Origin: Thermoanaerobacterium aotearoense
GTDB taxonomy: Bacteria > Bacillota > Thermoanaerobacteria > Thermoanaerobacterales > Thermoanaerobacteraceae
Length of the DNA: 64,000 nucleotides
NCBI RefSeq assembly: GCF_009905255.1
Contig: NZ_CP047602.1
Location: forward strand, 930,001-994,000
Direction of reading: 5' to 3'
This document shows positions 1 to 64,000 of this stretch, piece by piece. Every line of letters begins with the position of its first letter. The stretch's first letter is position 1. The translations under genes were made by a program, and so were the position numbers. The notes below the pieces were generated by a model. That model did not search any database, was not told the origin of the DNA, and saw only the letters and a program-made list of their open reading frames with translations.

Positions 1-1
1 T

Positions 2-421
2 CCGCTGGTGATAAGGGCATGGACAGCATGGGGACCTTTTTACATTTTTCTTTTGAGACAATTTTTGATGGGAATTCCTTTTGAGTTAGATGAAGCTGCA
101 GAGATTGATGGTGCGACCCCGTTGCAAACTTTTGTTCATGTTATTTTACCTCAGATTAAGCCCGCTCTTTTAGCTATTTGCGTGTTTACATTTAGAGGAT
201 ATTGGAACGATTTTTTAGGGCCTGTTCTTTACCTAAATGATATGAACAAATATACAATGACTCTTGGTATGTACTTCTTCATGGGTGGTGTAAATGAACA
301 ACCAAGTTGGAATTATTTAATGGCTATGTCAATTGTGATAGCACTTCCTATGCTCGTTTTATTCTTTATTGCTCAACGGTATTTTATTGAAGGAATTACT
401 TTTACTGGCTTAAAAGACTAA
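2..421 (+). CDS. ABC sugar transporter permease, MalG type (5' end outside window)
   Basis: The reading frame is open from the first bases of the window, so this is the C-terminal half of a binding-protein-dependent sugar permease. The EAA loop that docks on the ATPase is present (EAAEIDGATPLQTFVHVILP, about residues 30-49 of the visible part). Two or three membrane segments follow, and the tail ends FIEGITFTGLKD, typical of MalG-type (CUT1) permeases ending near a G-x-K-G/D. It is followed after about 50 bases by a GH5-like hydrolase and two GH130 phosphorylases on the same strand, so the importer probably brings in mannose-containing oligosaccharides. The family is clear; the substrate is inferred from neighbours only. 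Confidence 0.9.
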   Translation, partial: PLVIRAWTAWGPFYIFLLRQFLMGIPFELDEAAEIDGATPLQTFVHVILPQIKPALLAICVFTFRGYWNDFLGPVLYLNDMNKYTMTLGMYFFMGGVNEQPSWNYLMAMSIVIALPMLVLFFIAQRYFIEGITFTGLKD

Positions 422-468
422 GTTTATTCTTCTTAAATATTATTATGATTGAAGGGGATGACAATAGA

Positions 469-2337
469 ATGGGTACATCTTATGGCAACTATTTTAACAA
501 ATTCATTATAGGTGCTAATTACTGGCCAAGAAATTACGGCATTGATATGTGGAAGAGATGGAATAAGGAAGAAATTAAAAGGGAGTTTATGGAGGCTAAA
601 ACATTAGGACTTGATGCATTAAGGATAAATCTGTTGTGGGAAGATTTTCAGCCACAGCCTGATATTATATCGGAAGACGCGATTAAGAAATTTGATGAAC
701 TTATTGAAATATGCCATGATGTAGGCATAAAAATAGCTCCTACGTTTTTCGTAGGCCATATGAGTGGAGAAAATTTCGATGTAAAATGGAGAGATGGTAA
801 AAGCATATACAGTGATCCTTTTATGCTGAGACATGAAATTAAACTGGTAAGATTTTTTGCACAAAGGTACAAGGACGAAAGCGCCATACTATTCTGGGAT
901 CTCTCCAACGAGCCTGACAACTATGTTAAAGCAGAGTCGAATCATGATGCATGGCTTTGGAATTATATACTGTCAAATGAGATAAAAAAGCACGACAAAA
1001 ATCATCCAGTGACGTTAGGAATACATCAGGCATCTCTTCTTTCAGACAATAAATTTTACCCAGAAGATATGGGTGAAGGCAATGATTTTTTATGTATGCA
1101 TGCGTATCCAATATATACAGATACATGCATTGACCCTGTGAATTCCATAAGGAGTACTTACATTGCACCATTTGCATCAAAGCTTACAAAAGCTCTGGGA
1201 GGCAAAGATGTTCTATTTGAGGAATTTGGAGCCACTACACTTATGATGTCAGAAGAAATCGAAGGTAAATACTATAAAACAGTTTTGTACAGTTTATTTG
1301 CAAATGAAGCTTTAGGTGCAATGGCATGGTGCTTTGGAGATTTTACGGTTGGCAACAAATTGCCTTACAACACTACACCCTTTGAAACGCACTTTGGCAT
1401 AACTGCATTTGATGGCAGGCCAAAGCCATCAGGACTTAAAATAAAGGCTTTTTCAGAATTTATAAATAAAATTGAGTATGATGAATTAATTCCAAAAAGC
1501 TGTGATGCAGCTATAATTGTTCCTGATAAGTATTATAATGCATTATTTGTTGGCGATGATTATACACCTGAGAGGAATTTCAGAATACTATTAAATAGCT
1601 TTATACTTGCAAAAGAAGCTGGTATAGATGTAGAGATGGTAAAAGCTTCTGATATTGATTTTAGCAAATACAAAATGCTGATACTCCCATCAGCATATAG
1701 GAAGGGACATCTAACACACGATCAGTGGATGAGGATAGTTGATTATATAAAAAGCGGTGGTACATTATATGCATCTTATGACGGAATTGCAGTTGAAGGT
1801 TTTGACGAAGTTTTTGGCATTGAAACACAGTATTCAATGGTGCCGAAGGATAATATCGCTTCAATTTATATAGAAGACAGAAAGATTAAGTTAAATTATA
1901 GCACACTTAAATTTAATAAACACTTAATCGTAAAACCTACTACATGCAGTGTGATTGGATACGACAATGAAGGGAATCCTGCAGTAGTCATAAATAAATT
2001 CGGTAAAGGCAATGCAGTCCTTGTGACATACCCTGTTGAGCTATATTTAAGCTACATGCCAGACGTATATAAAGACGACAAAACTTACGAAATTTACAAA
2101 TTGGCAAAAGAATTATCAAATATAAATCCGAAGATAGAAGCGGGTTCTCCATTTGTAGAAGCCAAAGAATTTGAGTATAAAGGGGAAAAATTAGTCGTGT
2201 TTATTAATCATGAAGATATTGATGTCAAAGTCGAAGCGAACATTTCTGGAAGAGTGAAAGATTTAATAAGCAATAAAGAAATTGATTTGGAAAATTTCGT
2301 GATAAAAGCCGATGAAGCAGTTGCATTTTTGATGTAG
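469..2337 (+). CDS. GH5-like intracellular glycoside hydrolase with trimerization-like and C-terminal beta domains
   Basis: A 622-residue protein with no signal peptide. Residues 1-340 read as a GH5/clan-A TIM barrel: the acid/base glutamate lies in LSNEPDN (about residue 148) and the nucleophile in LFEEFGATT (about residue 258). Residues 345-520 resemble the class I glutamine-amidotransferase-like domain (the trimerization domain of GH42 enzymes), and the last 100 residues look like a small beta-sandwich. I chose ATG 469 because GAAGGGGATG lies about 8 bases upstream; an in-frame ATG at 445 has no ribosome site. Lying between an ABC permease and two GH130 phosphorylases, it is probably a beta-mannosidase or similar exo-enzyme acting on imported oligomannosides. 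Subfamily and substrate are inference. Confidence 0.8.
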   Translation: MGTSYGNYFNKFIIGANYWPRNYGIDMWKRWNKEEIKREFMEAKTLGLDALRINLLWEDFQPQPDIISEDAIKKFDELIEICHDVGIKIAPTFFVGHMSGENFDVKWRDGKSIYSDPFMLRHEIKLVRFFAQRYKDESAILFWDLSNEPDNYVKAESNHDAWLWNYILSNEIKKHDKNHPVTLGIHQASLLSDNKFYPEDMGEGNDFLCMHAYPIYTDTCIDPVNSIRSTYIAPFASKLTKALGGKDVLFEEFGATTLMMSEEIEGKYYKTVLYSLFANEALGAMAWCFGDFTVGNKLPYNTTPFETHFGITAFDGRPKPSGLKIKAFSEFINKIEYDELIPKSCDAAIIVPDKYYNALFVGDDYTPERNFRILLNSFILAKEAGIDVEMVKASDIDFSKYKMLILPSAYRKGHLTHDQWMRIVDYIKSGGTLYASYDGIAVEGFDEVFGIETQYSMVPKDNIASIYIEDRKIKLNYSTLKFNKHLIVKPTTCSVIGYDNEGNPAVVINKFGKGNAVLVTYPVELYLSYMPDVYKDDKTYEIYKLAKELSNINPKIEAGSPFVEAKEFEYKGEKLVVFINHEDIDVKVEANISGRVKDLISNKEIDLENFVIKADEAVAFLM

Positions 2338-2351
2338 AAGGAGGTATTATA

Positions 2352-3260
2352 ATGTTTAGGCTAAGGAGGCTTACAGATAAACCAATATTGTCGCCTTTAA
2401 AAGAACACGAATGGGAAAGAAAAGCTGTGTTTAATGCCGCAGCAATATACGAAAATCACAAGTTTCACCTTTTTTACAGGGCTTCTAACAATGGATTTGT
2501 TTTAAACACAGAAAAACCAGAAGAGGAAAATAAATTTGTATCATCAATAGGCTATGCGGTAAGCAGTGATGGCATCAATTTTGAGAGATTTGATAAGCCT
2601 ATTATAGTAGGTGAGACAGAGCAGGAAGAATGGGGTGTTGAAGATCCCAGAGTAACAAAAATTGATGGTAAATATTACATGCTTTATACAGGTTTTGGAG
2701 GCAAAGACTGGAATAATTTTAGAATATGCATAGCTACATCATACGATTTAAAAAGATGGGAAGGACATAGGGTGGTCCTTGATGAGCCTAATAAAGATGC
2801 AGCACTTCTGCCTGAAAAAATAAATGGGAAGTATGTCATGTTTCACAGAAGAGAACCAGATATTTGGATAGCATATTCAGATGATTTGATAAACTGGACT
2901 AATCATAAGATAATAATGATGCCTATTGAAGATACATGGGAATCTAAGAAGATTGGCATAGCTGGGCCTCCTATAAAAAGAGATGATGGATGGCTTCTTA
3001 TCTACCATGGAGTTGACAAAAATAATGTGTACAGGTTAGGTGCAGCACTTTTAGATTTAAAAGATCCTTCAAAAGTGGTAGCAAGGCAGAAAGAGCCTAT
3101 TTTGGAGCCTGAGCTTAAATGGGAAAGAGAAGGTCTTGTACCAAATGTAGTTTTTAGCTGTGGTGCAGTTGAAGCAAATGGAATGTACTACGTTTATTAC
3201 GGTGGTGCAGATACACATATAGGTGTCGCAGTAGTGGAAAAAAATAAAATATCATTTTAA
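2352..3260 (+). CDS. GH130 beta-mannoside phosphorylase (first of a tandem pair)
   Basis: A 302-residue five-bladed beta-propeller enzyme of family GH130. Visible family motifs are the GYAVSSDGINF blade, the EDPRVTKIDGKYYMLYTG segment (about residue 97, which carries the conserved Asp of the family), FHRREPDIWIAYSDDL, and GPPIKRDDGWLLIYHG. GH130 enzymes release mannose 1-phosphate from beta-mannosides using inorganic phosphate. The size and the tandem arrangement resemble the characterised beta-1,2-mannobiose / beta-1,2-oligomannan phosphorylase pair of Thermoanaerobacter sp. X514. The gene has an AGAAGGAGG site and lies 14 bases after the GH5-like gene. The exact linkage cleaved cannot be read from sequence. 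Confidence 0.9.
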   Translation: MFRLRRLTDKPILSPLKEHEWERKAVFNAAAIYENHKFHLFYRASNNGFVLNTEKPEEENKFVSSIGYAVSSDGINFERFDKPIIVGETEQEEWGVEDPRVTKIDGKYYMLYTGFGGKDWNNFRICIATSYDLKRWEGHRVVLDEPNKDAALLPEKINGKYVMFHRREPDIWIAYSDDLINWTNHKIIMMPIEDTWESKKIGIAGPPIKRDDGWLLIYHGVDKNNVYRLGAALLDLKDPSKVVARQKEPILEPELKWEREGLVPNVVFSCGAVEANGMYYVYYGGADTHIGVAVVEKNKISF

Positions 3261-3272
3261 GGAGTGGATAAA

Positions 3273-4166
3273 TTGATAAAGCTAAAAAGGCTAAGCGACA
3301 AACCAATTTTAGAACCAGTGACAGAGCATGAATGGGAGAGAAAAGCTGTATTTAACTGTTCTGCAATATACGACAATGGATTGTTTCACCTTATCTACAG
3401 AGCGACAGATTTAGGACCACACAAAAAATACGGCAAATATATATCGAGGTTAGGCTACGCTGTAAGCAAAGACGGAATTAACTTTATGAGGCTTGATAAA
3501 CCTGTTTTAAGCAATGACGTAGAGCAAGAGCTAAGAGGGTGCGAAGACCCAAGGATAGTTAAGATTGATGACACGTACTACATGATGTATACAGGCTTTG
3601 GAGATAGGACAGATGATGACTACAGAATATGCCTTGCAACTTCAAAAAATTTAATAAATTGGGAGAGAAAAGGTGTTGTTTTAGATGAGCCAAACAAAGA
3701 TGCTGCACTTTTTCCAGAAAAGATAAATGGCAATTATGTAATGTTTCACAGAAGGTATCCGGATATATGGATAGCATACTCCAGCGATTTGAAAACATGG
3801 TTTGGCCATAAATCAATAATAAAACCTATCAAAGGCACTTGGGAAAGCTCAAGGGTAGGTGTGGCTGGACCGCCTATAAGGACTAAAGATGGATGGTTTC
3901 TTATTTACCATGCTGCAGATGACGATAATGTCTATAGATTAGGTGCAGCACTTCTCGACATAAATGATCCATCGGTAGTTTTAGCAAGGCAAAAGGAACC
4001 AATTTTGGAACCTGAGCTTGAATGGGAAAAGAACGGCTTTATATCAAATGTAGTTTTTAGTTGCGGCAACGCAGTAAGAGGCGACGACATATTTGTATAT
4101 TACGGTGGCGCAGACACTGTAATAGGTGTAGCGTATATAAATATGAATGATATAAAATTTGATTAA
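3273..4166 (+). CDS. GH130 beta-mannoside phosphorylase (second of a tandem pair)
   Basis: A 297-residue paralogue of the gene just upstream, aligning along its whole length (KLKRLSDKPIL here against RLRRLTDKPIL there; EDPRIVKIDDTYYMMYTG; GPPIRTKDGWFLIYHA). I place the start at TTG 3273, because AAGGAG at 3259-3264 gives an 8-base spacer and the N-terminus then matches the paralogue exactly. A GTG at 3264 overlaps that ribosome site. The two copies differ in blade loops (the first has an insertion near residues 50-60), so they probably split the work, one on the disaccharide and one on longer chains, as in the X514 pair. That division of labour is inferred. A hairpin terminator follows. Confidence 0.9.
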   Translation: MIKLKRLSDKPILEPVTEHEWERKAVFNCSAIYDNGLFHLIYRATDLGPHKKYGKYISRLGYAVSKDGINFMRLDKPVLSNDVEQELRGCEDPRIVKIDDTYYMMYTGFGDRTDDDYRICLATSKNLINWERKGVVLDEPNKDAALFPEKINGNYVMFHRRYPDIWIAYSSDLKTWFGHKSIIKPIKGTWESSRVGVAGPPIRTKDGWFLIYHAADDDNVYRLGAALLDINDPSVVLARQKEPILEPELEWEKNGFISNVVFSCGNAVRGDDIFVYYGGADTVIGVAYINMNDIKFD

Positions 4167-4170
4167 TCAG

Positions 4171-4233
4171 AAACGGTTTTAATGTTTCATAAAAAATTAT
4201 CGATGAAATGAATTAATTAAAACTGTTTAGCTT
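4171..4233 (+). terminator. Rho-independent terminator of the GH5/GH130 operon
   Basis: AAACGGTTTTAAT (4171-4183) pairs with ATTAAAACTGTTT (4216-4228) with one G-T wobble, and an inner TTTCAT/ATGAAA stem extends it. A short T stretch follows in AGCTTTT. Confidence 0.5.
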
Positions 4234-4260
4234 TTACTGCATGGGCAAAAGTAGTATAAT
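4233..4260 (+). promoter_or_regulatory. Probable sigma-A promoter of the EamA gene
   Basis: TTTACT (4233-4238) and a perfect TATAAT (4255-4260) are separated by 16 bases. The EamA ribosome site starts about 20 bases further on. Confidence 0.45.
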
Positions 4261-4292
4261 TTATGATATCAATATTACAGGAGGCATAAATC

Positions 4293-4706
4293 ATGTGGAA
4301 GCTTTATGCAGTATTGTCTGCTTTATTTGCAGCACTGACATCTATCTTAGCAAAAATCGGCATAAAAGGTGTGGATTCAAACCTTGCAACGGCAATACGC
4401 ACAAGCGTCATCATATTTTTATCATGGGGCATTGTTTTTACAACAGGTGTGCAAAGCGGCATGAAAGCATTGACACGAGAAAATTGGCTTTTTTTGATTT
4501 TATCAGGTCTTGCTACAGGTTTTTCATGGCTTTTTTATTACAAAGCCATTGCGCTGGGAGATGTTTCAAAAGTTGCTCCTATAGATAAGTCCAGTATAGT
4601 CATGACACTTGTTTTGTCATACATAATTTTAGGTGAGCATTTTGACTTAAAGGCTATAATTGCAGGGATATTGATAACGGCAGGTACATTTGTCATGATT
4701 ATGTAG
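4293..4706 (+). CDS. Half-size EamA (DMT superfamily) transporter
   Basis: A 137-residue membrane protein with four predicted helices, equal to one EamA repeat: helix 1 LYAVLSALFAALTSILAKIG, then the conserved A-IRT and F--YYKAIALGDVSKVAPIDK segments, and a final helix after LGEHFD. Full-size DMT exporters have two such repeats, so this works as a dimer or is a stand-alone half transporter, which is a common form in Firmicutes. The start at 4293 follows ACAGGAGG by 9 bases. It has its own promoter and is not part of the GH130 operon. Substrate unknown. Confidence 0.88.
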   Translation: MWKLYAVLSALFAALTSILAKIGIKGVDSNLATAIRTSVIIFLSWGIVFTTGVQSGMKALTRENWLFLILSGLATGFSWLFYYKAIALGDVSKVAPIDKSSIVMTLVLSYIILGEHFDLKAIIAGILITAGTFVMIM

Positions 4707-4777
4707 CGTATATGCCTTCACAATGCCATATTTTACCCTTCTTAAAATTTGTCACAGAAAACGGATGACAGAAATGA

Positions 4778-4963
4778 AACGGCATAGCGGCAGGGTTCGC
4801 ATTTGACTATAAAGACGATCCAAAGGCAATGGAAATACAAGAAAGCATAAGCACTTTAGGACTTCAAGAAACAGTGAAGAAAGTGACAGGGCTTGATGAA
4901 ACAATCCTTATAGATAAGATAGTAAAGAAGTACAAAGAACTTAAATCTGATAAGATAAAATAA
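4778..4963 (+). pseudogene. C-terminal relic of a mannitol-1-phosphate-dehydrogenase-like protein
   Basis: An open frame of about 61 codons without start codon or ribosome site. It is preceded by an in-frame TGA at 4775 and ends with TAA 4961-4963. It translates as [20 protein letters not shown], then a stretch ending KVTGLDE...[15 protein letters not shown]. This pattern (Asp/Glu-rich hinge, 'V/M-LQ', 'TGLD', terminal 'I--YYK-L') resembles the helical C-terminus of the MtlD family of long-chain polyol dehydrogenases. The rest of the gene is missing, so the function is lost. The family assignment is from memory of the pattern and is moderate. Confidence 0.5.
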
Positions 4964-4971
4964 AATGATTT

Positions 4972-5019
4972 AGCCATAGTCTTAAACCTTAAATATATGG
5001 TATAAGACTATGGCTTTTA
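4972..5019. terminator. Terminator hairpin between the relic and the Uma2 gene
   Basis: AGCCATAGTCTTA (4972-4984) pairs perfectly with TAAGACTATGGCT (5003-5015), followed by TTTATTGTATT on the plus strand. An A-rich run on the other side could let it also stop transcription of the minus-strand Uma2 gene. Confidence 0.75.
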
Positions 5020-5029
5020 TTGTATTGTA

Positions 5030-5593
5030 TCAACTAAAAACATCTTTCAAATCTATAACGAGATCATCAAATATGGAAACTTTAACATTATCTTCTTCAG
5101 TATAAATTTCAGGTCTGCCATATCTATTATTTTCCTGTAATGTAAATACATTAACTATTTTAAGCTCGGGCTCTATTATCCAATACTCCTTTACTCCATT
5201 TTTTTCATACAAATTAAACTTTTCTACTCTATCCCTTCTTGCAGTTGAAGGAGATGTTATTTCAACAATCAAATCGGGAGCACCTTTGCATCCTTCATTG
5301 TCAAGCTTCGATTTATCACACACGACTACAATATCAGGTTCTACAACAGTTTTAATATCTTTTTCGTTTTTTTCAGGAAATTTTACTCCAAAAGGTGCAT
5401 AATAAACATTACACTTTTTATCGTTTAAATAATTGGCAAATTGTAGATATATTGCACCTGAGATTTCTTGGTGTATTCGTGACGGAGGAGCCATCAAATA
5501 AATCTGGCCATTGATTAACTCAATTCTTTGATTATTTGGCCAATTTAAGTAATCTTCATAAGTGTACATTTCTTTTTTATCAGGCAATTCCAT
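5030..5593 (-). CDS. Uma2 family (DUF820) putative PD-(D/E)XK nuclease-fold protein
   Basis: A 187-residue protein of the Uma2 family, which has a restriction-endonuclease fold but no settled function. Family marks are RIELINGQIYLMAPPSRIHQ near residues 23-42, EPDIVVVC (about 95), GAPDLIVEITSPST (about 111) and the EYWIIEPE strand (about 146). The candidate active residues are the Asp of EPDI and the Glu of IVEI. ATG 5593 follows AAAGAGGTG; a GTG nine bases upstream lies inside that ribosome site. It stands alone, divergent from the LevR-type regulator. A paralogue lies at the other end of the window (62817). It may be a solitary mobile or defence-linked gene. Confidence 0.85.
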   Translation of the reverse strand: MELPDKKEMYTYEDYLNWPNNQRIELINGQIYLMAPPSRIHQEISGAIYLQFANYLNDKKCNVYYAPFGVKFPEKNEKDIKTVVEPDIVVVCDKSKLDNEGCKGAPDLIVEITSPSTARRDRVEKFNLYEKNGVKEYWIIEPELKIVNVFTLQENNRYGRPEIYTEEDNVKVSIFDDLVIDLKDVFS

Positions 5594-5675
5594 AATTAAC
5601 ACCTCTTTCCTATATCTTTGTCTATCTAAAAATCATCTACGTATTCATGAAAATTTTCCCTTTTCAGATTCATTG

Positions 5676-5709
5676 TATCATGCGTATATTATACATGCAA
5701 TATATGATA
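5676..5709. promoter_or_regulatory. Dyad upstream of the sigma-54 promoter (possible activator site)
   Basis: TATCAT (5676-5681) and ATGATA (5704-5709) flank an inner GTAT-ATT-ATAC palindrome. It lies about 33 bases upstream of the -24 element. LevR-type activators bind inverted repeats upstream of their promoters, so this could be such a site, but AT-rich dyads are common here. Confidence 0.25.
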
Positions 5710-5741
5710 TAATATATCCGTACATTTTATGCCATTCAATA

Positions 5742-5757
5742 TGGCATATTTTTTGCA
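5742..5757 (+). promoter_or_regulatory. Sigma-54 (-24/-12) promoter of the LevR-type regulator
   Basis: TGGCAT-N5-TTGCA, with GG at 5743-5744 and GC at 5755-5756, the exact 12-base offset required by RpoN. It lies 29 bases before the GTG start of a sigma-54 activator gene, which suggests autoactivation. Confidence 0.7.
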
Positions 5758-5785
5758 TTATTTTGTTTACGGGGGATGGTTAATC

Positions 5786-8710
5786 GTGGATGAAATTATA
5801 AAGATAATAGAAAATGAAGACAAGAAAAATCCTCTGACAGATGAAAAAATTGCTTCTATATTAAATATAAATAGAGAAGAAGTGACACAGTATAGACTTT
5901 TAAATAGTATACCTGATTCGCGAGAGCGGAGAAAGCCATATCTTTATGAAGATGCAAAAAAGATTTTAAGAGAGGATAAAGACATTTCAGATAGGAAGTT
6001 TACAAAGAGATTAAACGATTTAGGATATGACATATCGAGATTTGCGGCATCACAGGTAAAAAAAGAAATCTTAAATTCAGAACTTATAGTGGCTGATAAT
6101 GTAAAAGATGATGATGGCAAAGATGATGAAATAAATCGAGAAAGTGATTTTATGTCGTTTAAAGAGATAATAGGACACGATGGAAGCCTAAAGACACAGA
6201 TAAGCCAAGCAAAAGCTGCAATTCTATATCCACCACATGGCCTTCACACTCTCTTATTAGGACCGTCTGGCGTTGGGAAAAGCCAACTGGCAGAAGCCAT
6301 GTACGAATTTGCGTTGGAGTCAGGCAGGCTAAAAGCAGGTAGTCCTTTTATCGTCTTTAACTGTGCAGACTATGCGGATAATCCACAGCTTCTTATGTCT
6401 CAGCTTTTTGGATATGTAAAAGGTGCCTTTACGGGTGCAGAGTCCTCAAAAGCTGGACTTGTGGAAAAAGCCGACGGTGGGATACTGTTTCTTGACGAAG
6501 TCCACAGGCTTCCCAGCGAAGGGCAAGAGATTTTATTTTTTTTACTTGACAAAGGAAAATTTAGGAGGCTTGGAGAGACTGACAGCGAGCGTCAAGCTAA
6601 CATAATGCTTATAGCGGCTACAACAGAAAATCCGGAGTCATCACTTCTACTTACATTTAGGCGTAGGATACCAATGGTTATTGAACTTCCTCCGATAAGT
6701 GAAAGGCCTCATACAGAGAGATTTGAGATTATAAAATTTTTCTTTAAAAAGGAAGCGTTTAGAATAAATAAGCCCATAAAATTAAAGCCGGACGCCCTTA
6801 GAGCTCTAATGCTTTATGATTGCCCAGGCAATATAGGCCAAATGAGAAGCGATATACAAGTAGCATGTGCAAGAGGTTTTTTAAAAACTTTAGACAGTAG
6901 AGATGGCGAAATAACGATAAACCTTGCTGATTTGCCAAACCATGTAAGGATGGGGCTTTTAAAAGTCAGCAAAAGGGAACCATATATAGAAGAATATTCG
7001 GATAAAGACATCATAATATATCCAAACAAGGTAAGCAAATTGCTGCCTAAAGAAGATAGGTACATTTTGCCTGATGAAATATACCAGTTTATAGAGGATA
7101 GATTTACTGAGCTAAAAAATGATGGGCTAAAAACTGACGAAATCTACAAGATCGTTGGAAGTCAAGTAGAATCAGAACTTAAAAAATTTGCCAATGATAT
7201 ACGAACAAAAAATTTTGTTTCAAAAAAGGAATTAAAGGAAATTGTAGGAGAGAAAATATTATATGCCGTTGAAGAAGCCATAGACATAGCAAAGGAGAAT
7301 TACAAAAATATAAAGGACAATCTTTTTTATGCACTTGCTATTCATCTAAGCGCGGCTTATGAAAGGGTAAAAAGCGGAAAATCCATATTTAATCCGCAGC
7401 TTGAAAGTGTCAGAAGGGAATATCTAAGAGAATACGTTGTAGCAAAAAAGATGGTTGAAAAAATCAATAAAATATTGGACATAGAGCTTACAGACGATGA
7501 GGTTGGTTTTGTAGCCATGTATTTGAGAACATTTTCAGCCAGTGAAGGTGGAAATAAAGGCAATGTGGCTGTTATAGTATTAACACACGGTCATGTAGCC
7601 TGCGGTATGGCAGATGTGGCGAACAAGCTTTTAGGGGTAAATATAGCACACGGTATAGAGATGGCACTTGATGAAAGCCCTGAAGATGCACTTTTGCGTA
7701 CAATTGAAGTTGTGAAAAAGGTGAATGAAGGGAAAGGCTGTATAATACTTGTTGACATGGGTTCACTCATCACTTTTGGTGAGATAATAACAAAAAGGAC
7801 AGGTATACCAACAAGGACGATTGGAAGGGTAGACACTGTTATGGTCTTGGAAGCCGTAAGGCGGGCTATTTTGCCAGATGCCACAATCGACGAAATAGCT
7901 GATGCACTTGATGAAAATAAATCTTACGTAGGGCATGTGGAAGGTGTGAAAGATTCAAACAAACTTCCAAAAGCCATAGTAACCATCTGCATAACTGGTG
8001 AAGGTACTGCACTTAAGATAAAGAAATATATTGAAGATAAGATACCAGAGATAAAAAATGGATTAAAAATAATACCTGTAGGGCTTTTCAGCGAAAGAGA
8101 ATTAGACGCAGAAATAAATAGAATAAGAAGCAAAAACAATATTCAAGCTTTTGTTGGAACCATCGATCCTAAAATAAGTGATATCCCATATATCTCTGTC
8201 GAGGAAATAATGAATGGAGAGGGGCTAAAAAGGTTAAAGAAATTAGTAAACATGGATGTTGTGGGAGAAAGCCGCCTAAAAGAAGTATTAGACGATGACC
8301 TAATACTATTTGATGTGGATGTATCCATGAAAAGCGATGCTATAGACAAAATGGCGTATATGCTTGAAGAGAAAGGCTATGTTGATGAAAAGTTTATTTT
8401 AAGCGTGTACAAGAGAGAATCGATGGGTGCTACGTGGATGAAAGGAGGTATTGCAATACCACATGGAGACACAAAATATGTCACAAAACCTGCCATAGCC
8501 ATAGCAAAGTTGAAAGAACCTATTTATTGGGAAGGAGATTTTAAGACAGACTTAATTTTTATGCTGGCTTTGAAAGAAGACGCTAAAGATTACATGCTTG
8601 ATTTGTATAAAGTTCTGTCGAATGAAGCAATATTGAAAGACTTAGAAAAAGCCAAAAGCAAAGAAGAGATAAAAGAAATAATTATAAGAAATACAATACC
8701 GTCCAATTAA
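5786..8710 (+). CDS. LevR-type sigma-54-dependent PTS-regulated transcriptional activator
   Basis: A 974-residue activator. Order of parts: N-terminal winged HTH-like region (1-100); AAA+ domain with Walker A GPSGVGKS (about 158), the sigma-54 contact loop GAFTGAE (about 215) and Walker B ILFLDEVHR (about 237); a PRD with IHLSAAYERVKSG (about 515); an EIIA-Man-like domain with the histidine in VLTHGHVACGM (about 600); an EIIB-like segment with CITGEGTA (about 735); and a C-terminal EIIA-Fru/Mtl domain with IPHG (about 890). The phosphorylatable His and Cys suggest control by HPr and by the cognate EIIB. GTG 5786 is chosen because GGGGGATGG lies 7 bases upstream. It directly precedes a sigma-54 promoter and the PTS operon it presumably activates. 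Confidence 0.93.
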   Translation: MDEIIKIIENEDKKNPLTDEKIASILNINREEVTQYRLLNSIPDSRERRKPYLYEDAKKILREDKDISDRKFTKRLNDLGYDISRFAASQVKKEILNSELIVADNVKDDDGKDDEINRESDFMSFKEIIGHDGSLKTQISQAKAAILYPPHGLHTLLLGPSGVGKSQLAEAMYEFALESGRLKAGSPFIVFNCADYADNPQLLMSQLFGYVKGAFTGAESSKAGLVEKADGGILFLDEVHRLPSEGQEILFFLLDKGKFRRLGETDSERQANIMLIAATTENPESSLLLTFRRRIPMVIELPPISERPHTERFEIIKFFFKKEAFRINKPIKLKPDALRALMLYDCPGNIGQMRSDIQVACARGFLKTLDSRDGEITINLADLPNHVRMGLLKVSKREPYIEEYSDKDIIIYPNKVSKLLPKEDRYILPDEIYQFIEDRFTELKNDGLKTDEIYKIVGSQVESELKKFANDIRTKNFVSKKELKEIVGEKILYAVEEAIDIAKENYKNIKDNLFYALAIHLSAAYERVKSGKSIFNPQLESVRREYLREYVVAKKMVEKINKILDIELTDDEVGFVAMYLRTFSASEGGNKGNVAVIVLTHGHVACGMADVANKLLGVNIAHGIEMALDESPEDALLRTIEVVKKVNEGKGCIILVDMGSLITFGEIITKRTGIPTRTIGRVDTVMVLEAVRRAILPDATIDEIADALDENKSYVGHVEGVKDSNKLPKAIVTICITGEGTALKIKKYIEDKIPEIKNGLKIIPVGLFSERELDAEINRIRSKNNIQAFVGTIDPKISDIPYISVEEIMNGEGLKRLKKLVNMDVVGESRLKEVLDDDLILFDVDVSMKSDAIDKMAYMLEEKGYVDEKFILSVYKRESMGATWMKGGIAIPHGDTKYVTKPAIAIAKLKEPIYWEGDFKTDLIFMLALKEDAKDYMLDLYKVLSNEAILKDLEKAKSKEEIKEIIIRNTIPSN

Positions 8711-8711
8711 T

Positions 8712-8727
8712 TGGCACGGTATTTGCA
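8712..8727 (+). promoter_or_regulatory. Sigma-54 promoter of the galactitol-type PTS operon
   Basis: TGGCAC-N5-TTGCA is a near-perfect RpoN consensus, with GG at 8713-8714 and GC at 8725-8726. It sits just after the stop codon of the LevR-type activator and 37 bases before the EIIA start. Confidence 0.9.
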
Positions 8728-8763
8728 TTATATAAAGGTGTAAACAATGAGGAGGTAGATTAT

Positions 8764-9228
8764 ATGAAGATATCGGAGTTTTTCAACAAAGAATTAATTG
8801 TTACAAATTTTGATGCAGTATCTCAAGATGATGTATTTAACGTACTTTTTAAAAAACTATTTGAAAACGGATATGTCAAAGAGACATATTTAGAAGCAGT
8901 TAAAAAAAGAGAAAAAGTTTTTCCGACAGGTTTGCTATTAAACAAATACAATGTTGCGATACCTCACACTGATCCAGAACATGTAGTAAAACCTGCGATA
9001 GCCGTCGCAACACTGAAAAACCCTGTTGTCTTTAAAAACATGGCAAATCCGTTGGAAGATGTTTTAGTCAATATAGTCTTTATGATTGCTTTAAACGAAT
9101 CTCACAGTCAAGTTGAAATGCTGCAGCAACTAATTCAACTGATACAAGATGATTCACTACTGGAAAAGATCATAGGTGAAGATGGAGGTGATGGAATAAT
9201 AGAAAGCATAAAAAAGTGTACCATATGA
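8764..9228 (+). CDS. gatA: PTS EIIA component, fructose/galactitol type
   Basis: A 154-residue cytoplasmic phosphocarrier of the PTS EIIA-2 (Fru/Mtl/Gat) family. The active-site histidine is in VAIPHTDPEHV (about residue 66), preceded by the typical REKVFPTGL segment. It accepts phosphate from HPr and passes it to the EIIB encoded 32 bases downstream. ATG 8764 has a GAGGAGGT site. It is the first gene after a sigma-54 promoter, so expression should depend on RpoN and the upstream LevR-type activator. The sugar cannot be named from this subunit. Confidence 0.92.
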   Translation: MKISEFFNKELIVTNFDAVSQDDVFNVLFKKLFENGYVKETYLEAVKKREKVFPTGLLLNKYNVAIPHTDPEHVVKPAIAVATLKNPVVFKNMANPLEDVLVNIVFMIALNESHSQVEMLQQLIQLIQDDSLLEKIIGEDGGDGIIESIKKCTI

Positions 9229-9260
9229 AACAAATTAGAACGTTGAAAGGAGAATGAGTC

Positions 9261-9545
9261 ATGACGAGAAAGACGATAATAGTAGCATGTGGAACTGGAA
9301 TAGCCACGTCAACTGTTGTTGCAGAAAAAATAACAGAAGCATGTAAAAAAGAGAATCTTCATGTAAACATAATCCAATGCAAAGTCACAGAAATCAAGGG
9401 ATATGCGGAAAATGCAGATCTAATCGTGACTACGACGATTTTAAAAGACAATTTTGGCAAAAAAAGCATCAATGCTCTTTCCTTGATAACAGGTATAGGC
9501 GAAGAAAAAGTGCTTGAAGAGATTATAAGTGAATTGAAAAAGTGA
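9261..9545 (+). CDS. gatB: PTS EIIB component, galactitol type
   Basis: A 94-residue EIIB of the GatB type: the phosphocysteine P-loop is VACGTGIATSTVV (Cys about residue 10), within the family's Rossmann-like fold. It takes phosphate from EIIA and gives it to the sugar bound by EIIC. GAAAGGAG precedes the ATG. It is the usual length for GatB. Confidence 0.92.
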   Translation: MTRKTIIVACGTGIATSTVVAEKITEACKKENLHVNIIQCKVTEIKGYAENADLIVTTTILKDNFGKKSINALSLITGIGEEKVLEEIISELKK

Positions 9546-9555
9546 GGTGTTATGA

Positions 9556-10803
9556 ATGAGTGTAATAAAATATTTGCTAGACCTTGGAGCTGTTGTAATG
9601 CTTCCTATAATAATCTTCGTGTTGGGTTTGATTTTAGGTGAAAAGCCTGGCAAAGCTTTCCGTTCAGCATTAACAATAGGAATAGGATTCATTGGAATAA
9701 ATCTTGTTATAGGTTTGCTTGTTAATAATCTTGGACCTGCGGCACAAGCAATGGTAAAAAACATGGGTGTAAAATTAAATGTCATTGATGTTGGTTGGCC
9801 GGCATCATCAGCAATTGCATTTGCATCGAAAGTAGGAGCTTTTGTAATACCATTAGGACTTGCTATTAATATCATAATGCTTGCTACAAGACTTACTAAG
9901 ACTGTAAACGTAGATTTTTGGAATTATTGGCACTTTGCTTTTACTGGGGCACTTGTGGCAGTTGCTACAGGAAACTTGACATTAGGTTTGATCGCGGCAG
10001 CAATTAATGCAGCTATAGTATTGAAACTTGCAGACTGGACAGCAAAAATGGTTCAGGATTTTTACGGATTACCGGGAATATCGCTGCCGCATGGTTTTTC
10101 AGCAGCGTATGTTCCAATAGCTATACCATTGAATAAATTAATTGATAAGATACCGTATATTAATAAAATAGAAGCGGACCCTGATACAATTAACAAAAAG
10201 TTTGGCATTTTTGGAGAACCTGTAGTATTGGGTTTAATTTTAGGATTGATATTAGGTACATTAGCAAAATTCGACGCAAAGACAACTTTAAATCTTGGTA
10301 TGTCTATGGCTGGTGTAATGTTTTTAATGCCGAGGATGGTAAAGATACTTATGGAAGGACTTATACCAATTTCTGAAGCTGCAAAATCATTTATGCAGAA
10401 AAGATTTGCGGGCAAGGAATTCTATATAGGGCTTGACTCAGCAGTTGCAGTTGGCCATCCTGCAGCAATATCTACAGCTTTAATTTTAGTACCTATTACG
10501 ATATTGATTGCAGTGATATTGCCTGGTAACAATGTTTTACCATTTGGCGATTTAGCTACAATACCGTTTATGGTAGCGATGATAGCGCCTATCACAAGAG
10601 GAAATGTGTTCAGGTCAGTCATAATAGGAGCAATTGTAATTGGAGTAGGACTTTTAATTGCAACTAATGTTGCACCACTTCTTACACAGGCTGCAACAGA
10701 CGCTGCATTTAAATTTCCAAGTGGCGCTTCTCAAATATCAAGCATTTGTGACGGTGCTAATCCTTTGACATGGATAATTTTAAAGATTATGGATTTGTTC
10801 TAA
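9556..10803 (+). CDS. gatC: PTS EIIC permease, galactitol type
   Basis: A 415-residue integral membrane protein of the PTS EIIC-Gat family, with about ten hydrophobic segments starting LLDLGAVVMLPIIIFVLGLI. Family marks are GFIGINLVIGLL, the DVGWPASSAIAFAS loop and PHGFSAAYVPIAI near the middle. GatC-type permeases carry hexitols, pentitols or related polyols and ketoses. No polyol dehydrogenase follows here, so the substrate may be a sugar whose phosphate goes directly to the aldolase. It is preceded by GAGGTG and followed by a strong intercistronic hairpin. Confidence 0.92.
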   Translation: MSVIKYLLDLGAVVMLPIIIFVLGLILGEKPGKAFRSALTIGIGFIGINLVIGLLVNNLGPAAQAMVKNMGVKLNVIDVGWPASSAIAFASKVGAFVIPLGLAINIIMLATRLTKTVNVDFWNYWHFAFTGALVAVATGNLTLGLIAAAINAAIVLKLADWTAKMVQDFYGLPGISLPHGFSAAYVPIAIPLNKLIDKIPYINKIEADPDTINKKFGIFGEPVVLGLILGLILGTLAKFDAKTTLNLGMSMAGVMFLMPRMVKILMEGLIPISEAAKSFMQKRFAGKEFYIGLDSAVAVGHPAAISTALILVPITILIAVILPGNNVLPFGDLATIPFMVAMIAPITRGNVFRSVIIGAIVIGVGLLIATNVAPLLTQAATDAAFKFPSGASQISSICDGANPLTWIILKIMDLF

Positions 10804-10810
10804 ATATTGA

Positions 10811-10852
10811 AAAATCTTAATGGGAGTTTTTTAATACTCCCATTAAGATTTT
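10811..10852 (+). terminator. Strong hairpin between gatC and the aldolase gene
   Basis: A 17-bp perfect stem: AAAATCTTAATGGGAGT (10811-10827) with its complement at 10836-10852, and a T-rich loop. The stem ends in TTTT but no long T run follows. It probably gives partial termination or protects the upstream PTS mRNA, lowering expression of the downstream enzymes. Confidence 0.7.
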
Positions 10853-10884
10853 GAAAATGTTATATTAAATAAGGAGATGATCTC

Positions 10885-11727
10885 TTGTTAGTATCATCAA
10901 AAGAATTATTTAAAATTGCAAGAAAATATAATTTTGCCATACCGGCTCCGAATTTTGTAGATCAGAACTCTATAAAAGCATATATAGAAGTCGCAGAAAA
11001 ATTAGATTTGCCAATTATTTTAGCATATGCGGAAGCACATGAAGATTTCTTGTCATTTGATGAAGCAGTTTATTTAGGCAAATATTATGGTGAAAAGGCT
11101 AAAATTCCAGCAGTTTTGCATTTTGATCATGGTACAAAAAAAGAATTAATAGTCAGAGCTATAGATGAAGGATTTAACTCAGTTATGATAGATGCTTCTA
11201 TGGACTCATTTGAAGACAATGTTAGAAAAACAAAAGAGATAGTCAAATACGCTCATTTGAGAGGAGTAGTTGTTGAAGCCGAAATTGGGCATGTTGGCAA
11301 CAGTGAAAATTACAGAAATAACGACAATAGTGCTAGTATATATACTACCGTTGAAGACGCAAAAAGATTTGTTGAGCTTACAGATGTAGATTCTTTAGCA
11401 ATTTCTATTGGCACTGCTCACGGACATTATAAAGGGGAACCAGTTATAGATTTTAACAGATTAAGAGAAATTAGGAATGCTGTAGATATTCCTTTGGTAC
11501 TTCATGGAGGATCATCTTCTGGAGATGACAATCTTAAAAGATGTGCTACCGAAGGAATAAGCAAAATAAATATCTATACTGATTTGGTAACTGCTGCATG
11601 CGATAAAGTAAAAAACACTCAATTCAATGATTATTATGAGTTACTTTGTGCTCAAAGAGAAGGTATGAAAGAATGCTTAGAACATTATTATGATGTTTTT
11701 GAAACAAACAAATATAGAACAAGCTAA
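10885..11727 (+). CDS. Class II (zinc) sugar-bisphosphate aldolase, GatY/FbaA-like
   Basis: A 280-residue class II aldolase. Zinc and active-site motifs are LHFDHGTKKE (about residue 78), SVMIDASMD (about 101), VEAEIGHVGN (about 133), the histidine in SIGTAHGHYKG (about 177) and LHGGSSSGDD (about 207). It should split a ketose (bis)phosphate to dihydroxyacetone phosphate and an aldehyde. TTG 10885 is supported by AAGGAGATGA 6 bases upstream. Placed after a galactitol-type PTS, it probably cleaves the phosphorylated product of that system. Whether it prefers tagatose-, fructose- or another ketose phosphate is not visible. Confidence 0.9.
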   Translation: MLVSSKELFKIARKYNFAIPAPNFVDQNSIKAYIEVAEKLDLPIILAYAEAHEDFLSFDEAVYLGKYYGEKAKIPAVLHFDHGTKKELIVRAIDEGFNSVMIDASMDSFEDNVRKTKEIVKYAHLRGVVVEAEIGHVGNSENYRNNDNSASIYTTVEDAKRFVELTDVDSLAISIGTAHGHYKGEPVIDFNRLREIRNAVDIPLVLHGGSSSGDDNLKRCATEGISKINIYTDLVTAACDKVKNTQFNDYYELLCAQREGMKECLEHYYDVFETNKYRTS

Positions 11728-11750
11728 TTTCATGTGAAGGGGTGATAATG

Positions 11751-12455
11751 ATGAAGGGTATAAGAGTTCCATTTTTTGTAGTCAATCCCAAGTCATATCT
11801 TTACGGTGAAGAAAGTTTGCGATTGGCATTTGCTGCAGACAAGTTTGCTGAAGAATATGATGTTGATATATTTTTTACTGCGCCGTTTGCAGATTTATAT
11901 TACATTAAATCTAATACAAAAAACATCAAGATTACAGCACAACATATGGATCCATTACTACCTGGACGAGGGATGGGCTATGTACTGCCTGAATCCATAA
12001 AATCATCGGGTGCTGAAGCAGTATTTTTAAATCATGCTGAGCATTCATTAAAACTATCGGATTTGGTCAAAACGATAAAAAGAGCGAAAGATTTAGAACT
12101 TATTACAATTGTATGTGCTGATTCTGTAGAAGAAGCTACAGCTATAGCTATGTTGGAACCTGACATACTATTGTGTGAACCAACTGATTTAATTGGTACA
12201 GGGAAAACCAGCGGTTATGAGTATATAAGAGAAACTACGAGAAAGATAAAAGATATAAATAGCAATATCTTAGTCATGCAGGCAGCTGGAATAAGTTCTG
12301 GAGAAGATGTTTATCAGACGATAATAAATGGTGCCGATGGGACAGGAGCGACAAGCGGCATAATTAATGCACCAGATAGAATAAAAATGTTAGAAGAAAT
12401 GATACAGGCAATTGTAAAGGCAAAAAACGAATTGGGTTACGGAAGGAGGCCTTAG
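11751..12455 (+). CDS. Triose-phosphate-isomerase-like protein (divergent, short form)
   Basis: A 234-residue TIM-barrel isomerase. All three TPI catalytic positions look present: Lys in VVNPKSY (about residue 13), His in FLNHAEHS (about 93) and Glu in LCEPTDLIGTG (about 141), plus a phosphate-binding GADGTGATSG near residue 200. It is shorter than the usual 250-residue bacterial TpiA and closer in look to archaeal-type TPI and to the sugar-phosphate isomerases of erythritol-type pathways. ATG 11751 follows AAGGGGTG by 8 bases; ATG 11748 is possible. Next to an aldolase it may interconvert triose phosphates or isomerise a tetrulose phosphate. It is unlikely to be the housekeeping enzyme. Confidence 0.82.
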   Translation: MKGIRVPFFVVNPKSYLYGEESLRLAFAADKFAEEYDVDIFFTAPFADLYYIKSNTKNIKITAQHMDPLLPGRGMGYVLPESIKSSGAEAVFLNHAEHSLKLSDLVKTIKRAKDLELITIVCADSVEEATAIAMLEPDILLCEPTDLIGTGKTSGYEYIRETTRKIKDINSNILVMQAAGISSGEDVYQTIINGADGTGATSGIINAPDRIKMLEEMIQAIVKAKNELGYGRRP

Positions 12456-12456
12456 A

Positions 12457-12978
12457 ATGAAAATCTATAAAGAACAAATTTATTTAACATCTCATGGAGG
12501 AACACCTAGCTTTTTTAATATAACTCCTTCTGTTAAGGAAATAATCAAAAAAAGTGAAATACAAAATGGCATCTGTGCTGTAATTTCTCCTCATACTACC
12601 TGTTCTGTGTTTTTTGAAGAATTTGTTCACGATTATACTGAAGATGGTGATGAATATCTGCAGGCTGATTTAAACAATGTCCTAAAAAAGATCATCCCAG
12701 ATCAAGTTGAGGAAGGACAATATAACTATCCTGGTGAAAAACATTATGAAGCAGTATTATCATGGCCCGATGCAGAAGACTATCTTCCAAATGGTGATCG
12801 CTCAGCGCTTCTAAACTGTGATGCACATTTAAAGGCTACATTGATTGGTTCTAGCGAGATATTTGAAGTTGATAATGGAAAATTAGGGGTAGGACCAACA
12901 GGCTATATTTACTTTGTAGATTTTGATCGCACAAGATCACGCATTCGTAAATGTAAGATAATTGTATTGGGAGAATGA
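12457..12978 (+). CDS. yjbQ: YjbQ family protein (UPF0047)
   Basis: A 173-residue YjbQ-type protein. Family motifs are ISPHTTCSVFFEE (about residue 44) and GDRSALLNCDAHLKATLIGS (about 116), with conserved His and Asn residues. The family has reported weak thiamine-phosphate-synthase and phosphatase-like activity but no firm physiological role. It is longer than the common 130-140-residue form because of an insertion around residues 60-110. It starts one base after the TPI-like stop, with GGAGG upstream, so it is translationally coupled to the PTS/aldolase operon. That linkage suggests a role on a sugar phosphate. Confidence 0.85.
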   Translation: MKIYKEQIYLTSHGGTPSFFNITPSVKEIIKKSEIQNGICAVISPHTTCSVFFEEFVHDYTEDGDEYLQADLNNVLKKIIPDQVEEGQYNYPGEKHYEAVLSWPDAEDYLPNGDRSALLNCDAHLKATLIGSSEIFEVDNGKLGVGPTGYIYFVDFDRTRSRIRKCKIIVLGE

Positions 12979-13041
12979 TTTTTAGATTAAAATTATTATT
13001 AGTTAAAACGGTATAGAATGTCGAAAAATTACTTCATATGC

Positions 13042-13066
13042 AAAACTCCACTATAGGTGGAGTTTT
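13042..13066 (+). terminator. Terminator of the PTS/aldolase/YjbQ operon
   Basis: AAAACTCCAC (13042-13051) pairs perfectly with GTGGAGTTTT (13057-13066) around a 5-base loop, about 60 bases after yjbQ. Confidence 0.75.
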
Positions 13067-13142
13067 AGGCTATATATTTTAATATCAAACATATGATTAA
13101 ATTTTCATTCAAAATCAAGAATAGTTTACAAGAGGTGTTTAT

Positions 13143-13430
13143 ATGATAAAGTATATGGAAGCCGATCTGTTTTGCTTACACTGCAATAAAAATACTAATC
13201 ACGTGATTTACTACGATGGTGATGAAAAAATCATTAGAATAAAATGTCAAGATTGTAAAACCGAGATAGAGCTAAAAGATGACTTTATATCAGAAAATAA
13301 AAACATTGGATTATTAGAGAAATCTTTCAAAATAACAGAAGAATTGATAAGCGAATTAAATAAATTATTATTTTCAATACCTATTAAAATTCTAAAATCG
13401 CCAAGTGATTTTAGAAATAAAAAGAATTAA
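13143..13430 (+). CDS. Small zinc-ribbon protein of unknown function
   Basis: A 95-residue protein with two CxxC pairs (FCLHCNKN near residue 11 and IKCQDCKTE near residue 35), a layout that normally binds one zinc ion as a ribbon. The rest is a charged helix (residues 50-80) and a basic tail, with no membrane segment. A good ribosome site (AGAGGTG) precedes ATG 13143. It is a single-gene unit between two terminators. Similar small ribbon proteins occur in related clostridia without assigned function; I do not recognise a role. Confidence 0.75.
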   Translation: MIKYMEADLFCLHCNKNTNHVIYYDGDEKIIRIKCQDCKTEIELKDDFISENKNIGLLEKSFKITEELISELNKLLFSIPIKILKSPSDFRNKKN

Positions 13431-13444
13431 AAATGTATTCACTG

Positions 13445-13467
13445 CGGCTATGATAGCCGTTTTTTTA
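13445..13467 (+). terminator. Rho-independent terminator
   Basis: CGGCTA-TGA-TAGCCG (13445-13459) followed by seven T residues, right after the zinc-ribbon gene. The T run overlaps the 3' end of the convergent minus-strand gene. Confidence 0.9.
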
Positions 13468-13866
13468 CTGTATTTCTACAACATAACTCGAAAGAATATC
13501 CTTTTTTAGTTTATCCCATATTTCGTCATCATAAATTACAATACCCTTTTCAATTGCTTCCACAGAAATTGGATTTTTTTTAAGATATAGTTTTTTAAAT
13601 TCCTCAGTGCTATAGCCTTTTGGTTCGATTGCATCAAAAACATAATCATAAAGTAGTGTCATTCTTTCCTTATAATTAGCAGGCATTTTATCAGATATTA
13701 ATATTACGTCAATATCACTGCTATCGTTAAAGTCCCCTCTGGCAACTGAACCGATTATAATAGCACACATAGGATGTAAAACATTGCTAATAATTTCTGA
13801 GTATTTCTTACCTATATCTATAAGATTATTCCTTTTCTTTTCCCTTATTATCATTGCTGGATTCAT
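13465..13866 (-). CDS. Minimal nucleotidyltransferase (MNT) of an MNT/HEPN pair
   Basis: A 133-residue protein with the polymerase-beta-like nucleotidyltransferase motif GSVARGDFNDSSDIDVI (about residues 38-54), i.e. GS followed by the DxD metal site. No other domain is present. MNT proteins paired with HEPN proteins act as antitoxins or regulators, in some cases by transferring AMP to the HEPN partner. It overlaps the upstream HEPN gene by 41 bases, so the two are co-translated. The third catalytic acid is not certain from sequence alone. Activity as a toxin-antitoxin pair is inferred. Confidence 0.85.
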   Translation of the reverse strand: MNPAMIIREKKRNNLIDIGKKYSEIISNVLHPMCAIIIGSVARGDFNDSSDIDVILISDKMPANYKERMTLLYDYVFDAIEPKGYSTEEFKKLYLKKNPISVEAIEKGIVIYDDEIWDKLKKDILSSYVVEIQ

Positions 13867-14257
13867 TTATGTATTCCTCCACATAATTTAGAATATTTTG
13901 AGCATATTCCAATGATATTTTAGCATCATTTTCATCATAATATTCGTAAGGACTTCCTGATGGGTAAGCATCCGGGTATCGTGGCTGAATGTAATCTCTG
14001 TCAAGTTTTCTAGCCCACTTATTATAATCATCAGGTTTATTAATTCCAGCATTATCAAGATCATTTGCTAATTTAACAAGTGAATGGCCTACTATAGAAA
14101 TTCCAAACGCTCTTAAAAGTGCTTTAATAGCATATTCCGCAGCTTGCTGTGCTTTAAAACATGACCATGAATAATCTCCATCTTTATAATCTCTATAAGC
14201 TGATTTAAAAGTGTGAATTGCTTGATTAAACCATCTGTTATATTCATCCATATCCAT
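13826..14257 (-). CDS. HEPN domain protein of an MNT/HEPN pair
   Basis: A 143-residue, mostly helical HEPN protein (PF05168-like): YNRWFNQAIHTFKSA near the N-terminus, FKAQQAAEYAIKALLRAFG (about 38-56), GHSLVKLANDL (about 61-71) and a C-terminal DAKISLEYAQNILNYVE helix. HEPN proteins are RNases or inactive relatives; the classic R-x4-6-H catalytic motif is not convincing here, so it may be the nucleotide- or substrate-binding type. ATG 14257 is chosen because GGTGGTG lies 6 bases upstream. It is transcribed from its own promoter with the overlapping MNT gene. Confidence 0.82.
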   Translation of the reverse strand: MDMDEYNRWFNQAIHTFKSAYRDYKDGDYSWSCFKAQQAAEYAIKALLRAFGISIVGHSLVKLANDLDNAGINKPDDYNKWARKLDRDYIQPRYPDAYPSGSPYEYYDENDAKISLEYAQNILNYVEEYINESSNDNKGKEKE

Positions 14258-14289
14258 ACTGTTCACCACCAATACTATTTACTACTTTA

Positions 14290-14318
14290 ATTATACTTTA
14301 ACATTTTTGGATACACAA
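14290..14318 (-). promoter_or_regulatory. Sigma-A promoter of the HEPN/MNT pair
   Basis: Read on the minus strand: TTGTGT (14318-14313), a 17-base spacer, and a perfect TATAAT (14295-14290), about 30 bases before the HEPN start. Confidence 0.65.
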
Positions 14319-14455
14319 CTACAAGTAGAGGATTAAATCTAAATTTTCGATTTTACGCTTTTGAAAGAAGTATATTGATTAGTACTTTTTATGAGATTAT
14401 ATAATTGAACAAAAACTCTTATAACTAATTTTTTATTATTTTCTTTAAATATAAC

Positions 14456-14484
14456 TTGCTTCACTGAAAAAAGTATGTTATAAT
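14456..14484 (+). promoter_or_regulatory. Sigma-A promoter of the ROK regulator
   Basis: TTGCTT (14456-14461), a 17-base spacer, and a perfect TATAAT (14479-14484). The expected start of transcription falls right at the AGGTGAT ribosome site, giving a leader of only about 10 bases. Confidence 0.7.
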
Positions 14485-14502
14485 AATTTTAGGTGATATA
14501 AG

Positions 14503-15729
14503 ATGAGACTCAGAATTGGCAATAAAGATTTAATAAAAGATATAAATCGTTCACTTGTAATAAATGAAATAAGGTTGAATGGTCCAATTAGCCGCACTGA
14601 TATATCAAAGAATTTAAATCTAGGTTTATCAACTGTAACAAATATTGTAGAGGAGTTAAAAACACAGAAACTCATATTTGAAATTGGTGAAGCTGATTCA
14701 ACCGGTGGAAGAAAACCTATATTATTAGAATTTAACTATAATTATGGATACACTATAGGCATAAAAATAGAAGAAAATAATTTGATTTTTGCCCTTACTA
14801 ATCTTAATGCTGATATTATAAGAAGAAAAAAAGTACCATTTAAAAGAGGCTCGAATAGCAATGATGTTTTAGAGTTGATTATCAAAAATATAGAGGATTT
14901 AATAAAAGCAATACCAATGGATAGAAGTTTACTTGGCATAGGCATAGCTATATCGGGGCTTATAGATCAAAAAAGAGGACGGTTAATATACTCTGGAATG
15001 CTAAACTGGTCAGACATTGATATTAGTGGAATTCTAAAAGATAGATTTAATGTACCTGTATATGTAGATAATGATGTAAACGCATATACACTTGCTGAAT
15101 TGTGGTATGGACAAGGAAGAACACTCAGCAATTTCATCGTAGTGACGTATGGCTCTGGTATAGGTTCCGGTATAGTAATTAATAAGCGTCTTTACTGTGG
15201 CGATTTTGGAGGTGCTGGCGAAATTGGACATATGGTTTTAGTAGCCGATGGCAGAAAATGTGAATGTGGGCAAAAAGGGTGTCTTGAAGCTTATGCTTCT
15301 GAGAATTTTATCATAGATTATATAAAAGAAAATATTCAATTTTTTAAGGAAAGTAAAATAAATATAGATGAGGAACTGTCTATTGAAAAAGTTTATGAAT
15401 ACGCTAAAAATGGCGATATGCTAGCTATAAATGCACTGAAGCTGTCTGCAAAGTATTTAGGTTATGGTCTTTTAAGTGTGATAAATATTTTCAATCCATC
15501 GACTATTATACTTGCAGGCGAAGGAATGGTAGCAAAAGATATTATTCTTCCTGTTGTAATTGATATTGTAAAAAATAATTTTTTTAAAATGCATGAGAAA
15601 AAAGTCCAGATCAGAGTATCTAATCTAGGTGACGATGCTTGGGAGATAGGAGCATCATTACTTGCAATTAGCAAGCTTTTTGAAATGCCGCTATATGAAG
15701 AGCAAGAAGATGCTTTTGCGGCATTTTAA
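14503..15729 (+). CDS. ROK family transcriptional repressor (XylR/NagC type)
   Basis: A 408-residue regulator: an N-terminal winged helix-turn-helix (ISRTDISKNLNLGLSTVTNI, about residues 28-47) followed by a ROK sugar-binding domain with PVYVDNDVNAYTLAE (about 185), GEIGHMVL (about 240) and the zinc-binding CECGQKGCLEAYAS (about 252). Such proteins repress sugar operons until the sugar binds. The next same-strand operon, now separated by an insertion element, encodes an isomalto-oligosaccharide-type importer and glycosidases, its likely target. It has its own promoter. Confidence 0.92.
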   Translation: MRLRIGNKDLIKDINRSLVINEIRLNGPISRTDISKNLNLGLSTVTNIVEELKTQKLIFEIGEADSTGGRKPILLEFNYNYGYTIGIKIEENNLIFALTNLNADIIRRKKVPFKRGSNSNDVLELIIKNIEDLIKAIPMDRSLLGIGIAISGLIDQKRGRLIYSGMLNWSDIDISGILKDRFNVPVYVDNDVNAYTLAELWYGQGRTLSNFIVVTYGSGIGSGIVINKRLYCGDFGGAGEIGHMVLVADGRKCECGQKGCLEAYASENFIIDYIKENIQFFKESKINIDEELSIEKVYEYAKNGDMLAINALKLSAKYLGYGLLSVINIFNPSTIILAGEGMVAKDIILPVVIDIVKNNFFKMHEKKVQIRVSNLGDDAWEIGASLLAISKLFEMPLYEEQEDAFAAF

Positions 15730-15744
15730 ATAAATTTTTTCAAC

Positions 15745-17406
15745 ATACTTTCTTCAATGAATCATAGATATGAGCATAATTAAAAAATCGATCAAAAATA
15801 AAAACCAGAATAGGTAGGTAATGTAAATGATAAAGGCTAAAAAATATACTTGAACATTTAAAACTAAATAAAAGAAAAAAAGAGCTGAAAAAGGGCATAA
15901 AAATCCTGTAGATAATTGATGGCAAAAATTGAGAACTAAAACATATAAAAATTAAGCTAAACGCTTTAAACCATCAAGAGATTTAATTTTATCGATATTA
16001 CCTGATTTATATGCAACAATAGCAAGTGTCAATAAAGTAATATGGCCAAAAGTATTTAAATTACTTACAGAATCAATGTTTCTAACGTATGCCCTTTCAA
16101 AATCTAAAGCTTTAAAGCGGGAATTATATCTTTCTGATTCTGTCCTTAATTTATATTTGGATTTGAAATATATAGAATTTCTATCAATTGAAGACCTGTA
16201 ATCAGTAGATATAGAAGTATATTTAATGCAACCCCTGTACTTTTTGCCATTAAAGTATTTGGGATGATGGCATGGGCAAAGAGAATCATTTTTAGACTTA
16301 TAGTATTTACAACGATGTTTTTGCTTAATAAAACCATCGAAATACTCTTTACCATCTTTAATCATTGGAATACCTGCATCACAGACAACATGACCATCAT
16401 CAGTTAATTTATGCGTTTTAGAGCCTCTCTTATTAAGAGGAATAAAACAATGACCATGGAGGGTGTCTCTCACAAAACTATAGACTTTCTTAACATCATA
16501 GCCTTTGTCAGCAATAAAATTGACACCTTCAAGATTAAACCAATTGTTGGTTTCAGATAAAAGAGGGATTGCAGCATCAAAATCGGGGATATTAGCAGGA
16601 GTGGTTACTTCAGCAATAGGAAGACCAGACAAAGAATCAATAATAATATGGTTTTTATATCCCCAATAAAATTCAAAATTTTTATTAGAAGAATCATTAG
16701 AAGCAGTATGAACACCAAGTCTACAATCCTTGTCAGACTTAGGCTGATTATCTTTAGAGAATTTATTTTTAGAAAAACACTTAGGATTATTGAACTTAGT
16801 ATTAGCCTTAATAGGAGTAGAATCCAAAGAAATAGATTCACCAGAAATAAGGCCGAAATCCTTAAGAATATTAACTTGATTCTGCATAACATAAGACAAA
16901 TATTTATGATCAAAATTTTTAAGGAAACGATCAAAAGTCCAATAAGAGGGCAACTTTTTAGTAATATCAAAACCGCAGAGGTGAGCAATAATAAGATTAT
17001 TATTAAGATAATCAATGAGATCAGAAATCTCACCGAATTTCTCAGCTTTCATAACAATGATGGCTCTAAAGAGGGCATGACGAGAATAACCTCTAGGGCC
17101 AAATTTAGAAGGCGGGAATTCAGGAATGGAAGACAAATCAAGATTGCTAAATAAAGAAGTATAAAAATCAATTTTAGGTTGAGAAGTAAAAAGGTCAATA
17201 ATGTTTAAAACTTGTTGAAGCTGGTACATGTAGGGTTTCCTCCTTTAATGTTTAATGATGCTAATAATACAATAATTCGACATAAAAGGCAGGAAATCCT
17301 ACATATCAGATAAAAAATTTTCAGGGTGATAAGAAAAAAGCATATCTTAAAAATGGCTAAAATCAAGGCTTTTGAGATATGCACAAGTCTATCAATGAAT
17401 CAAGTA
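15745..17406 (-). mobile_element. Insertion sequence with one DDE transposase (ends tentative)
   Basis: An insertion element lies between the ROK regulator and the sugar operon. The transposase fills 15952-17229. The first 16 bases inward from 15745 (ATACTTTCTTCAATGA) match the complement of the bases ending at 17406 (ATACTTGATTCATTGA) at 13 of 16 positions, which I take as the best guess for terminal inverted repeats. No target-site duplication is evident, so the borders are uncertain. An imperfect hairpin (about 17340-17382) lies near the right end. Confidence 0.5.
15952..17229 (-). CDS. IS1182/IS5-like DDE transposase
   Basis: A 425-residue transposase with an N-terminal DUF772-type helical domain (GPRGYSRHALFRAIIVMKAE, about residues 43-62) and a DDE nuclease domain: first Asp in ISLDSTPIKA (about 157), second in NFIADKGYDVKKVY (about 242) and a late Glu in RTESERYNSRFKALDFERAY (about 375). 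It seems full length and uninterrupted, so the element may be active. GGAGGAAACC precedes the ATG. Codon use is as AT-rich as the surroundings. The exact IS family is uncertain. Confidence 0.88.
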   Translation of the reverse strand: MYQLQQVLNIIDLFTSQPKIDFYTSLFSNLDLSSIPEFPPSKFGPRGYSRHALFRAIIVMKAEKFGEISDLIDYLNNNLIIAHLCGFDITKKLPSYWTFDRFLKNFDHKYLSYVMQNQVNILKDFGLISGESISLDSTPIKANTKFNNPKCFSKNKFSKDNQPKSDKDCRLGVHTASNDSSNKNFEFYWGYKNHIIIDSLSGLPIAEVTTPANIPDFDAAIPLLSETNNWFNLEGVNFIADKGYDVKKVYSFVRDTLHGHCFIPLNKRGSKTHKLTDDGHVVCDAGIPMIKDGKEYFDGFIKQKHRCKYYKSKNDSLCPCHHPKYFNGKKYRGCIKYTSISTDYRSSIDRNSIYFKSKYKLRTESERYNSRFKALDFERAYVRNIDSVSNLNTFGHITLLTLAIVAYKSGNIDKIKSLDGLKRLA

Positions 17407-17415
17407 TAGGAGGTG

Positions 17416-17454
17416 ATTTTAATTTTAAATTAAATTTTTCTGTCAAATTAAAAT
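17416..17454. promoter_or_regulatory. AT-rich inverted repeat ahead of the isomalto-oligosaccharide operon (possible operator)
   Basis: ATTTTAATTT (17416-17425) is the exact complement of AAATTAAAAT (17445-17454), spaced 19 bases apart, immediately before the binding-protein ribosome site. Such a dyad fits a ROK-type operator, but base composition makes chance dyads common. An unused AGGAGGTGAT ribosome-site-like sequence lies at 17408-17417. Confidence 0.3.
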
Positions 17455-17471
17455 TTTAGGAGGGTATTGAG

Positions 17472-18779
17472 ATGAAAAGTAAAAAGTTGTTGTCAGTTTT
17501 AATTGTATCAGTAATGATATTTTCTGTATTTTTATCTGGGTGTGGCAGTGCTAAAAACTCTAAATCAGCAGAGAACAGTTCTAATAGCAGTTCGAATGTA
17601 AACGAAAGTCAGTCTTCAGAAACTGTCACAATTACTTTTTGGCATACATTTAGTGATAAAGAAGATAAATTGCTGAAAGAACAGATTATACCTTATTTTG
17701 AAAAGAAATATCCTAATATAAAAGTTGATGCTAAAAGAATGCCTTCAACTGATACCTTAAGACAGCAGGTAATAACAGCGGTTTCGGGTAATGCTGTTCC
17801 AGACGTTATGAGAATGGATATTGTATGGGTATCTGGATTTGCTAAACTTGGGGCACTTCAGGAAGTTGATAATTTAGACGGCTTTGATGAAATTAAGAAT
17901 AATTCATTTGCAGGTCCTCTAGCGACAAATTACTATAATGGTCATTATTATGGCATACCACAGGATACTAATACCAAAATTGCTTTGTATAACAAGACAC
18001 TGCTTCAACAATTAGGATTGAATGAGCCGCCAAAGACTTTTGATGATTTGGTTTCAGCAGCAGAAAAATTAAAATCAAAAGATAAATGGGGTATTGGCAT
18101 TGGCGGTACAAGTACATGGGGAATGGCACCATATTTCCTGTCACTTGGTGGTAAGGTTACAGATGATAAATATACAAAGGCGACTGGGTACTTAAATAGT
18201 CCAGAAAGTGTAGCTGCATTACAGAAACTACTTGATTTATATAATAAAGGATTGATCGCCCCAACAATAATCGGTGGTAAACCTGATTCTTGGGGTGGCA
18301 TGAAAGGCAACAATTATTTAATGATTGATGATGGCCCGTGGTATTATAGTATACAAGGCGATTCTGTAAAAAACACGACAGTACCGGCTTTGTTTCCACA
18401 AGGTTCTGCTGGTAGTATTTCTGTAGTTGGTGGTGAGGATCTAGTTTTGTTTAAAGGTAGCAAACATCCAAAGGAAGCTTGGACTTTTATGAAATATATG
18501 TTTTCAGAAACACCACAAAAGATTTTGGCTAAGCAGGCATATCTAATACCTACTAACAAGGTCGTTGCAAATTCTGAAGAAATAAGTTCTGATCCTATTT
18601 TAAAATTATATGTGCAGCAAATGGAGAGTGCATGGCCTCGTACGCCAAGCCCAAATTGGGATAAAATAGATAAATCATTAAGTTTGGCTTTTGAAAAAGT
18701 ATTTAGGCATGTAGCAACACCACAAAAAGCTTTGGACGATGCTGCGAGAGAAATTGATGTTTATTTAAAAAATAATTAA
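17472..18779 (+). CDS. ABC sugar transporter substrate-binding lipoprotein
   Basis: A 435-residue family 1 extracellular solute-binding protein. The signal peptide (KKLLSVLIVSVMIFSVF) ends in the lipobox LSGC (Cys about residue 27), so it is anchored to the membrane. A Ser/Asn linker follows, then the typical ITFWHTFSD start of the mature fold. It hands sugar to the two permeases encoded just downstream. TAGGAGGG precedes the ATG. No ATPase gene is in the operon, so a shared MsmK/UgpC-type ATPase encoded elsewhere must drive it. The substrate, probably isomalto-oligosaccharides, is inferred from GH15-like and GH66 genes in the operon. Confidence 0.92.
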   Translation: MKSKKLLSVLIVSVMIFSVFLSGCGSAKNSKSAENSSNSSSNVNESQSSETVTITFWHTFSDKEDKLLKEQIIPYFEKKYPNIKVDAKRMPSTDTLRQQVITAVSGNAVPDVMRMDIVWVSGFAKLGALQEVDNLDGFDEIKNNSFAGPLATNYYNGHYYGIPQDTNTKIALYNKTLLQQLGLNEPPKTFDDLVSAAEKLKSKDKWGIGIGGTSTWGMAPYFLSLGGKVTDDKYTKATGYLNSPESVAALQKLLDLYNKGLIAPTIIGGKPDSWGGMKGNNYLMIDDGPWYYSIQGDSVKNTTVPALFPQGSAGSISVVGGEDLVLFKGSKHPKEAWTFMKYMFSETPQKILAKQAYLIPTNKVVANSEEISSDPILKLYVQQMESAWPRTPSPNWDKIDKSLSLAFEKVFRHVATPQKALDDAAREIDVYLKNN

Positions 18780-18788
18780 TTGGTAAAG

Positions 18789-18821
18789 TATAGGGATTAT
18801 GCTAGTGACATGATCCCTATA
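18789..18821 (+). promoter_or_regulatory. Intercistronic hairpin after the binding-protein gene
   Basis: TATAGGGATTATG (18789-18801) pairs with CATGATCCCTATA (18809-18821), a 13-bp stem with one wobble and a 7-base loop. No T run follows, so it more likely protects the binding-protein mRNA from 3' decay and raises its level over the permeases. Confidence 0.6.
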
Positions 18822-18838
18822 CTAGGAGGTGAAATTGA

Positions 18839-19768
18839 TTGTTATCTCAAAATGTTTCATTTAGAAATAAAAATCTTAGTCGTGGAATAAAGGAATGGTT
18901 GGATGTATTACCGTTCATAGGTATAGGATTTATTTTATTGGCTGTTTTTGTTATCTATCCACAAATTAAAAATATATATATGGCATTTACAAATTATAAT
19001 ATAATGCCAGGTCAAGTTAGCCCATGGGTTGGATTATTGAATTTTATAAAAATATTTCACGATGATAATTTTTTATTAGCATTTAGAAATACCATTCTTT
19101 ACGGTATTGTTACTGTTCCTTGTCAAATGATTATTGGTCTTGTAATTGCCGTATTAATTAATAATTTGACTAGAGGAAAAGTGTTTTATAGGGTTATGAT
19201 ATATATTCCTGTAATTACGTCTTGGGTTGTGGTTTCATTAATATTTAAATATTTGTTTACGGACGGCAAGGAAGGACTGATGAATTTTTTATTGCTTAAA
19301 CTGCATTTAATTGGAAGCCCTATTATGTGGTTAGAAAATACTTGGACCGCAAACTTAGTAATATGGTTATTAGGTGTTTGGAAAGGAATCGGTTGGGTTA
19401 TGGTTATATACTATGCTGCACTTCAAGGCATATCAAATGATATATATGAAGCAGCAAAAATTGATGGTGCAAATCCAATTCAAGTGTTTTTTAATATTAC
19501 AGTACCGTTAATAAAACCTACTACTTTTTATATTTTGATTAATCTTATTATTGGTGCTTTTGGTGTATTTATACAAGTAATGCTGATTACAGGCGGAGGA
19601 CCGCTTGGAACAACCGATGTTCTGCTAAACTATATGTATAAAGCTGCATTTAGTGATTTCAACTTTGGATATGCATCTGCAATGAGCGTTATAATCGGCA
19701 TAGTAATTTTAACATTGTCATTATTTCAAAAAAGGATTATGAGGTATAGCGAAGATAATCCTTATTAG
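18839..19768 (+). CDS. ABC sugar transporter permease, MalF type
   Basis: A 309-residue permease with six membrane helices (first LPFIGIGFILLAVFVIYP, about residues 24-41) and an EAA loop EAAKIDGANPIQVFFNITVP (about 210). The start is TTG 18839 with AGGAGGTGAAA 6 bases upstream. It forms the heterodimeric channel with the next permease, fed by the lipoprotein upstream. Confidence 0.92.
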   Translation: MLSQNVSFRNKNLSRGIKEWLDVLPFIGIGFILLAVFVIYPQIKNIYMAFTNYNIMPGQVSPWVGLLNFIKIFHDDNFLLAFRNTILYGIVTVPCQMIIGLVIAVLINNLTRGKVFYRVMIYIPVITSWVVVSLIFKYLFTDGKEGLMNFLLLKLHLIGSPIMWLENTWTANLVIWLLGVWKGIGWVMVIYYAALQGISNDIYEAAKIDGANPIQVFFNITVPLIKPTTFYILINLIIGAFGVFIQVMLITGGGPLGTTDVLLNYMYKAAFSDFNFGYASAMSVIIGIVILTLSLFQKRIMRYSEDNPY

Positions 19769-19779
19769 AGGTGAGATTT

Positions 19780-20613
19780 ATGAAAAAGATTAATTTTCCA
19801 CAGTTATTTTTGCATATTTTCTTATTAATATGTGTAGCTGCTATGATAGTGCCTTTCTTATATATGATTTCAACTGCGCTGACAAAAGATACTTATATTA
19901 TGCCGTATCCGCCTATATTAATTCCAAAGACATTTTATACGGGGAATTTTAAAGAAGCATGGCTATCTAATAATTTTTTCAGATATTTTTTAAACAGTTT
20001 ATATATATCATTAATTAGCACAGTATTGTCGCTATTTATAGCTACACTATCAGCTTACGGCTTTGCAAGATTTAGTTTTCCAGGGAAAGAAATGCTATTT
20101 AATGTATATCTGTTTACAATGATGGTTCCAGGAGTTTTAAATATTGTGGCACAGTATACCGTAATCAATGGATTGCATCTTGTTGACACATATTCTGGGC
20201 TACTACTGCTGTACGTAGGTACGGGGATCGCCGGAAATACTTTCTTTCTTAGAGGTTTCTTTGAAAGCATTCCTAAGGAGTTAGAAGAATCAATAATAAT
20301 TGATGGCGGAACGAGATGGACCATATACAGGCATGTTATATTGCCTCTCTCAAAACCGGCGCTGGCGACATTTGCAATTTTTGCTTTTGAAGGAACATGG
20401 GATGAATTTTTTGTTGCACTGACGTTTATAAAAACAGAAATAAAGCGCACATTGCCGATTGCGATTATGCTATTTCAGGGAGAATTTGCAACAAAATGGG
20501 GGCTTGTCTTTGCTGCATCATTAATTGCAGTTGTTCCAGTTATATTAATATTTGTTGTGTTCCAAAAGTATTTTATAAGAGGCGGCATTCAAGAAGGTGC
20601 AATAAAAGGTTAA
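19780..20613 (+). CDS. ABC sugar transporter permease, MalG type
   Basis: A 277-residue permease with six membrane helices and an EAA-like loop (LEESIIIDGGTRWTIYRHVI, about 168-187), ending YFIRGGIQEGAIKG, the usual MalG-type tail. ATG 19780 follows GAGGTGAG; an in-frame GTG at 19771 lies inside that ribosome site. It is the partner of the MalF-type permease 11 bases upstream. Confidence 0.92.
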   Translation: MKKINFPQLFLHIFLLICVAAMIVPFLYMISTALTKDTYIMPYPPILIPKTFYTGNFKEAWLSNNFFRYFLNSLYISLISTVLSLFIATLSAYGFARFSFPGKEMLFNVYLFTMMVPGVLNIVAQYTVINGLHLVDTYSGLLLLYVGTGIAGNTFFLRGFFESIPKELEESIIIDGGTRWTIYRHVILPLSKPALATFAIFAFEGTWDEFFVALTFIKTEIKRTLPIAIMLFQGEFATKWGLVFAASLIAVVPVILIFVVFQKYFIRGGIQEGAIKG

Positions 20614-20684
20614 TCAAGTATTAGAAATTAAGTATTTGTAGCAATAAATTTTCAATTAAAAATGAAATATATGGAGGGGTTGAA

Positions 20685-21758
20685 GTGATAGAATTGCTAA
20701 ATAAAAGTGTTGAAATAATCAAAGATAACCAATCGGAATATGGTTCGTTTATAGCATCGCCGTACTTTCCAACATATCATTATAGCTGGCTTAGGGATGG
20801 AAGCTTTATTGCATATTCTATGGATTTAATGGGTGAATATGAATCATCTGAAAAGTTTTATCATTGGATAGATACTGTAATAAAAAGATATGGTTATAAA
20901 GTAGAGAATATTAAGGAAAAGGTTAAAGATGGCAAGAGGCTTGTGACGGGAGATTTTCTACACGCAAGGTATACTTTAGATGGATATGAGGAAACTGAAC
21001 AAGGCTGGGGAAATTTTCAGCTTGATGGATATGGGACTTGGCTTTGGGGATTGTCTGAACATATAAAATTGACAGGTAAAGAAGAACTTATATATAACTT
21101 TAAAGAAAGCATTGAATTGACAATAGAATATTTAAGTCATTTATGGAATTATCCAAACTACGACGTATGGGAAGAGAATGGCGACAAAATCCATACATCT
21201 ACACTTGCATGTATATATGGCGGCATTAAATCTATTAATGAATTTTTGCATGATAAAAAATTGTTAACATTGTGTAATGAAATAAAGTCTTTCATACTTA
21301 CTAATTGTGTAAGTGATGGGCATTTTGTTAAGTATATTGGAAGCAAGGATGTAGATGCTAGTTTGGCATGGATTCTGGTGCCTTTTGAAGTGGTTGAAAT
21401 TAATGATGAAATTTTTATTAATACTGTAAAAAAAATAGAAAAGGAGCTTTTTCACAACGGAGGTTTACACCGATTTAAAGATGATACTTATTATGGTGGT
21501 GGAGAATGGATACTGCTTTCTGCATGGCTTGGATGGTATTATGCTAAAGTAGGGGAAATAGACGATGCTAAAAATATTAAAAAGTGGATAGAAAATCAGA
21601 TGGATGACAATGGATATTTGCCAGAGCAGGTTTGCTTTCATGTCAACGATGATAGATATTACCCTTATTGGGTAAAAAAATGGGGTGAAGTAGCAAAACC
21701 ATTGTTATGGTCTCATGCAATGTATATAGTTTTAATAAAAATGATTGAGGAGGTTTAA
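20685..21758 (+). CDS. GH15-like glycosidase (intracellular)
   Basis: A 357-residue (alpha/alpha)6-barrel protein like the catalytic domain of bacterial GH15 enzymes. Family features are YHYSWLRDGSFIAYSMDL near residue 28, GNFQLDGYGTWLWGL (about 107-121), a catalytic Glu in YYGGGEWILL (about 270) and a C-terminal LPEQV (about 313) followed by KPLLWSHAMY. There is no signal peptide and none of the beta domains of secreted glucoamylases, so it acts in the cytosol on imported sugar. GTG 20685 has GGAGGGG upstream. With GH66 next door it likely trims isomalto-oligosaccharides to glucose. Confidence 0.82.
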   Translation: MIELLNKSVEIIKDNQSEYGSFIASPYFPTYHYSWLRDGSFIAYSMDLMGEYESSEKFYHWIDTVIKRYGYKVENIKEKVKDGKRLVTGDFLHARYTLDGYEETEQGWGNFQLDGYGTWLWGLSEHIKLTGKEELIYNFKESIELTIEYLSHLWNYPNYDVWEENGDKIHTSTLACIYGGIKSINEFLHDKKLLTLCNEIKSFILTNCVSDGHFVKYIGSKDVDASLAWILVPFEVVEINDEIFINTVKKIEKELFHNGGLHRFKDDTYYGGGEWILLSAWLGWYYAKVGEIDDAKNIKKWIENQMDDNGYLPEQVCFHVNDDRYYPYWVKKWGEVAKPLLWSHAMYIVLIKMIEEV

Positions 21759-21762
21759 AAAG

Positions 21763-23466
21763 ATGTTGATTAAAGATGTATATCCTTCTAAAGCACAATA
21801 TTTGAATGGAGAAAATATAAAAATAATTGTGGAACTTAGCAATAAAGAATTTAAAAGTAAAAGTGGATATATTATTAGATGTGATATTTTCCATTTAAAT
21901 GATAGAATATTGCAGTTTGAAAGTGATCTTAAAAATGAGGAACTTAAAGAATTTGAATTTAATATCAAATGTGATAATGAATCTATGGCAGGCTTCGGCG
22001 TCAATGTGTCTTTATTCAACGGTAATGAATTGATAGAAGGTGCGACGACTTCATTTGATGTAGTCAAAAATTTAATGTATGCGCCAAGATACGGATTCAT
22101 TTCAGATTTTTTTGAAAGCGATAAAGATGATTACAACGATTTAAAAGAACTTAACAAATTTCATATAAATTTAATTCAGTTTTATGATTGGATGTATAGG
22201 CATCATGAGTTGATACCGCCGACTGAAAAGTTTAAAGATCCACTTGGAAGAGATTTATCTATAAATGTTGTTAAACAAAAAATTGAATTAGCTCATGAAT
22301 ATGGAATGAAGGCAATGGCATATGGTGCAGTATACGGATCTGAGTCGGAATTTTTTGAAAAGCATAAAGATTGGGCCCTTCTAAATAATAATGATGAGTA
22401 TTATGAATTTGCCAATTTTATATATATAATGGATATTTCAAAAGAATGCGAATGGCATCAGCATATAATTAAAGAGTTTTTTAATGCAATTAAATTTGGA
22501 TTTGATGGTATTCACATGGATCAATATGGATTTCCTAAAGAAGCAGTGAGTGTGAAAGATGGATTGAAAAGATTAAGACGGTTAAAAGATGATTTTCCTG
22601 AACTAATTAATGATGCGAAAAGTTATATAGAAAATAATGGATACGATGTTGAGTTAATATTTAATGCTGTAAATAATTGGCCTATTGATTCAGTGATAGA
22701 TTCAAAGCAGGACGCGGTATACATAGAAGTATGGCCACCTAATGATACCTATCAAGACTTGTACAACCTGATTGCAAATGTGAAAAAACGCGGCACCACA
22801 AAGCAGGTGATATTAGCTGCGTATATGAAGCCATTTTCAAAATCTGAAAATACAAACATAGAATATGCCGAGAATGCTACAATATTGACTATGGCTTCCA
22901 TATTTGCTTCTGGCGGGTTTCACCTTTTGCTGGGAGAAGAGAATGGCATTTTGACGGAAGGGTATTATCCTAATTATTTTAAGATTTCTGATAAGCGGTT
23001 TATTTGCGAACTAAGAAATTATTACGATTTTATAGTCAGGTATGAAGAACTTCTCTATGGATTTGACATAATTGATGATACAATGACATATACAGGTGGG
23101 ATAAATGAAGAATATGTTTTTAAAGGAGCTAAATTTTCACCTATTGCAAAAGTAGATAGTGTTTGGACAATAATAAAAGAGAAACCAGGCTATAAAATAA
23201 TTAACTTTATCAATTTTACTGGTATAAAAAATATGAATTGGAATGAAGGAAAAGAAAAGAGGCCGAACTTATTGAGAGATATTGAAGTAGTGGCCCTTGT
23301 AGTTGAAGATGTAAAAGAAGTATTTGTTGCATCACCAGAAATAAATCATGGTCATCCTCAGAAGATTTCGTATGAATATGTCACACATGAACAAGGAAGG
23401 GCCATAAGATTTATAATACCAGAGCTTTATATCTGGGATTTGGTATATATAACCGTGGAAGTATGA
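21763..23466 (+). CDS. GH66 dextranase-type enzyme (intracellular)
   Basis: A 567-residue GH66 enzyme. After an N-terminal beta domain (1-100), the TIM barrel shows FDGIHMDQYGFP (nucleophile Asp, about residue 252) and AVYIEVWPPND (acid/base Glu, about 325). A C-terminal beta domain follows. It lacks a signal peptide and the large CBM35 insertion of cycloisomaltooligosaccharide-forming members. It should cleave alpha-1,6-glucan chains. ATG 21763 follows GAGGAGG by 6 bases and starts 4 bases after the GH15-like stop. With the ABC importer this makes an import-then-hydrolyse pathway for isomalto-oligosaccharides. Confidence 0.9.
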   Translation: MLIKDVYPSKAQYLNGENIKIIVELSNKEFKSKSGYIIRCDIFHLNDRILQFESDLKNEELKEFEFNIKCDNESMAGFGVNVSLFNGNELIEGATTSFDVVKNLMYAPRYGFISDFFESDKDDYNDLKELNKFHINLIQFYDWMYRHHELIPPTEKFKDPLGRDLSINVVKQKIELAHEYGMKAMAYGAVYGSESEFFEKHKDWALLNNNDEYYEFANFIYIMDISKECEWHQHIIKEFFNAIKFGFDGIHMDQYGFPKEAVSVKDGLKRLRRLKDDFPELINDAKSYIENNGYDVELIFNAVNNWPIDSVIDSKQDAVYIEVWPPNDTYQDLYNLIANVKKRGTTKQVILAAYMKPFSKSENTNIEYAENATILTMASIFASGGFHLLLGEENGILTEGYYPNYFKISDKRFICELRNYYDFIVRYEELLYGFDIIDDTMTYTGGINEEYVFKGAKFSPIAKVDSVWTIIKEKPGYKIINFINFTGIKNMNWNEGKEKRPNLLRDIEVVALVVEDVKEVFVASPEINHGHPQKISYEYVTHEQGRAIRFIIPELYIWDLVYITVEV

Positions 23467-23520
23467 AAATTATGTTATAGGTTTTTGTAAATCTGCAATT
23501 TCTTTTTTTTGAATAAAAAG

Positions 23521-23570
23521 AGGCTTTGTATTATGACTTATTTAGTCAGTTATGCAACAGCCTTTTTTAT
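23521..23570 (+). terminator. Terminator after the GH66 gene
   Basis: AGGCT (23521-23525) and AGCCT (23559-23563) close a stem containing an inner TGACT/AGTCA pair (23534-23548), followed by TTTTTT. Confidence 0.55.
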
Positions 23571-23624
23571 TTTGATAAGTACTGAAGTCATAGAATAGGA
23601 TAAAAAAGTCAAATTGTTGCTAAG

Positions 23625-23653
23625 TTATTAAAAAAATTTTTCTTTTTTAATAA
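23625..23653. promoter_or_regulatory. Perfect inverted repeat before the nanE operon
   Basis: TTATTAAAAAA (23625-23635) and TTTTTTAATAA (23643-23653) around a 7-base loop, just before a strong AAGGAGG. It could be the site of the RpiR-type regulator encoded in the operon, or a weak terminator. Confidence 0.35.
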
Positions 23654-23676
23654 AAATTAAGGAGGAATTTTTCAAA

Positions 23677-23700
23677 ATGTGTCGAATATATTTATATTAA
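23677..23700 (+). CDS. Possible 7-residue leader peptide before nanE
   Basis: A strong AAGGAGG (23659-23665) is followed 11 bases later by ATG 23677 and seven codons reading MCRIYLY, then TAA. nanE has its own ribosome site after it. It may be a translated leader, or the ribosome site of a vanished gene. There is no evidence that it is expressed. Confidence 0.3.
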   Translation: MCRIYLY

Positions 23701-23723
23701 GAAAAAGAAAAGAGGAGATGCCA

Positions 23724-24428
23724 ATGAAGGTATTAGATGATATAAAAAATGGACTAATAGTTTCATGTCAAGCACTTAGTAATGAGCCGCTTTACAGCCC
23801 GTTTATAATGGCAAAGATGGCTAAAGCTGCAGAAGTGGGAGGAGCTGTAGCTATTAGGGCCAATGGTTATGAAGATATAAAAGCTATAAGGAGAGAAGTG
23901 AAACTTCCTATTATAGGTCTTATTAAAAAAAATTATGAAGGATACAAGCCATATATAACACCTACTATAGAAGAAGTAAGTGCTGTTGTTAAAGCTGGCG
24001 CGGATATTGTCGCAATTGATGCGACTAAGTTGATTAAGCCAGGAGATATTTCAACAAAGGATCTTTTGAGAGAAATTAAAAAATTATATCCAAACATTTT
24101 GGTAATGGCTGATATATCTACTTATAACGAAGGAATTGAAGCGGAAAATTTAGGATTTGACATTGTATCTACAACACTTTCCGGATATACAGATTATAGC
24201 CCTAAAATTGATGGACCAGACTTTGAATTAATTGAAAGATTGTCAAAAGTATTAAAGGTTCCACTTATTGCTGAGGGAAGGATATGGACGCCTGAAGAAG
24301 CCATTAAAGCTTTAGAACTTGGTGCGTATGCAGTAGTAGTAGGTACTGCAATAACAAGACCTCAAGAGATAACAAGGCGTTTTGCTGAATCAATAAGAAA
24401 GGCGGTAAAATATGCAGGAGCAAAATAG
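23724..24428 (+). CDS. nanE: N-acetylmannosamine-6-phosphate 2-epimerase
   Basis: A 234-residue TIM-barrel epimerase of the NanE family: IVSCQALSNEPLYSP at the N-terminus, AIRANGYEDIKAI (about 37), IGLIKKNY (about 60), IVAIDAT (about 94), VMADIST (about 127) and LIAEGRIWTPEEA (about 180). It converts ManNAc 6-phosphate to GlcNAc 6-phosphate. ATG 23724 follows AGAGGAG by 6 bases; the open frame extends upstream to 23679 without a good start. It is the first gene of a long operon with an RpiR regulator and a ROK kinase. Sialic-acid lyase is absent, so the substrate may be a ManNAc glycoside rather than sialic acid. Confidence 0.92.
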   Translation: MKVLDDIKNGLIVSCQALSNEPLYSPFIMAKMAKAAEVGGAVAIRANGYEDIKAIRREVKLPIIGLIKKNYEGYKPYITPTIEEVSAVVKAGADIVAIDATKLIKPGDISTKDLLREIKKLYPNILVMADISTYNEGIEAENLGFDIVSTTLSGYTDYSPKIDGPDFELIERLSKVLKVPLIAEGRIWTPEEAIKALELGAYAVVVGTAITRPQEITRRFAESIRKAVKYAGAK

Positions 24429-25263
24429 TGTTGTATTAAAAATTAGAAGTGTATATAATTCATTGACAAATGCTGAAAAAAAAGTAGCTGACTATGTTCT
24501 TGAGAACTCGGAAGAAGTGCTTTATTCTTCAATAACAGAACTCGCAGAAAAAATTAATGTAGGTGAAACAACAATAATAAGATTCTGCAGGCATATTGGA
24601 TTAACTGGCTTTCAGGATTTCAAATTAAATATTGCGAAAGAGACAACGAGCCCAGAAACAAGCATACACGAGAATATAACTTTTAGTGATACAATTGATG
24701 TACTTTTACAAAAAATAACTACAGAGAATACAATGGCTATTTCAAATACGACAAAAATGTTGTTAGTCAGTGAACTTGAGAAGGCTGTCGAAGAAATCAT
24801 AAAGGCGAATAAGATAGAGATATATGGTGTTGGCGCATCTGGCTATACTGTACTTGATGCAAAGTATAAATTTATGAGGCTTGGCTTAAACGTTGATGCT
24901 AATTTAGATCCACATATACAGGCCATATCAGCGGTTAACCTTAAGGAAGGTGATGTAGCAATTGGAATATCTTTTTCAGGTAGTACAAAAGATACTGTAG
25001 AAACATGTAAGTTAGCTAAAGAAGCTGGAGCAAAAGTTATTTGCATTACAAATTATGCAAGATCGCCTATTACTGCAGTAGCGGATATAGTATTGCTAAC
25101 ATCTGCAAAAGAAACGCCATTAAGAAGTGGTGCTTTAACTTCTAAAATAGCTCAGCTTCATATACTTGATATTTTATATACGTGTATAGCAGTGAAAATG
25201 AAAGATAAAGCAGTTCAAAATCTAAACAAAACTGCTAAAGCAGTTTTAGATAAATTGTATTGA
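24412..25263 (+). CDS. MurR/RpiR family transcriptional regulator
   Basis: A 283-residue regulator with an N-terminal HTH_6 domain (residues 1-75; VGETTIIRFCRHIGLTGFQD is the recognition region) and a C-terminal SIS domain that binds sugar phosphates (GVGASGYTVLDAKYKF, about 141; ISFSGSTKDT, about 185). It starts inside nanE (17-base overlap), so the two are co-translated. It probably senses a phosphorylated amino sugar and controls this operon. Confidence 0.92.
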   Translation: MQEQNSVVLKIRSVYNSLTNAEKKVADYVLENSEEVLYSSITELAEKINVGETTIIRFCRHIGLTGFQDFKLNIAKETTSPETSIHENITFSDTIDVLLQKITTENTMAISNTTKMLLVSELEKAVEEIIKANKIEIYGVGASGYTVLDAKYKFMRLGLNVDANLDPHIQAISAVNLKEGDVAIGISFSGSTKDTVETCKLAKEAGAKVICITNYARSPITAVADIVLLTSAKETPLRSGALTSKIAQLHILDILYTCIAVKMKDKAVQNLNKTAKAVLDKLY

Positions 25264-25280
25264 TTTAAGGTGTTTATGAA

Positions 25281-26168
25281 ATGAAAAAAGTTATTGGTAT
25301 AGATATTGGTGGTACAAAAATTTTAGGTGGGGTTATTGGTTCAAATGGAGATTTAATTAAATTTAAAGAGACTTCAACAGATGCTAATTTAGGCAGAGAT
25401 CACATATTGAAAAAATTATTCAGTGTATTAGATGATTTATTTGATACTGATATAGAAGGAATTGGCATTGGTTCAGCCGGTAGAATTAATTTTAATACAG
25501 GTGAAGTTATTTATGCTACGGATAATTTACCAGGTTGGACTGGCATAAATTTAAAAGAAATTATTTCTCAAAAATATAAGACAAAAACAATAGTTGAAAA
25601 TGATGTTAATGCGGCAATTATTGGTGAAAATTGGCTAGGCTCTGCTAAAAGTTTTAAAGACGTTTTAATGATAACTTTAGGGACAGGTGTTGGGGGTGCA
25701 ATAATACTAGATGGTAAATTGATAAGAGGAAGTCATTTCAGCGCAGCGGAAATTGGCCATACTATTTTGTATCCTGGTGGCAAAAGATGCAACTGTGGGC
25801 AAAATGGTTGCGTTGAACAATATATATCGGGTACTGCAATATATAAAAGATACAATGAAATAGTGGGTTCTAATTTGGTGAGTAGTGCGAAAGATGTTTT
25901 CAATTTGTATATGAAAAACGATAAAATATCAAAGTTAGTTGTGGATGAATTTGTAAAATCGCTCTCATTATTAATTTTTAACATAAGAAATTTTATTGAT
26001 CCTGAAATAATCATTCTCGGAGGTGGTGTAACAAATTCAAAAGATCTGTGGTGGGAATATTTAAAATCGCAAATAAAATGTGATTTAAATATTTCTATCG
26101 CAGGACTTAATAACTTTTCGACAGTCTATGGTGCCGCAAAATTAATTTTAAATGAGGGGGTTGTTTAA
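25281..26168 (+). CDS. ROK family sugar kinase (candidate ManNAc kinase)
   Basis: A 295-residue ROK kinase without a DNA-binding domain: phosphate loop IGIDIGGTKILGG at residue 4, VENDVNAAIIGE (about 105), GTGVGGAIILDGKLIRG (about 135), GEIGH-type AAEIGHTILYP (about 156) and zinc motif CNCGQNGCVEQYISG (about 171). With nanE in the operon, N-acetylmannosamine kinase (NanK) is the best guess, but glucokinase activity cannot be excluded. The stop codon lies 1 base before the start of the binding-protein gene. Confidence 0.88.
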   Translation: MKKVIGIDIGGTKILGGVIGSNGDLIKFKETSTDANLGRDHILKKLFSVLDDLFDTDIEGIGIGSAGRINFNTGEVIYATDNLPGWTGINLKEIISQKYKTKTIVENDVNAAIIGENWLGSAKSFKDVLMITLGTGVGGAIILDGKLIRGSHFSAAEIGHTILYPGGKRCNCGQNGCVEQYISGTAIYKRYNEIVGSNLVSSAKDVFNLYMKNDKISKLVVDEFVKSLSLLIFNIRNFIDPEIIILGGGVTNSKDLWWEYLKSQIKCDLNISIAGLNNFSTVYGAAKLILNEGVV

Positions 26169-26169
26169 A

Positions 26170-27471
26170 ATGATTAGAAGTAAGATGTTGAAAACAGTAA
26201 GTATGTTGCTGGTGCTAGTGATGATTATAACAGCATTTACTGCATGTGGAAACAGTTCATCAAAGTCCAATTCAAATAATGCTAAGACTTCCAGTAATAC
26301 TGCTGAAAAAATAACATTACAATTTTGGACTATATCCTTAAGGCCAAAGTTTGATAACTACTTTAATGATTTATTCGCTAAGTATAAAAAACTTCATCCT
26401 AATGTAGAGATTAAATGGACAGATTTACCATATGACGCAATTCAAAATAAGTTAGTGGCATCAACTGCAGGCAATGATGTACCAGATGTTGTCAACTTAA
26501 ATACAGATATGGCATTGCAGTTAGCAGCAAAAGGAGCCTTGGTTGATTTAAATAAAGAAGCAACGGATGAACAAAAAAGTATATATATAAAAACATTATG
26601 GGAATCAACAAAAATAAAGGATGGGATATATGCTTTCCCATGGTATGGTGCACCTTCAGTTATGATTTATAATAAAGCGCTGTTTGAAAAAGCAGGAATG
26701 AATCCACCAAAGACATATGATGATGTATTCCAAATGGCGAAAGAATTTAAAGATAAGACTGGAGCTTATTTATATGTTCCAGACTATTTCCACAATGAGG
26801 CATACTGGGGGTATGATATAAATATACTTAACGAAAACAAGACAAAAGCTGCTTTTAATACACCTGATACATTAGCATTGTTGGAGAAATTTAAAGAATA
26901 TTATCAGAATGATATTTTCCCGTTAGATGCAGAAGGTAACTGGACAAAAATGCTACAACTTTATTCAACTGGGAAACTTGGGCTTATAAATTCTGGAGCA
27001 CAATCTTTGTCGCGTATAAAAGATGAGGCACCGGATATTTACAAAAATACAGATATTACGCAACCATTGGTAGGTAAAAGTGGAGTTATAGACAATCCAA
27101 TAATGGATTTAGTAGTAATGCAAAAAAGCCAACATCATAAAGAGGCGATTGATTTTGCAAACTTCGTAACTAATGATGAAAATCAGCTTGAATTTGCAAA
27201 GGAAGCAAAAGTTTTTCCGTCGACAATAAAAGCATCACAAGATTCTTACTTCAAATCTGATACATCAACTCTAGAAGGCAAAGCGATATCTATTGCGGCA
27301 GATTTTCTAAGTAAATCAACTGATAAAACATTAGGTGTGCCTAATAGCGGTGACATAACATCAGAAATAATAAAAGAAACTGATGAAGCATTTCATGGAC
27401 AAAAGACGCCTAAACAAGCACTTGATGATGCTGAAAAGAATGTAAATCAAATGTTATCAGGCCAGCAGTAG
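26170..27471 (+). CDS. ABC sugar transporter substrate-binding lipoprotein
   Basis: A 433-residue family 1 solute-binding protein with signal peptide and lipobox FTAC (Cys about residue 26), a Ser/Asn-rich linker, then ITLQFWTISLRPKFDNYF at the start of the mature domain. ATG 26170 follows GAGGGGG by 9 bases. It is the first gene of the import module of the nanE operon. The ATPase is again absent and must be supplied in trans. The ligand is unknown; an N-acetylhexosamine-containing oligosaccharide is the simplest reading of the context. Confidence 0.92.
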   Translation: MIRSKMLKTVSMLLVLVMIITAFTACGNSSSKSNSNNAKTSSNTAEKITLQFWTISLRPKFDNYFNDLFAKYKKLHPNVEIKWTDLPYDAIQNKLVASTAGNDVPDVVNLNTDMALQLAAKGALVDLNKEATDEQKSIYIKTLWESTKIKDGIYAFPWYGAPSVMIYNKALFEKAGMNPPKTYDDVFQMAKEFKDKTGAYLYVPDYFHNEAYWGYDINILNENKTKAAFNTPDTLALLEKFKEYYQNDIFPLDAEGNWTKMLQLYSTGKLGLINSGAQSLSRIKDEAPDIYKNTDITQPLVGKSGVIDNPIMDLVVMQKSQHHKEAIDFANFVTNDENQLEFAKEAKVFPSTIKASQDSYFKSDTSTLEGKAISIAADFLSKSTDKTLGVPNSGDITSEIIKETDEAFHGQKTPKQALDDAEKNVNQMLSGQQ

Positions 27472-27484
27472 TAGTAATAATTTT

Positions 27485-27509
27485 GAGCAAGGCTTTTTAA
27501 GCCTTGCTC
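27485..27509 (+). promoter_or_regulatory. Intercistronic hairpin after the second binding-protein gene
   Basis: GAGCAAGGCTT (27485-27495) pairs perfectly with AAGCCTTGCTC (27499-27509). It has the same position as the hairpin at 18789 in the other ABC operon and lacks a T run, so it is probably an mRNA-stabilising or attenuating element. Confidence 0.65.
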
Positions 27510-27526
27510 CATAAGGGGTTTTAAAA

Positions 27527-28408
27527 ATGGAGAATAAGTTAAAGAAATCGCTAATAGCTTATTTATTTATTCTACCAGTTATGATTTTTCTTGTGATTTT
27601 CGTTTTTTATCCAATTGTGGCAAGTATACCATTAGCATTTTATGATTATTCTGTTGTTGGACAATCAAAATTTGTTGGGCTGGCTAATTTCTCAAGAGCT
27701 ATACATGACCATGAGTTTTGGGTTTCAGTAGAAAATTCAATATTATTTGTTGGAGTTGTTCCACCACTTCAGCTATTGTCAATCTTATTAGCTATATTTG
27801 TAAATAGAAAGATAAAAGGTATATCATTTTTTAGAGTTTTATACTATATACCTGTTGTTACTTCTATGGTTGCGGTTTCAATTACATGGGGTTGGATCTT
27901 TGATCCACAAGGATTACTTAATACATTTATGATTAATCATGGTATTTTTAGTAAGCCCATATCTTTTTTAAATGATCCTAGATTTGCCCTATCATCATTA
28001 ATGTTTATTACACTGTGGCAAGGACTTGGATATTATATGATGATATACCTTGCAGGGCTTCAATCGATTCCTAAAGAATTAGAAGAATCAGCTTATGTTG
28101 ATGGAGCTACAAGAACTCAAGCGTTATACAAAATTACTATTCCGCTATTAAAGCCATATATATGGTTATGTACATTTATGAGCATTTTATCTGCAGTCAG
28201 AGTATTTGATGTTGTATATGTGTTAACAAATGGGGGGCCGGGAGACGCAACTATGGTAACGAGTGTTTATCAATTTCAGAAAGCATTTACGGATTTTAAC
28301 TTCGGTTATGCGTCGGCGATAGGCTTGTTAGTCGCTATTTTGACAACGGCATTGAGTATATTGGTATTCATATATGGCGGTAGAAAAGGAGGAATGAGCT
28401 ATTATTAA
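27527..28408 (+). CDS. ABC sugar transporter permease, MalF type
   Basis: A 293-residue permease with six helices, the first AYLFILPVMIFLVIFVFYPI (about residues 10-29), and an EAA loop LEESAYVDGATRTQALYKIT (about 185-204). It partners with the MalG-type gene that starts one base after its stop. AAGGGG precedes the ATG. Confidence 0.92.
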   Translation: MENKLKKSLIAYLFILPVMIFLVIFVFYPIVASIPLAFYDYSVVGQSKFVGLANFSRAIHDHEFWVSVENSILFVGVVPPLQLLSILLAIFVNRKIKGISFFRVLYYIPVVTSMVAVSITWGWIFDPQGLLNTFMINHGIFSKPISFLNDPRFALSSLMFITLWQGLGYYMMIYLAGLQSIPKELEESAYVDGATRTQALYKITIPLLKPYIWLCTFMSILSAVRVFDVVYVLTNGGPGDATMVTSVYQFQKAFTDFNFGYASAIGLLVAILTTALSILVFIYGGRKGGMSYY

Positions 28409-28409
28409 T

Positions 28410-29270
28410 ATGGAAACATTAAATAAAAAATCGGTAGATTATAAAAGAGTAAAAGCTATAAAAAAGATATTTTCATTAGTAATAACCTATTTAATATTGA
28501 TAATAATAGCAATATTTTTGGCAGGACCTTTTATTTGGCTTGTATCTTCATCATTTAAAACGGGTCAAAATATTTATACAATGGATTTAATTCCACATCC
28601 ATTTACATTGGCTAATTATATAGGTGTGATTAATTTTATATCAATACCTAAATATATTTTGAACACAGTAATAATAACAGTTTCAGGAATAGTGCTTGAT
28701 GTTGTACTAGCTTCACTTGCGGCATATCCTTTGGCTTGTATGGATTTTTATGGCAAAAATTTAATATTCTCTGCATTAATTAGTACCATGATTTTGCCGG
28801 CTGCTGCAGGGCTAATTGTTAATTACCTGACTATATCAAAAATGGGCTTACTTGATACTTTAACTGGTGTTATTATCCCAGGTGCGGTATCTGTTTTTAG
28901 CATAATACTTTTAAGGCAATCTTATCTAACTGTACCAAGGGAATTAATTGATGCTGCGAAAATAGATGGTGCATCAGAATTTAAGATATGGTATAAGATA
29001 ATGCTTCCGGAAGTTATGCCAGCAATCTCTACGATTGTAATATTTGACTTTATAGGTCTGTGGAATTCATTTTTGTGGCCTATAGTTGTGTTACAAGATC
29101 CGAATAAATATCCTTTAGCAACAGCTCTAAAATATTTGTCTGGCCAGTTTAATTATAAATTTGGCTATGTAGCTGCAGGAACAGTATTATCCATAATTCC
29201 AGTTATAATAGTATTTCTAGCTTTTCAGAAGTATTTCATTAATGCTGTTGCCGGTGCTATAAAAGGTTAG
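28410..29270 (+). CDS. ABC sugar transporter permease, MalG type
   Basis: A 286-residue permease, six helices, EAA loop LIDAAKIDGASEFKIWYKIM (about 179-198), and the typical end AVAGAIKG. It completes the channel for the binding protein at 26170. The RBS (AAGGAGG) lies inside the preceding gene. Confidence 0.92.
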   Translation: METLNKKSVDYKRVKAIKKIFSLVITYLILIIIAIFLAGPFIWLVSSSFKTGQNIYTMDLIPHPFTLANYIGVINFISIPKYILNTVIITVSGIVLDVVLASLAAYPLACMDFYGKNLIFSALISTMILPAAAGLIVNYLTISKMGLLDTLTGVIIPGAVSVFSIILLRQSYLTVPRELIDAAKIDGASEFKIWYKIMLPEVMPAISTIVIFDFIGLWNSFLWPIVVLQDPNKYPLATALKYLSGQFNYKFGYVAAGTVLSIIPVIIVFLAFQKYFINAVAGAIKG

Positions 29271-29281
29271 GAGGAGTAAGT

Positions 29282-30502
29282 TTGTATAAAGATTATTATC
29301 TATGGATAGAAATTCATGCTAACAAGAATATAATTCTCGACAATAAATACTTCGAGAAAATACTTGATAAATGTGTTAAATATGGAATTGGTTCTATTGT
29401 ACTAAGCGTTAAAGATCCATCAAGTTTTTGCATATACAAAAGTGAAATAGCACCACATTATAGTTGTTATGATTCAGAATTTGAAAATGATAAAGATTAT
29501 CTTGAATTATATATAAAACAAGCACATGATAGAAATTTAAGGATATATGCCGCTGTAGATGTCTTCTCGGAAGGAAATAAGGAAAATAAAAGCAATTTGT
29601 CAAAAGGCTATGAACACCCATATTGGCAAACATATCTATATGGAATTAATAATGAAGGTAAATCGTCCATAAAACCAATTACGGATATAGATGGATTAAA
29701 AACATTTGATTCTATTGACGACTTTTCTGACGTTTTTGTCAATCCCGTAAGAGAAGATGTACAACAGTATGAGGAAAGCGTGATAAATGAATTGATCAAT
29801 AATTATGATATTGATGGTATTGTGCTTGACAGAGTCAGATTCATAGGACTTGCAGCAGATTTTAGCGAATATACTAAAGATAAATTTGAGGAGTTTATAG
29901 GAAAAAAAGCGTACAATTGGCCTACAGATATTTATGAACTTAAGGTAGATGATAATGGTGATAAACAAGTTATCTATGGTGATCTTTTTGGGGATTGGAT
30001 AACTTTTAAGGCATCAAACATCAAAAAATTCATTATAAGAGTTAGAGAAACAATAAACAAATCAAATAAAAAAATTGAATTTATAGATTATGCAGGATCG
30101 TGGTATCCAATTTATTATCAGGTTGGAGCAAATTGGGCTAGTGAGAAGTATATACCAGAAGATTATCCGTGGGTAGGAAAAGAGTATTCAAAAACTGGTT
30201 ATGCTGAATGTCTGGATAAACTGATGTCTGGATTTTATTATCCTGATGTAACAATAGATGAGGCGATTAAAAATGGTAAACCTGCATATTGGTACAGCGT
30301 GGAAGGCTCTGGCATAATGGCAAATAAAGTAACAATGAATGTGGTACCTATCATTGGAAGCCTTTTTGTGAAACAGTATGAAGGCAATCCAGAGAATTTT
30401 AAAAAAGCAATTGATATGTGTTTTAAGAAATCACAAGGCTGTATGTTGTTTGATCTAAGCTATATTGAAGATTATAATTGGTGGAGATTACTAATTGATT
30501 AA
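29282..30502 (+). CDS. Putative glycoside hydrolase-like TIM-barrel protein (GHL10/DUF-type)
   Basis: A 406-residue protein without signal peptide. It looks like a TIM barrel of the GHL10-like group: an early strand YYLWIEIHANKN, GIGSIVLSVKDP (about 36), AHDRNLRIYAAVDVF (about 80), and NYDIDGIVLDRVRFIG (about 175-190), where the DGIVLDRVRF pattern matches the GHL10 strand carrying the putative catalytic Asp. TTG 29282 follows AGGAGGAG. Activity is unproven for most of this group. Placed between an importer and an FAD oxidoreductase, it probably acts on the imported glycan. Confidence 0.65.
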   Translation: MYKDYYLWIEIHANKNIILDNKYFEKILDKCVKYGIGSIVLSVKDPSSFCIYKSEIAPHYSCYDSEFENDKDYLELYIKQAHDRNLRIYAAVDVFSEGNKENKSNLSKGYEHPYWQTYLYGINNEGKSSIKPITDIDGLKTFDSIDDFSDVFVNPVREDVQQYEESVINELINNYDIDGIVLDRVRFIGLAADFSEYTKDKFEEFIGKKAYNWPTDIYELKVDDNGDKQVIYGDLFGDWITFKASNIKKFIIRVRETINKSNKKIEFIDYAGSWYPIYYQVGANWASEKYIPEDYPWVGKEYSKTGYAECLDKLMSGFYYPDVTIDEAIKNGKPAYWYSVEGSGIMANKVTMNVVPIIGSLFVKQYEGNPENFKKAIDMCFKKSQGCMLFDLSYIEDYNWWRLLID

Positions 30503-30514
30503 GGATGTGTCATA

Positions 30515-31879
30515 ATGGATTATTATATATATAAAAATAATAAAATACCGATTTTAGATGATAAATATGATGTCATAATTGTTGGAGGAGGTACAGCAGG
30601 CTCTATAGCTGCAATTGCATCTGCTAGAGAAGGAGCCAAGACATTAATAATAGAAAAATATGGATTCCTTGGTGGATCATCAACTGCCGCTCAGGTTACA
30701 CCAATGATGCATGTTAATATAAGTGGTAACCCTGCTTCATCTATAGATAAAGAGATTCGTAGAAGGCTTATAAATTATGGATATGGTGCAAAAGATTCAA
30801 GTGGAAACGACGGATGGTTTAATCCGGAAATGATGAAATTTGTTCTTGAGGAAATGTTATTAGAGTATAATGGTTTAATTTTGTATGATACTTTCTTTTT
30901 AGGCAGTATAGTAGAAGACTATACGATAAAAGGTGTATTAGTTCATAATAAATCAGGGATAAGTGCAATTTTTGGAAAGGTTGTTATTGATTGTACTGGT
31001 GACGCTGATGTAGCATTTTCTGCGGGAGTACCATGCTTTATTGGCGATGAAAGAACAAGCAAGAATCAGGCAATTTCTTTAAGATTTATGGTTGGAAATA
31101 TTGATCTTATAAAATTACAGTCATTTCTTAGAGATCTTGGCCAAAATTGGGGATTGGACTACCCGCTTATTGAAACTGCAATGGTATGGAATAGTAATTT
31201 TCCACTTGAAAGTATTTTTAAAAAAGGTCTTGATGACAAGATTATTAATTATGAAGATGGAGTTTATTTCCAAGCGTTTTCGATACCAGGAATGTCCGGT
31301 GTAATGTCATTTAATTGTCCAGAGATACCGGCTATAAAGGATGTACTTAATGCAAAAGAAATATCTTATTCATATCAAAAAGGCAGAGAAATGATACAAA
31401 GACTTTATAAGTTTTTAAAAAAATATATACCAGGCTTTGAAGAAAGTTATATATTATCTGTTGCTCCTATGATTGGGATTAGAGAATCGAGAAGAATAAA
31501 AGGAAAGTATATTTTAAACATTGATGATTATAATAATAGATCAAAATTCAATGATGCAATTGCGAAAACGGCGTATCCAGTCGATGTGCACGGTATGAAA
31601 ACCGAACTTAAGATTCTGCCTATAGAAAATAATGAATATTTTGAAATACCATTTAGATGTCTTATTCCACTAAATATAGAAGGATTATTAGTTGCTGGAA
31701 GATGTATATCTTCAACTTTCATAGCGCAATCATCAATAAGAATACAGCCAACGTGTAGAGCAACTGGTGAAGCCGCAGGCATTGCTGCTGCATATAGTAT
31801 TCAAAAAGGCATAAAGGTCAGCAAGATAGACGGGTGTGAAATTAGAAAAATTATGCGTGATTATGGCTATGATATATAA
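30515..31879 (+). CDS. FAD-dependent oxidoreductase (FAD_oxidored type)
   Basis: A 454-residue flavoprotein. The N-terminal Rossmann motif DVIIVGGGTAGSIAAIASAR (about residues 19-38) and the Glu in LIIEKYGFLGGSST bind FAD; a second conserved part is VVIDCTGDADVAFSAG (about 152) and the C-terminal LLVAGRCISSTFIAQSS-x-R-x-QPTCRATGEAAG block (about 393-425). This family oxidises unknown substrates and is often found in sugar loci. Here it could oxidise a sugar hydroxyl (for example to a keto-sugar) before glycoside cleavage, but that is inference. Confidence 0.85.
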   Translation: MDYYIYKNNKIPILDDKYDVIIVGGGTAGSIAAIASAREGAKTLIIEKYGFLGGSSTAAQVTPMMHVNISGNPASSIDKEIRRRLINYGYGAKDSSGNDGWFNPEMMKFVLEEMLLEYNGLILYDTFFLGSIVEDYTIKGVLVHNKSGISAIFGKVVIDCTGDADVAFSAGVPCFIGDERTSKNQAISLRFMVGNIDLIKLQSFLRDLGQNWGLDYPLIETAMVWNSNFPLESIFKKGLDDKIINYEDGVYFQAFSIPGMSGVMSFNCPEIPAIKDVLNAKEISYSYQKGREMIQRLYKFLKKYIPGFEESYILSVAPMIGIRESRRIKGKYILNIDDYNNRSKFNDAIAKTAYPVDVHGMKTELKILPIENNEYFEIPFRCLIPLNIEGLLVAGRCISSTFIAQSSIRIQPTCRATGEAAGIAAAYSIQKGIKVSKIDGCEIRKIMRDYGYDI

Positions 31880-31905
31880 ATTTCAAATTTGAGAGGTAAT
31901 ATATT

Positions 31906-32826
31906 ATGTTCGAAAATATAACAAAACAAGATATTGATGGGATAATAAAATTATGGGAATATAATTTTGATAAAAAATATCATATAGATAGAAACAGATT
32001 CATAAAAAATGTCTTTGATGATGTTGATTTTTATAATGATGGTTCATTTATTTTAAAAATCGACAACAATGTTGTTGGGCTCATAATAGTAAAATTAAAT
32101 AATAGAAAAATTGAGGAGTATGAAAATTGTGCATGGTTGAATATGTTGCTAGTTGACGAAAAATTTAGGTATCATGGTTATGGAATGTCACTTTATAAAC
32201 TCTCAGAAAAAAAGCTGATAAATTTGGGAGTTAGAAAAATCTTACTTGGTGGTGATATAAATAATTTCTTTTCTGGAATTCCTGAACCATCTCATGAAGT
32301 AGAGCGATTTTTTAAAGATTTGGGCTTTCAGTTAAATGAACCACATTATGATTTAATGGCGGATGTTTCGAAACTAGATTTTAGTAAACTTAATGTTAAG
32401 ATAAATATGGATAGCAGTTATATAGTAAAAGAATTTCGATTAAATGAAATTAATGCTCTTAATGAATTTTTTGACAAGAATTTTCCTGGCAGATGGAAGC
32501 ATGAAATCAATAATTATATCGAAAATGATGGCGATTTCCGAAATATAATATTAATGTGGTGCGACAGAAGTGTTATAGGATTTTGTAAGATAAATGTGGA
32601 TGCAGATGGTAATGGATCGCTTGGGCCAATAGGCATTGATATAGATTATAGAGGTAAAAAACTAGGAAATAAATTATTACTTGAATCGCTTAATCTATTG
32701 AAAATGAGGGGAACGAGAAATGTTGTTATAGATTGGACAATTCTTAAAGAGTTTTATGGACAATTTGGATTTAGGCCGTATAAATTTTATAGGAGTGGAT
32801 TTAAAGAACTGGGGGATAATAAATGA
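31906..32826 (+). CDS. Protein with two GNAT acetyltransferase domains
   Basis: A 306-residue protein with two GNAT-like halves. The first (1-140) has LLVDEKFRYHGYGMSLYKLS around residues 80-99, the acetyl-CoA loop; the second (165-306) has IGIDIDYRGKKLGNKLLLES around 243-262. Tandem GNATs can be active in one half only. Its stop overlaps the DUF4127 start by 4 bases, so it is tightly coupled to the operon. Acetylation of an amino sugar is an attractive idea, but substrate is unknown. Confidence 0.82.
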   Translation: MFENITKQDIDGIIKLWEYNFDKKYHIDRNRFIKNVFDDVDFYNDGSFILKIDNNVVGLIIVKLNNRKIEEYENCAWLNMLLVDEKFRYHGYGMSLYKLSEKKLINLGVRKILLGGDINNFFSGIPEPSHEVERFFKDLGFQLNEPHYDLMADVSKLDFSKLNVKINMDSSYIVKEFRLNEINALNEFFDKNFPGRWKHEINNYIENDGDFRNIILMWCDRSVIGFCKINVDADGNGSLGPIGIDIDYRGKKLGNKLLLESLNLLKMRGTRNVVIDWTILKEFYGQFGFRPYKFYRSGFKELGDNK

Positions 32827-34358
32827 ATAAAAAAGTAATGTATATTCCGCTTGATGAAAGGCCTTGCAATTATATTTATCCTAAAATGATAATGGATATA
32901 AGCGATATAGAAATGATTGAACCTCCATTAGACATACTTGGTAATAAAAAAAGTGCAGCAGATGTAGATAAACTTAAATATTGGATAATCAATAACATCA
33001 ACGATGTAAGTCATCTTGTAGTGTCAGTTGATATGTTATTATATGGAGGAATTGTTCCATCTAGACTTCATAGAATAACATATAATGAGTGCATTAAGAG
33101 GCTTGAATTAATCAAAGAGTTAAAAACTATGAATAGAAACTTAAGAGTTTATGGATTTAATCTTATTATGAGATCACCATCATATAATAGTTCTGACGAA
33201 GAACCAGATTATTATGAGGATTATGGTGAGAAAATATTTCAATATGGGGTTATATCTGATAAATTAGAACTTAATGTTGCAACGGATGAAGATATAAGTG
33301 AATATAATAAAATTAAAAATCAAATTCCTATGGATGTATTAAATGATTTTTTAAACAGAAGGCGTGTAAATCACATAATAAATTTGAACGTTGTTGATCT
33401 TGTAAAAGAGGGGATAATTGATTTTTTGATTATTCCAATGGATGATTGTTCGAAGTATGGGTTTTCTGCAAGAGAGCGTAGAAAGATTATGAAATATATA
33501 AGTGACCTAGATTTGACAGATAGGGTATATTCATATCCAGGTGCAGATGAAGTAGGGTGCACACTAATCGCGAGGGTTTTTAATGAACTGAAGAATAGAA
33601 AACCAACAGTTTTTATAAGATATTCATCTGAAATAGGTTCTACATTAATTCCGAGATATGAAGATAGAAGTCTTAATGAGACAGTTAAATATCATATTAT
33701 TTCGGCTGGAGGGGTAATAATAGATAGTAGCTCTGATGCTGATTTTATTTTGATGGTTAATCCACCATCAGAATTCACGTTAAGACTATCTGAAAGTTGG
33801 GATTCCATATTAAGCAAAATTGATATTATTGATCCAGAAAGAAATTTAAATGAATTTGTAGAAGCCCTCAGTTATTATATCAGTAAAGGTAAACTATGCT
33901 CTGTGGCGGATGTTGCAATGCCAAATGGCTCGGATAATCAATTAATGCAATTAATTAAGAAGTACAATTTACTAAAAAAACTTCTTTCTTATGGCGGATG
34001 GAATACATCTTCGAATACCTTAGGTACAGTTATACCACATAGTATGATTTCATCTTATTATTTTAAGAAAAATATATTTTCAAAAGACCAATTGATTGCT
34101 TCAGAAAAATTTTTATATCTTAGGTATCTTGAAGATTGGGGTTATCAACATTTTGTAAGATCTTCTGTAACAGAATTATTAGGCACTTATGGCCTTAATT
34201 ATTTTACTCTAAAGGATAAAGGAAAATTAATATCTGATATTATTAAAAAGAAACTTTATGAATTTAGTGAAAAAAATTTAAATGATTTCCATTACAATTT
34301 TGATGTTTATATGCCTTGGAATAGGATGTTTGAAGTAGGGATAAAGATTGGAGGATGA
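32823..34358 (+). CDS. DUF4127 family protein
   Basis: A 511-residue protein of the DUF4127 family, which is recognisable by its start (KKVMYIPLDERPCNYIYPKM), the VVSVDMLLYGGIVPSRLH segment (about 69) and PMDDCSKYGFSARERR (about 204), rich in Asp and Arg. No function is known for the family. It has no signal peptide or membrane segment. It overlaps both neighbours by 4 bases (ATGA-type), lying between GNAT and GH84 genes, so it belongs to the amino-sugar pathway. Conserved acidic residues suggest an enzyme. Confidence 0.85.
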   Translation: MNKKVMYIPLDERPCNYIYPKMIMDISDIEMIEPPLDILGNKKSAADVDKLKYWIINNINDVSHLVVSVDMLLYGGIVPSRLHRITYNECIKRLELIKELKTMNRNLRVYGFNLIMRSPSYNSSDEEPDYYEDYGEKIFQYGVISDKLELNVATDEDISEYNKIKNQIPMDVLNDFLNRRRVNHIINLNVVDLVKEGIIDFLIIPMDDCSKYGFSARERRKIMKYISDLDLTDRVYSYPGADEVGCTLIARVFNELKNRKPTVFIRYSSEIGSTLIPRYEDRSLNETVKYHIISAGGVIIDSSSDADFILMVNPPSEFTLRLSESWDSILSKIDIIDPERNLNEFVEALSYYISKGKLCSVADVAMPNGSDNQLMQLIKKYNLLKKLLSYGGWNTSSNTLGTVIPHSMISSYYFKKNIFSKDQLIASEKFLYLRYLEDWGYQHFVRSSVTELLGTYGLNYFTLKDKGKLISDIIKKKLYEFSEKNLNDFHYNFDVYMPWNRMFEVGIKIGG

Positions 34359-35989
34359 AAATGATTGATATTGTACCAGAACCTAAAGAAATATTTTTCA
34401 CTGGTTGCAAAAAGATATATAAAAAATTGGTAAATATCACAGTTGAAGAAAAAATTGATAATTTTGATTTACCTGAATTTATAAAAATAGTTAGAATGGA
34501 TGGCGATTTAAAACTAAAGACATATAAAAATGAGAAAATACCAAGTGAAGGATATAGAATAAAAATAAAGGATGATATCTTAGTTGAATTTGGTGACGAT
34601 AGGGGATACCAGTATGCTATTGATACTGTCTTTAATCTATTCAAGAAGAAAGACGACTATGTCATCGTACCTGAGGTGGAAATAATCGATTGGCCTTCAT
34701 TCAAAATGAGAGGAATAATAGAAGGATTTTATGGCGAGCCATGGAGCTTTGAGGATAGGCTTGATATGATATCATTTTTGAGAAGACATAAAATGAATAC
34801 ATATTTTTATGCGCCAAAAGATGATCCATATCACAGAGAAAAATGGAGAGAGCCATATCCATTAGATTTACTTAATAAGTTGGATGTTCTCATAAATAAG
34901 TGCAATGAAAAAAACGTTGATTTTGTGTTTTCTGTTAGTCCTGGAAACTCTATAAAGTATACAGATGATTATGATTTTAAGCTTTTATGTGAAAAATACG
35001 ATATTATTGCAAATAAAGGCGTGAGAAAATTTGCTTTGTTATTAGATGATATAGACTATAAATTAAAATATGAAGATGACATTGAAGAATTTTTGATACC
35101 AGGAAATGCACATGCATTTTTGTGCAATAAAGTTTTTTCCTATCTAAAAGATAAATACAATGATATTGAATTTATAATGTGCCCGACAGAGTATCATCAG
35201 GAAGAAGATTCTGATTACAGAAGAAATCTTAGGGAAAAACTTGATAAAAATATATTAGTTTTTTGGACAGGAATAGGTGTAACTGCGCCAACAATTACTA
35301 ATTCTGATGCTGATTATATATCTAACATATATAAACATGAGCTTGTATTATGGGATAATTATCCTGTAAATGACTATTCCAAAGATAATTTATATTTAGG
35401 TGCTGTAATAAATAGAAGCCGTGAATTATATAAACATAATTGTAGGTATATATTATCAAATCCAATGAACCAAGCCGAAGCGTCTAAGATATCACTTATT
35501 ACTTATTCATATTATATGTGGAATCCCGAAGCATATAACTCGTATATAGCTTTAGAAAAAGCTTATAAAGAGATAGGTGGAGAGGGCTGGGAACATGTCA
35601 AAGTTTTATGTGAGAATGCTGAAAATCCTCCAATGTGGCCTCTTGAGACTCGCGTAAGTAAGTTGATAAAAGAGTATCAACTAACAAAAGATAATATCAT
35701 TTTGGAAGAACTTGGTAAGATATTCGAATCAATTTATGAATTGCCGGATAATTTAGAGAAATTTGTTGACAATAAGAGATTTTTGCAAGATATTAGACCG
35801 TGGTACAACAGGATAAAAATAGATGGTAAAATAGGAAGAATAGCTATAAACGTATTAAAAGGTAAAGAAAATATTGATGTTTTGGAAGAATTGTTAGATG
35901 AAAGCAGAAAAATTGAAAATAAATATTTGGATAAGATTGTATATGATTTTTATGTTAATATAATTGATAAATTAGGACGGAAGAAATAA
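34355..35989 (+). CDS. GH84 beta-N-acetylglucosaminidase (intracellular)
   Basis: A 544-residue GH84 (O-GlcNAcase / NagJ-like) enzyme: an N-terminal GH20b-like domain (1-115), then the barrel with KMRGIIEGFYGEPWSFEDR (about 121-139), NTYFYAPKDDPYHREKWR (about 150-167) and the catalytic Asp pair in FALLLDDIDYK (about 226-236), and a helical C-terminal part. It removes beta-linked GlcNAc by substrate-assisted catalysis. No signal peptide, so it acts on imported glycosides. Its start overlaps DUF4127 by 4 bases. Confidence 0.92.
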   Translation: MKMIDIVPEPKEIFFTGCKKIYKKLVNITVEEKIDNFDLPEFIKIVRMDGDLKLKTYKNEKIPSEGYRIKIKDDILVEFGDDRGYQYAIDTVFNLFKKKDDYVIVPEVEIIDWPSFKMRGIIEGFYGEPWSFEDRLDMISFLRRHKMNTYFYAPKDDPYHREKWREPYPLDLLNKLDVLINKCNEKNVDFVFSVSPGNSIKYTDDYDFKLLCEKYDIIANKGVRKFALLLDDIDYKLKYEDDIEEFLIPGNAHAFLCNKVFSYLKDKYNDIEFIMCPTEYHQEEDSDYRRNLREKLDKNILVFWTGIGVTAPTITNSDADYISNIYKHELVLWDNYPVNDYSKDNLYLGAVINRSRELYKHNCRYILSNPMNQAEASKISLITYSYYMWNPEAYNSYIALEKAYKEIGGEGWEHVKVLCENAENPPMWPLETRVSKLIKEYQLTKDNIILEELGKIFESIYELPDNLEKFVDNKRFLQDIRPWYNRIKIDGKIGRIAINVLKGKENIDVLEELLDESRKIENKYLDKIVYDFYVNIIDKLGRKK

Positions 35990-35992
35990 TAG

Positions 35993-36112
35993 GCGAATAT
36001 TATTTATGCAACATATGCATCTGCAATAGCAATAACAAGGGAAGGCGCGCAAGTGTCAATTCCTGATAGAGATAAAGTTAACAAATTTATAAAAGAATAT
36101 AGGGGTGTGTAG
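35993..36112 (+). pseudogene. C-terminal relic of a PfkB/ribokinase family sugar kinase
   Basis: An in-frame stretch of about 39 codons ending at TAG 36110-36112, with no start codon or ribosome site and a TAG just upstream. It reads YATYASAIAITREGAQVSIP followed by a charged tail DRDKVNKFIKEY. This matches the conserved end of ribokinase-like kinases (A-A--VT--GA--S-P). The rest of the gene is gone, so a kinase was once encoded between GH84 and the ADP-ribosylglycohydrolase-like gene. Confidence 0.65.
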
Positions 36113-36113
36113 T

Positions 36114-37442
36114 ATGCAGACAAGGTATTTGACAAACTGGGAGAGAGTGCAATTGGAATTAATTCAAGCCAAGGAAGAAGGAAAGGATATAAAAGATTAT
36201 GATGAAAAAGTAAAATCTATTGAGAATGAACCATATGAAAATAGAGAAAAATATTCAGGTGCGCTCCTTGACGAATTGAATAATTTACCAGTAAAAGATG
36301 ATTTCCCATTTAATGAACCAAATACATTAGAAGAGATAAAAAACAATATTTCAGAATTTCCCAAAATGGACATTTGTATTGATGATGAGATTATATATGA
36401 TAAAATCTATGGTGCATGGTTAGGAAGAATAGCAGGGAATTGGTTAGGACAGCCATTAGAGTCATATAGTATGACTATGGGCAAAAATAACATTAAGGCT
36501 TTTTTGATAGAGATTGGAAAGTTGCCGTTAAATGAATACATAGATTTTAATTTGGATGATAAAATTTATAGAAAATTTAGGCTTGATAATAATTTAAAAA
36601 AGTATAGTTATAATGAAGGACATAGTCCAGAAGATGATGATATTAATTATACAGTGTTATGTCTTGAAATCGCAAAAAAATATGGAAAAAATTTTACTTC
36701 TGAAGATGTTGCTGAAGCATGGTTAAATAATCTTCCTATTTTACATACTTGTACCGCTGAACGAGTTGCATATTCAAATTTATGTCAACTTATTATGCCA
36801 CCCAAATCTGCAATATATAGGAATCCATATAGAGAATGGATTGGTGCGATGATTAGGGGGGATCTTTGGGGGTATATAAATCCAGGAGATCCATGGAGAG
36901 CGGCAGAATATGGATATCGTGATGCTTCTATATCTCATACAAGAAATGGAATTTATGGTGAAATGTTTATATCTGCAATGTTAGCTTCCGCATATCTATT
37001 TGACAATCCTATAGATGTTATTAATACGGGACTTTCTGTAATTCCAAAAGAGAGTCGACTTAAAGTAGCTATACAGGATGTGATTAATTGGAGTAAAATT
37101 GAGCCTGATTGGGAAAAATGTCTTAATAAAATATATGAGAAATATGGTCATTATAATACTACGCATACAATAAATAATGCTTGTATAGTTGCTTTATCAT
37201 TAATTTATGGCAATAAAGATTTTGGAAAATCAATATGCTTAGCTGTAATGAGTGGATTAGATACAGACTGCAATGCCGCTACAGTAGGTTCAATTTTAGG
37301 GCTTATGATTGGTGCAAAAAAATTGCCTGCTAAGTTTATACAACCTATATGCGATACTGCAATGACAGGTGTTTACAAGTATAATGTAGTTAAGGTTTCA
37401 GATCTTGCAAAAGAGACGTTAAACCTTATTAAGAAAGATTAA
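36114..37442 (+). CDS. ADP-ribosylglycohydrolase (ARH/DraG) family protein
   Basis: A 442-residue protein. Residues 95-440 form the ARH fold: DKIYGAWLGRIAGNWLGQPLE (metal-site start, about 100-120), EDDDINYTVLCLEIAKKYG (about 172-190, the first acidic cluster), and VMSGLDTDCNAATVGSILGL (about 381-400, the second metal cluster with GxDTDxxAA). The first 90 residues are a helical extension. ARH-family proteins can also cleave N- or O-glycosidic bonds in nucleosides and sugars; in this sugar locus that is more likely than removal of ADP-ribose. ATG 36114 follows AGGGGTG. It is the last gene of the operon. Confidence 0.85.
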   Translation: MQTRYLTNWERVQLELIQAKEEGKDIKDYDEKVKSIENEPYENREKYSGALLDELNNLPVKDDFPFNEPNTLEEIKNNISEFPKMDICIDDEIIYDKIYGAWLGRIAGNWLGQPLESYSMTMGKNNIKAFLIEIGKLPLNEYIDFNLDDKIYRKFRLDNNLKKYSYNEGHSPEDDDINYTVLCLEIAKKYGKNFTSEDVAEAWLNNLPILHTCTAERVAYSNLCQLIMPPKSAIYRNPYREWIGAMIRGDLWGYINPGDPWRAAEYGYRDASISHTRNGIYGEMFISAMLASAYLFDNPIDVINTGLSVIPKESRLKVAIQDVINWSKIEPDWEKCLNKIYEKYGHYNTTHTINNACIVALSLIYGNKDFGKSICLAVMSGLDTDCNAATVGSILGLMIGAKKLPAKFIQPICDTAMTGVYKYNVVKVSDLAKETLNLIKKD

Positions 37443-37463
37443 TCTAAATTGTAAAATTTCCAT

Positions 37464-37500
37464 CCAACCACCTCTTCTCATAAGAAGTGGTTGGAGTTTT
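37464..37500 (+). terminator. Terminator of the nanE-ARH operon
   Basis: CCAACCAC (starting 37464) pairs with GTGGTTGG (ending 37494), extended by a TCTT/AAGA stem, followed by AGTTTT. Confidence 0.8.
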
Positions 37501-37505
37501 CATCT

Positions 37506-38348
37506 TTATGCATGAAATATAGGTGTCACACCTTTAGCGATTTCTTTTAGATGATTTATTTCATCCTCTGTGATCTCTTTAAAGTTTTCTGCCACTTCCA
37601 GTGCCAATGGGAAATACGATTCATCTCCAGGAGGTATTGCAGCAGTTATTGGCTGTGATAATGTAAATCTCAATGCCAGTTTTGCTACCTCTTTATCTTC
37701 AATTGGCGTATACCAAGTTTTTGGGTGCGATGTATCATTTTGAGATTTCGTTGTAAATGCCATTGCCTTTATGGCAAGCCTGCCTATATTTTTTGATTTT
37801 GCCTTTTCAATAACTTGTGGTCCAAAATTGCCATTAAAATAATTTACAAAATTAACAGGAAACAATATTGTATCAAAATCATAGGCATCTAAAAGTTTCA
37901 ATGCAATATCAACAGAATGTGCTGAAAACCCAGTATATCTTATTTTCCCATCTTTTTTAGCCTTGTCTAAAAGCTCCAGCACACCGCCTGGGCTTATAGC
38001 TTTATTGTAATCATCTTCTGTCTTCATTTCATGCAATTGATAGAGATCAAAATAGTCAGTTTTTAATCTTTTGAAAGACTCTGTCATTTCTTTTAAAGCA
38101 CTTTCTTCTGTACGGCCGTCAGTTTTACAAGCTAAAAATACCTTATCTCTTTTGCCGACCAAAGCATTTCCAAGTTTAATTTCTGCATCACCATAACTGG
38201 GAGATACATCATAGTAGTTTATTCCCTTGTCATAAGCGTATGCGACTAAATCATTGGCTTTATTTTGCTCCATATTCATGACCAGTATCCCGCCAAAACC
38301 TATGATTGAAAGTTTTTCGCCAGTATTTCCTAATACTCGTTTAATCAT
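37506..38348 (-). CDS. Aldo/keto reductase
   Basis: A 280-residue NADPH-dependent reductase of the AKR superfamily. Catalytic tetrad positions are visible: Asp and Tyr in YDVSPSYGDAE (about residues 46-56), Lys in VFLACKTDG (about 77) and His in LYQLHEMKT (about 109). Ser/Asn near the C-terminus suit cofactor binding. It is shorter than the 300-330 residues of many AKRs and lacks the C-terminal ferredoxin motif seen in some. It is transcribed alone from its own promoter, away from the sugar operon. Substrate unknown. Confidence 0.9.
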   Translation of the reverse strand: MIKRVLGNTGEKLSIIGFGGILVMNMEQNKANDLVAYAYDKGINYYDVSPSYGDAEIKLGNALVGKRDKVFLACKTDGRTEESALKEMTESFKRLKTDYFDLYQLHEMKTEDDYNKAISPGGVLELLDKAKKDGKIRYTGFSAHSVDIALKLLDAYDFDTILFPVNFVNYFNGNFGPQVIEKAKSKNIGRLAIKAMAFTTKSQNDTSHPKTWYTPIEDKEVAKLALRFTLSQPITAAIPPGDESYFPLALEVAENFKEITEDEINHLKEIAKGVTPIFHA

Positions 38349-38369
38349 TTATATCACTCCTTTAAGGAT

Positions 38370-38398
38370 ATAATATAACACAAAAATAGCAAAATCAA
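38370..38398 (-). promoter_or_regulatory. Sigma-A promoter of the aldo/keto reductase gene
   Basis: On the minus strand: TTGATT (38398-38393), 17-base spacer, TATTAT (38375-38370), then AAAGGAG and the ATG. Confidence 0.6.
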
Positions 38399-39486
38399 GT
38401 TATGCATGAATTTATTACCTTCTTTAGAAAATACACTATTAATAATATAAGCGGTACTATAACTAATAAAGGAACATGAACATAAAGGGCCATTATAGGA
38501 AGCTCCACAGGTATTTGAATAAAATACGACTCCGCTGTGACAATTGATAAGGCATAGACAATTGTAGCAGTGGGAATTATCAAAAATTTATATTCCTTTA
38601 TATCAAAAACAGATTGGCAAGCTTTCAAACCGGCAAAGGCAAAAATGATTATCTTGATTAAATTGCCTATTATCATAAGGGCTATGTATAAAGAATCCAA
38701 ACTTCTTAAAAAGCCTAATGTGATAAGTCTTGTTACAGTGTAAAATGGGAAATTTACTCTTGATGCTTCTTTGACGCCTATGGCAGATATTATGTTTATA
38801 TCATTGAATGCAAGTAAAATTCCAGTAATCAAATAAACGAGAGAAGAGTATTTGAATAAATCTTTGCTGCATTTTATTTCTGGAAATATCATCATAAAAA
38901 CAAACATCTCTCCAAAAGGAAAAGTAAGTATACGTGGATATGCTGCTTTTAATACTGGCATTATTCCACCTTCAAATATTGGGAAGATTTTGCTAAAACT
39001 ATAACCAGGTATTGTAAAAGCAAATATGAAAATGATTGATATTAACGAAAGAAAAAAAGGCAATAGGATATTAGCTACATTTAATGTCACACTTATGTCG
39101 AACAGCAAAAAGTATGCAGTCACAATCATCAAGAAAATGGCAATAATTTTAATAGGTGCTAAAGGAAATATGCTGCTCGTACTTAGCTCTAGATAATCCC
39201 TCGTGACGCGGGCCGCCATATAAAAAAAGTAAAACATGTAGATTATTGATATTATCCTTCCAATGATTTTTCCAAAGCTTACTTTTAATATCTCAGTTAG
39301 ATTGATATTGTATGTGTTGTATAAAAAAATGTACAAATACAAAAGCGGTAGTGCTGAAATCATTGCCAATAAAACTGCTATCCATGAGTCCTGTTTTGCC
39401 GATATTCCATGTGCAAATAAAATAGTGTTTCCTATTTCAAATAAAAACATGGCAGAAAAAAGTTCCTTAATTGTGACGCTTTTCAT
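38395..39486 (-). CDS. Spore germination protein, GerAB family
   Basis: A 363-residue membrane protein with about ten helices and the GerAB/amino-acid-permease-like start TIKELFSAMFLFEIGNTILF. GerAB proteins form, with GerAA and GerAC, the receptor that senses germinants in the inner spore membrane. No gerAA or gerAC gene is adjacent, so this is an orphan copy. ATG 39486 follows GGGG by 9 bases; the longer frame to 39501 has no better start. It shows the organism belongs to a spore-forming lineage. Confidence 0.85.
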   Translation of the reverse strand: MKSVTIKELFSAMFLFEIGNTILFAHGISAKQDSWIAVLLAMISALPLLYLYIFLYNTYNINLTEILKVSFGKIIGRIISIIYMFYFFYMAARVTRDYLELSTSSIFPLAPIKIIAIFLMIVTAYFLLFDISVTLNVANILLPFFLSLISIIFIFAFTIPGYSFSKIFPIFEGGIMPVLKAAYPRILTFPFGEMFVFMMIFPEIKCSKDLFKYSSLVYLITGILLAFNDINIISAIGVKEASRVNFPFYTVTRLITLGFLRSLDSLYIALMIIGNLIKIIIFAFAGLKACQSVFDIKEYKFLIIPTATIVYALSIVTAESYFIQIPVELPIMALYVHVPLLVIVPLILLIVYFLKKVINSCIT

Positions 39487-39585
39487 ATACAACATCCCCA
39501 CATTTCAATACTGACATTATTAGTTTTAAATGTTAATTAGAAATTATTCGAAGATTTGTAAAGATATTTGCGTGACTGAAATTTC

Positions 39586-39614
39586 TTGACATATGGAGTT
39601 TTAAAAAATAAAAT
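39586..39614 (+). promoter_or_regulatory. Sigma-A promoter of the GNAT gene
   Basis: Perfect TTGACA (39586-39591), 17-base spacer, TAAAAT (39609-39614); the gene starts about 35 bases downstream. Confidence 0.75.
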
Positions 39615-39649
39615 TGTATTAATATTATATTTGACTGGGGGAGATATAC

Positions 39650-40216
39650 ATGTATTGCAAGAAATTAATAGGAGAAAAATGTTATTTGTCACCGATGAAT
39701 GTAGATGACTACGAAAAGTACACAGAATGGGTAAACGACATGGAAGTTGCTGCAGGTATGCTTTTTGCATCACAAATTGTTACTAAAGAAAGAGAAAAAG
39801 AAACTATAGAAACATTGTCAAAAGAATACAATTTTGCCATAGTAGATATTAAGACGGATCAGCTTATTGGCAATATCGGATTTCCTAAAATAGATTACAT
39901 AAATGGAGTTGCCGAGGTAGGATTATTTATTGGAAACAAAGAATTTTGGGGTAAAGGCTATGGCCAAGGTGCACTTAAACTAGCACTTGATTTTGGATTT
40001 AATATCCTCAATATGCACAATATTTATTTAAGAGTTTACTCCTACAATAAACCGGCTATATCTTGCTACAAAAAAGTTGGCTTCAAAGAGGCAGGGAGGA
40101 TAAGAGAAGCAAAAAGAATAGCAGGTGAAAGGTATGACGAGATAATCATGGACATTTTGGAAGACGAATATGAATCAATTTATATCAAAAAAATTATAAG
40201 CGAAAAAAATTTTTAA
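39650..40216 (+). CDS. GNAT family N-acetyltransferase (RimJ/RimL type)
   Basis: A 188-residue acetyltransferase with the acetyl-CoA-binding loop EFWGKGYGQGALKLALDFG (about 101-119) and the family's last strand IYLRVYSYNKPAISCYKKVG (about 126-145) followed by GFKEAGRIREA. RimJ/RimL-type members acetylate protein N-termini, spermidine or antibiotics. ATG 39650 has GGGGGAG upstream and a good sigma-A promoter. Single-gene unit; substrate unknown. Confidence 0.9.
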   Translation: MYCKKLIGEKCYLSPMNVDDYEKYTEWVNDMEVAAGMLFASQIVTKEREKETIETLSKEYNFAIVDIKTDQLIGNIGFPKIDYINGVAEVGLFIGNKEFWGKGYGQGALKLALDFGFNILNMHNIYLRVYSYNKPAISCYKKVGFKEAGRIREAKRIAGERYDEIIMDILEDEYESIYIKKIISEKNF

Positions 40217-40241
40217 AACGTATATAAGATTTTTAAACTTC

Positions 40242-40279
40242 CCCTATATTATAAGTGAAACCGAAAATAAAATATAGGG
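40242..40279. promoter_or_regulatory. Inverted repeat before the replication-initiator-like gene
   Basis: CCCTATATT (40242-40250) and AATATAGGG (40271-40279) flank a 20-base loop and run into the GGGAGAGG ribosome site. If formed in the mRNA it would hide that site; it could also be an operator. Confidence 0.35.
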
Positions 40280-40290
40280 AGAGGATATAG

Positions 40291-41265
40291 ATGTTAGGGA
40301 TAGATTACATATACGAAAATTTAGACAGTCTTTCGGGAAGTGAAATAAAGCTTTTGCTATTTCTGCTAAAGTATGCTGATAAATTTCCTGTACATATTAC
40401 TACAGACGAATTTCAAAATGGCAAACTTGACGATGCTAAAAAGAGGCTGGACAATGGCACAGGTTTATCAGCCGGTGCGATTTCTGAAACAATAAAGAAG
40501 TTGATCGACAAAAAGCTTATTGTATGCTTTATTGACAACACAGACTTAGGCAGGATAAAAAAGTATTACATGATTTCAAAAAATGAAAGTAACAAAAATT
40601 TGACGTATGCCTATGATAAAGAGACTTGCGAATATTTAACATACGAAAATTGGCTTAAATCACTTAATATAGATGGCACTTCAGAAAGCGAAACCACATC
40701 ACAATTTAGTAAACCCGAAGGTGGATCGTCATTTTCTGAAACCATTGAAAAATCACCAGTTTCAAAAAGTGACGACATATATACTATGAGTAGTATTATA
40801 TATAAATCATATCAATCAGATAGATCGATTGAAAAAAATAATATGATAGATCGATCTATCAATCATGAGGATTTTTCTACCGTAAAGAAATTTGAAGATG
40901 AGAGGCAGAGTACATCAAAAATAGTCAAGGCGAAAAGCGAATCAGCAATACCAAACGCCTTGATAGATACCATTAAAAGCAAATACAATCTTAGTGGCGA
41001 CGATATGAAGGTCTGTCTTTCTAGAATGAAAGGGAAAGAAATAAAATATCCAGCAAAATTTTTAGAGAAAGTGGCGGAAAATTACGTTAAAGAAAAAGAA
41101 CTATTTTCACAAATAGAAGCAACAAAACAGCCAAAACGTGATTATGAAGTGCCACGAAACTACTTTAACTCATATCCCCAAAGAAAGTACAACATAGAAG
41201 AGCTTGAGAGATACCTTTTGACAGGTAGAGCTAGTGACGACCACGTATTTCCGTCGTATACGTAA
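40291..41265 (+). CDS. Replication-initiator-like winged-helix protein (DnaD-like C-terminus)
   Basis: A 324-residue protein. Residues 15-110 look like a winged helix (SEIKLLLFLLKYADKFPVHI, then LSAGAISETIKKLIDKKLIV as recognition helix and following strand). Residues 125-215 are a Ser/Lys-rich, low-complexity linker. Residues 220-300 are helical, and the end YPQRKYNIEELERYLL is the motif seen at the C-terminus of phage and plasmid replication/DnaD-like proteins. The linker-coding part holds iteron-like DNA repeats (40819-40860). It may be the remains of a mobile element that brought the defence island. Function not proven; a transcription regulator is the alternative. Confidence 0.6.
   Translation: MLGIDYIYENLDSLSGSEIKLLLFLLKYADKFPVHITTDEFQNGKLDDAKKRLDNGTGLSAGAISETIKKLIDKKLIVCFIDNTDLGRIKKYYMISKNESNKNLTYAYDKETCEYLTYENWLKSLNIDGTSESETTSQFSKPEGGSSFSETIEKSPVSKSDDIYTMSSIIYKSYQSDRSIEKNNMIDRSINHEDFSTVKKFEDERQSTSKIVKAKSESAIPNALIDTIKSKYNLSGDDMKVCLSRMKGKEIKYPAKFLEKVAENYVKEKELFSQIEATKQPKRDYEVPRNYFNSYPQRKYNIEELERYLLTGRASDDHVFPSYT
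40819..40860. repeat. Iteron-like repeats inside the initiator-like gene
   Basis: GATAGATCGAT occurs at 40819-40829 and again at 40845-40855, and the second copy is part of a perfect 16-base palindrome GATAGATCGATCTATC (40845-40860), giving a third, inverted copy. The two direct copies are 26 bases apart and in the same reading frame (Asp-Arg-Ser-Ile). Confidence 0.6.
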
Positions 41266-41299
41266 GAGACTATTTGGCTTATGAGCAAGTGCAATTTGC

Positions 41300-41350
41300 T
41301 AACTTATGAGTTAGTAACTTTAAAGTTGACTCACAAGTTAATTGATATTT
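41300..41350 (+). terminator. Hairpin terminator in the 300-base gap before the sigma factor
   Basis: TAACTTATGAGT (41300-41311) pairs with ACTCACAAGTTA (41329-41340) with one mismatch, and the inner AACTTT/AAAGTT extends it; ATTTTTTT follows. A smaller AGCAA/TTGCT hairpin lies just before. The rest of the gap (41350-41555) is AT-rich without a gene I can support. Confidence 0.65.
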
Positions 41351-41568
41351 TTTTGAATAAAATTTATTTTAGGTAATACTATGCCCTTAAATATTGTAAT
41401 ATTTTTATAGAGATGATTTTGTATTAATTTTTATACTTAATAAAAAATGATATTCCATTACCATCTTAAATATTAAAATATTTTATGGATATGCAGGAAA
41501 GAAATGACTTATATCGAATTAATAATAAAGACCTAAATTAGTTTTAAATTATTTGAGGAGATTTTAAA

Positions 41569-42591
41569 ATGAATAAGGAATTTATTTTACATAGAATAAA
41601 ACCTTATTTAGATAAAAACAATGCAATTAGCGAAGATGATTTTGACAAATTGTTTTCAATGTTTGATTTGCACCAGCAGTACGAGATTATAAATGTTTTA
41701 ATAGATGAAAATATCGAGATTATTTATGATGACAGCAATGATTATAGTAAAAATAATGCTTCAATCAGACATGATAATGTGCCTGCAGGAAAAATAGAGT
41801 GTCTAACGAATGAACAATTATGCATATTGTACCAGCAAGGCAATAGTTGGGCTCTGGAAGCACTTGCGAACCGAAATAAAAAGCTTGTAATGAGTCGTGC
41901 ATATAAATATTTTAGAAAATATGAATTATGCCTTGACGAAGAAGACCTTGTACAGTATGGTTATTTAGGTCTAATAAAAGCTGCTGAACGTTTCGATGTA
42001 AAAAAAGAGGTTAAATTTGTAACATATGCGGTATGGTGGATAGATCAAGCTATTAAAAGAAATATTTGTGATTATGGATTTATCATAAGGTTACCTACTC
42101 ATTATTTTGATACAATCAATAAAGTTTTAAAAGTATTGAGCAATCATTATGAGTTGTCAAAAGAGCAGATTAAGAAAATATTGATAGAAAATAATATAAA
42201 AGAAGAAAAATATAATGAAATTATGTTTATTATAAAAAATTTGCTGTCTGTCGATTCTTTAAACAGATATGTTGGACAAGACATGGAAGATGATGACACT
42301 GAATTGCTTGATTTTATAGTCGACAAAACAAATCCAACAGTAGAAGAAGATGTTGATTCAAAATTATTGAAAGAAACTATCAATAATTTATTAGATACAT
42401 TAAAAAAGAGGGAAAAAGAAGTTATAAGAATGCGATTTGGATTAGATGGTGGAGATGGAATGACATTAGAGCAAATAGGTAAAGAATACAATATCACAAG
42501 AGAGAGAATAAGGCAGATAGAGAAAAAAGCAATTAAAAAGTTGAGACATCCTTCTAGGTCAAAGAAATTAAGAGATTTTATATTGAGGTGA
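41569..42591 (+). CDS. Sigma-70 family RNA polymerase sigma factor (RpoD-like, island-encoded)
   Basis: A 340-residue sigma factor with almost the full primary-sigma layout. Residues 1-50 resemble region 1.1. Region 2 has LVMSRAYKYF, LDEEDLVQYGYLGLIKAAERFD and VKFVTYAVWWIDQAIKRNI (about 105-167); region 3 follows; region 4 has LKKREKEVIRMRFGLDGGDGMTLEQIGKEY and an HTH with ITRERIRQIEKKAIKKLRH (about 280-330). It is not the housekeeping rpoD, since no dnaG is near and region 1 is divergent. It ends 7 bases before a RecQ-like helicase and lies in a defence island. It may direct transcription of the island or of the helicase. Confidence 0.9.
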   Translation: MNKEFILHRIKPYLDKNNAISEDDFDKLFSMFDLHQQYEIINVLIDENIEIIYDDSNDYSKNNASIRHDNVPAGKIECLTNEQLCILYQQGNSWALEALANRNKKLVMSRAYKYFRKYELCLDEEDLVQYGYLGLIKAAERFDVKKEVKFVTYAVWWIDQAIKRNICDYGFIIRLPTHYFDTINKVLKVLSNHYELSKEQIKKILIENNIKEEKYNEIMFIIKNLLSVDSLNRYVGQDMEDDDTELLDFIVDKTNPTVEEDVDSKLLKETINNLLDTLKKREKEVIRMRFGLDGGDGMTLEQIGKEYNITRERIRQIEKKAIKKLRHPSRSKKLRDFILR

Positions 42592-42598
42592 AAAACAA

Positions 42599-45500
42599 TT
42601 GATAAACTTAAAAGATCTTATAAGCGAAATAATACAAAGCTATTTAAAAGATGATGAAACTATTATAGTCTTAAAGGGATTTAGTATAAAATTGTACGAT
42701 AATAACATCACAATAGACATTGATGACATATTAAAAAATGATAAACTAAAATACTTCAATCTAATAAATGAAAGACGAGTAATTACTTATGAGGAATATT
42801 TAATCCTCTATTCGTTTATAATATATAAATTCAAAAAAATAACAATTCTTGAAAATAATATATACATAAACTACTTTCCTTTATACGTTGATATTCCGGA
42901 ATATATAAAAAAATCTTTGCTGATTAACTTTGATGAGGATAATGAATCAGATGAAGAAATCGGCAATTTATCAGATTATATAGCAATATATAGTAATTTT
43001 AAATATATCAATGGTAAATATTATGTCGTATACAATAATATAATTTCTGATGAGAAAGAAGAAAAATATCCAGTATTTACAAAGGCTGATACAAAAATTG
43101 AAAAGGAGGTTGTGACGTCTTTAGATAAATGCTACAAGTTGGATACTGAAGAGAGCTACGTGACTTTTTTAGACGACATCATAGAAGGAAAAGTAAAAGA
43201 TATACATATATTGGGGGACTGGCACAACGCTTATAATTCATATTTAGATAAGCTTCAGATTTTAAAAAACATATATGAAAGTGACATAGATATTAAAATT
43301 GGGTATGTTAAAGATAGGGAAAGACCGGTAACAGTCAGAAAAGAATACTATGAAATATTGAAAAAATATTGGGGGAAAGATGCATTTAGAAAAATTAAAA
43401 TGTATGACATTGATAGATTATATATTAAAGAAAAAGTCGTAAAAAGTGTATCACAAGGTGAAATAATTGAAAGAATAGTTGAAGAAGTTGAAAAATGCTA
43501 TAGAGGGGAAAATTATAGAGACATTTTTGTAACTGCACCTACTGGTTCAGGAAAATCTGCTATGTTCCAGATTCCTGCTATCTATTTAGCAGAAAAATAT
43601 GAACTTTTTACTATAGTGATTTCACCACTGATAGGTCTTATGAATGATCAAGTTTATAATCTAGATAAGAAAAATTACAAATATGCAAGGACAATAAATT
43701 CAGACATATCACCTATAAAAAGGCAGGAAATTATGAATGAAATTGCCGATAAAAAGTGCCATATATTGTATCTTTCGCCTGAGTCGCTTCTCAGCAAAAG
43801 TGATTTAGAACAGATAATAGGAGATCGTCAGTTAGGTCTATTAGTAATAGATGAAGCCCACATAGTTACAACGTGGGGCAAGCAATTTAGACCTGATTAT
43901 TGGTATTTGGGGGATCATTTAGATAGAATAAAAAAGTATCAACGCAAAAATGGCAAACCAAACTTTGTAATAGCTACATTTACTGCAACTGCTATTTATG
44001 GCGGTATGGAAGATATGTATGATGAGACTATACAAAGCCTTAAAATGTTAGATCCTATTACTTACCTGGGCTACGTTAAAAGAAATGATATAAAAATAAA
44101 TATAGAGAAATCTGAAGTAACAATTACTCAAAAAGATGAGTATGAATTAAATAAATTTGATAAACTTATAGAGAAAATGAATAAATCATTGACACTGGGA
44201 CAAAAAATGCTTATATATTTTCCGACGATAGCGCTGATAAATAGATTTTATGAGTACTGTATAGTTAACAATCTAGGGAAATACATTACCAAATATCATG
44301 GCAGGCTCACTCCATACGAAAAAAGGGAGAATTATACTAAATTTAAAGAGAATAAGACTCCTGTAATGTTAGCAACAAAAGCATTTGGCATGGGGATTGA
44401 CATTGACGATATTGATATAATTGCCCACTTTGCACCAACAGGCAATGTATGCGATTATGTGCAGGAAATAGGTAGAGCTGCTCGAAAGCTTGAAATGATT
44501 GGAGAAGCATATTACAATTTTATGAGAAATGATTTTAAGCATATAAATAAATTGCACGGCTTATCAACTGTAAAAGAGTATCAACTAATTAACGTCATAA
44601 AAAAAGTATATGAACTTTATCTGCAAAATATAAAAAATAATTTCAATAAAAAATTGACAAAAAGAAGAAATGCTATGCTGGTAGATGCAGAGTCTTTTCA
44701 GCATATATTTGAGAATCCATTTTTTGATGAGGAAGATGGAATAAACAAAGTAAAGACTGCAATGCTATTAATACAAAAAGATTTCGAAAGAAGATTTGCA
44801 TTTTCACCTTTTAATATTAGACCTATACCATTATTTGAAATAGGATATTTTAAGATAGATCCCAAAATACAAAAGGCTATAATTGAAGAATATGGTGATG
44901 TATTGCATGAAGAATACGATTATCCTGATATTTGCTCTGTCAATTTAAAAAAGATATGGGAAGAAAATTTTTATGAGAAATATTCATTTCCAAAGTTTAA
45001 ATATATGCTTTATTCAAGGGATCATGAGCTAGACTTTGAACATAAGAACGAAATGCGGCATGCACTGTGTGTCGAAATATATTTCAAAGATAGTAATTAT
45101 TTAAATATGTACAACAAATATATAAATGCTGTAAAAGATATTATATATAATTCTGTAAGGGAATCAAAATATTACAAGATAGATGGTAAAGGCGGGTTGG
45201 TCGACTTATTGATGACAAAGATTGGCAACAATGAATATAAAGCAAAAAGCATAGTTGAATCTATTATTTCTTCTATGTCTATTTTCCAAAGGGATTACAA
45301 TAAAAATATACATAGTAGAATTTATACGGTTAAACCATTAAAGACTGGAGAAATTGAATACAGATTTATGAGCGGTGTTGCAGAGTACTTTAGATGGATT
45401 GATAGAACATTTAACTATATAATAAACAATGTTGATGAAGGGAAAATATATTTGGTTGACGACATCGAGAATGGTAATATAAAAGAAATGATGCTTATTT

Positions 45501-45775
45501 TAGGATTGATGGAATCTTTAGATTTATTGATATTTAAAGCATTGGGTGGGAAAAACAGCCAGATATATATTTATGTAAATCAAACTAAAACGATGAAAGA
45601 AATAATAGAGAAACCCTATAGGTATAAAAATAAGCTATTAGAGATAATAGGGGAAAGGCATAAAATATCAGTTGCAATGCTTACTTATCTTTTTGATGGA
45701 AATTTCAGCAGCGAAGAATTTTGGGATCTTATAGAAGATTACTTTTTGGGTATATTACCAAAAGAGATAATGTGA
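42599..45775 (+). CDS. RecQ-like DEAH helicase with large unknown flanking domains
   Basis: A 1058-residue protein. A superfamily 2 helicase core spans about residues 290-670: Walker A APTGSGKSAMFQIP (about 313), VISPLIGLMNDQV (about 340), DEAH in LVIDEAHIVTTWG (about 418), TATA (about 463), and motif VI QEIGRAARK (about 623). The core is closest to RecQ, but the RecQ zinc-binding cysteines, RQC and HRDC domains are not visible. About 290 residues before the core and 390 after match nothing I know. TTG 42599 follows GAGGTG and lies 7 bases after the sigma factor, so the two are translationally linked. Confidence 0.85.
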   Translation: MINLKDLISEIIQSYLKDDETIIVLKGFSIKLYDNNITIDIDDILKNDKLKYFNLINERRVITYEEYLILYSFIIYKFKKITILENNIYINYFPLYVDIPEYIKKSLLINFDEDNESDEEIGNLSDYIAIYSNFKYINGKYYVVYNNIISDEKEEKYPVFTKADTKIEKEVVTSLDKCYKLDTEESYVTFLDDIIEGKVKDIHILGDWHNAYNSYLDKLQILKNIYESDIDIKIGYVKDRERPVTVRKEYYEILKKYWGKDAFRKIKMYDIDRLYIKEKVVKSVSQGEIIERIVEEVEKCYRGENYRDIFVTAPTGSGKSAMFQIPAIYLAEKYELFTIVISPLIGLMNDQVYNLDKKNYKYARTINSDISPIKRQEIMNEIADKKCHILYLSPESLLSKSDLEQIIGDRQLGLLVIDEAHIVTTWGKQFRPDYWYLGDHLDRIKKYQRKNGKPNFVIATFTATAIYGGMEDMYDETIQSLKMLDPITYLGYVKRNDIKINIEKSEVTITQKDEYELNKFDKLIEKMNKSLTLGQKMLIYFPTIALINRFYEYCIVNNLGKYITKYHGRLTPYEKRENYTKFKENKTPVMLATKAFGMGIDIDDIDIIAHFAPTGNVCDYVQEIGRAARKLEMIGEAYYNFMRNDFKHINKLHGLSTVKEYQLINVIKKVYELYLQNIKNNFNKKLTKRRNAMLVDAESFQHIFENPFFDEEDGINKVKTAMLLIQKDFERRFAFSPFNIRPIPLFEIGYFKIDPKIQKAIIEEYGDVLHEEYDYPDICSVNLKKIWEENFYEKYSFPKFKYMLYSRDHELDFEHKNEMRHALCVEIYFKDSNYLNMYNKYINAVKDIIYNSVRESKYYKIDGKGGLVDLLMTKIGNNEYKAKSIVESIISSMSIFQRDYNKNIHSRIYTVKPLKTGEIEYRFMSGVAEYFRWIDRTFNYIINNVDEGKIYLVDDIENGNIKEMMLILGLMESLDLLIFKALGGKNSQIYIYVNQTKTMKEIIEKPYRYKNKLLEIIGERHKISVAMLTYLFDGNFSSEEFWDLIEDYFLGILPKEIM

Positions 45776-45779
45776 TTAG

Positions 45780-45812
45780 TGTGGCTTAAGATTTTTGCCA
45801 CATTTTTTATTT
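45780..45812 (+). terminator. Terminator of the sigma/helicase pair
   Basis: TGTGGC (45780-45785) and GCCACA (45797-45802) form a stem followed by a seven-T run, shortly after the helicase stop. Confidence 0.7.
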
Positions 45813-45924
45813 TAAGCATTTCCTGACACAACATGGAAAGCCATTGTGATAAGATTAATATGCAAATAAAATAAATGGCAACTTAATGATTCTATTATAA
45901 TCATATAAAGAAAGGGAGATCTAT

Positions 45925-46290
45925 ATGAAAAAAGCAGACGGTATTATTTCATTGATAGCAGGAGTTATAAGCATATTTGCAGCTATAGCAACACTGCTTG
46001 TAGGCGGAGCTGGATCAGCATTTCAAGCGGAAGGATCAAATACAGTAATAGGACTTGGCTGGGGTGGAGTTGTATTCTCATTCCTAGTAGTAATATTTGG
46101 AGCAATAGCTATTGGGGCAAAGAGTAAAGCTGCAGGCATCCTATTAATCATCTCTTCAATTTTAGGTGCTATATTAGGTGGGACATTAGTTGCAATCTTT
46201 ATGGTGCTTTCACTTGTTGGAGGAATTCTGGTTTTGATTGGAAATAAAAAAGAACCAGAAGACAGTACAAAGTCATGTATTTACAAGTAA
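45925..46290 (+). CDS. Small four-helix membrane protein (DUF4064-like)
   Basis: A 121-residue Gly/Ala-rich protein with about three or four membrane helices (IISLIAGVISIFAAIATLLV near residue 7; VVFSFLVVIFGAIAIGA; ILLIISSILGAILGGTLVAI; FMVLSLVGGILVLIG) and a short charged tail. It looks like the DUF4064 type of small membrane proteins. A good ribosome site (AAAGGGAG) precedes it and a terminator lies on each side, so it is a separate unit inside the island. In defence islands, small membrane proteins are often effectors, but nothing ties it to BREX directly. Confidence 0.7.
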   Translation: MKKADGIISLIAGVISIFAAIATLLVGGAGSAFQAEGSNTVIGLGWGGVVFSFLVVIFGAIAIGAKSKAAGILLIISSILGAILGGTLVAIFMVLSLVGGILVLIGNKKEPEDSTKSCIYK

Positions 46291-46332
46291 AACTTTCGAC
46301 AATATCATAGAGTCTAAATAGGCCTCAAAATA

Positions 46333-46378
46333 AAGCTCACATTTAAGGTCCATTGCTTTTTATGTGAGTTTTAATTTA
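46333..46378 (+). terminator. Terminator after the small membrane protein gene
   Basis: CTCACAT (46336-46342) and ATGTGAG (46362-46368) form the stem, followed by TTTTAATTT. Confidence 0.6.
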
Positions 46379-46405
46379 AAGAGTTTATCAAAAACTTTAA
46401 AATAA

Positions 46406-46434
46406 TTGAAGGAAATTGCAGATTTACGTAGAAT
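46406..46434 (+). promoter_or_regulatory. Candidate promoter of the BREX operon
   Basis: TTGAAG (46406-46411), 17-base spacer, TAGAAT (46429-46434), with brxF starting 32 bases later. It fits sigma-A, and equally the region-4 type of the island sigma factor. Confidence 0.45.
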
Positions 46435-46465
46435 TATTAACTTATAGGTAGAAAAGGGGATGATT

Positions 46466-46936
46466 ATGTTACTATGTGAGAATATTAGAGACGCATTGGC
46501 TATTTTGCAAAATGAATATCATAAATTGATACTAGTTTTGACTCTATTAGATGATAAGGCAGAAGTTGTAGAGAAAATATCTAATAAGTATGCATATGAT
46601 GTTTTGAATGTAAATCTTAGATTATCAGAAAAGTTGATTAGCGTTCCTATATCTGAACGCTGGCTACATGTTGATGAATTTTTTTCAAGATTACTTAATG
46701 ACTATAAGACGGATGTGATTGTATTAAATAGCATAGAGATGCTATTTGAAACCCATTTAAAGGTTGATCCATTGCGGCTACTGAAAAGTGTGAGTAGGTA
46801 CAGAAAGATTATAGCAATCTGGACAGGCGATTATACAGACGGTGTGTTGACGTATGCAGAGCCTTCACATCCAGAATATAGAAGATATAAAAATGATGAT
46901 CTTGATTTCATAATGGTACGCAGCAACTGCATATAG
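46466..46936 (+). CDS. brxF: BREX type 3 protein BrxF
   Basis: A 156-residue BrxF. The family's C-terminal half is clear: VIVLNSIEMLFETHLKVDPLR (DNIEILF-type, about 90-110), SRYRKIIAIWTGDY, then LTYAEPSHPEYRRY (about 131-145). BrxF is described as a P-loop protein, but the expected N-terminal GxxxxGK is absent: the place is taken by LILVLTLLDDKAEVVEKI. It may therefore not bind ATP by itself. ATG 46466 is used because AAAGGGG gives a 6-base spacer; ATG 46460 touches that site. It is the first gene of the BREX operon. Confidence 0.85.
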   Translation: MLLCENIRDALAILQNEYHKLILVLTLLDDKAEVVEKISNKYAYDVLNVNLRLSEKLISVPISERWLHVDEFFSRLLNDYKTDVIVLNSIEMLFETHLKVDPLRLLKSVSRYRKIIAIWTGDYTDGVLTYAEPSHPEYRRYKNDDLDFIMVRSNCI

Positions 46937-46962
46937 AAATTAAATTAAAGGGAGGATTCAAT

Positions 46963-49900
46963 GTGAGATACGGTGATCTTGTACATTACGATCCAATTGA
47001 GACAATAATTAATTTGAAAGATGCTGATGATGAAGAAAAAGCGGCTGCCCTTGTTAAATCATATGTGATGTCTGATAATATGGCAGAAAATATTATTAAT
47101 ATATGTATTTCACAGTTGCAATTTGATGAAACAATTGACAATAAGGGGCTTTTTATCGTTGGTAATTATGGCACGGGTAAGTCCCACTTAATGTCTGTTA
47201 TATCATCAATTGCCGAAAATGAAAAATTACTAAAATTTGTAACAAATGATAAGTTTAAAGATGGCATGAGGAGGATAGCTGGAAAATTTAAAGTTTTAAG
47301 ATTTGATATTGGCTCTACAGACATGCCATTGAGGGATATAGTTTTGTCTAAAGTTGAAGAAAATATTCATCAGCTGGGAATTGAGTACAATTTTCCGCCC
47401 ATGAATAAAGTAGCAAATAACAAAGACTCGTTCATGGAAATGATGGCTCTATTTGAAGAGAAGTATCCAGGCAAAGGCTACCTTATTGTAGTTGATGAGC
47501 TTTTTGACTTCTTAAAAACAAGAAAAGAACAAGAGCTTATTAAAGACTTAGCCTTTTTAAGGGAAATTGGAGAAATAAGCAAATCAACGAAAATTAGATT
47601 TATGTCTGGCGTGCAGGAATCATTGTTTGACAATCCCGGCTTTCAATTTGTAGCAAGGACGATATTAAAAGTAAAAGATAGGTTTGAGCAAATAATTATA
47701 AAAAGAGAAGATATATCATATGTCGTGTCAGAGAGAATTTTAAAAAAGGATGAAAAACAAAAGGCATATATCAGAAGCCATCTTGGAAAATTTTCAAGTC
47801 TATATAAAAATATGGCTGAAAGAATGAATGAGTTTGTAGACTTGTTTCCTATTCATCCAGCTTTTATAGAAGTATTTGAAAAAATTTATATAGCTGAAAA
47901 AAGAGAAGTTTTAAAGACGATCACGAATCTTATAAAAAATATAATTGATGAAGAAGTAGCAGAGGATATGCCGGGAATCATATCTTATGATGCGTATTGG
48001 GATTTTATTAAAGACAATATGTCTATGAGGACGAATCCAGATATAAAAGATGTTATCGATAAAAGCAGTATAATAGAAGGAGCAATTTTGCGCTCTTTTC
48101 CAAGGCCACAATACAAAGATAGTGCAATAAAGATTATAAACGCATTAAGTGTATATAGGTTGGCTACAGGCGACATACGAACGCCAATTGGAATAACAGT
48201 TGATAACATAAAAGATGATTTATGCTTATTTATAAGGATCCCAGAATTTGAAGAAGATTTCTTAAGGACAACAATAGAGACAATAATGAAAGACATAATA
48301 CGAACTGTAAATGGCCAGTTTATATCCTACAATCAAGATAATCAGCAGTATTACATTGATATGGTGCGAGTTGGAATAGACTATGATGTTATCATACAAG
48401 AAAAGGCCGAAAAACTAGACGATGATACTTTAAATCGCTATTACTTTGAAATATTGCTAAAGGTTCTTGATTGGAACGTGAAAGAATATGTGCCAAATTT
48501 TAAAATCTGGGAATACAGCTTAAAATGGCTTGATAAAAATATTGAGAGAGATGGGTATCTCTTTATGGGGTCTCCAGATGAGAGATCAACAGCACAACCA
48601 CCGAGAGATTTTTACATATACTTTTTAAATCCATATTCAATAGATAATAGGAAATATATTGAAAATGGGAAAAAAGATGAAGTGTTTTTTGAATTTACTA
48701 ATTACGATGAAAAGCTGGAAAGTTTGTTAAAGTCTTATTCTGCATCAATGATTTTATATGATAGTTCAGCAAATGACGGCAAGGCTATTTATAGCAGCAA
48801 AGCTGATGGCTTTATGAAAGAAATAGTTAAATGGATAAAGACAAATATAGGAAATTGTTTTAGTGTTTCACATAATGGAGTTACAAAGAGAATTTTGGAC
48901 ATGGCAAGGGGTACAAAAAGAGAAGACGAGACGATAAAAGATTACATAGATTTTGTTGCTTCATCTTGTTTGTCATTTTACTTTGCTGATAAATATCCAG
49001 ATTATCCAAAGTTTAAAGTTATTATAACGAGAGATAATAGAGAAGCTATGTTTAAATATGGGCTTAATTACATTGCGGGGCAAAAGTCTGAGCATGGAGC
49101 AAAAATACTTCAGACATTTGACTTAATCGACAATGATGGAAATATAACAGTTGAAAATTCAAGATATGTAAAATATTTTCAGGATATAGTGAATAGCTTG
49201 CCTGAAGGCAAAGTCTTAAACCACGATGATATTTTTGTTTTGGAAAATGAAGTTGAAATTGATAGAAAGTTTAGATTAGACGGAGAATGGGTAGCTCTCA
49301 TACTTTGCACTTTAGTGTATAATGGAGAAATTGCAATTACTGTAAACAATAAGAAATACGATGCTACTATGCTATCTGATTTAGTAAAGTTAGCTCCAAA
49401 TGATATTGTCAACTTTTCTTTTTGCGATAGACCAAAGGGGATTCCGATTAATACATTAAAAAGACTTATGGAGATTATTGGGCTGCCAACAGGAACTATT
49501 TCAAATCCAGAAAAGCAGGTAGAAGCAATTAAAGAAATGAATAAAAAATTTGATGAATTAATTAATGAAGCGCATTCTGTAATTCAGTATGTTACAAGCG
49601 GTAAGACGATTTGGGATAAGCTGTTATTTAATGATGCTGAGAAAAAGTCATACAAAGATGAATTGAACGGTTTTATATCATTTTTAAATACTCTTAAGAG
49701 GTTTAATACGCCAGGGAAATTGAGAAATTTTAGGTATTCTAAAGAAGACATTGAGAGAGAATTTGCTGCATTGAAGTTGATAAATAGAATTCAAAAAATA
49801 ATGAATTTTGTTAATAGCATTGATGCTTACGTAGTATACATATCTAAAGCTTGTTTGGTGTTGGTAGATAATAATGATTGGATTAAAAAAGTGGAAGATG

Positions 49901-50646
49901 TTAAGCAAAAAATAGAAGATACGATTAAAAATATCGATAATGTAGATCTGAATGCGGCTAAAAACGACGTAATTAATGAGCTGATAAATATTAAAAAAGA
50001 GTATATCGATATATACTTTGATGAGCATAGAAAACACAGACTAGACTACAAAGGAGACGAGCATAAAAAGAAAATACTAAATAGCAGCAAGCTTTATAAT
50101 CTCAGAAAGCTAAAATCAATTGATATACTTAGTGGTTCAGAATTGACTGCAATAGAAGAAGAGCTTGGTAAAATCAATTCATGCTTTAGTTTGACACCAC
50201 AAGATTTAGAAACAGAAGTCCAATGTAAATACTGCAAGTATAGGTATGGCGACAAAAATGAGTTATTGGTATACGGAAAGTTGGATGAGATAGAAAATAA
50301 AATTGATGAGATTTATAAAAACTGGGAAGAAGAATTACTTAAAAATATTGAAGATCCTTTAATAAAAGATAATATAAATTATTTAAATGATGATCAACAG
50401 AAGTGTATTAATGAGTTTATTGCAAGAAGATCGCTCCCAGAAAAAATAGACAATTTATTTTTATCGTCTATAAAAGACCTTTTAAAAGGACTTGATAAAG
50501 TAGAAATAGATTCTAAAGAGTTTATTGCTAACATAACAGGCAATGGTCCTGTGACATTGGACGATTTTAAAAATAACTTTATGAAATTTATAGAAAATAA
50601 GGTGAATGGCAAAGAAAAAGATAAAGTAAGAATCATAATAAAATGA
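46963..50646 (+). CDS. brxC: BREX type 3 ATPase BrxC
   Basis: A 1227-residue AAA+ ATPase (BrxC/PglY, DUF6079 type). It starts RYGDLVHYDPIETIINLKDA, with Walker A VGNYGTGKSHLMSVI (about 66-80) and a Walker B in YLIVVDELFDFLKTRKEQE (about 174-192). The long C-terminal part is helical, with a CKYCKYRYGD zinc-like motif near residue 1090. BrxC is required for both methylation and phage exclusion in BREX systems. GTG 46963 follows GGGAGG by 7 bases. It is 26 bases after brxF and 13 before the methyltransferase gene. Confidence 0.92.
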   Translation: MRYGDLVHYDPIETIINLKDADDEEKAAALVKSYVMSDNMAENIINICISQLQFDETIDNKGLFIVGNYGTGKSHLMSVISSIAENEKLLKFVTNDKFKDGMRRIAGKFKVLRFDIGSTDMPLRDIVLSKVEENIHQLGIEYNFPPMNKVANNKDSFMEMMALFEEKYPGKGYLIVVDELFDFLKTRKEQELIKDLAFLREIGEISKSTKIRFMSGVQESLFDNPGFQFVARTILKVKDRFEQIIIKREDISYVVSERILKKDEKQKAYIRSHLGKFSSLYKNMAERMNEFVDLFPIHPAFIEVFEKIYIAEKREVLKTITNLIKNIIDEEVAEDMPGIISYDAYWDFIKDNMSMRTNPDIKDVIDKSSIIEGAILRSFPRPQYKDSAIKIINALSVYRLATGDIRTPIGITVDNIKDDLCLFIRIPEFEEDFLRTTIETIMKDIIRTVNGQFISYNQDNQQYYIDMVRVGIDYDVIIQEKAEKLDDDTLNRYYFEILLKVLDWNVKEYVPNFKIWEYSLKWLDKNIERDGYLFMGSPDERSTAQPPRDFYIYFLNPYSIDNRKYIENGKKDEVFFEFTNYDEKLESLLKSYSASMILYDSSANDGKAIYSSKADGFMKEIVKWIKTNIGNCFSVSHNGVTKRILDMARGTKREDETIKDYIDFVASSCLSFYFADKYPDYPKFKVIITRDNREAMFKYGLNYIAGQKSEHGAKILQTFDLIDNDGNITVENSRYVKYFQDIVNSLPEGKVLNHDDIFVLENEVEIDRKFRLDGEWVALILCTLVYNGEIAITVNNKKYDATMLSDLVKLAPNDIVNFSFCDRPKGIPINTLKRLMEIIGLPTGTISNPEKQVEAIKEMNKKFDELINEAHSVIQYVTSGKTIWDKLLFNDAEKKSYKDELNGFISFLNTLKRFNTPGKLRNFRYSKEDIEREFAALKLINRIQKIMNFVNSIDAYVVYISKACLVLVDNNDWIKKVEDVKQKIEDTIKNIDNVDLNAAKNDVINELINIKKEYIDIYFDEHRKHRLDYKGDEHKKKILNSSKLYNLRKLKSIDILSGSELTAIEEELGKINSCFSLTPQDLETEVQCKYCKYRYGDKNELLVYGKLDEIENKIDEIYKNWEEELLKNIEDPLIKDNINYLNDDQQKCINEFIARRSLPEKIDNLFLSSIKDLLKGLDKVEIDSKEFIANITGNGPVTLDDFKNNFMKFIENKVNGKEKDKVRIIIK

Positions 50647-50659
50647 TGGAGGAATTGAC

Positions 50660-53206
50660 GTGAAGCTAACAAAAGAAATGCTGGACAGTGTACGAAATAT
50701 AGATGGATTTCCGATAGGAAGTGATGAGGACATAATTGAGCTTTCCGATCCGCCACACTATACGGCATGTCCTAATCCATTCATAAATGATTTTATAGAG
50801 AAGTACGGTAAGCCGTATGATGAGGAAACTGATGATTACAAATGCGAGCCATATGCTGCTGACGTATCAGAAGGGAAAAACGACCCTATATACAATGCTC
50901 ATTCGTATCACACGAAAGTACCTCACAAAGCTATAATGAGGTATATACTTCATTATACAAAGCCAGGCGATATCGTCTTTGATGGATTTTGCGGAACCGG
51001 CATGACAGGTGTTGCTGCACAAATGTGCGGCAATCCAGATCCAGAATTTAAGTTTAAAGTGGAAAAAGAGTCTGAAAAAGAAGGCAAGAAAGTAGAATGG
51101 GGAGCGAGAAGGGCGATACTTGGCGATCTATCGCCTGCTGCAACATTTATCGCATACAATTACAATACGCCGGTTGATACTGCAGAATTCGAGAAGGAAG
51201 CTAAAAGAATCCTCGATGAAGTAGAGAATGAGTGCGGCTGGATGTATGAGACGATTCACACGATTGATGGAGTACCTCAGAAGTACATAGATGGAAGTGT
51301 CATAAAAGGAAGGATAAACTACACAGTGTGGTCGGATGTTTTTGTCTGTCCAAACTGCAGCAATGAGATAGTTTTTTGGGATGCAGCAGTTAATAAAGAA
51401 GATGGCAAGGTGATGGATGAGTTTAAGTGTCCACACTGCGGTGCTGCCGTAAACAAGAAAGATCTCGATAGAGCATGGAAAACTGTATACGATAAGGCGC
51501 TGGATAAAGTGATAAATCAAGTAAAACAAGTTCCTGTCTTAATAAATTACACAGTAGACAATAAGAGGTATGAAAAGAAACCAGATGAATTTGATATGGA
51601 GCTTATAGAAAAGATCGAAGAGATGGATATACCATACTGGTATCCGACAGATGAATTGCCGAATGGTTATAATACAGAACAACCGAAAAAATCCCATGGA
51701 ATAACACATGTGCACCATTTTTATACAAAGAGAAATCTGTGGGTTTTAAGTGCAATATATGATAGGATTAAAATGAAAAAAAATATCTTTTATTGGCTTT
51801 TAACTTCGGTTTCTGAAGGTTCTTCAAAATTAAATAGAGAGAGACCTAATGGTTTGCCAAGTAAATTATCTGGTACATTATATGTAAGCTCAATGATACA
51901 TGAAATTAACAATATTGATTTTATTTATAGAAAAATTATGAAAAGAATACTTAACAAAGAGTTATCTAGCCCTTACAATAAATGTATTTCAACGCAATCA
52001 TTAGATGATATAAAAAATATTAAATCTAACTCTGTTGACTATATTTTTACGGACCCTCCATTTGGAGATAATCTTATGTACAGCGAGCTGAATTTTTTGT
52101 GGGAATCATGGCTTAAAATTTTTACAAACAATAAGACAGAGGCTATAATTAATAAAACGCAGAAGAAAGGGCTTCATGAGTATCAAGAGTTGATGGAGAA
52201 GTGCTTTTCAGAGATGTACAGGATATTAAAGCCAGGCAGGTGGATGACTGTAGAGTTTCACAACTCAAAAAACGCTGTGTGGAATGCCATACAGGAAGCT
52301 ATATTGAGAGCAGGCTTTGTCATAGCCAATGTTAGGACGCTTGACAAAAAACAAGGATCATTTAAGCAAGTTACGACAACGACTGCTGTAAAGCAGGATC
52401 TTGTTATATCGGCATATAAGCCAAAGGAAGGCTTTGTCAAGAGGTTTTTAAAAGAGGCTGGCACAGAAGAAGGCGTGTGGGATTTTGTGAGCCAGCACCT
52501 TGAGAAGCTTCCTATCGTCGTAGAGGTTGGTGACAGGCTTGATATCGTAGATGAGAGGCGTGATTATCTGCTTTACGACAGCATGATTGCTTTTCATATA
52601 CAGAATGGCGCATCTATACCGATGGGATCTTCTGACTTCTATGCTGGACTAAAGAAAAGGTACATAGAAAGAGATGGAATGTACTTTCTACCGGACCAAG
52701 CAGCGGTTTATGACTCAAAGCGAGCAAAGCTTGAGCTTAATGATCAGCTTTCATTCATCATAAAAGATGAAAAGATGGCGATACAGTGGCTAAAATATAA
52801 GCTTTTAAATAAGCCTATGACATATCAAGAACTACAGCCATTGTTTTTAGAAGAGCTTCATCAGGGAAAGCATGAAAGCATACCAGAGCTTATAGATATA
52901 CTTCAAGAAAATTTCTTGAAAGATGATGATGGCAGATGGTATGTGCCAGATGTCAATAGACAGTCAGACATGGAGAAATTAAGAGAGAAAAAACTCTTAA
53001 AGGATTTTGAAGAGTATAAAAATTCTAAGGGAAAGCTTAAGATATTTAGATCAGAAGCTATAAGAGTAGGCTTTAAGGAATGCTGGAAAAATAAAGATTA
53101 TGAGACTATTGTAAGTGTTAGCGAAAGGCTGCCTGAATCATTTTTGCAGGAAGACCAAACATTGCTGATGTACTATGATAATGCACAAACAAGGTTAGGT
53201 GTTTAA
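50660..53206 (+). CDS. pglX: BREX type 3 adenine-specific DNA methyltransferase (PglX)
   Basis: An 848-residue methyltransferase. Motif I is VFDGFCGTGMTGVAAQ (about 104-119), the catalytic motif IV is FTDPPFGDNLMYSE (about 463-476), and between them lies a zinc ribbon (CPNCSNE and CPHCGAA, about 231 and 257). The order, AdoMet motif, insert, DPPF, matches the alpha class of N6-adenine enzymes. In BREX it methylates the host DNA, marking self. GTG 50660 has GGAGG upstream. The last 8 bases overlap the helicase gene. Confidence 0.9.
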   Translation: MKLTKEMLDSVRNIDGFPIGSDEDIIELSDPPHYTACPNPFINDFIEKYGKPYDEETDDYKCEPYAADVSEGKNDPIYNAHSYHTKVPHKAIMRYILHYTKPGDIVFDGFCGTGMTGVAAQMCGNPDPEFKFKVEKESEKEGKKVEWGARRAILGDLSPAATFIAYNYNTPVDTAEFEKEAKRILDEVENECGWMYETIHTIDGVPQKYIDGSVIKGRINYTVWSDVFVCPNCSNEIVFWDAAVNKEDGKVMDEFKCPHCGAAVNKKDLDRAWKTVYDKALDKVINQVKQVPVLINYTVDNKRYEKKPDEFDMELIEKIEEMDIPYWYPTDELPNGYNTEQPKKSHGITHVHHFYTKRNLWVLSAIYDRIKMKKNIFYWLLTSVSEGSSKLNRERPNGLPSKLSGTLYVSSMIHEINNIDFIYRKIMKRILNKELSSPYNKCISTQSLDDIKNIKSNSVDYIFTDPPFGDNLMYSELNFLWESWLKIFTNNKTEAIINKTQKKGLHEYQELMEKCFSEMYRILKPGRWMTVEFHNSKNAVWNAIQEAILRAGFVIANVRTLDKKQGSFKQVTTTTAVKQDLVISAYKPKEGFVKRFLKEAGTEEGVWDFVSQHLEKLPIVVEVGDRLDIVDERRDYLLYDSMIAFHIQNGASIPMGSSDFYAGLKKRYIERDGMYFLPDQAAVYDSKRAKLELNDQLSFIIKDEKMAIQWLKYKLLNKPMTYQELQPLFLEELHQGKHESIPELIDILQENFLKDDDGRWYVPDVNRQSDMEKLREKKLLKDFEEYKNSKGKLKIFRSEAIRVGFKECWKNKDYETIVSVSERLPESFLQEDQTLLMYYDNAQTRLGV

Positions 53207-55889
53207 GTTGTACAGTGTAGGCCAGTGGGTTTTTGATTGTGAAATAAATAGATACGTACAAGTAGTTTCTTCAAATGAACTATGGGGGTATAAAACATAC
53301 AATGTTTATGACCCTATCGATAAAAGTCTTCGCTTAGTATCTGATGAGGTACTTAGACATTACTCACAAAGAGACGATTTTGATATACATTATTTTAAGT
53401 ATATCGTTATATCTTCTAGAGTATTTAATGAATTGTCAAATGGGATACTGTCGCCAATAGGCGGCAGTATCATTCCACTTCCCCATCAAATATATGCATT
53501 AAACCGTGTTTTATCAGATAGTAAAATAAGATATTTGCTTGCAGATGAAGTGGGGTTAGGAAAGACGATAGAAGCAGGTCTCATAATCAAAGAGCTTAAA
53601 GCAAGAGGATTTATAAAAAGGATATTAATTATTAGTCCAAAGGGACTTATAAATCAGTGGCATGATGAAATGAAAAATAAATTTGATGAAAATTTTAATA
53701 TACTGCTGCCACAAGATTTTGACGCTATTAAAAGGCTATACGGCGATGGCAATGTTTGGAGAAAATTTGATCAAGTCATTACATCCATTGATTCTGTAAA
53801 GCCATTGGAAAAGAGACAAAGGTGGACAGAAGAAGATATAGAGAAATACAATAAAGAAAGAATTGAGGATTTAGCTAATGCAGGTTGGGATATAATTATT
53901 GCGGATGAAGCCCACAGGATAGCAGGATCATCGTCTGATGTAGCTCGATATAAATTAGGTAAAGTTTTAGCCGATGCAAGTCCATATCTTTTACTGCTTA
54001 CTGCTACGCCTCACCAAGGCAAGACAGATTCTTTTTTGAGGTTAGTAAGATTGCTTGATAAAAATGCATTTCCAGATGAAAATGCTATTGTAAGGGAACA
54101 AGTGGTACCTTACATAGTGAGAACTGAAAAGAGGGAAGCATTAGACTCTGAAGGCAATCCACTTTTTAAAAACAGAATCACAAAAACTAAAAATATATCA
54201 TGGAGTGCAAGGCATAGCTTGCAGAAAGAACTATATGAAAAAGTGACAGAGTATGTATCAAAGGGATATAATTTGGCAAGGAGAGAGAAGAAAAACTACA
54301 TAGGTTTTCTGATGGTTTTAATGCAGAGATTAGTTACAAGCAGCACACACGCAATTAAAGAGAATTTAGAGAGAAGAATTGAGATTCTAAAAAACAGCGG
54401 AACAAGCAGTAATAATTTTGATGAAGATGACTTTTATGAATATGACGCACAGGAAGCTCTAGATGAACTTATAAAAATTAAATATCAGGACATAAAAAAA
54501 GAGCAGAGAGAAGTAGAGGATTTGTTGCATTTAGCAGAGCGCGCAGAAAGCCAATATGTTGATGTAAAAGCAGAAACATTATTAGAAGATCTTGATTTAT
54601 TGCAGATGGAGCATAGTGAAAAACCTAAAGTCATTATATTTACAGAGTTTATTGCAACGCAGGAATTCTTGCGAAATTTTCTACAAGAAAAAGGATATTC
54701 TGTTGCTATTTTGAATGGCACAATGTCGATGGAAGAAAGAAACAATGCAATAGACGAATTCAAGAAAAGTGCTGATATACTTGTGTCTACGGATGCAGGC
54801 GGTGAAGGCCTTAATCTTCAGTTTTGCAATATAATGATAAATTATGATCTGCCTTGGAATCCGATGAAAATCGAACAGCGCATTGGAAGAATTGACAGGA
54901 TAGGGCAAAAGAGAGATGTAGTGGTAATAAATTATGTTTTATCTGATACGATAGAATTCAGAGTAAGACAGGTTTTGGAAGAAAAGCTTAAGATAATATT
55001 TGAACAATTTGGCGTAGACAAAATGCAGGACATATTGGATTCTGTACAGTCAGAGATGGACTTTACTGATTTGTATATGAAAAGCATAGAAAACCCAGAT
55101 GATATTGATTTTATAGTCAGTGAAGTCGAAATTAAGATAAAAGAAAATGCTGAAAAGATAAACAATATAAAGGGCATTTTAAAAGACGAAAAAGAATTAA
55201 ATATAGAAATGATTGAAAAAATCAATAATACACCGATAAAGCATTGGTTAAAGCAGATGTATATTAATAAAAAGCTTTCTGATGGTGATAAAATCACCAT
55301 GTTTATAGATGATGATTTTTTATCATTAAACAATAAAGATTTGGAGGATATGGTTAAAAATATACCTCAATATATATATGATGGGAAAATACCTGTTGTA
55401 TCAATTGATGGTGTTCCAAATGAAAATGGATACTGGTCACTATGGGAAGTAGGGATCAATGGATATAATAATAGTTTTAAAAGGATATTTCCGTTATTTA
55501 TAAATAAAAGTGGCGTCCTGCGGATTGCATCAGCAAATATGCTATGGGACATATTCTTGAAAGATGACGTTTCAATAATTTTTGAGAGATTTGAAGATCT
55601 TTCAGAAGAAAATTATAATATGATATTTGAAAAGGCTAAAAATATAGCTTTTGATAAATTTGAAGAACTTAAAAAATCATACTTTGAAAAATGTGAAAAA
55701 GACTTGAATAGGTATAAATATGCATTAAAATTGAGAAGAGAGGCAGCAGAAAGAATTGGTTTAGATGCTGTTAAAAGGTATAGGCTTAAGGAGATAGAAA
55801 AAGAAGAAAATGAATTAAATCAAAAAATGAGAGATTATGAAAAAATATTGCCGGTTTTGAATCCTTTATTTATTATTGAATTGTTGTAA
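53199..55889 (+). CDS. brxHII: BREX type 3 SNF2-family helicase BrxHII
   Basis: An 896-residue SNF2-type ATPase: LADEVGLGKTIEAGLIIKEL (Walker A, about 114-133), IIIADEAHRIAGSSSD (about 231), LLLTATPHQGKTD (about 264), then in the C-terminal half DILVSTDAGGEGLNLQFCN (about 525-543) and WNPMKIEQRIGRIDRIGQKR (about 553-572). This is the helicase expected in the fourth position of type 3 BREX loci. The start is GTG 53199 or, with a better ribosome site (AGGTG, 6-base spacer), TTG 53208. The C-terminal 200 residues are charged and coiled-coil-like. Confidence 0.9.
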   Translation: MFKLYSVGQWVFDCEINRYVQVVSSNELWGYKTYNVYDPIDKSLRLVSDEVLRHYSQRDDFDIHYFKYIVISSRVFNELSNGILSPIGGSIIPLPHQIYALNRVLSDSKIRYLLADEVGLGKTIEAGLIIKELKARGFIKRILIISPKGLINQWHDEMKNKFDENFNILLPQDFDAIKRLYGDGNVWRKFDQVITSIDSVKPLEKRQRWTEEDIEKYNKERIEDLANAGWDIIIADEAHRIAGSSSDVARYKLGKVLADASPYLLLLTATPHQGKTDSFLRLVRLLDKNAFPDENAIVREQVVPYIVRTEKREALDSEGNPLFKNRITKTKNISWSARHSLQKELYEKVTEYVSKGYNLARREKKNYIGFLMVLMQRLVTSSTHAIKENLERRIEILKNSGTSSNNFDEDDFYEYDAQEALDELIKIKYQDIKKEQREVEDLLHLAERAESQYVDVKAETLLEDLDLLQMEHSEKPKVIIFTEFIATQEFLRNFLQEKGYSVAILNGTMSMEERNNAIDEFKKSADILVSTDAGGEGLNLQFCNIMINYDLPWNPMKIEQRIGRIDRIGQKRDVVVINYVLSDTIEFRVRQVLEEKLKIIFEQFGVDKMQDILDSVQSEMDFTDLYMKSIENPDDIDFIVSEVEIKIKENAEKINNIKGILKDEKELNIEMIEKINNTPIKHWLKQMYINKKLSDGDKITMFIDDDFLSLNNKDLEDMVKNIPQYIYDGKIPVVSIDGVPNENGYWSLWEVGINGYNNSFKRIFPLFINKSGVLRIASANMLWDIFLKDDVSIIFERFEDLSEENYNMIFEKAKNIAFDKFEELKKSYFEKCEKDLNRYKYALKLRREAAERIGLDAVKRYRLKEIEKEENELNQKMRDYEKILPVLNPLFIIELL

Positions 55890-55920
55890 GAAATATTTAC
55901 TGACAAAGGGATGCATATTT

Positions 55921-57861
55921 ATGATGATAAATTATATAGTTAGCAAATTGAATAGGTGCGATAACAATGTAATATTGGTATTTGATGAAGACAATATTTT
56001 ATCAAATAGTGATATAATTAGCATGCTAAAGGAAAATGGGTATGATATCTACGATTTTAAAGATCCAGATCTTTTTAGATATTATTTTGAAAGTAAATTT
56101 AAGATTGCTCCAAGTGGGAAATTGAAAAGTGGTGTGAAATTATTAATTAGATATGACGGTAAGATTACAATACCGTATGATATAAAGATGTCTTCTTCTA
56201 ATATTGCAATTACATTAACCGAGCTATTCCCGAAATTAAATTATACTGTTTTAAAAGAGATGCATCCAGACATACTTAAAAAACTTTATTCGATTTATTC
56301 GTATTACACAGGCAAGCAATTAAGTGAAGCAGAAACTAAAGAATATATATTAAAAAATATATACGGAATTGTTCCTGAGGTTATTAATAATTATATTGAT
56401 TTAATTAAAACCTTTGTTAATATTTATTACAAAGGAATAGAGCTGCCTGAGATTATCTTTGACTATTTCATAGAAAAGCTAAATAGCAAAGATTATTTTA
56501 AAAAGATAAAAAATAAAGAGGTGTTTTATACTAAAGATAATTTTTTTGCATATTTAGGTGATGAATGGAAGACATATTTAAATGATTTATTAAATAAGAC
56601 TTCAAATGCGACGATTGATTTCGGCAATAATGATATAAAGGTGTATATCGATAATTTATTTTATGAAAAATATATTGATCCTGTGGTGATACATAATATT
56701 GATGCACTGCCAAAATGGACACATGCCGGTATAATCTATGATGAAAATTTAAGAAGGAAGAGAGAATTAGAAAATATTTTGTCAAGCGTAAAAGAAAAGA
56801 TTGATAAGGCAAAATCGTATAGGGATTGGCAAAATATTTCTGAGCTTTGGGGAGAATCATTGTATATTTTCTATAGTGGAGATCGCTCTAACCATGAATT
56901 CCAGGATGTTCAAAAAGAAATAGAAGATAGATTTAGAAAATGGCTTATTAATGAATATAGTTATCTTTCTTCGGCATCTTATGTTAATGGACCAGTTATG
57001 CTTCATCATGTGCCATGGTATATAAATTATAAGATGAAAAAAGATGGTTTTGATAAAGTAGCGCTTTTAGTTTTTGATGGAATGTCTCTTGATGATTGGC
57101 ATATTATTAAAGATTATCTGAAAGAAAAAGGATATTGGCATATAGAGTCAACTACGTCGTTTGCGTGGATACCGACCTTGACATCAATATCAAGGCAATC
57201 GATTTTTGCGGGTGAAATACCTGTGTATTTTAAAGATACATTGATGACGACCAATTATGAAGAAAGGCAATGGAAAAGATTTTGGATGAACCAAGGTTTA
57301 TATTTGGACAATGTTTTTTATATGCGAAGTGTAATAGATTTTAAAGATAGCAGATTAAATGATATAATAAATAATCGTAAGGCGAAAATTTTAGGCTTTG
57401 TGGTGGATATTGTTGATAAGTTGATTCATAGACAAATACTGTCTGTAGATGGATTATATCAAGATTTAAAATTATGGCTTAAAAATAGTGATTTTAATTT
57501 ATTTCTCGATAGTTTAGCAAAAAACGGATATGAAATTTTTATAACATCCGATCATGGGAACGTATATTCTATTGGAAATGGACGGCTAAATGAAGGCAGT
57601 ATTGTTGAAATAGCTGGTGAAAGAGTGAGGATTTACGAACGCGGTTTAAATTATGATAAAGCGCTCAATAACAATAACGCATTCGTATGGACAGGTTTTG
57701 GATTGCCTGATGATTACAGTTTTATACTCTCTAATGGAAATAATGCATTTGTAGATAATGATAGAAGAATTATAACACATGGTGGAGCATCTATTGAGGA
57801 AGTGATTGTGCCATTTATTCGCGTAAGAAAGGAAGAACATAATGCAAAAAGTGGGCTTTGA
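55921..57861 (+). CDS. pglZ: BREX type 3 alkaline-phosphatase-fold protein PglZ
   Basis: A 646-residue PglZ. The C-terminal phosphatase-superfamily domain starts near residue 375 with VALLVFDGMSLDDWHIIKDY (Asp for metal), followed by PTLTSISRQSIFAGEIP (about 416-432) and the metal site FITSDHGN (about 538). The N-terminal 370 residues are specific to type 3. PglZ is the signature gene of BREX. ATG 55921 follows AAAGGG by 10 bases; the frame is open upstream to 55876 inside the helicase gene without a ribosome site. It overlaps the next gene by 20 bases. Confidence 0.92.
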   Translation: MMINYIVSKLNRCDNNVILVFDEDNILSNSDIISMLKENGYDIYDFKDPDLFRYYFESKFKIAPSGKLKSGVKLLIRYDGKITIPYDIKMSSSNIAITLTELFPKLNYTVLKEMHPDILKKLYSIYSYYTGKQLSEAETKEYILKNIYGIVPEVINNYIDLIKTFVNIYYKGIELPEIIFDYFIEKLNSKDYFKKIKNKEVFYTKDNFFAYLGDEWKTYLNDLLNKTSNATIDFGNNDIKVYIDNLFYEKYIDPVVIHNIDALPKWTHAGIIYDENLRRKRELENILSSVKEKIDKAKSYRDWQNISELWGESLYIFYSGDRSNHEFQDVQKEIEDRFRKWLINEYSYLSSASYVNGPVMLHHVPWYINYKMKKDGFDKVALLVFDGMSLDDWHIIKDYLKEKGYWHIESTTSFAWIPTLTSISRQSIFAGEIPVYFKDTLMTTNYEERQWKRFWMNQGLYLDNVFYMRSVIDFKDSRLNDIINNRKAKILGFVVDIVDKLIHRQILSVDGLYQDLKLWLKNSDFNLFLDSLAKNGYEIFITSDHGNVYSIGNGRLNEGSIVEIAGERVRIYERGLNYDKALNNNNAFVWTGFGLPDDYSFILSNGNNAFVDNDRRIITHGGASIEEVIVPFIRVRKEEHNAKSGL

Positions 57862-58549
57862 TAGAATGATAGAAATTGAGTGGCTTAATAAAACGGTAGA
57901 AATTTATAGTAAAGAATCTGATATAAAGATTATTAAACAAGAATTAAATGATTATTTAAAAGACAAAGTTATTTCTGATGATAATAGAAGAAAATGTGTA
58001 AATATACTGACAAGTACGTGGGTTTCAATGCCTGATGAATTTTCTAACTTGAGAGATAAGGCAATAAAGTTATACAATGATGCAAATGAAAATGAGAGAT
58101 TATTAATTAATTGGTCAATGATGATGCTTGCTTTTCCTATATTTTGCGATATTATTGACACGATAGGTAAATTATTATATTTGCAAGATGATTTTGCAAT
58201 TAAAACTGTTTTAAATAGGATATATGATAAATGGGGGGAAAGAAGCACAGTAAAATATGCTGTTCCTAGAATTATATATTCAATGGTACAATGGAAAGCT
58301 CTTGAAAAGAAAAATCCCGGAATATGCCAAAAGGCAAACATAATTGCCATAGATAATGTTGACATAGAGTTATTTTTTCTAGAATGTTATATGAGATCAT
58401 TTAAAAAAGATTATTTAAATTTTTATGAAGTAAACAAATTAAATCCTTCTTTTCCATTTAGATTATCTATAGGGACTATGGATATACATAATTCGGATTC
58501 ATTAAATTTATATAAAGTAAATAACAATTTACTTATCACTTTTGCGTGA
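57842..58549 (+). CDS. BREX type 3 small protein at the BrxA position
   Basis: A 235-residue helical protein, next after PglZ and overlapping it by 20 bases, where type 3 loci carry brxA. Recognisable blocks are RRKCVNILTSTWVSMPDEF (about 51), NERLLINWSMMMLAFPIFCD (about 85), and YDKWGERSTVKYAVPRIIYS (about 125). I think these recur in type 3 BREX proteins, but I cannot confirm that this is the DUF1819 BrxA family. No enzymatic motif is visible. A regulatory or DNA-binding role is plausible. Confidence 0.6.
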   Translation: MQKVGFDRMIEIEWLNKTVEIYSKESDIKIIKQELNDYLKDKVISDDNRRKCVNILTSTWVSMPDEFSNLRDKAIKLYNDANENERLLINWSMMMLAFPIFCDIIDTIGKLLYLQDDFAIKTVLNRIYDKWGERSTVKYAVPRIIYSMVQWKALEKKNPGICQKANIIAIDNVDIELFFLECYMRSFKKDYLNFYEVNKLNPSFPFRLSIGTMDIHNSDSLNLYKVNNNLLITFA

Positions 58550-58577
58550 TAATTATGATATTTGAAGGTGATTTATT

Positions 58578-60242
58578 TTGGAAGCAATGCATGTCGTTTT
58601 AAAATACAATGATTCATTGTACAGTGTTGATACAATTGAAGAGCATATAAATGTAATTAAGAAAAAGGGAAAAGTAATTTGGGGCATAATAAAGCCAAAT
58701 GAAAATAGTCCAGGTATAGGCAGAGATAAAATTAAAACGATAAATGATCAAATTCAAAATGGTATTGAGACAAAGGCATTTTTTTATAATCAAGGGCATA
58801 TTAGGGGCATTGGCATAATAAGCAGATTTTGGGATAGAGATGAAATGAGGAATGGACAATATATAGAATTCATTCCTGAATATTATAGATCAGATATAAA
58901 TAAGTGTGTTGGAGGAATAGAATTAAGAGAAATTACTAAAATAGATGATGATTCATTTGAAAGAAAAAATTTATATCAGCATGATAGAACTGAGAGAATA
59001 AATTTTGGAAATCAAGTAAACCCAATGTATGTTTTTGAAAAGGAGCCAAGATCATTCTTTTCAAAAAAAGGTTCCGATGTGATTAAAAATATTGAGGTAA
59101 AGCGAGATATGGAGAATACTTATACCACTATCAAAGAACAAATTACAAACATAAAAAACTACATAAGAAACCGTGGATTTTTGTACGGTGACAAACTGGT
59201 TGAAAACTACTATCTGTCTTTGAAGACGAAGCCTTTTTTGATATTGGCAGGTATATCAGGGACAGGCAAAAGCAAGCTGGCTAGGCTTTTTGCTGAAGCG
59301 GTCGGTGCGACTACGGAAAATGGTCGCTTTAAGCTTGTGCCTGTTAGGCCTGACTGGTCTGACTTTGCAGATTTATTGGGATATAAGGATTTAAATGGAA
59401 GATTTCATCCGGGAGTTCTTACTACTTTTGTAAAAGATGCGATGAAAAATCCACACTACCCGTATTTTTTCGTTTTGGATGAGATGAACCTTGCAAGAGT
59501 AGAGTACTACTTCAGTGATGTCTTGTCCATCATAGAATCGCGAAATAAAGTTAATAAAACTATTGTTACTGATAGACTTTTAAATAGAGAGCTCTTAGAT
59601 AGGGATTTTTTTGATGAATACGGTGATATATACATACCTGATAATCTGTATTTCATAGGTACAGTCAATATGGACGAGACTACATTTCCATTTAGCAAGA
59701 AGGTTTTAGACAGGGCAAATGTGATAGAATTGTCTGATGTAGATCTTGACTATGCCTTCGAAGACGTAGAAGAGGTATTGCCGAAGAATTTAAACAATGA
59801 TTTTTTAAGAAGTGACTTTCTTACGTTGAAAGACTGTTTTGGATACGATGATATTGTAGATGATACAATATCCATATTGAAAAATATAAACGAAGTATTG
59901 GGATATTATCGTTTTGGATACAGAGTTAGAGACGAGATATGCTTTTATATCATATACAATTCTATTTATGGTTTGATGGATTTTGATGATGCCATGGACT
60001 ATGAGATACTTCAAAAGATATTGCCTAGGATAAATGGCAGCAGCATAGGCATAAAAAAAATACTTATAGAGCTTTTTAAGATATGCTCGGGTAACCTTGA
60101 GAATAGGTTTGACTACGACAGCGATGAAAGTGAGAAGATGTTTGAAGAGATAGCCAATGCGAAGTACAGAAAATCGTGTGAGAAGATAGCGTTTATGATA
60201 AGGAGATATGAGGAAGATGTTTTCACATCTTACTGGCTCTGA
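58578..60242 (+). CDS. McrB-like AAA+ GTPase with N-terminal modified-base-reader-like domain
   Basis: A 554-residue protein. Residues 1-120 resemble an EVE/DUF3578-type reader (VIWGIIKPNENSPGIGR; FFYNQGHIRGIGIISRFWD), which in McrB-like proteins recognises modified cytosine. Residues 205-480 are an McrB-type AAA+ domain: Walker A LAGISGTGKSKLARLF (about 214), FFVLDEMNLARVEYYFSD (about 296-313), and the McrB hallmark GTVNMDETTFPFSKKVLDRA (about 361-380). It should power the nuclease encoded just downstream. TTG 58578 follows GAAGGTGA. The gene overlaps the nuclease gene by 35 bases. Confidence 0.88.
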   Translation: MEAMHVVLKYNDSLYSVDTIEEHINVIKKKGKVIWGIIKPNENSPGIGRDKIKTINDQIQNGIETKAFFYNQGHIRGIGIISRFWDRDEMRNGQYIEFIPEYYRSDINKCVGGIELREITKIDDDSFERKNLYQHDRTERINFGNQVNPMYVFEKEPRSFFSKKGSDVIKNIEVKRDMENTYTTIKEQITNIKNYIRNRGFLYGDKLVENYYLSLKTKPFLILAGISGTGKSKLARLFAEAVGATTENGRFKLVPVRPDWSDFADLLGYKDLNGRFHPGVLTTFVKDAMKNPHYPYFFVLDEMNLARVEYYFSDVLSIIESRNKVNKTIVTDRLLNRELLDRDFFDEYGDIYIPDNLYFIGTVNMDETTFPFSKKVLDRANVIELSDVDLDYAFEDVEEVLPKNLNNDFLRSDFLTLKDCFGYDDIVDDTISILKNINEVLGYYRFGYRVRDEICFYIIYNSIYGLMDFDDAMDYEILQKILPRINGSSIGIKKILIELFKICSGNLENRFDYDSDESEKMFEEIANAKYRKSCEKIAFMIRRYEEDVFTSYWL

Positions 60243-62694
60243 TATAGAACTTCTAAATATATGGACTCCTAAGTTTTACTTCACTATAAAGGGGTCTCTT
60301 AAAGACCCAGATATGATGAAGCTTGATATAAATAAAGGCGTAAAATCAAGTGTAAAGATATCATGCAGGGATGAATATAAGGCAGAAGTTTATTCGCAGG
60401 AGTTGGGAGAGGCTGTACAATTGTCTGGTGAAATCGACCCTTTATTTTTTGAGCAACAGAATTATGAAATATTAATACAGAAAAGGTCAGAATGCGATAT
60501 TGAGTTTTATCACGAAAATATAAACATCAGAAATAAAGTCAGCCCTGTAGGAAATGCGAAAAGAGGTTATGAGGCGAGACTTTTAACGGGTGTTGTCAAT
60601 TTCACCAATGACATTGGCCTATCTGATTTGATAATCAAGGTTGATGGCAAAGAGTACTTGAGAGTGGAGATAGAAGTTTACCCTTCAAAAATAGATTATC
60701 GGGATGATTATAAAGCGATTTTAAAGGATATAAATGATGAGCTTTATAATTTGATTTTTGACTTTTATAAAAAGACGTATTTATTGACTGGACTTAGGGA
60801 TACTGTTGGCAACAGCCTTACAGAGTTTTTTGCCATAATAAACCTTATATTTGATAGACTTGATCGTGCAATCGGGATAGTATTGAAAATGCCGCATCAC
60901 GTATTGGCAAAAGAGAGGGTTGTGCAAAACAACTACAAGGTTAAGAGAGTAGACAATGAATGTATAAAGTGGATAAACAGGCATCAGCAGTATGTAAAAG
61001 CTTCAGGTGACGTGATTACTGTTGAAAAAGCGCTGTCTTTAAAAAATACTGTGACATTTGATACATTTGAAAACAGGCTTATAAAGTACATGATAAAGTC
61101 TGTGATAAATAGGCTTAGAATGCTTAAAAAGCGGTATACAGGCAAGAGTGACGATGGCACTACAACTGTGGATAGGGATATAATAGACAAAATAGATATG
61201 ATGATTACAAAGCTTGATAAGCATATCTCTACCACGTTTTTAAAAGATGTTGAGGACATACACACAATGAATTCATTGTCGCTGGTTTTAAACATGGCAG
61301 CAGGGTATAGGGATGTTTACAAATATTACATAATGCTTCTAAAAGGGCTTATGATGAGGGAGGGCTTTATCAAGATTTCTCCAAAAAACATGGCACTTCT
61401 ATACGAGTATTGGTGCTTTATAAAGCTTAATTCAATACTTAGGCATAAATACGATCTTGTAAGGCAGGACATCATAAAGTTTGAGAATAGTGGATTATCT
61501 GTAAAGATAAAGATGGGGGAAAAGTCAAAAGTAGAATATCAGAACCCTAGAAATGGCGAAAGGTATTTTTTAGCTTACAATAATAGGTATGGTGGCACTG
61601 CGACAGTAGCACAAAAGCCTGACAATGTTTTATCTCTAGAGAAAAAAGGATCAAATGTCAAATACAATTATATATTTGATGCAAAGTACAGGATATGTTA
61701 TGACAATGACTACTTAAAAAAGTACTTTACGCCTGGACCTGAAGAGGACGATATAAATACAATGCACAGGTACAGAGATGCAATCGTGTATGAGAACAAT
61801 GATAATCACAATTTTGAGAGGATGTTTTTTGGTGCATTTGTATTATTTCCTTATTCAAAAGAAGATGAATATAAGAATAATCAATTTTACAAAAGCATCG
61901 AGAAAGTAGGCGTAGGGGGCCTTCCTTTTTTGCCTAATGCTACACATCTTGTGGAGGATCTTTTGAATGAGGTAATTACTGATTCGCCTGAGACTGCATT
62001 CGAAAGCACAGTATTACAGCATGGCATGTACGAGTATCTTGAAAAAATAGAATTCAACAATAAAGAGGTTCTAGTAGGGAATTTAAGCAGCTATAAGCAG
62101 TTGGAGGTAAATCTTAAATATAAATTTTACCATATACCGTATTCTGAAATCAGATCTTCTATTAAATATATAAAGTATGTAGCAATTGCTCAGACAAAAG
62201 CAAAGGGCTTTGGTGATGATGCAGGCATAAGGTATTATGGTAAAGTAAAGAATTTTGAAATATTAAAGAGAAGCGAGATTAAGGAGATACCAAAGGATTC
62301 GGATGAACTATATGTCAGATTTACGGTTGATAAATGGGAAAAATTAGATAAAAAGATTGACTTGGCAGGATATAGGGTGCGTCGCCGCTTTTATACGAAT
62401 CTATTCCTTTTAAAAAATGCGAAAATTGTTTCAGATCTTTTGTTAAAGACGAAAGACGATTATAGATTGTATCTTGAGCTTAAAAGACTGGATAAAATAA
62501 AAGTTGAACTAAATAAAGATGATGTAGACGATGATACAGCAATAAAAGGGATAGTATTCAAGAATCTTTACATTTGGTTAGTTGGTGATTCTTACCGTGT
62601 TTACAAAAATTCGATTTTATTAGATAATATAAATGTAGATGATTTCAGAAAAAGACCTAATGTTGCGATAAAAAGAATTAAGAAATACATTTGA
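60208..62694 (+). CDS. McrC-like nuclease subunit (DUF2357 and PD-(D/E)XK)
   Basis: An 828-residue protein. Residues 60-330 look like DUF2357 (beta-rich reader region, then YLLTGLRDTVGNSLTEFFA), and a PD-(D/E)XK nuclease follows: EYWCFIKLNSIL (about 406) and the catalytic core YNYIFDAKYRIC (about 489) with Asp and Lys spaced as D-A-K. The last 250 residues, ending with a YRVRRRFYTNL-type segment, are of unknown role. Together with the McrB-like ATPase this should be a modification-dependent restriction system. The start is ATG 60208 or 60217 (ribosome site AAGGAG); both lie within the previous gene. Confidence 0.85.
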   Translation: MRKMFSHLTGSDIELLNIWTPKFYFTIKGSLKDPDMMKLDINKGVKSSVKISCRDEYKAEVYSQELGEAVQLSGEIDPLFFEQQNYEILIQKRSECDIEFYHENINIRNKVSPVGNAKRGYEARLLTGVVNFTNDIGLSDLIIKVDGKEYLRVEIEVYPSKIDYRDDYKAILKDINDELYNLIFDFYKKTYLLTGLRDTVGNSLTEFFAIINLIFDRLDRAIGIVLKMPHHVLAKERVVQNNYKVKRVDNECIKWINRHQQYVKASGDVITVEKALSLKNTVTFDTFENRLIKYMIKSVINRLRMLKKRYTGKSDDGTTTVDRDIIDKIDMMITKLDKHISTTFLKDVEDIHTMNSLSLVLNMAAGYRDVYKYYIMLLKGLMMREGFIKISPKNMALLYEYWCFIKLNSILRHKYDLVRQDIIKFENSGLSVKIKMGEKSKVEYQNPRNGERYFLAYNNRYGGTATVAQKPDNVLSLEKKGSNVKYNYIFDAKYRICYDNDYLKKYFTPGPEEDDINTMHRYRDAIVYENNDNHNFERMFFGAFVLFPYSKEDEYKNNQFYKSIEKVGVGGLPFLPNATHLVEDLLNEVITDSPETAFESTVLQHGMYEYLEKIEFNNKEVLVGNLSSYKQLEVNLKYKFYHIPYSEIRSSIKYIKYVAIAQTKAKGFGDDAGIRYYGKVKNFEILKRSEIKEIPKDSDELYVRFTVDKWEKLDKKIDLAGYRVRRRFYTNLFLLKNAKIVSDLLLKTKDDYRLYLELKRLDKIKVELNKDDVDDDTAIKGIVFKNLYIWLVGDSYRVYKNSILLDNINVDDFRKRPNVAIKRIKKYI

Positions 62695-62726
62695 TGCTGT
62701 GTAATATTGATGTAGGAGGCAGAAAA

Positions 62727-62750
62727 ATGTTAAACCTGTTTACTATATAA
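62727..62750 (+). pseudogene. Vestigial start of a LytS-type sensor kinase
   Basis: After AGGAGG (62714-62719) comes ATG 62727 with codons for MLNLFTI and a stop. The first four codons and the next few bases are almost identical to the start of the intact kinase at 63409 (MLNLLIL; ATGTTAAACCTG shared exactly). The Uma2 gene sits between the two copies. This looks like a break or duplication at the end of the island. Confidence 0.5.
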
Positions 62751-62816
62751 GCTCAAATAAAGCATCATATGTGAAATTGTTTTTCTTATGATATAATCAA
62801 AATAGGTGATGTAGAT

Positions 62817-63377
62817 ATGAGTAAAATAATAAAAAATAATTATACGGAAGTGGATTATGAAAACTGGCCAGAAGATGAAAGAGTTGAATTGATTGATGGA
62901 CAGATATATGTGATGGCTCCGCCATCAAGGGTACATCAAGAAGTTTCAATGCAATTGTCAGTTTTAATATATAATTATATTGCTTCAAAGGGTGGAAGAT
63001 GCAAAGTTTATTCTGCACCGTTTGACGTCCGACTAAAAGACAAAAATAATAAAATAAGCAGAGTACAACCTGATATATCTATTGTATGTGATGAGAAAAA
63101 GCTAAATGATAAAGGGTGTGATGGTGCGCCTGATATGATAATAGAGGTAGCCTCACCATCTTCTTTGTCAAGAGATTATGTTGTAAAAGTGAATTTATAT
63201 CAAAACTCAGGTGTAAAAGAATACTGGATTGTGAATCCATATAAAAAAAGCATTATAGTTTTTAGAATGAACCAAAATGATGAATATAATGAGGTAGATC
63301 AATACAGCTTTGACGATACTATTAAAGTTGGCATATTTGAAGATTTAAAGATAGATTTTAAAAACATATCGATGTAA
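62817..63377 (+). CDS. Uma2 family (DUF820) putative nuclease-fold protein
   Basis: A 186-residue Uma2 protein, paralogous to the one at 5030: RVELIDGQIYVMAPPSRVHQ (about 23-42), QPDISIVCDEKKL (about 86), GAPDMIIEVASPS (about 104-116) and EYWIVNPYKKS (about 139). It carries the same predicted PD-(D/E)XK-like fold and no known function. AATAGGTGAT precedes ATG 62817. It lies between the vestigial and intact LytS-type kinase starts, so it was probably inserted there. Confidence 0.85.
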   Translation: MSKIIKNNYTEVDYENWPEDERVELIDGQIYVMAPPSRVHQEVSMQLSVLIYNYIASKGGRCKVYSAPFDVRLKDKNNKISRVQPDISIVCDEKKLNDKGCDGAPDMIIEVASPSSLSRDYVVKVNLYQNSGVKEYWIVNPYKKSIIVFRMNQNDEYNEVDQYSFDDTIKVGIFEDLKIDFKNISM

Positions 63378-63408
63378 AAATCAATTAGACATAATTGGAG
63401 ATGAAATT

Positions 63409-64000
63409 ATGTTAAACCTGCTTATTCTGTTGGCTGAAAGATTCAGCATGATAGGACTTCTGGCTTTTATCTTGTCAAAAGCAAACTTCTTTAAAAAGGT
63501 TATAAGCAATAATGTAAGTTATAAAGACCTATCTATACTGATAGCCATATTCAGCTTGATTGGCATCATAGGAACGTATGCAGGTATTCCTATAAATGGT
63601 GCTATTGCCAATTCAAGAGTCGTAGGACCTATGATAGCAGGCCTTTTAGGTGGACCTTTTATTGGGCTTATTGTGGGATTCATAGCTGGGTTTCACAGAT
63701 TTTTAATAGGTGGATTTACAGCTTTAGCTTGTGGAATATCGACAACAGCGGAAGGACTTATAGGCGGCATCATAAAGAAATACTACAAAAATACTGTCGA
63801 TTGGAAAGTAGCATTTTTAGCAGGCATAATCGGTGAGACACTGCAGATGATACTGATCCTTGCCATATCGAGGCCTTTTGCCAGTGCATTATCACTTGTA
63901 AAAGTGATTGGCGTACCTATGATATTGGTTAATTCAACTGGGATTGCCGTGTTTATGCTGATCATCAAATCAGTATTTGATGAGATTGACACGATACAGT
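63409..64000 (+). CDS. LytS-type sensor histidine kinase (3' end outside window)
   Basis: The first 197 codons of a sensor kinase of the LytS/YehU type. The visible part is the 5TM-5TMR-LYT membrane module: MLNLLILLAERFSMIGLLAF, then RVVGPMIAGLLGGPFIGLIV (about 76-95), GFIAGFHRFLIGGFTALACG (about 96-115) with the conserved HR-x-x-G-G, and GLIGGIIKKYY. The kinase half lies beyond the window. TTGGAG lies 8 bases before ATG 63409. LytS-type kinases sense membrane state or pyruvate and often pair with a LytR-type regulator. The frame has no stop to the window end. Confidence 0.88.
   Translation, partial: MLNLLILLAERFSMIGLLAFILSKANFFKKVISNNVSYKDLSILIAIFSLIGIIGTYAGIPINGAIANSRVVGPMIAGLLGGPFIGLIVGFIAGFHRFLIGGFTALACGISTTAEGLIGGIIKKYYKNTVDWKVAFLAGIIGETLQMILILAISRPFASALSLVKVIGVPMILVNSTGIAVFMLIIKSVFDEIDTIQ

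Follow-up and report, generated by a model that had tools for sequence, protein, structure and literature searches.

An RpoD-like sigma factor and a RecQ-core helicase form a conserved gene pair in defense islands and plasmids of Bacillota

An RpoD-like sigma-70 factor and a RecQ-core superfamily 2 helicase encoded side by side in Thermoanaerobacterium aotearoense very probably constitute an autonomous cassette, a two-gene unit that moves horizontally among defense islands and plasmids of Bacillota (Firmicutes). We infer a defense function for the pair from its genomic context. The genes lie on the forward strand of a 64,000-nucleotide stretch of contig NZ_CP047602.1 (positions 930,001 to 994,000), hereafter the window. 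As in the first-pass annotation of this DNA, an ATG-initiated gene for a 340-aa sigma factor (41569..42591) is followed, after 7 bases between its stop codon and the next start, by a TTG-initiated gene for a 1,058-aa helicase (42599..45775). A Shine-Dalgarno-like GAGGTG, read from the sequence, lies 8 nt ahead of the helicase TTG and shares bases with the sigma stop codon (42584..42598 with the 7-base gap, + strand), which suggests translational coupling. The two genes appear coupled, or overlap, in the window, in genomes G002 and G155, and in E. faecium. The pair had been placed immediately upstream of a BREX-3 operon; the operon does follow (46460..58549, + strand; brxF, brxC, pglXI, brxH, pglZ, brxA), as a neighbor rather than a partner, but one small gene with a weak DUF4064 match (45925-46290) intervenes between the helicase gene and brxF. 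Both genes are under purifying selection, with dN/dS values of 0.13 (sigma) and 0.09 (helicase) against the copies in G021, and they are therefore not a chance pair of open reading frames. Apart from those of close relatives, the regions preceding the sigma genes show no promoter motif in common, and promoter-like sites in the window were not above chance in a consensus scan (44 versus 34.9 expected; SD, 6.5).

The sigma gene adjoins the helicase gene for nine of nine diverged helicases, all of one clade (100/98), and lies either upstream or divergently across 50 to 55 bp. Because the gene order varies, the adjacency has been retained through rearrangement. The ninth pair (G535) was found in a later search, when the pattern was already known, and the sigma gene was present as predicted. 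The branching order of the sigma factors is congruent with that of the helicases, and as the paired loci share descent, a product of per-locus chances is unsuitable as a P value. Close helicase homologues lacking a sigma gene had been named as an argument against the pair; every close homologue, i.e., every member of the clade that includes the window helicase, carries the sigma gene, whereas the more distant half of the family has no such sigma factor, which counts in part against the initial reading, yet occupies similar genomic places. This distribution makes the helicase the probable effector, with the sigma factor as a partner that one clade gained and retained. On viral contigs, only two full-length helicases were found, one of them alone in a prophage, and a pattern search of viral contigs returned no relatives of the sigma factor.

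The RecQ-like core of the helicase (residues 305-640; 43511..44518, + strand) contains the Walker A motif APTGSGKS, a DEAH box, and the motif VI sequence QEIGRAAR, and the only Pfam families matched by the protein are DEAD (2e-25) and Helicase_C (4e-22). NCBIfam RecQ models score under their cutoffs (TIGR01389, 182.7 versus 640.2; TIGR00614, 173.2 versus 219.8). The absence of zinc finger, RQC, and HRDC domains, already noted for the window protein, holds for the family, as none of the RecQ zinc-binding, RQC, and HRDC Pfam families was found in 12 homologues. Furthermore, no cysteine is conserved across the homologues, one of which has no cysteine at all. The N-terminal part (about residues 1-249; 42599..43345, + strand) is conserved in the family, with 18 to 26% mean pairwise identity, and contains no known domain; the C-terminal part (residues 640-1058; 44516..45772, + strand) is family specific, with a conserved FWDLIEDYFLG at its end. 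The earlier statement that these ends match nothing known does not stand, since the PADLOC model C3a193 (PDLC01089) matches nearly the whole protein (residues 17-1051 to model positions 20-980 of 983; 3.4e-132). The window helicase is a full-length member of this family, and all homologues, both sigma linked and sigma-less, match the same model (from about 1e-129 to 1e-247). The best solved-structure matches are 1oyw, 4tmu, and 5lb5, with human RECQL5 among them. AlphaFold2 models, built from three sequences, are usable only in the RecQ core (mean pLDDT of 45 for the whole helicase and 44 for the C-terminal part), and no fold is therefore claimed for the ends.

Regions 2, 3, and 4 are present in the sigma factor, with Pfam matches to region 2 (1e-14) and region 4 (9.6e-21). 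Its best NCBIfam match is RpoD (3e-68), with a score well under the RpoD equivalog cutoff. The N-terminal 60 residues are possibly region 1.1-like, given their length and pattern by eye; a profile comparison with SigA N termini gave a probability of 1.5% and an E value of 0.033. Polymerase- and promoter-contact motifs of regions 2.3, 2.4, and 4.2 are conserved, including the region 2.3 melting motif, and the region 4.2 TRERIRQ helix (-35) is identical to that of SigA. Binding of core RNA polymerase and initiation of transcription are predicted from these motifs. The protein is not the ordinary second RpoD paralogue of the genus: host SigA is encoded elsewhere and is 46% identical, the window sigma factor is missing from three helicase-less members of the genus (G014, G018, and G020), and island sigma factors split from SigA in the tree (97/97). 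Grouping of the Thermoanaerobacterium-type island sigma factors with the SigA of their own hosts was rejected (AU test, P = 0.011). The sigma factor is the faster-changing gene of the pair (amino acid identity, 77% versus 84% for the helicase; dN, 0.133 versus 0.083) and changes far faster than SigA (dN, 0.002).

Neighbors of the pair comprise BREX-3, type III-C CRISPR, type I restriction-modification (twice), Pbe, and McrBC-like systems, and some pairs are on plasmids. The pairing is thus retained beside different defense systems, an outcome that the first-pass annotation had named as support for a separate two-gene system. BREX-3 adjoins the pair in three Thermoanaerobacterium genomes and the helicase alone in G007; it occurs without the helicase in G005, G012, and G022 and is on a different contig in G002. 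The G002 pair sits inside a type III-C operon, between cmr3 and cmr1. In G002 and G007, type III loci adjoin or contain the helicase gene, which elsewhere has other systems as neighbors, and no CRISPR array was found in 20-kb stretches around the type III-linked loci. Between two species, dS is 1.03 for the sigma gene and 0.93 for the helicase gene, compared with 0.07 to 0.31 for adjoining BREX genes and 0.39 to 0.63 for the flanks and SigA; this discordance indicates that the pair has a separate history and is no part of BREX. A block with its own divergence (41467..45812, + strand; 82.6% DNA identity to G021), flanked by an upstream block at 86.9% and the downstream BREX block at 94.5 to 95.6%, is the extent of the mobile unit within the genus. 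A one-to-one link to BREX is rejected by the BREX-3 loci without the helicase and by the dS values of pair and operon.

The PADLOC entry for C3a193 (“possible alternative Cas3”) is a single protein, listed with no partner, mechanism, or sigma factor, and presumably goes back to a survey of genes accessory to type III CRISPR. A literature search returned no paper naming C3a193 and none on a sigma-helicase pair, and a 2026 BREX survey mentions sigma solely as a fold in BrxL. Sigma factors in defense have precedents in MzaA, CalpS, and CASP-sigma, which counts in part against the initial interpretation. MzaA is a sigma-70 protein of a defense system, and residues 94-338 of the window sigma factor match its C terminus (1.3e-66), but MzaA is about 726 aa long and its 470-aa N-terminal part is missing here; the MzaA model score is 225.9 bits against a cutoff of 800, over the C-terminal 240 positions only. 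MutL, Z1, and other Mza models had no match among the scanned window neighbors (BREX-3 and unrelated chromosomal genes). In the type III CRISPR systems CalpL/CalpT/CalpS and Csx30/CASP-sigma, a sigma factor starts a transcriptional response (PMC11417357, PMC10028731). CalpS and CASP-sigma are ECF sigma factors under a protease-cleaved anti-sigma factor, whereas the window sigma factor belongs to the RpoD-like type, and neither a protease gene nor an anti-sigma gene turned up as a conserved neighbor of the pair. PsyrTA and DpdF resemble the window helicase in having a RecQ-type core within a defense system. The PsyrT model, however, matches the core only (307-685; 1.6e-49), the helicase ends differ, PsyrA is absent, and the partner is a sigma factor. 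DpdF also differs in its ends, 7-deazapurine (Dpd) genes are lacking, and the NCBIfam DpdF equivalog score is 125.9 bits versus 550. RecQ and RECQL5 share the superfamily 2 RecQ core but not the two extra family-specific ends, and the window helicase lacks their zinc-binding, RQC, and HRDC domains.

We tentatively prefer an account, mechanism included, in which the helicase is the effector of an autonomous cassette and the sigma factor keeps this cassette transcribed when SigA is hijacked; we regard it as plausible, if somewhat short of probable. The C3a193-type helicase would most likely unwind or strip invader DNA or DNA-protein complexes. The sigma factor would bind host core RNA polymerase with promoter preferences near those of SigA and would transcribe its own cassette, i.e., the helicase gene and perhaps adjoining defense genes, so that expression would persist or rise once an invader disables or diverts SigA. 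We infer the trigger as well as the direction in which regulation runs. A sigma factor that is dispensable in half of the helicase family fits an add-on regulator. ECF sigma factors that carry out the transcriptional response of two CRISPR systems are counted in favor of the regulator reading; counted against it are the lack of a shared promoter motif, the chance-level promoter-like sites, and the G002 pair, which should already be transcribed within its type III-C operon. As the -35 helix is the same as that of SigA, it offers little new specificity, and a purely regulatory sigma factor therefore seems redundant. No anti-sigma or sensor gene accompanying the pair was identified.

The main rival, possible but rather doubtful, is a sigma-helicase complex in which the sigma factor, bound to RNA polymerase or promoter complexes, brings in the helicase to unwind or dislodge initiation complexes on invader DNA. 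Coupling or overlap of the genes suggests matched amounts of both proteins, the two trees are congruent, and the unchanged SigA-like -35 helix points to the same promoters as SigA rather than new ones. Human RECQL5, a RecQ-family helicase that binds Pol II, is a precedent for such an enzyme working on RNA polymerase. However, other-clade and prophage helicases lack the sigma factor, which means that tethering is no inherent property of the family, and helicase residues specific to the sigma-linked clade are few (T543, L546, V617, G969, Y990, M1027, and P1054). Unlikely, in our view, is a sigma factor acting as a decoy that phage anti-sigma factors, or phage proteins hijacking the polymerase, would capture, with capture releasing or activating the helicase. 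Its fast change relative to the helicase and SigA is expected in an arms race, but relaxed constraint also fits, its dN/dS is still 0.13, and the reading presupposes a sigma-helicase contact. An accessory role in BREX-3 or type III CRISPR, as in the PADLOC “Cas3” idea, draws on the recurrent BREX-3 neighbors and the G002 pair but is very improbable and largely refuted by the three related genomes with BREX-3 and no helicase, the discordant dS, and the pairs that adjoin unrelated systems or sit on plasmids with neither BREX-3 nor type III. Finally, a PsyrTA-like toxin-antitoxin system (RecQ-like toxin plus antitoxin), with a toxic helicase and the sigma factor as antitoxin, would fit the small leading gene, the overlapping genes, the plasmid-borne pairs, and the PsyrT-like core, but is most improbable because many helicases are intact yet sigma-less (one sits by itself in a prophage), the PsyrT match is confined to the core, and PsyrA is absent.

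The pair suggests an undescribed defense module tied in some way to the transcription machinery of the cell, and an unexplained defense-catalogue entry, C3a193, gains a stable partner and thereby becomes a clearly delimited two-gene module open to testing. To our knowledge, primary-like sigma factors seldom occur as dedicated partners of a single enzyme. It is conceivable, though we would not expect it, that the module acts at transcription initiation, with the sigma factor delivering the helicase to promoter-bound polymerase (or sensing hijacking) and invader transcription being dismantled at its start; we know of no defense system that acts by a sigma-delivered helicase at this step. Many phages attack host polymerase at the promoter. 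Should the pair prove to protect cells, it would exemplify either a phage-proof way of expressing immunity or an immunity that acts at the promoter.

The two ORFs lie where the first-pass annotation had placed them: a sigma-70 factor of 340 aa (41569-42591) is followed after 7 bases by a helicase of 1,058 aa with a TTG start (42599-45775), and a ribosome-binding-like GAGGTG overlaps the sigma stop codon. Pfam detects regions 2 and 4 in the sigma factor and DEAD and Helicase_C, with no other domain, in the helicase; the closest NCBIfam models (RpoD and RecQ, respectively) score far under their curated cut-offs. The reported lack of RecQ zinc-binding, RQC, and HRDC domains extends to the helicase homologues (0/12), one of which contains no cysteine. 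PADLOC model C3a193 (PDLC01089, annotated “poss. alt. Cas3”) matches the window helicase over nearly its full length, including both ends (3.4e-132), and homologues in other genomes as strongly as 1e-247. The helicase ends, described as matching nothing, indeed match no named domain, but they are covered by this defence-catalogue model; the helicase is thus a catalogued but unexplained family, a known unknown. Full-length members occur in 8 of 399 genomes drawn evenly from the window's phylum, so the family is rare.

Full-length helicase homologues were collected from genomes and plasmids, and their neighbouring genes were checked for a sigma factor. The sigma gene lies directly 5' of the helicase in the window, genomes G021, G002, and G155, an Enterococcus faecium plasmid, and Lactiplantibacillus plantarum plasmids, and is divergent from it across ~50 to 55 bp in genome G409 and an Exiguobacterium plasmid. 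The helicase of genome G535 turned up in a later search, once the pattern was set, with the same sigma 13 bp upstream. Adjacency across genomes, the check initially proposed, was therefore found for nine diverged helicases. With ~10 places matching this sigma in the host genome, the probability that any one flanking gene encodes a sigma is <1%, a figure that is not multiplied over loci because they are related by descent. The Bacilli examples are all plasmid derived. Thermoanaerobacterium saccharolyticum NTOU1 holds a near-identical copy of the window locus; in this draft (L003:3564-12643), sigma, helicase, and brxC all have broken reading frames, through decay or assembly error. An Alkaliphilus megaplasmid carries two tandem sigma-70 genes, one highly divergent (L129:4944-7256).

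In the helicase tree, the nine sigma-linked members form a single clade (branch supports, 100/98). The eight island sigmas (those adjoining a helicase) then known formed one clade in a first sigma tree (95/92), and in a second tree a 97/97 branch parts all nine from the SigA-like rows, the set of host primary sigma factors. Both molecules give the same in-group order, (window, G021) with (G002, G535) and then G155, and the same second cluster of G409, Exiguobacterium, E. faecium, and L. plantarum. The island sigmas probably have one origin, which the length of several island branches leaves unproven. That the sigma is merely the genus's ordinary RpoD paralogue is contradicted by rejection of a grouping of Thermoanaerobacterium-type island sigmas with their own hosts' SigA (AU p 0.011) and by its absence from G014, G018, and G020, which belong to the genus and lack the helicase; host SigA, encoded elsewhere, is 46% identical to the window sigma.

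BREX-3 genes do lie downstream (from 46460), although not immediately as first described: a small gene that matches DUF4064 weakly (45925-46290), present in the NTOU1 copy and missing from G021, separates the helicase from brxF. The window and G021 share 86.9% DNA identity upstream of the pair, 82.6% across it (41467-45812), and 94.5 to 95.6% across the BREX block. Synonymous divergence is 1.03 for the sigma and 0.93 for the helicase, versus 0.48 to 0.63 upstream, 0.39 for SigA, and 0.07 to 0.31 for BREX and following genes; the two genes therefore share a common history that is not that of their neighbours. G005, G012, and G022 have BREX-3 but not the helicase, and in G002 the two are on separate contigs, the pair being flanked by cmr3 and cmr1 within a type III-C operon. 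The pair adjoins type I restriction genes in the E. faecium plasmid and G535, Pbe genes in G155, and McrBC-like genes in G409.

Several neighbouring features were also recorded. A gene with a weak helix-turn-helix match (HTH_36; 40291-41265) precedes the pair in 3/3 Thermoanaerobacterium loci, with a host-like dS of 0.54. The BREX-3 operon ends in an McrBC-like gene pair (58578-62694) encoding a Pua-like and AAA_5 protein (PADLOC PDC-M26A) and a DUF2357 and PD-(D/E)XK_7 nuclease, and a related gene pair lies near the sigma and helicase of G409 (L035 810-4578). Past the island is a putative Uma2-family endonuclease gene (62817-63377) that the aligned G021 sequence lacks. G022 has two tandem brxC-like genes (C6:20661-30523; 45% and 34% identity to window BrxC).

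Helicases without this sigma were found in G118, G007, G321, G297, G459, two plasmids (Levilactobacillus brevis [truncated] and Phocaeicola), and two viral-contig loci. Hachiman genes are in the vicinity in G118, and Csx1-like and NERD genes in G321; the G007 helicase is directly flanked by type III-D CRISPR genes on one side and a BREX-3 operon on the other (L030:5360-19999). One full-length helicase is lone prophage cargo between a tape-measure gene and an ADP-ribosylglycohydrolase-like gene (L040:8001-11180). In the sigma-less half, the G172 helicase has one in-frame stop codon and is followed 15 bp on by a different RpoD-like sigma (L034:8803-12912), whose grouping into one clade with the remaining island sigmas is borderline (p 0.052); here a sigma may have been recruited a second time, or the arrangement may be due to chance.

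Nearly all island sigmas (that of Exiguobacterium is cut at the record's end) retain the melting motif in region 2.3 and, in region 4.2, the TRERIRQ recognition helix; region 2.4 shows changes. Because these two motifs are kept, the sigma is expected to bind both core polymerase and promoters of near-SigA type. The favored role for it would be to give the cassette a dedicated transcription route, in agreement with the ECF sigma factors CalpS (PMC11417357) and CASP-sigma (PMC10028731). Close behind is a model in which the sigma tethers the helicase and delivers it to polymerase, which gains from the overlapping genes and from the lack of change in the -35 helix, the latter counting against a distinct regulon. 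From genomic context only, we infer a defence role for the pair, in which the helicase would be the effector and the sigma an added control or targeting part, since the helicase family evidently does without the sigma elsewhere.
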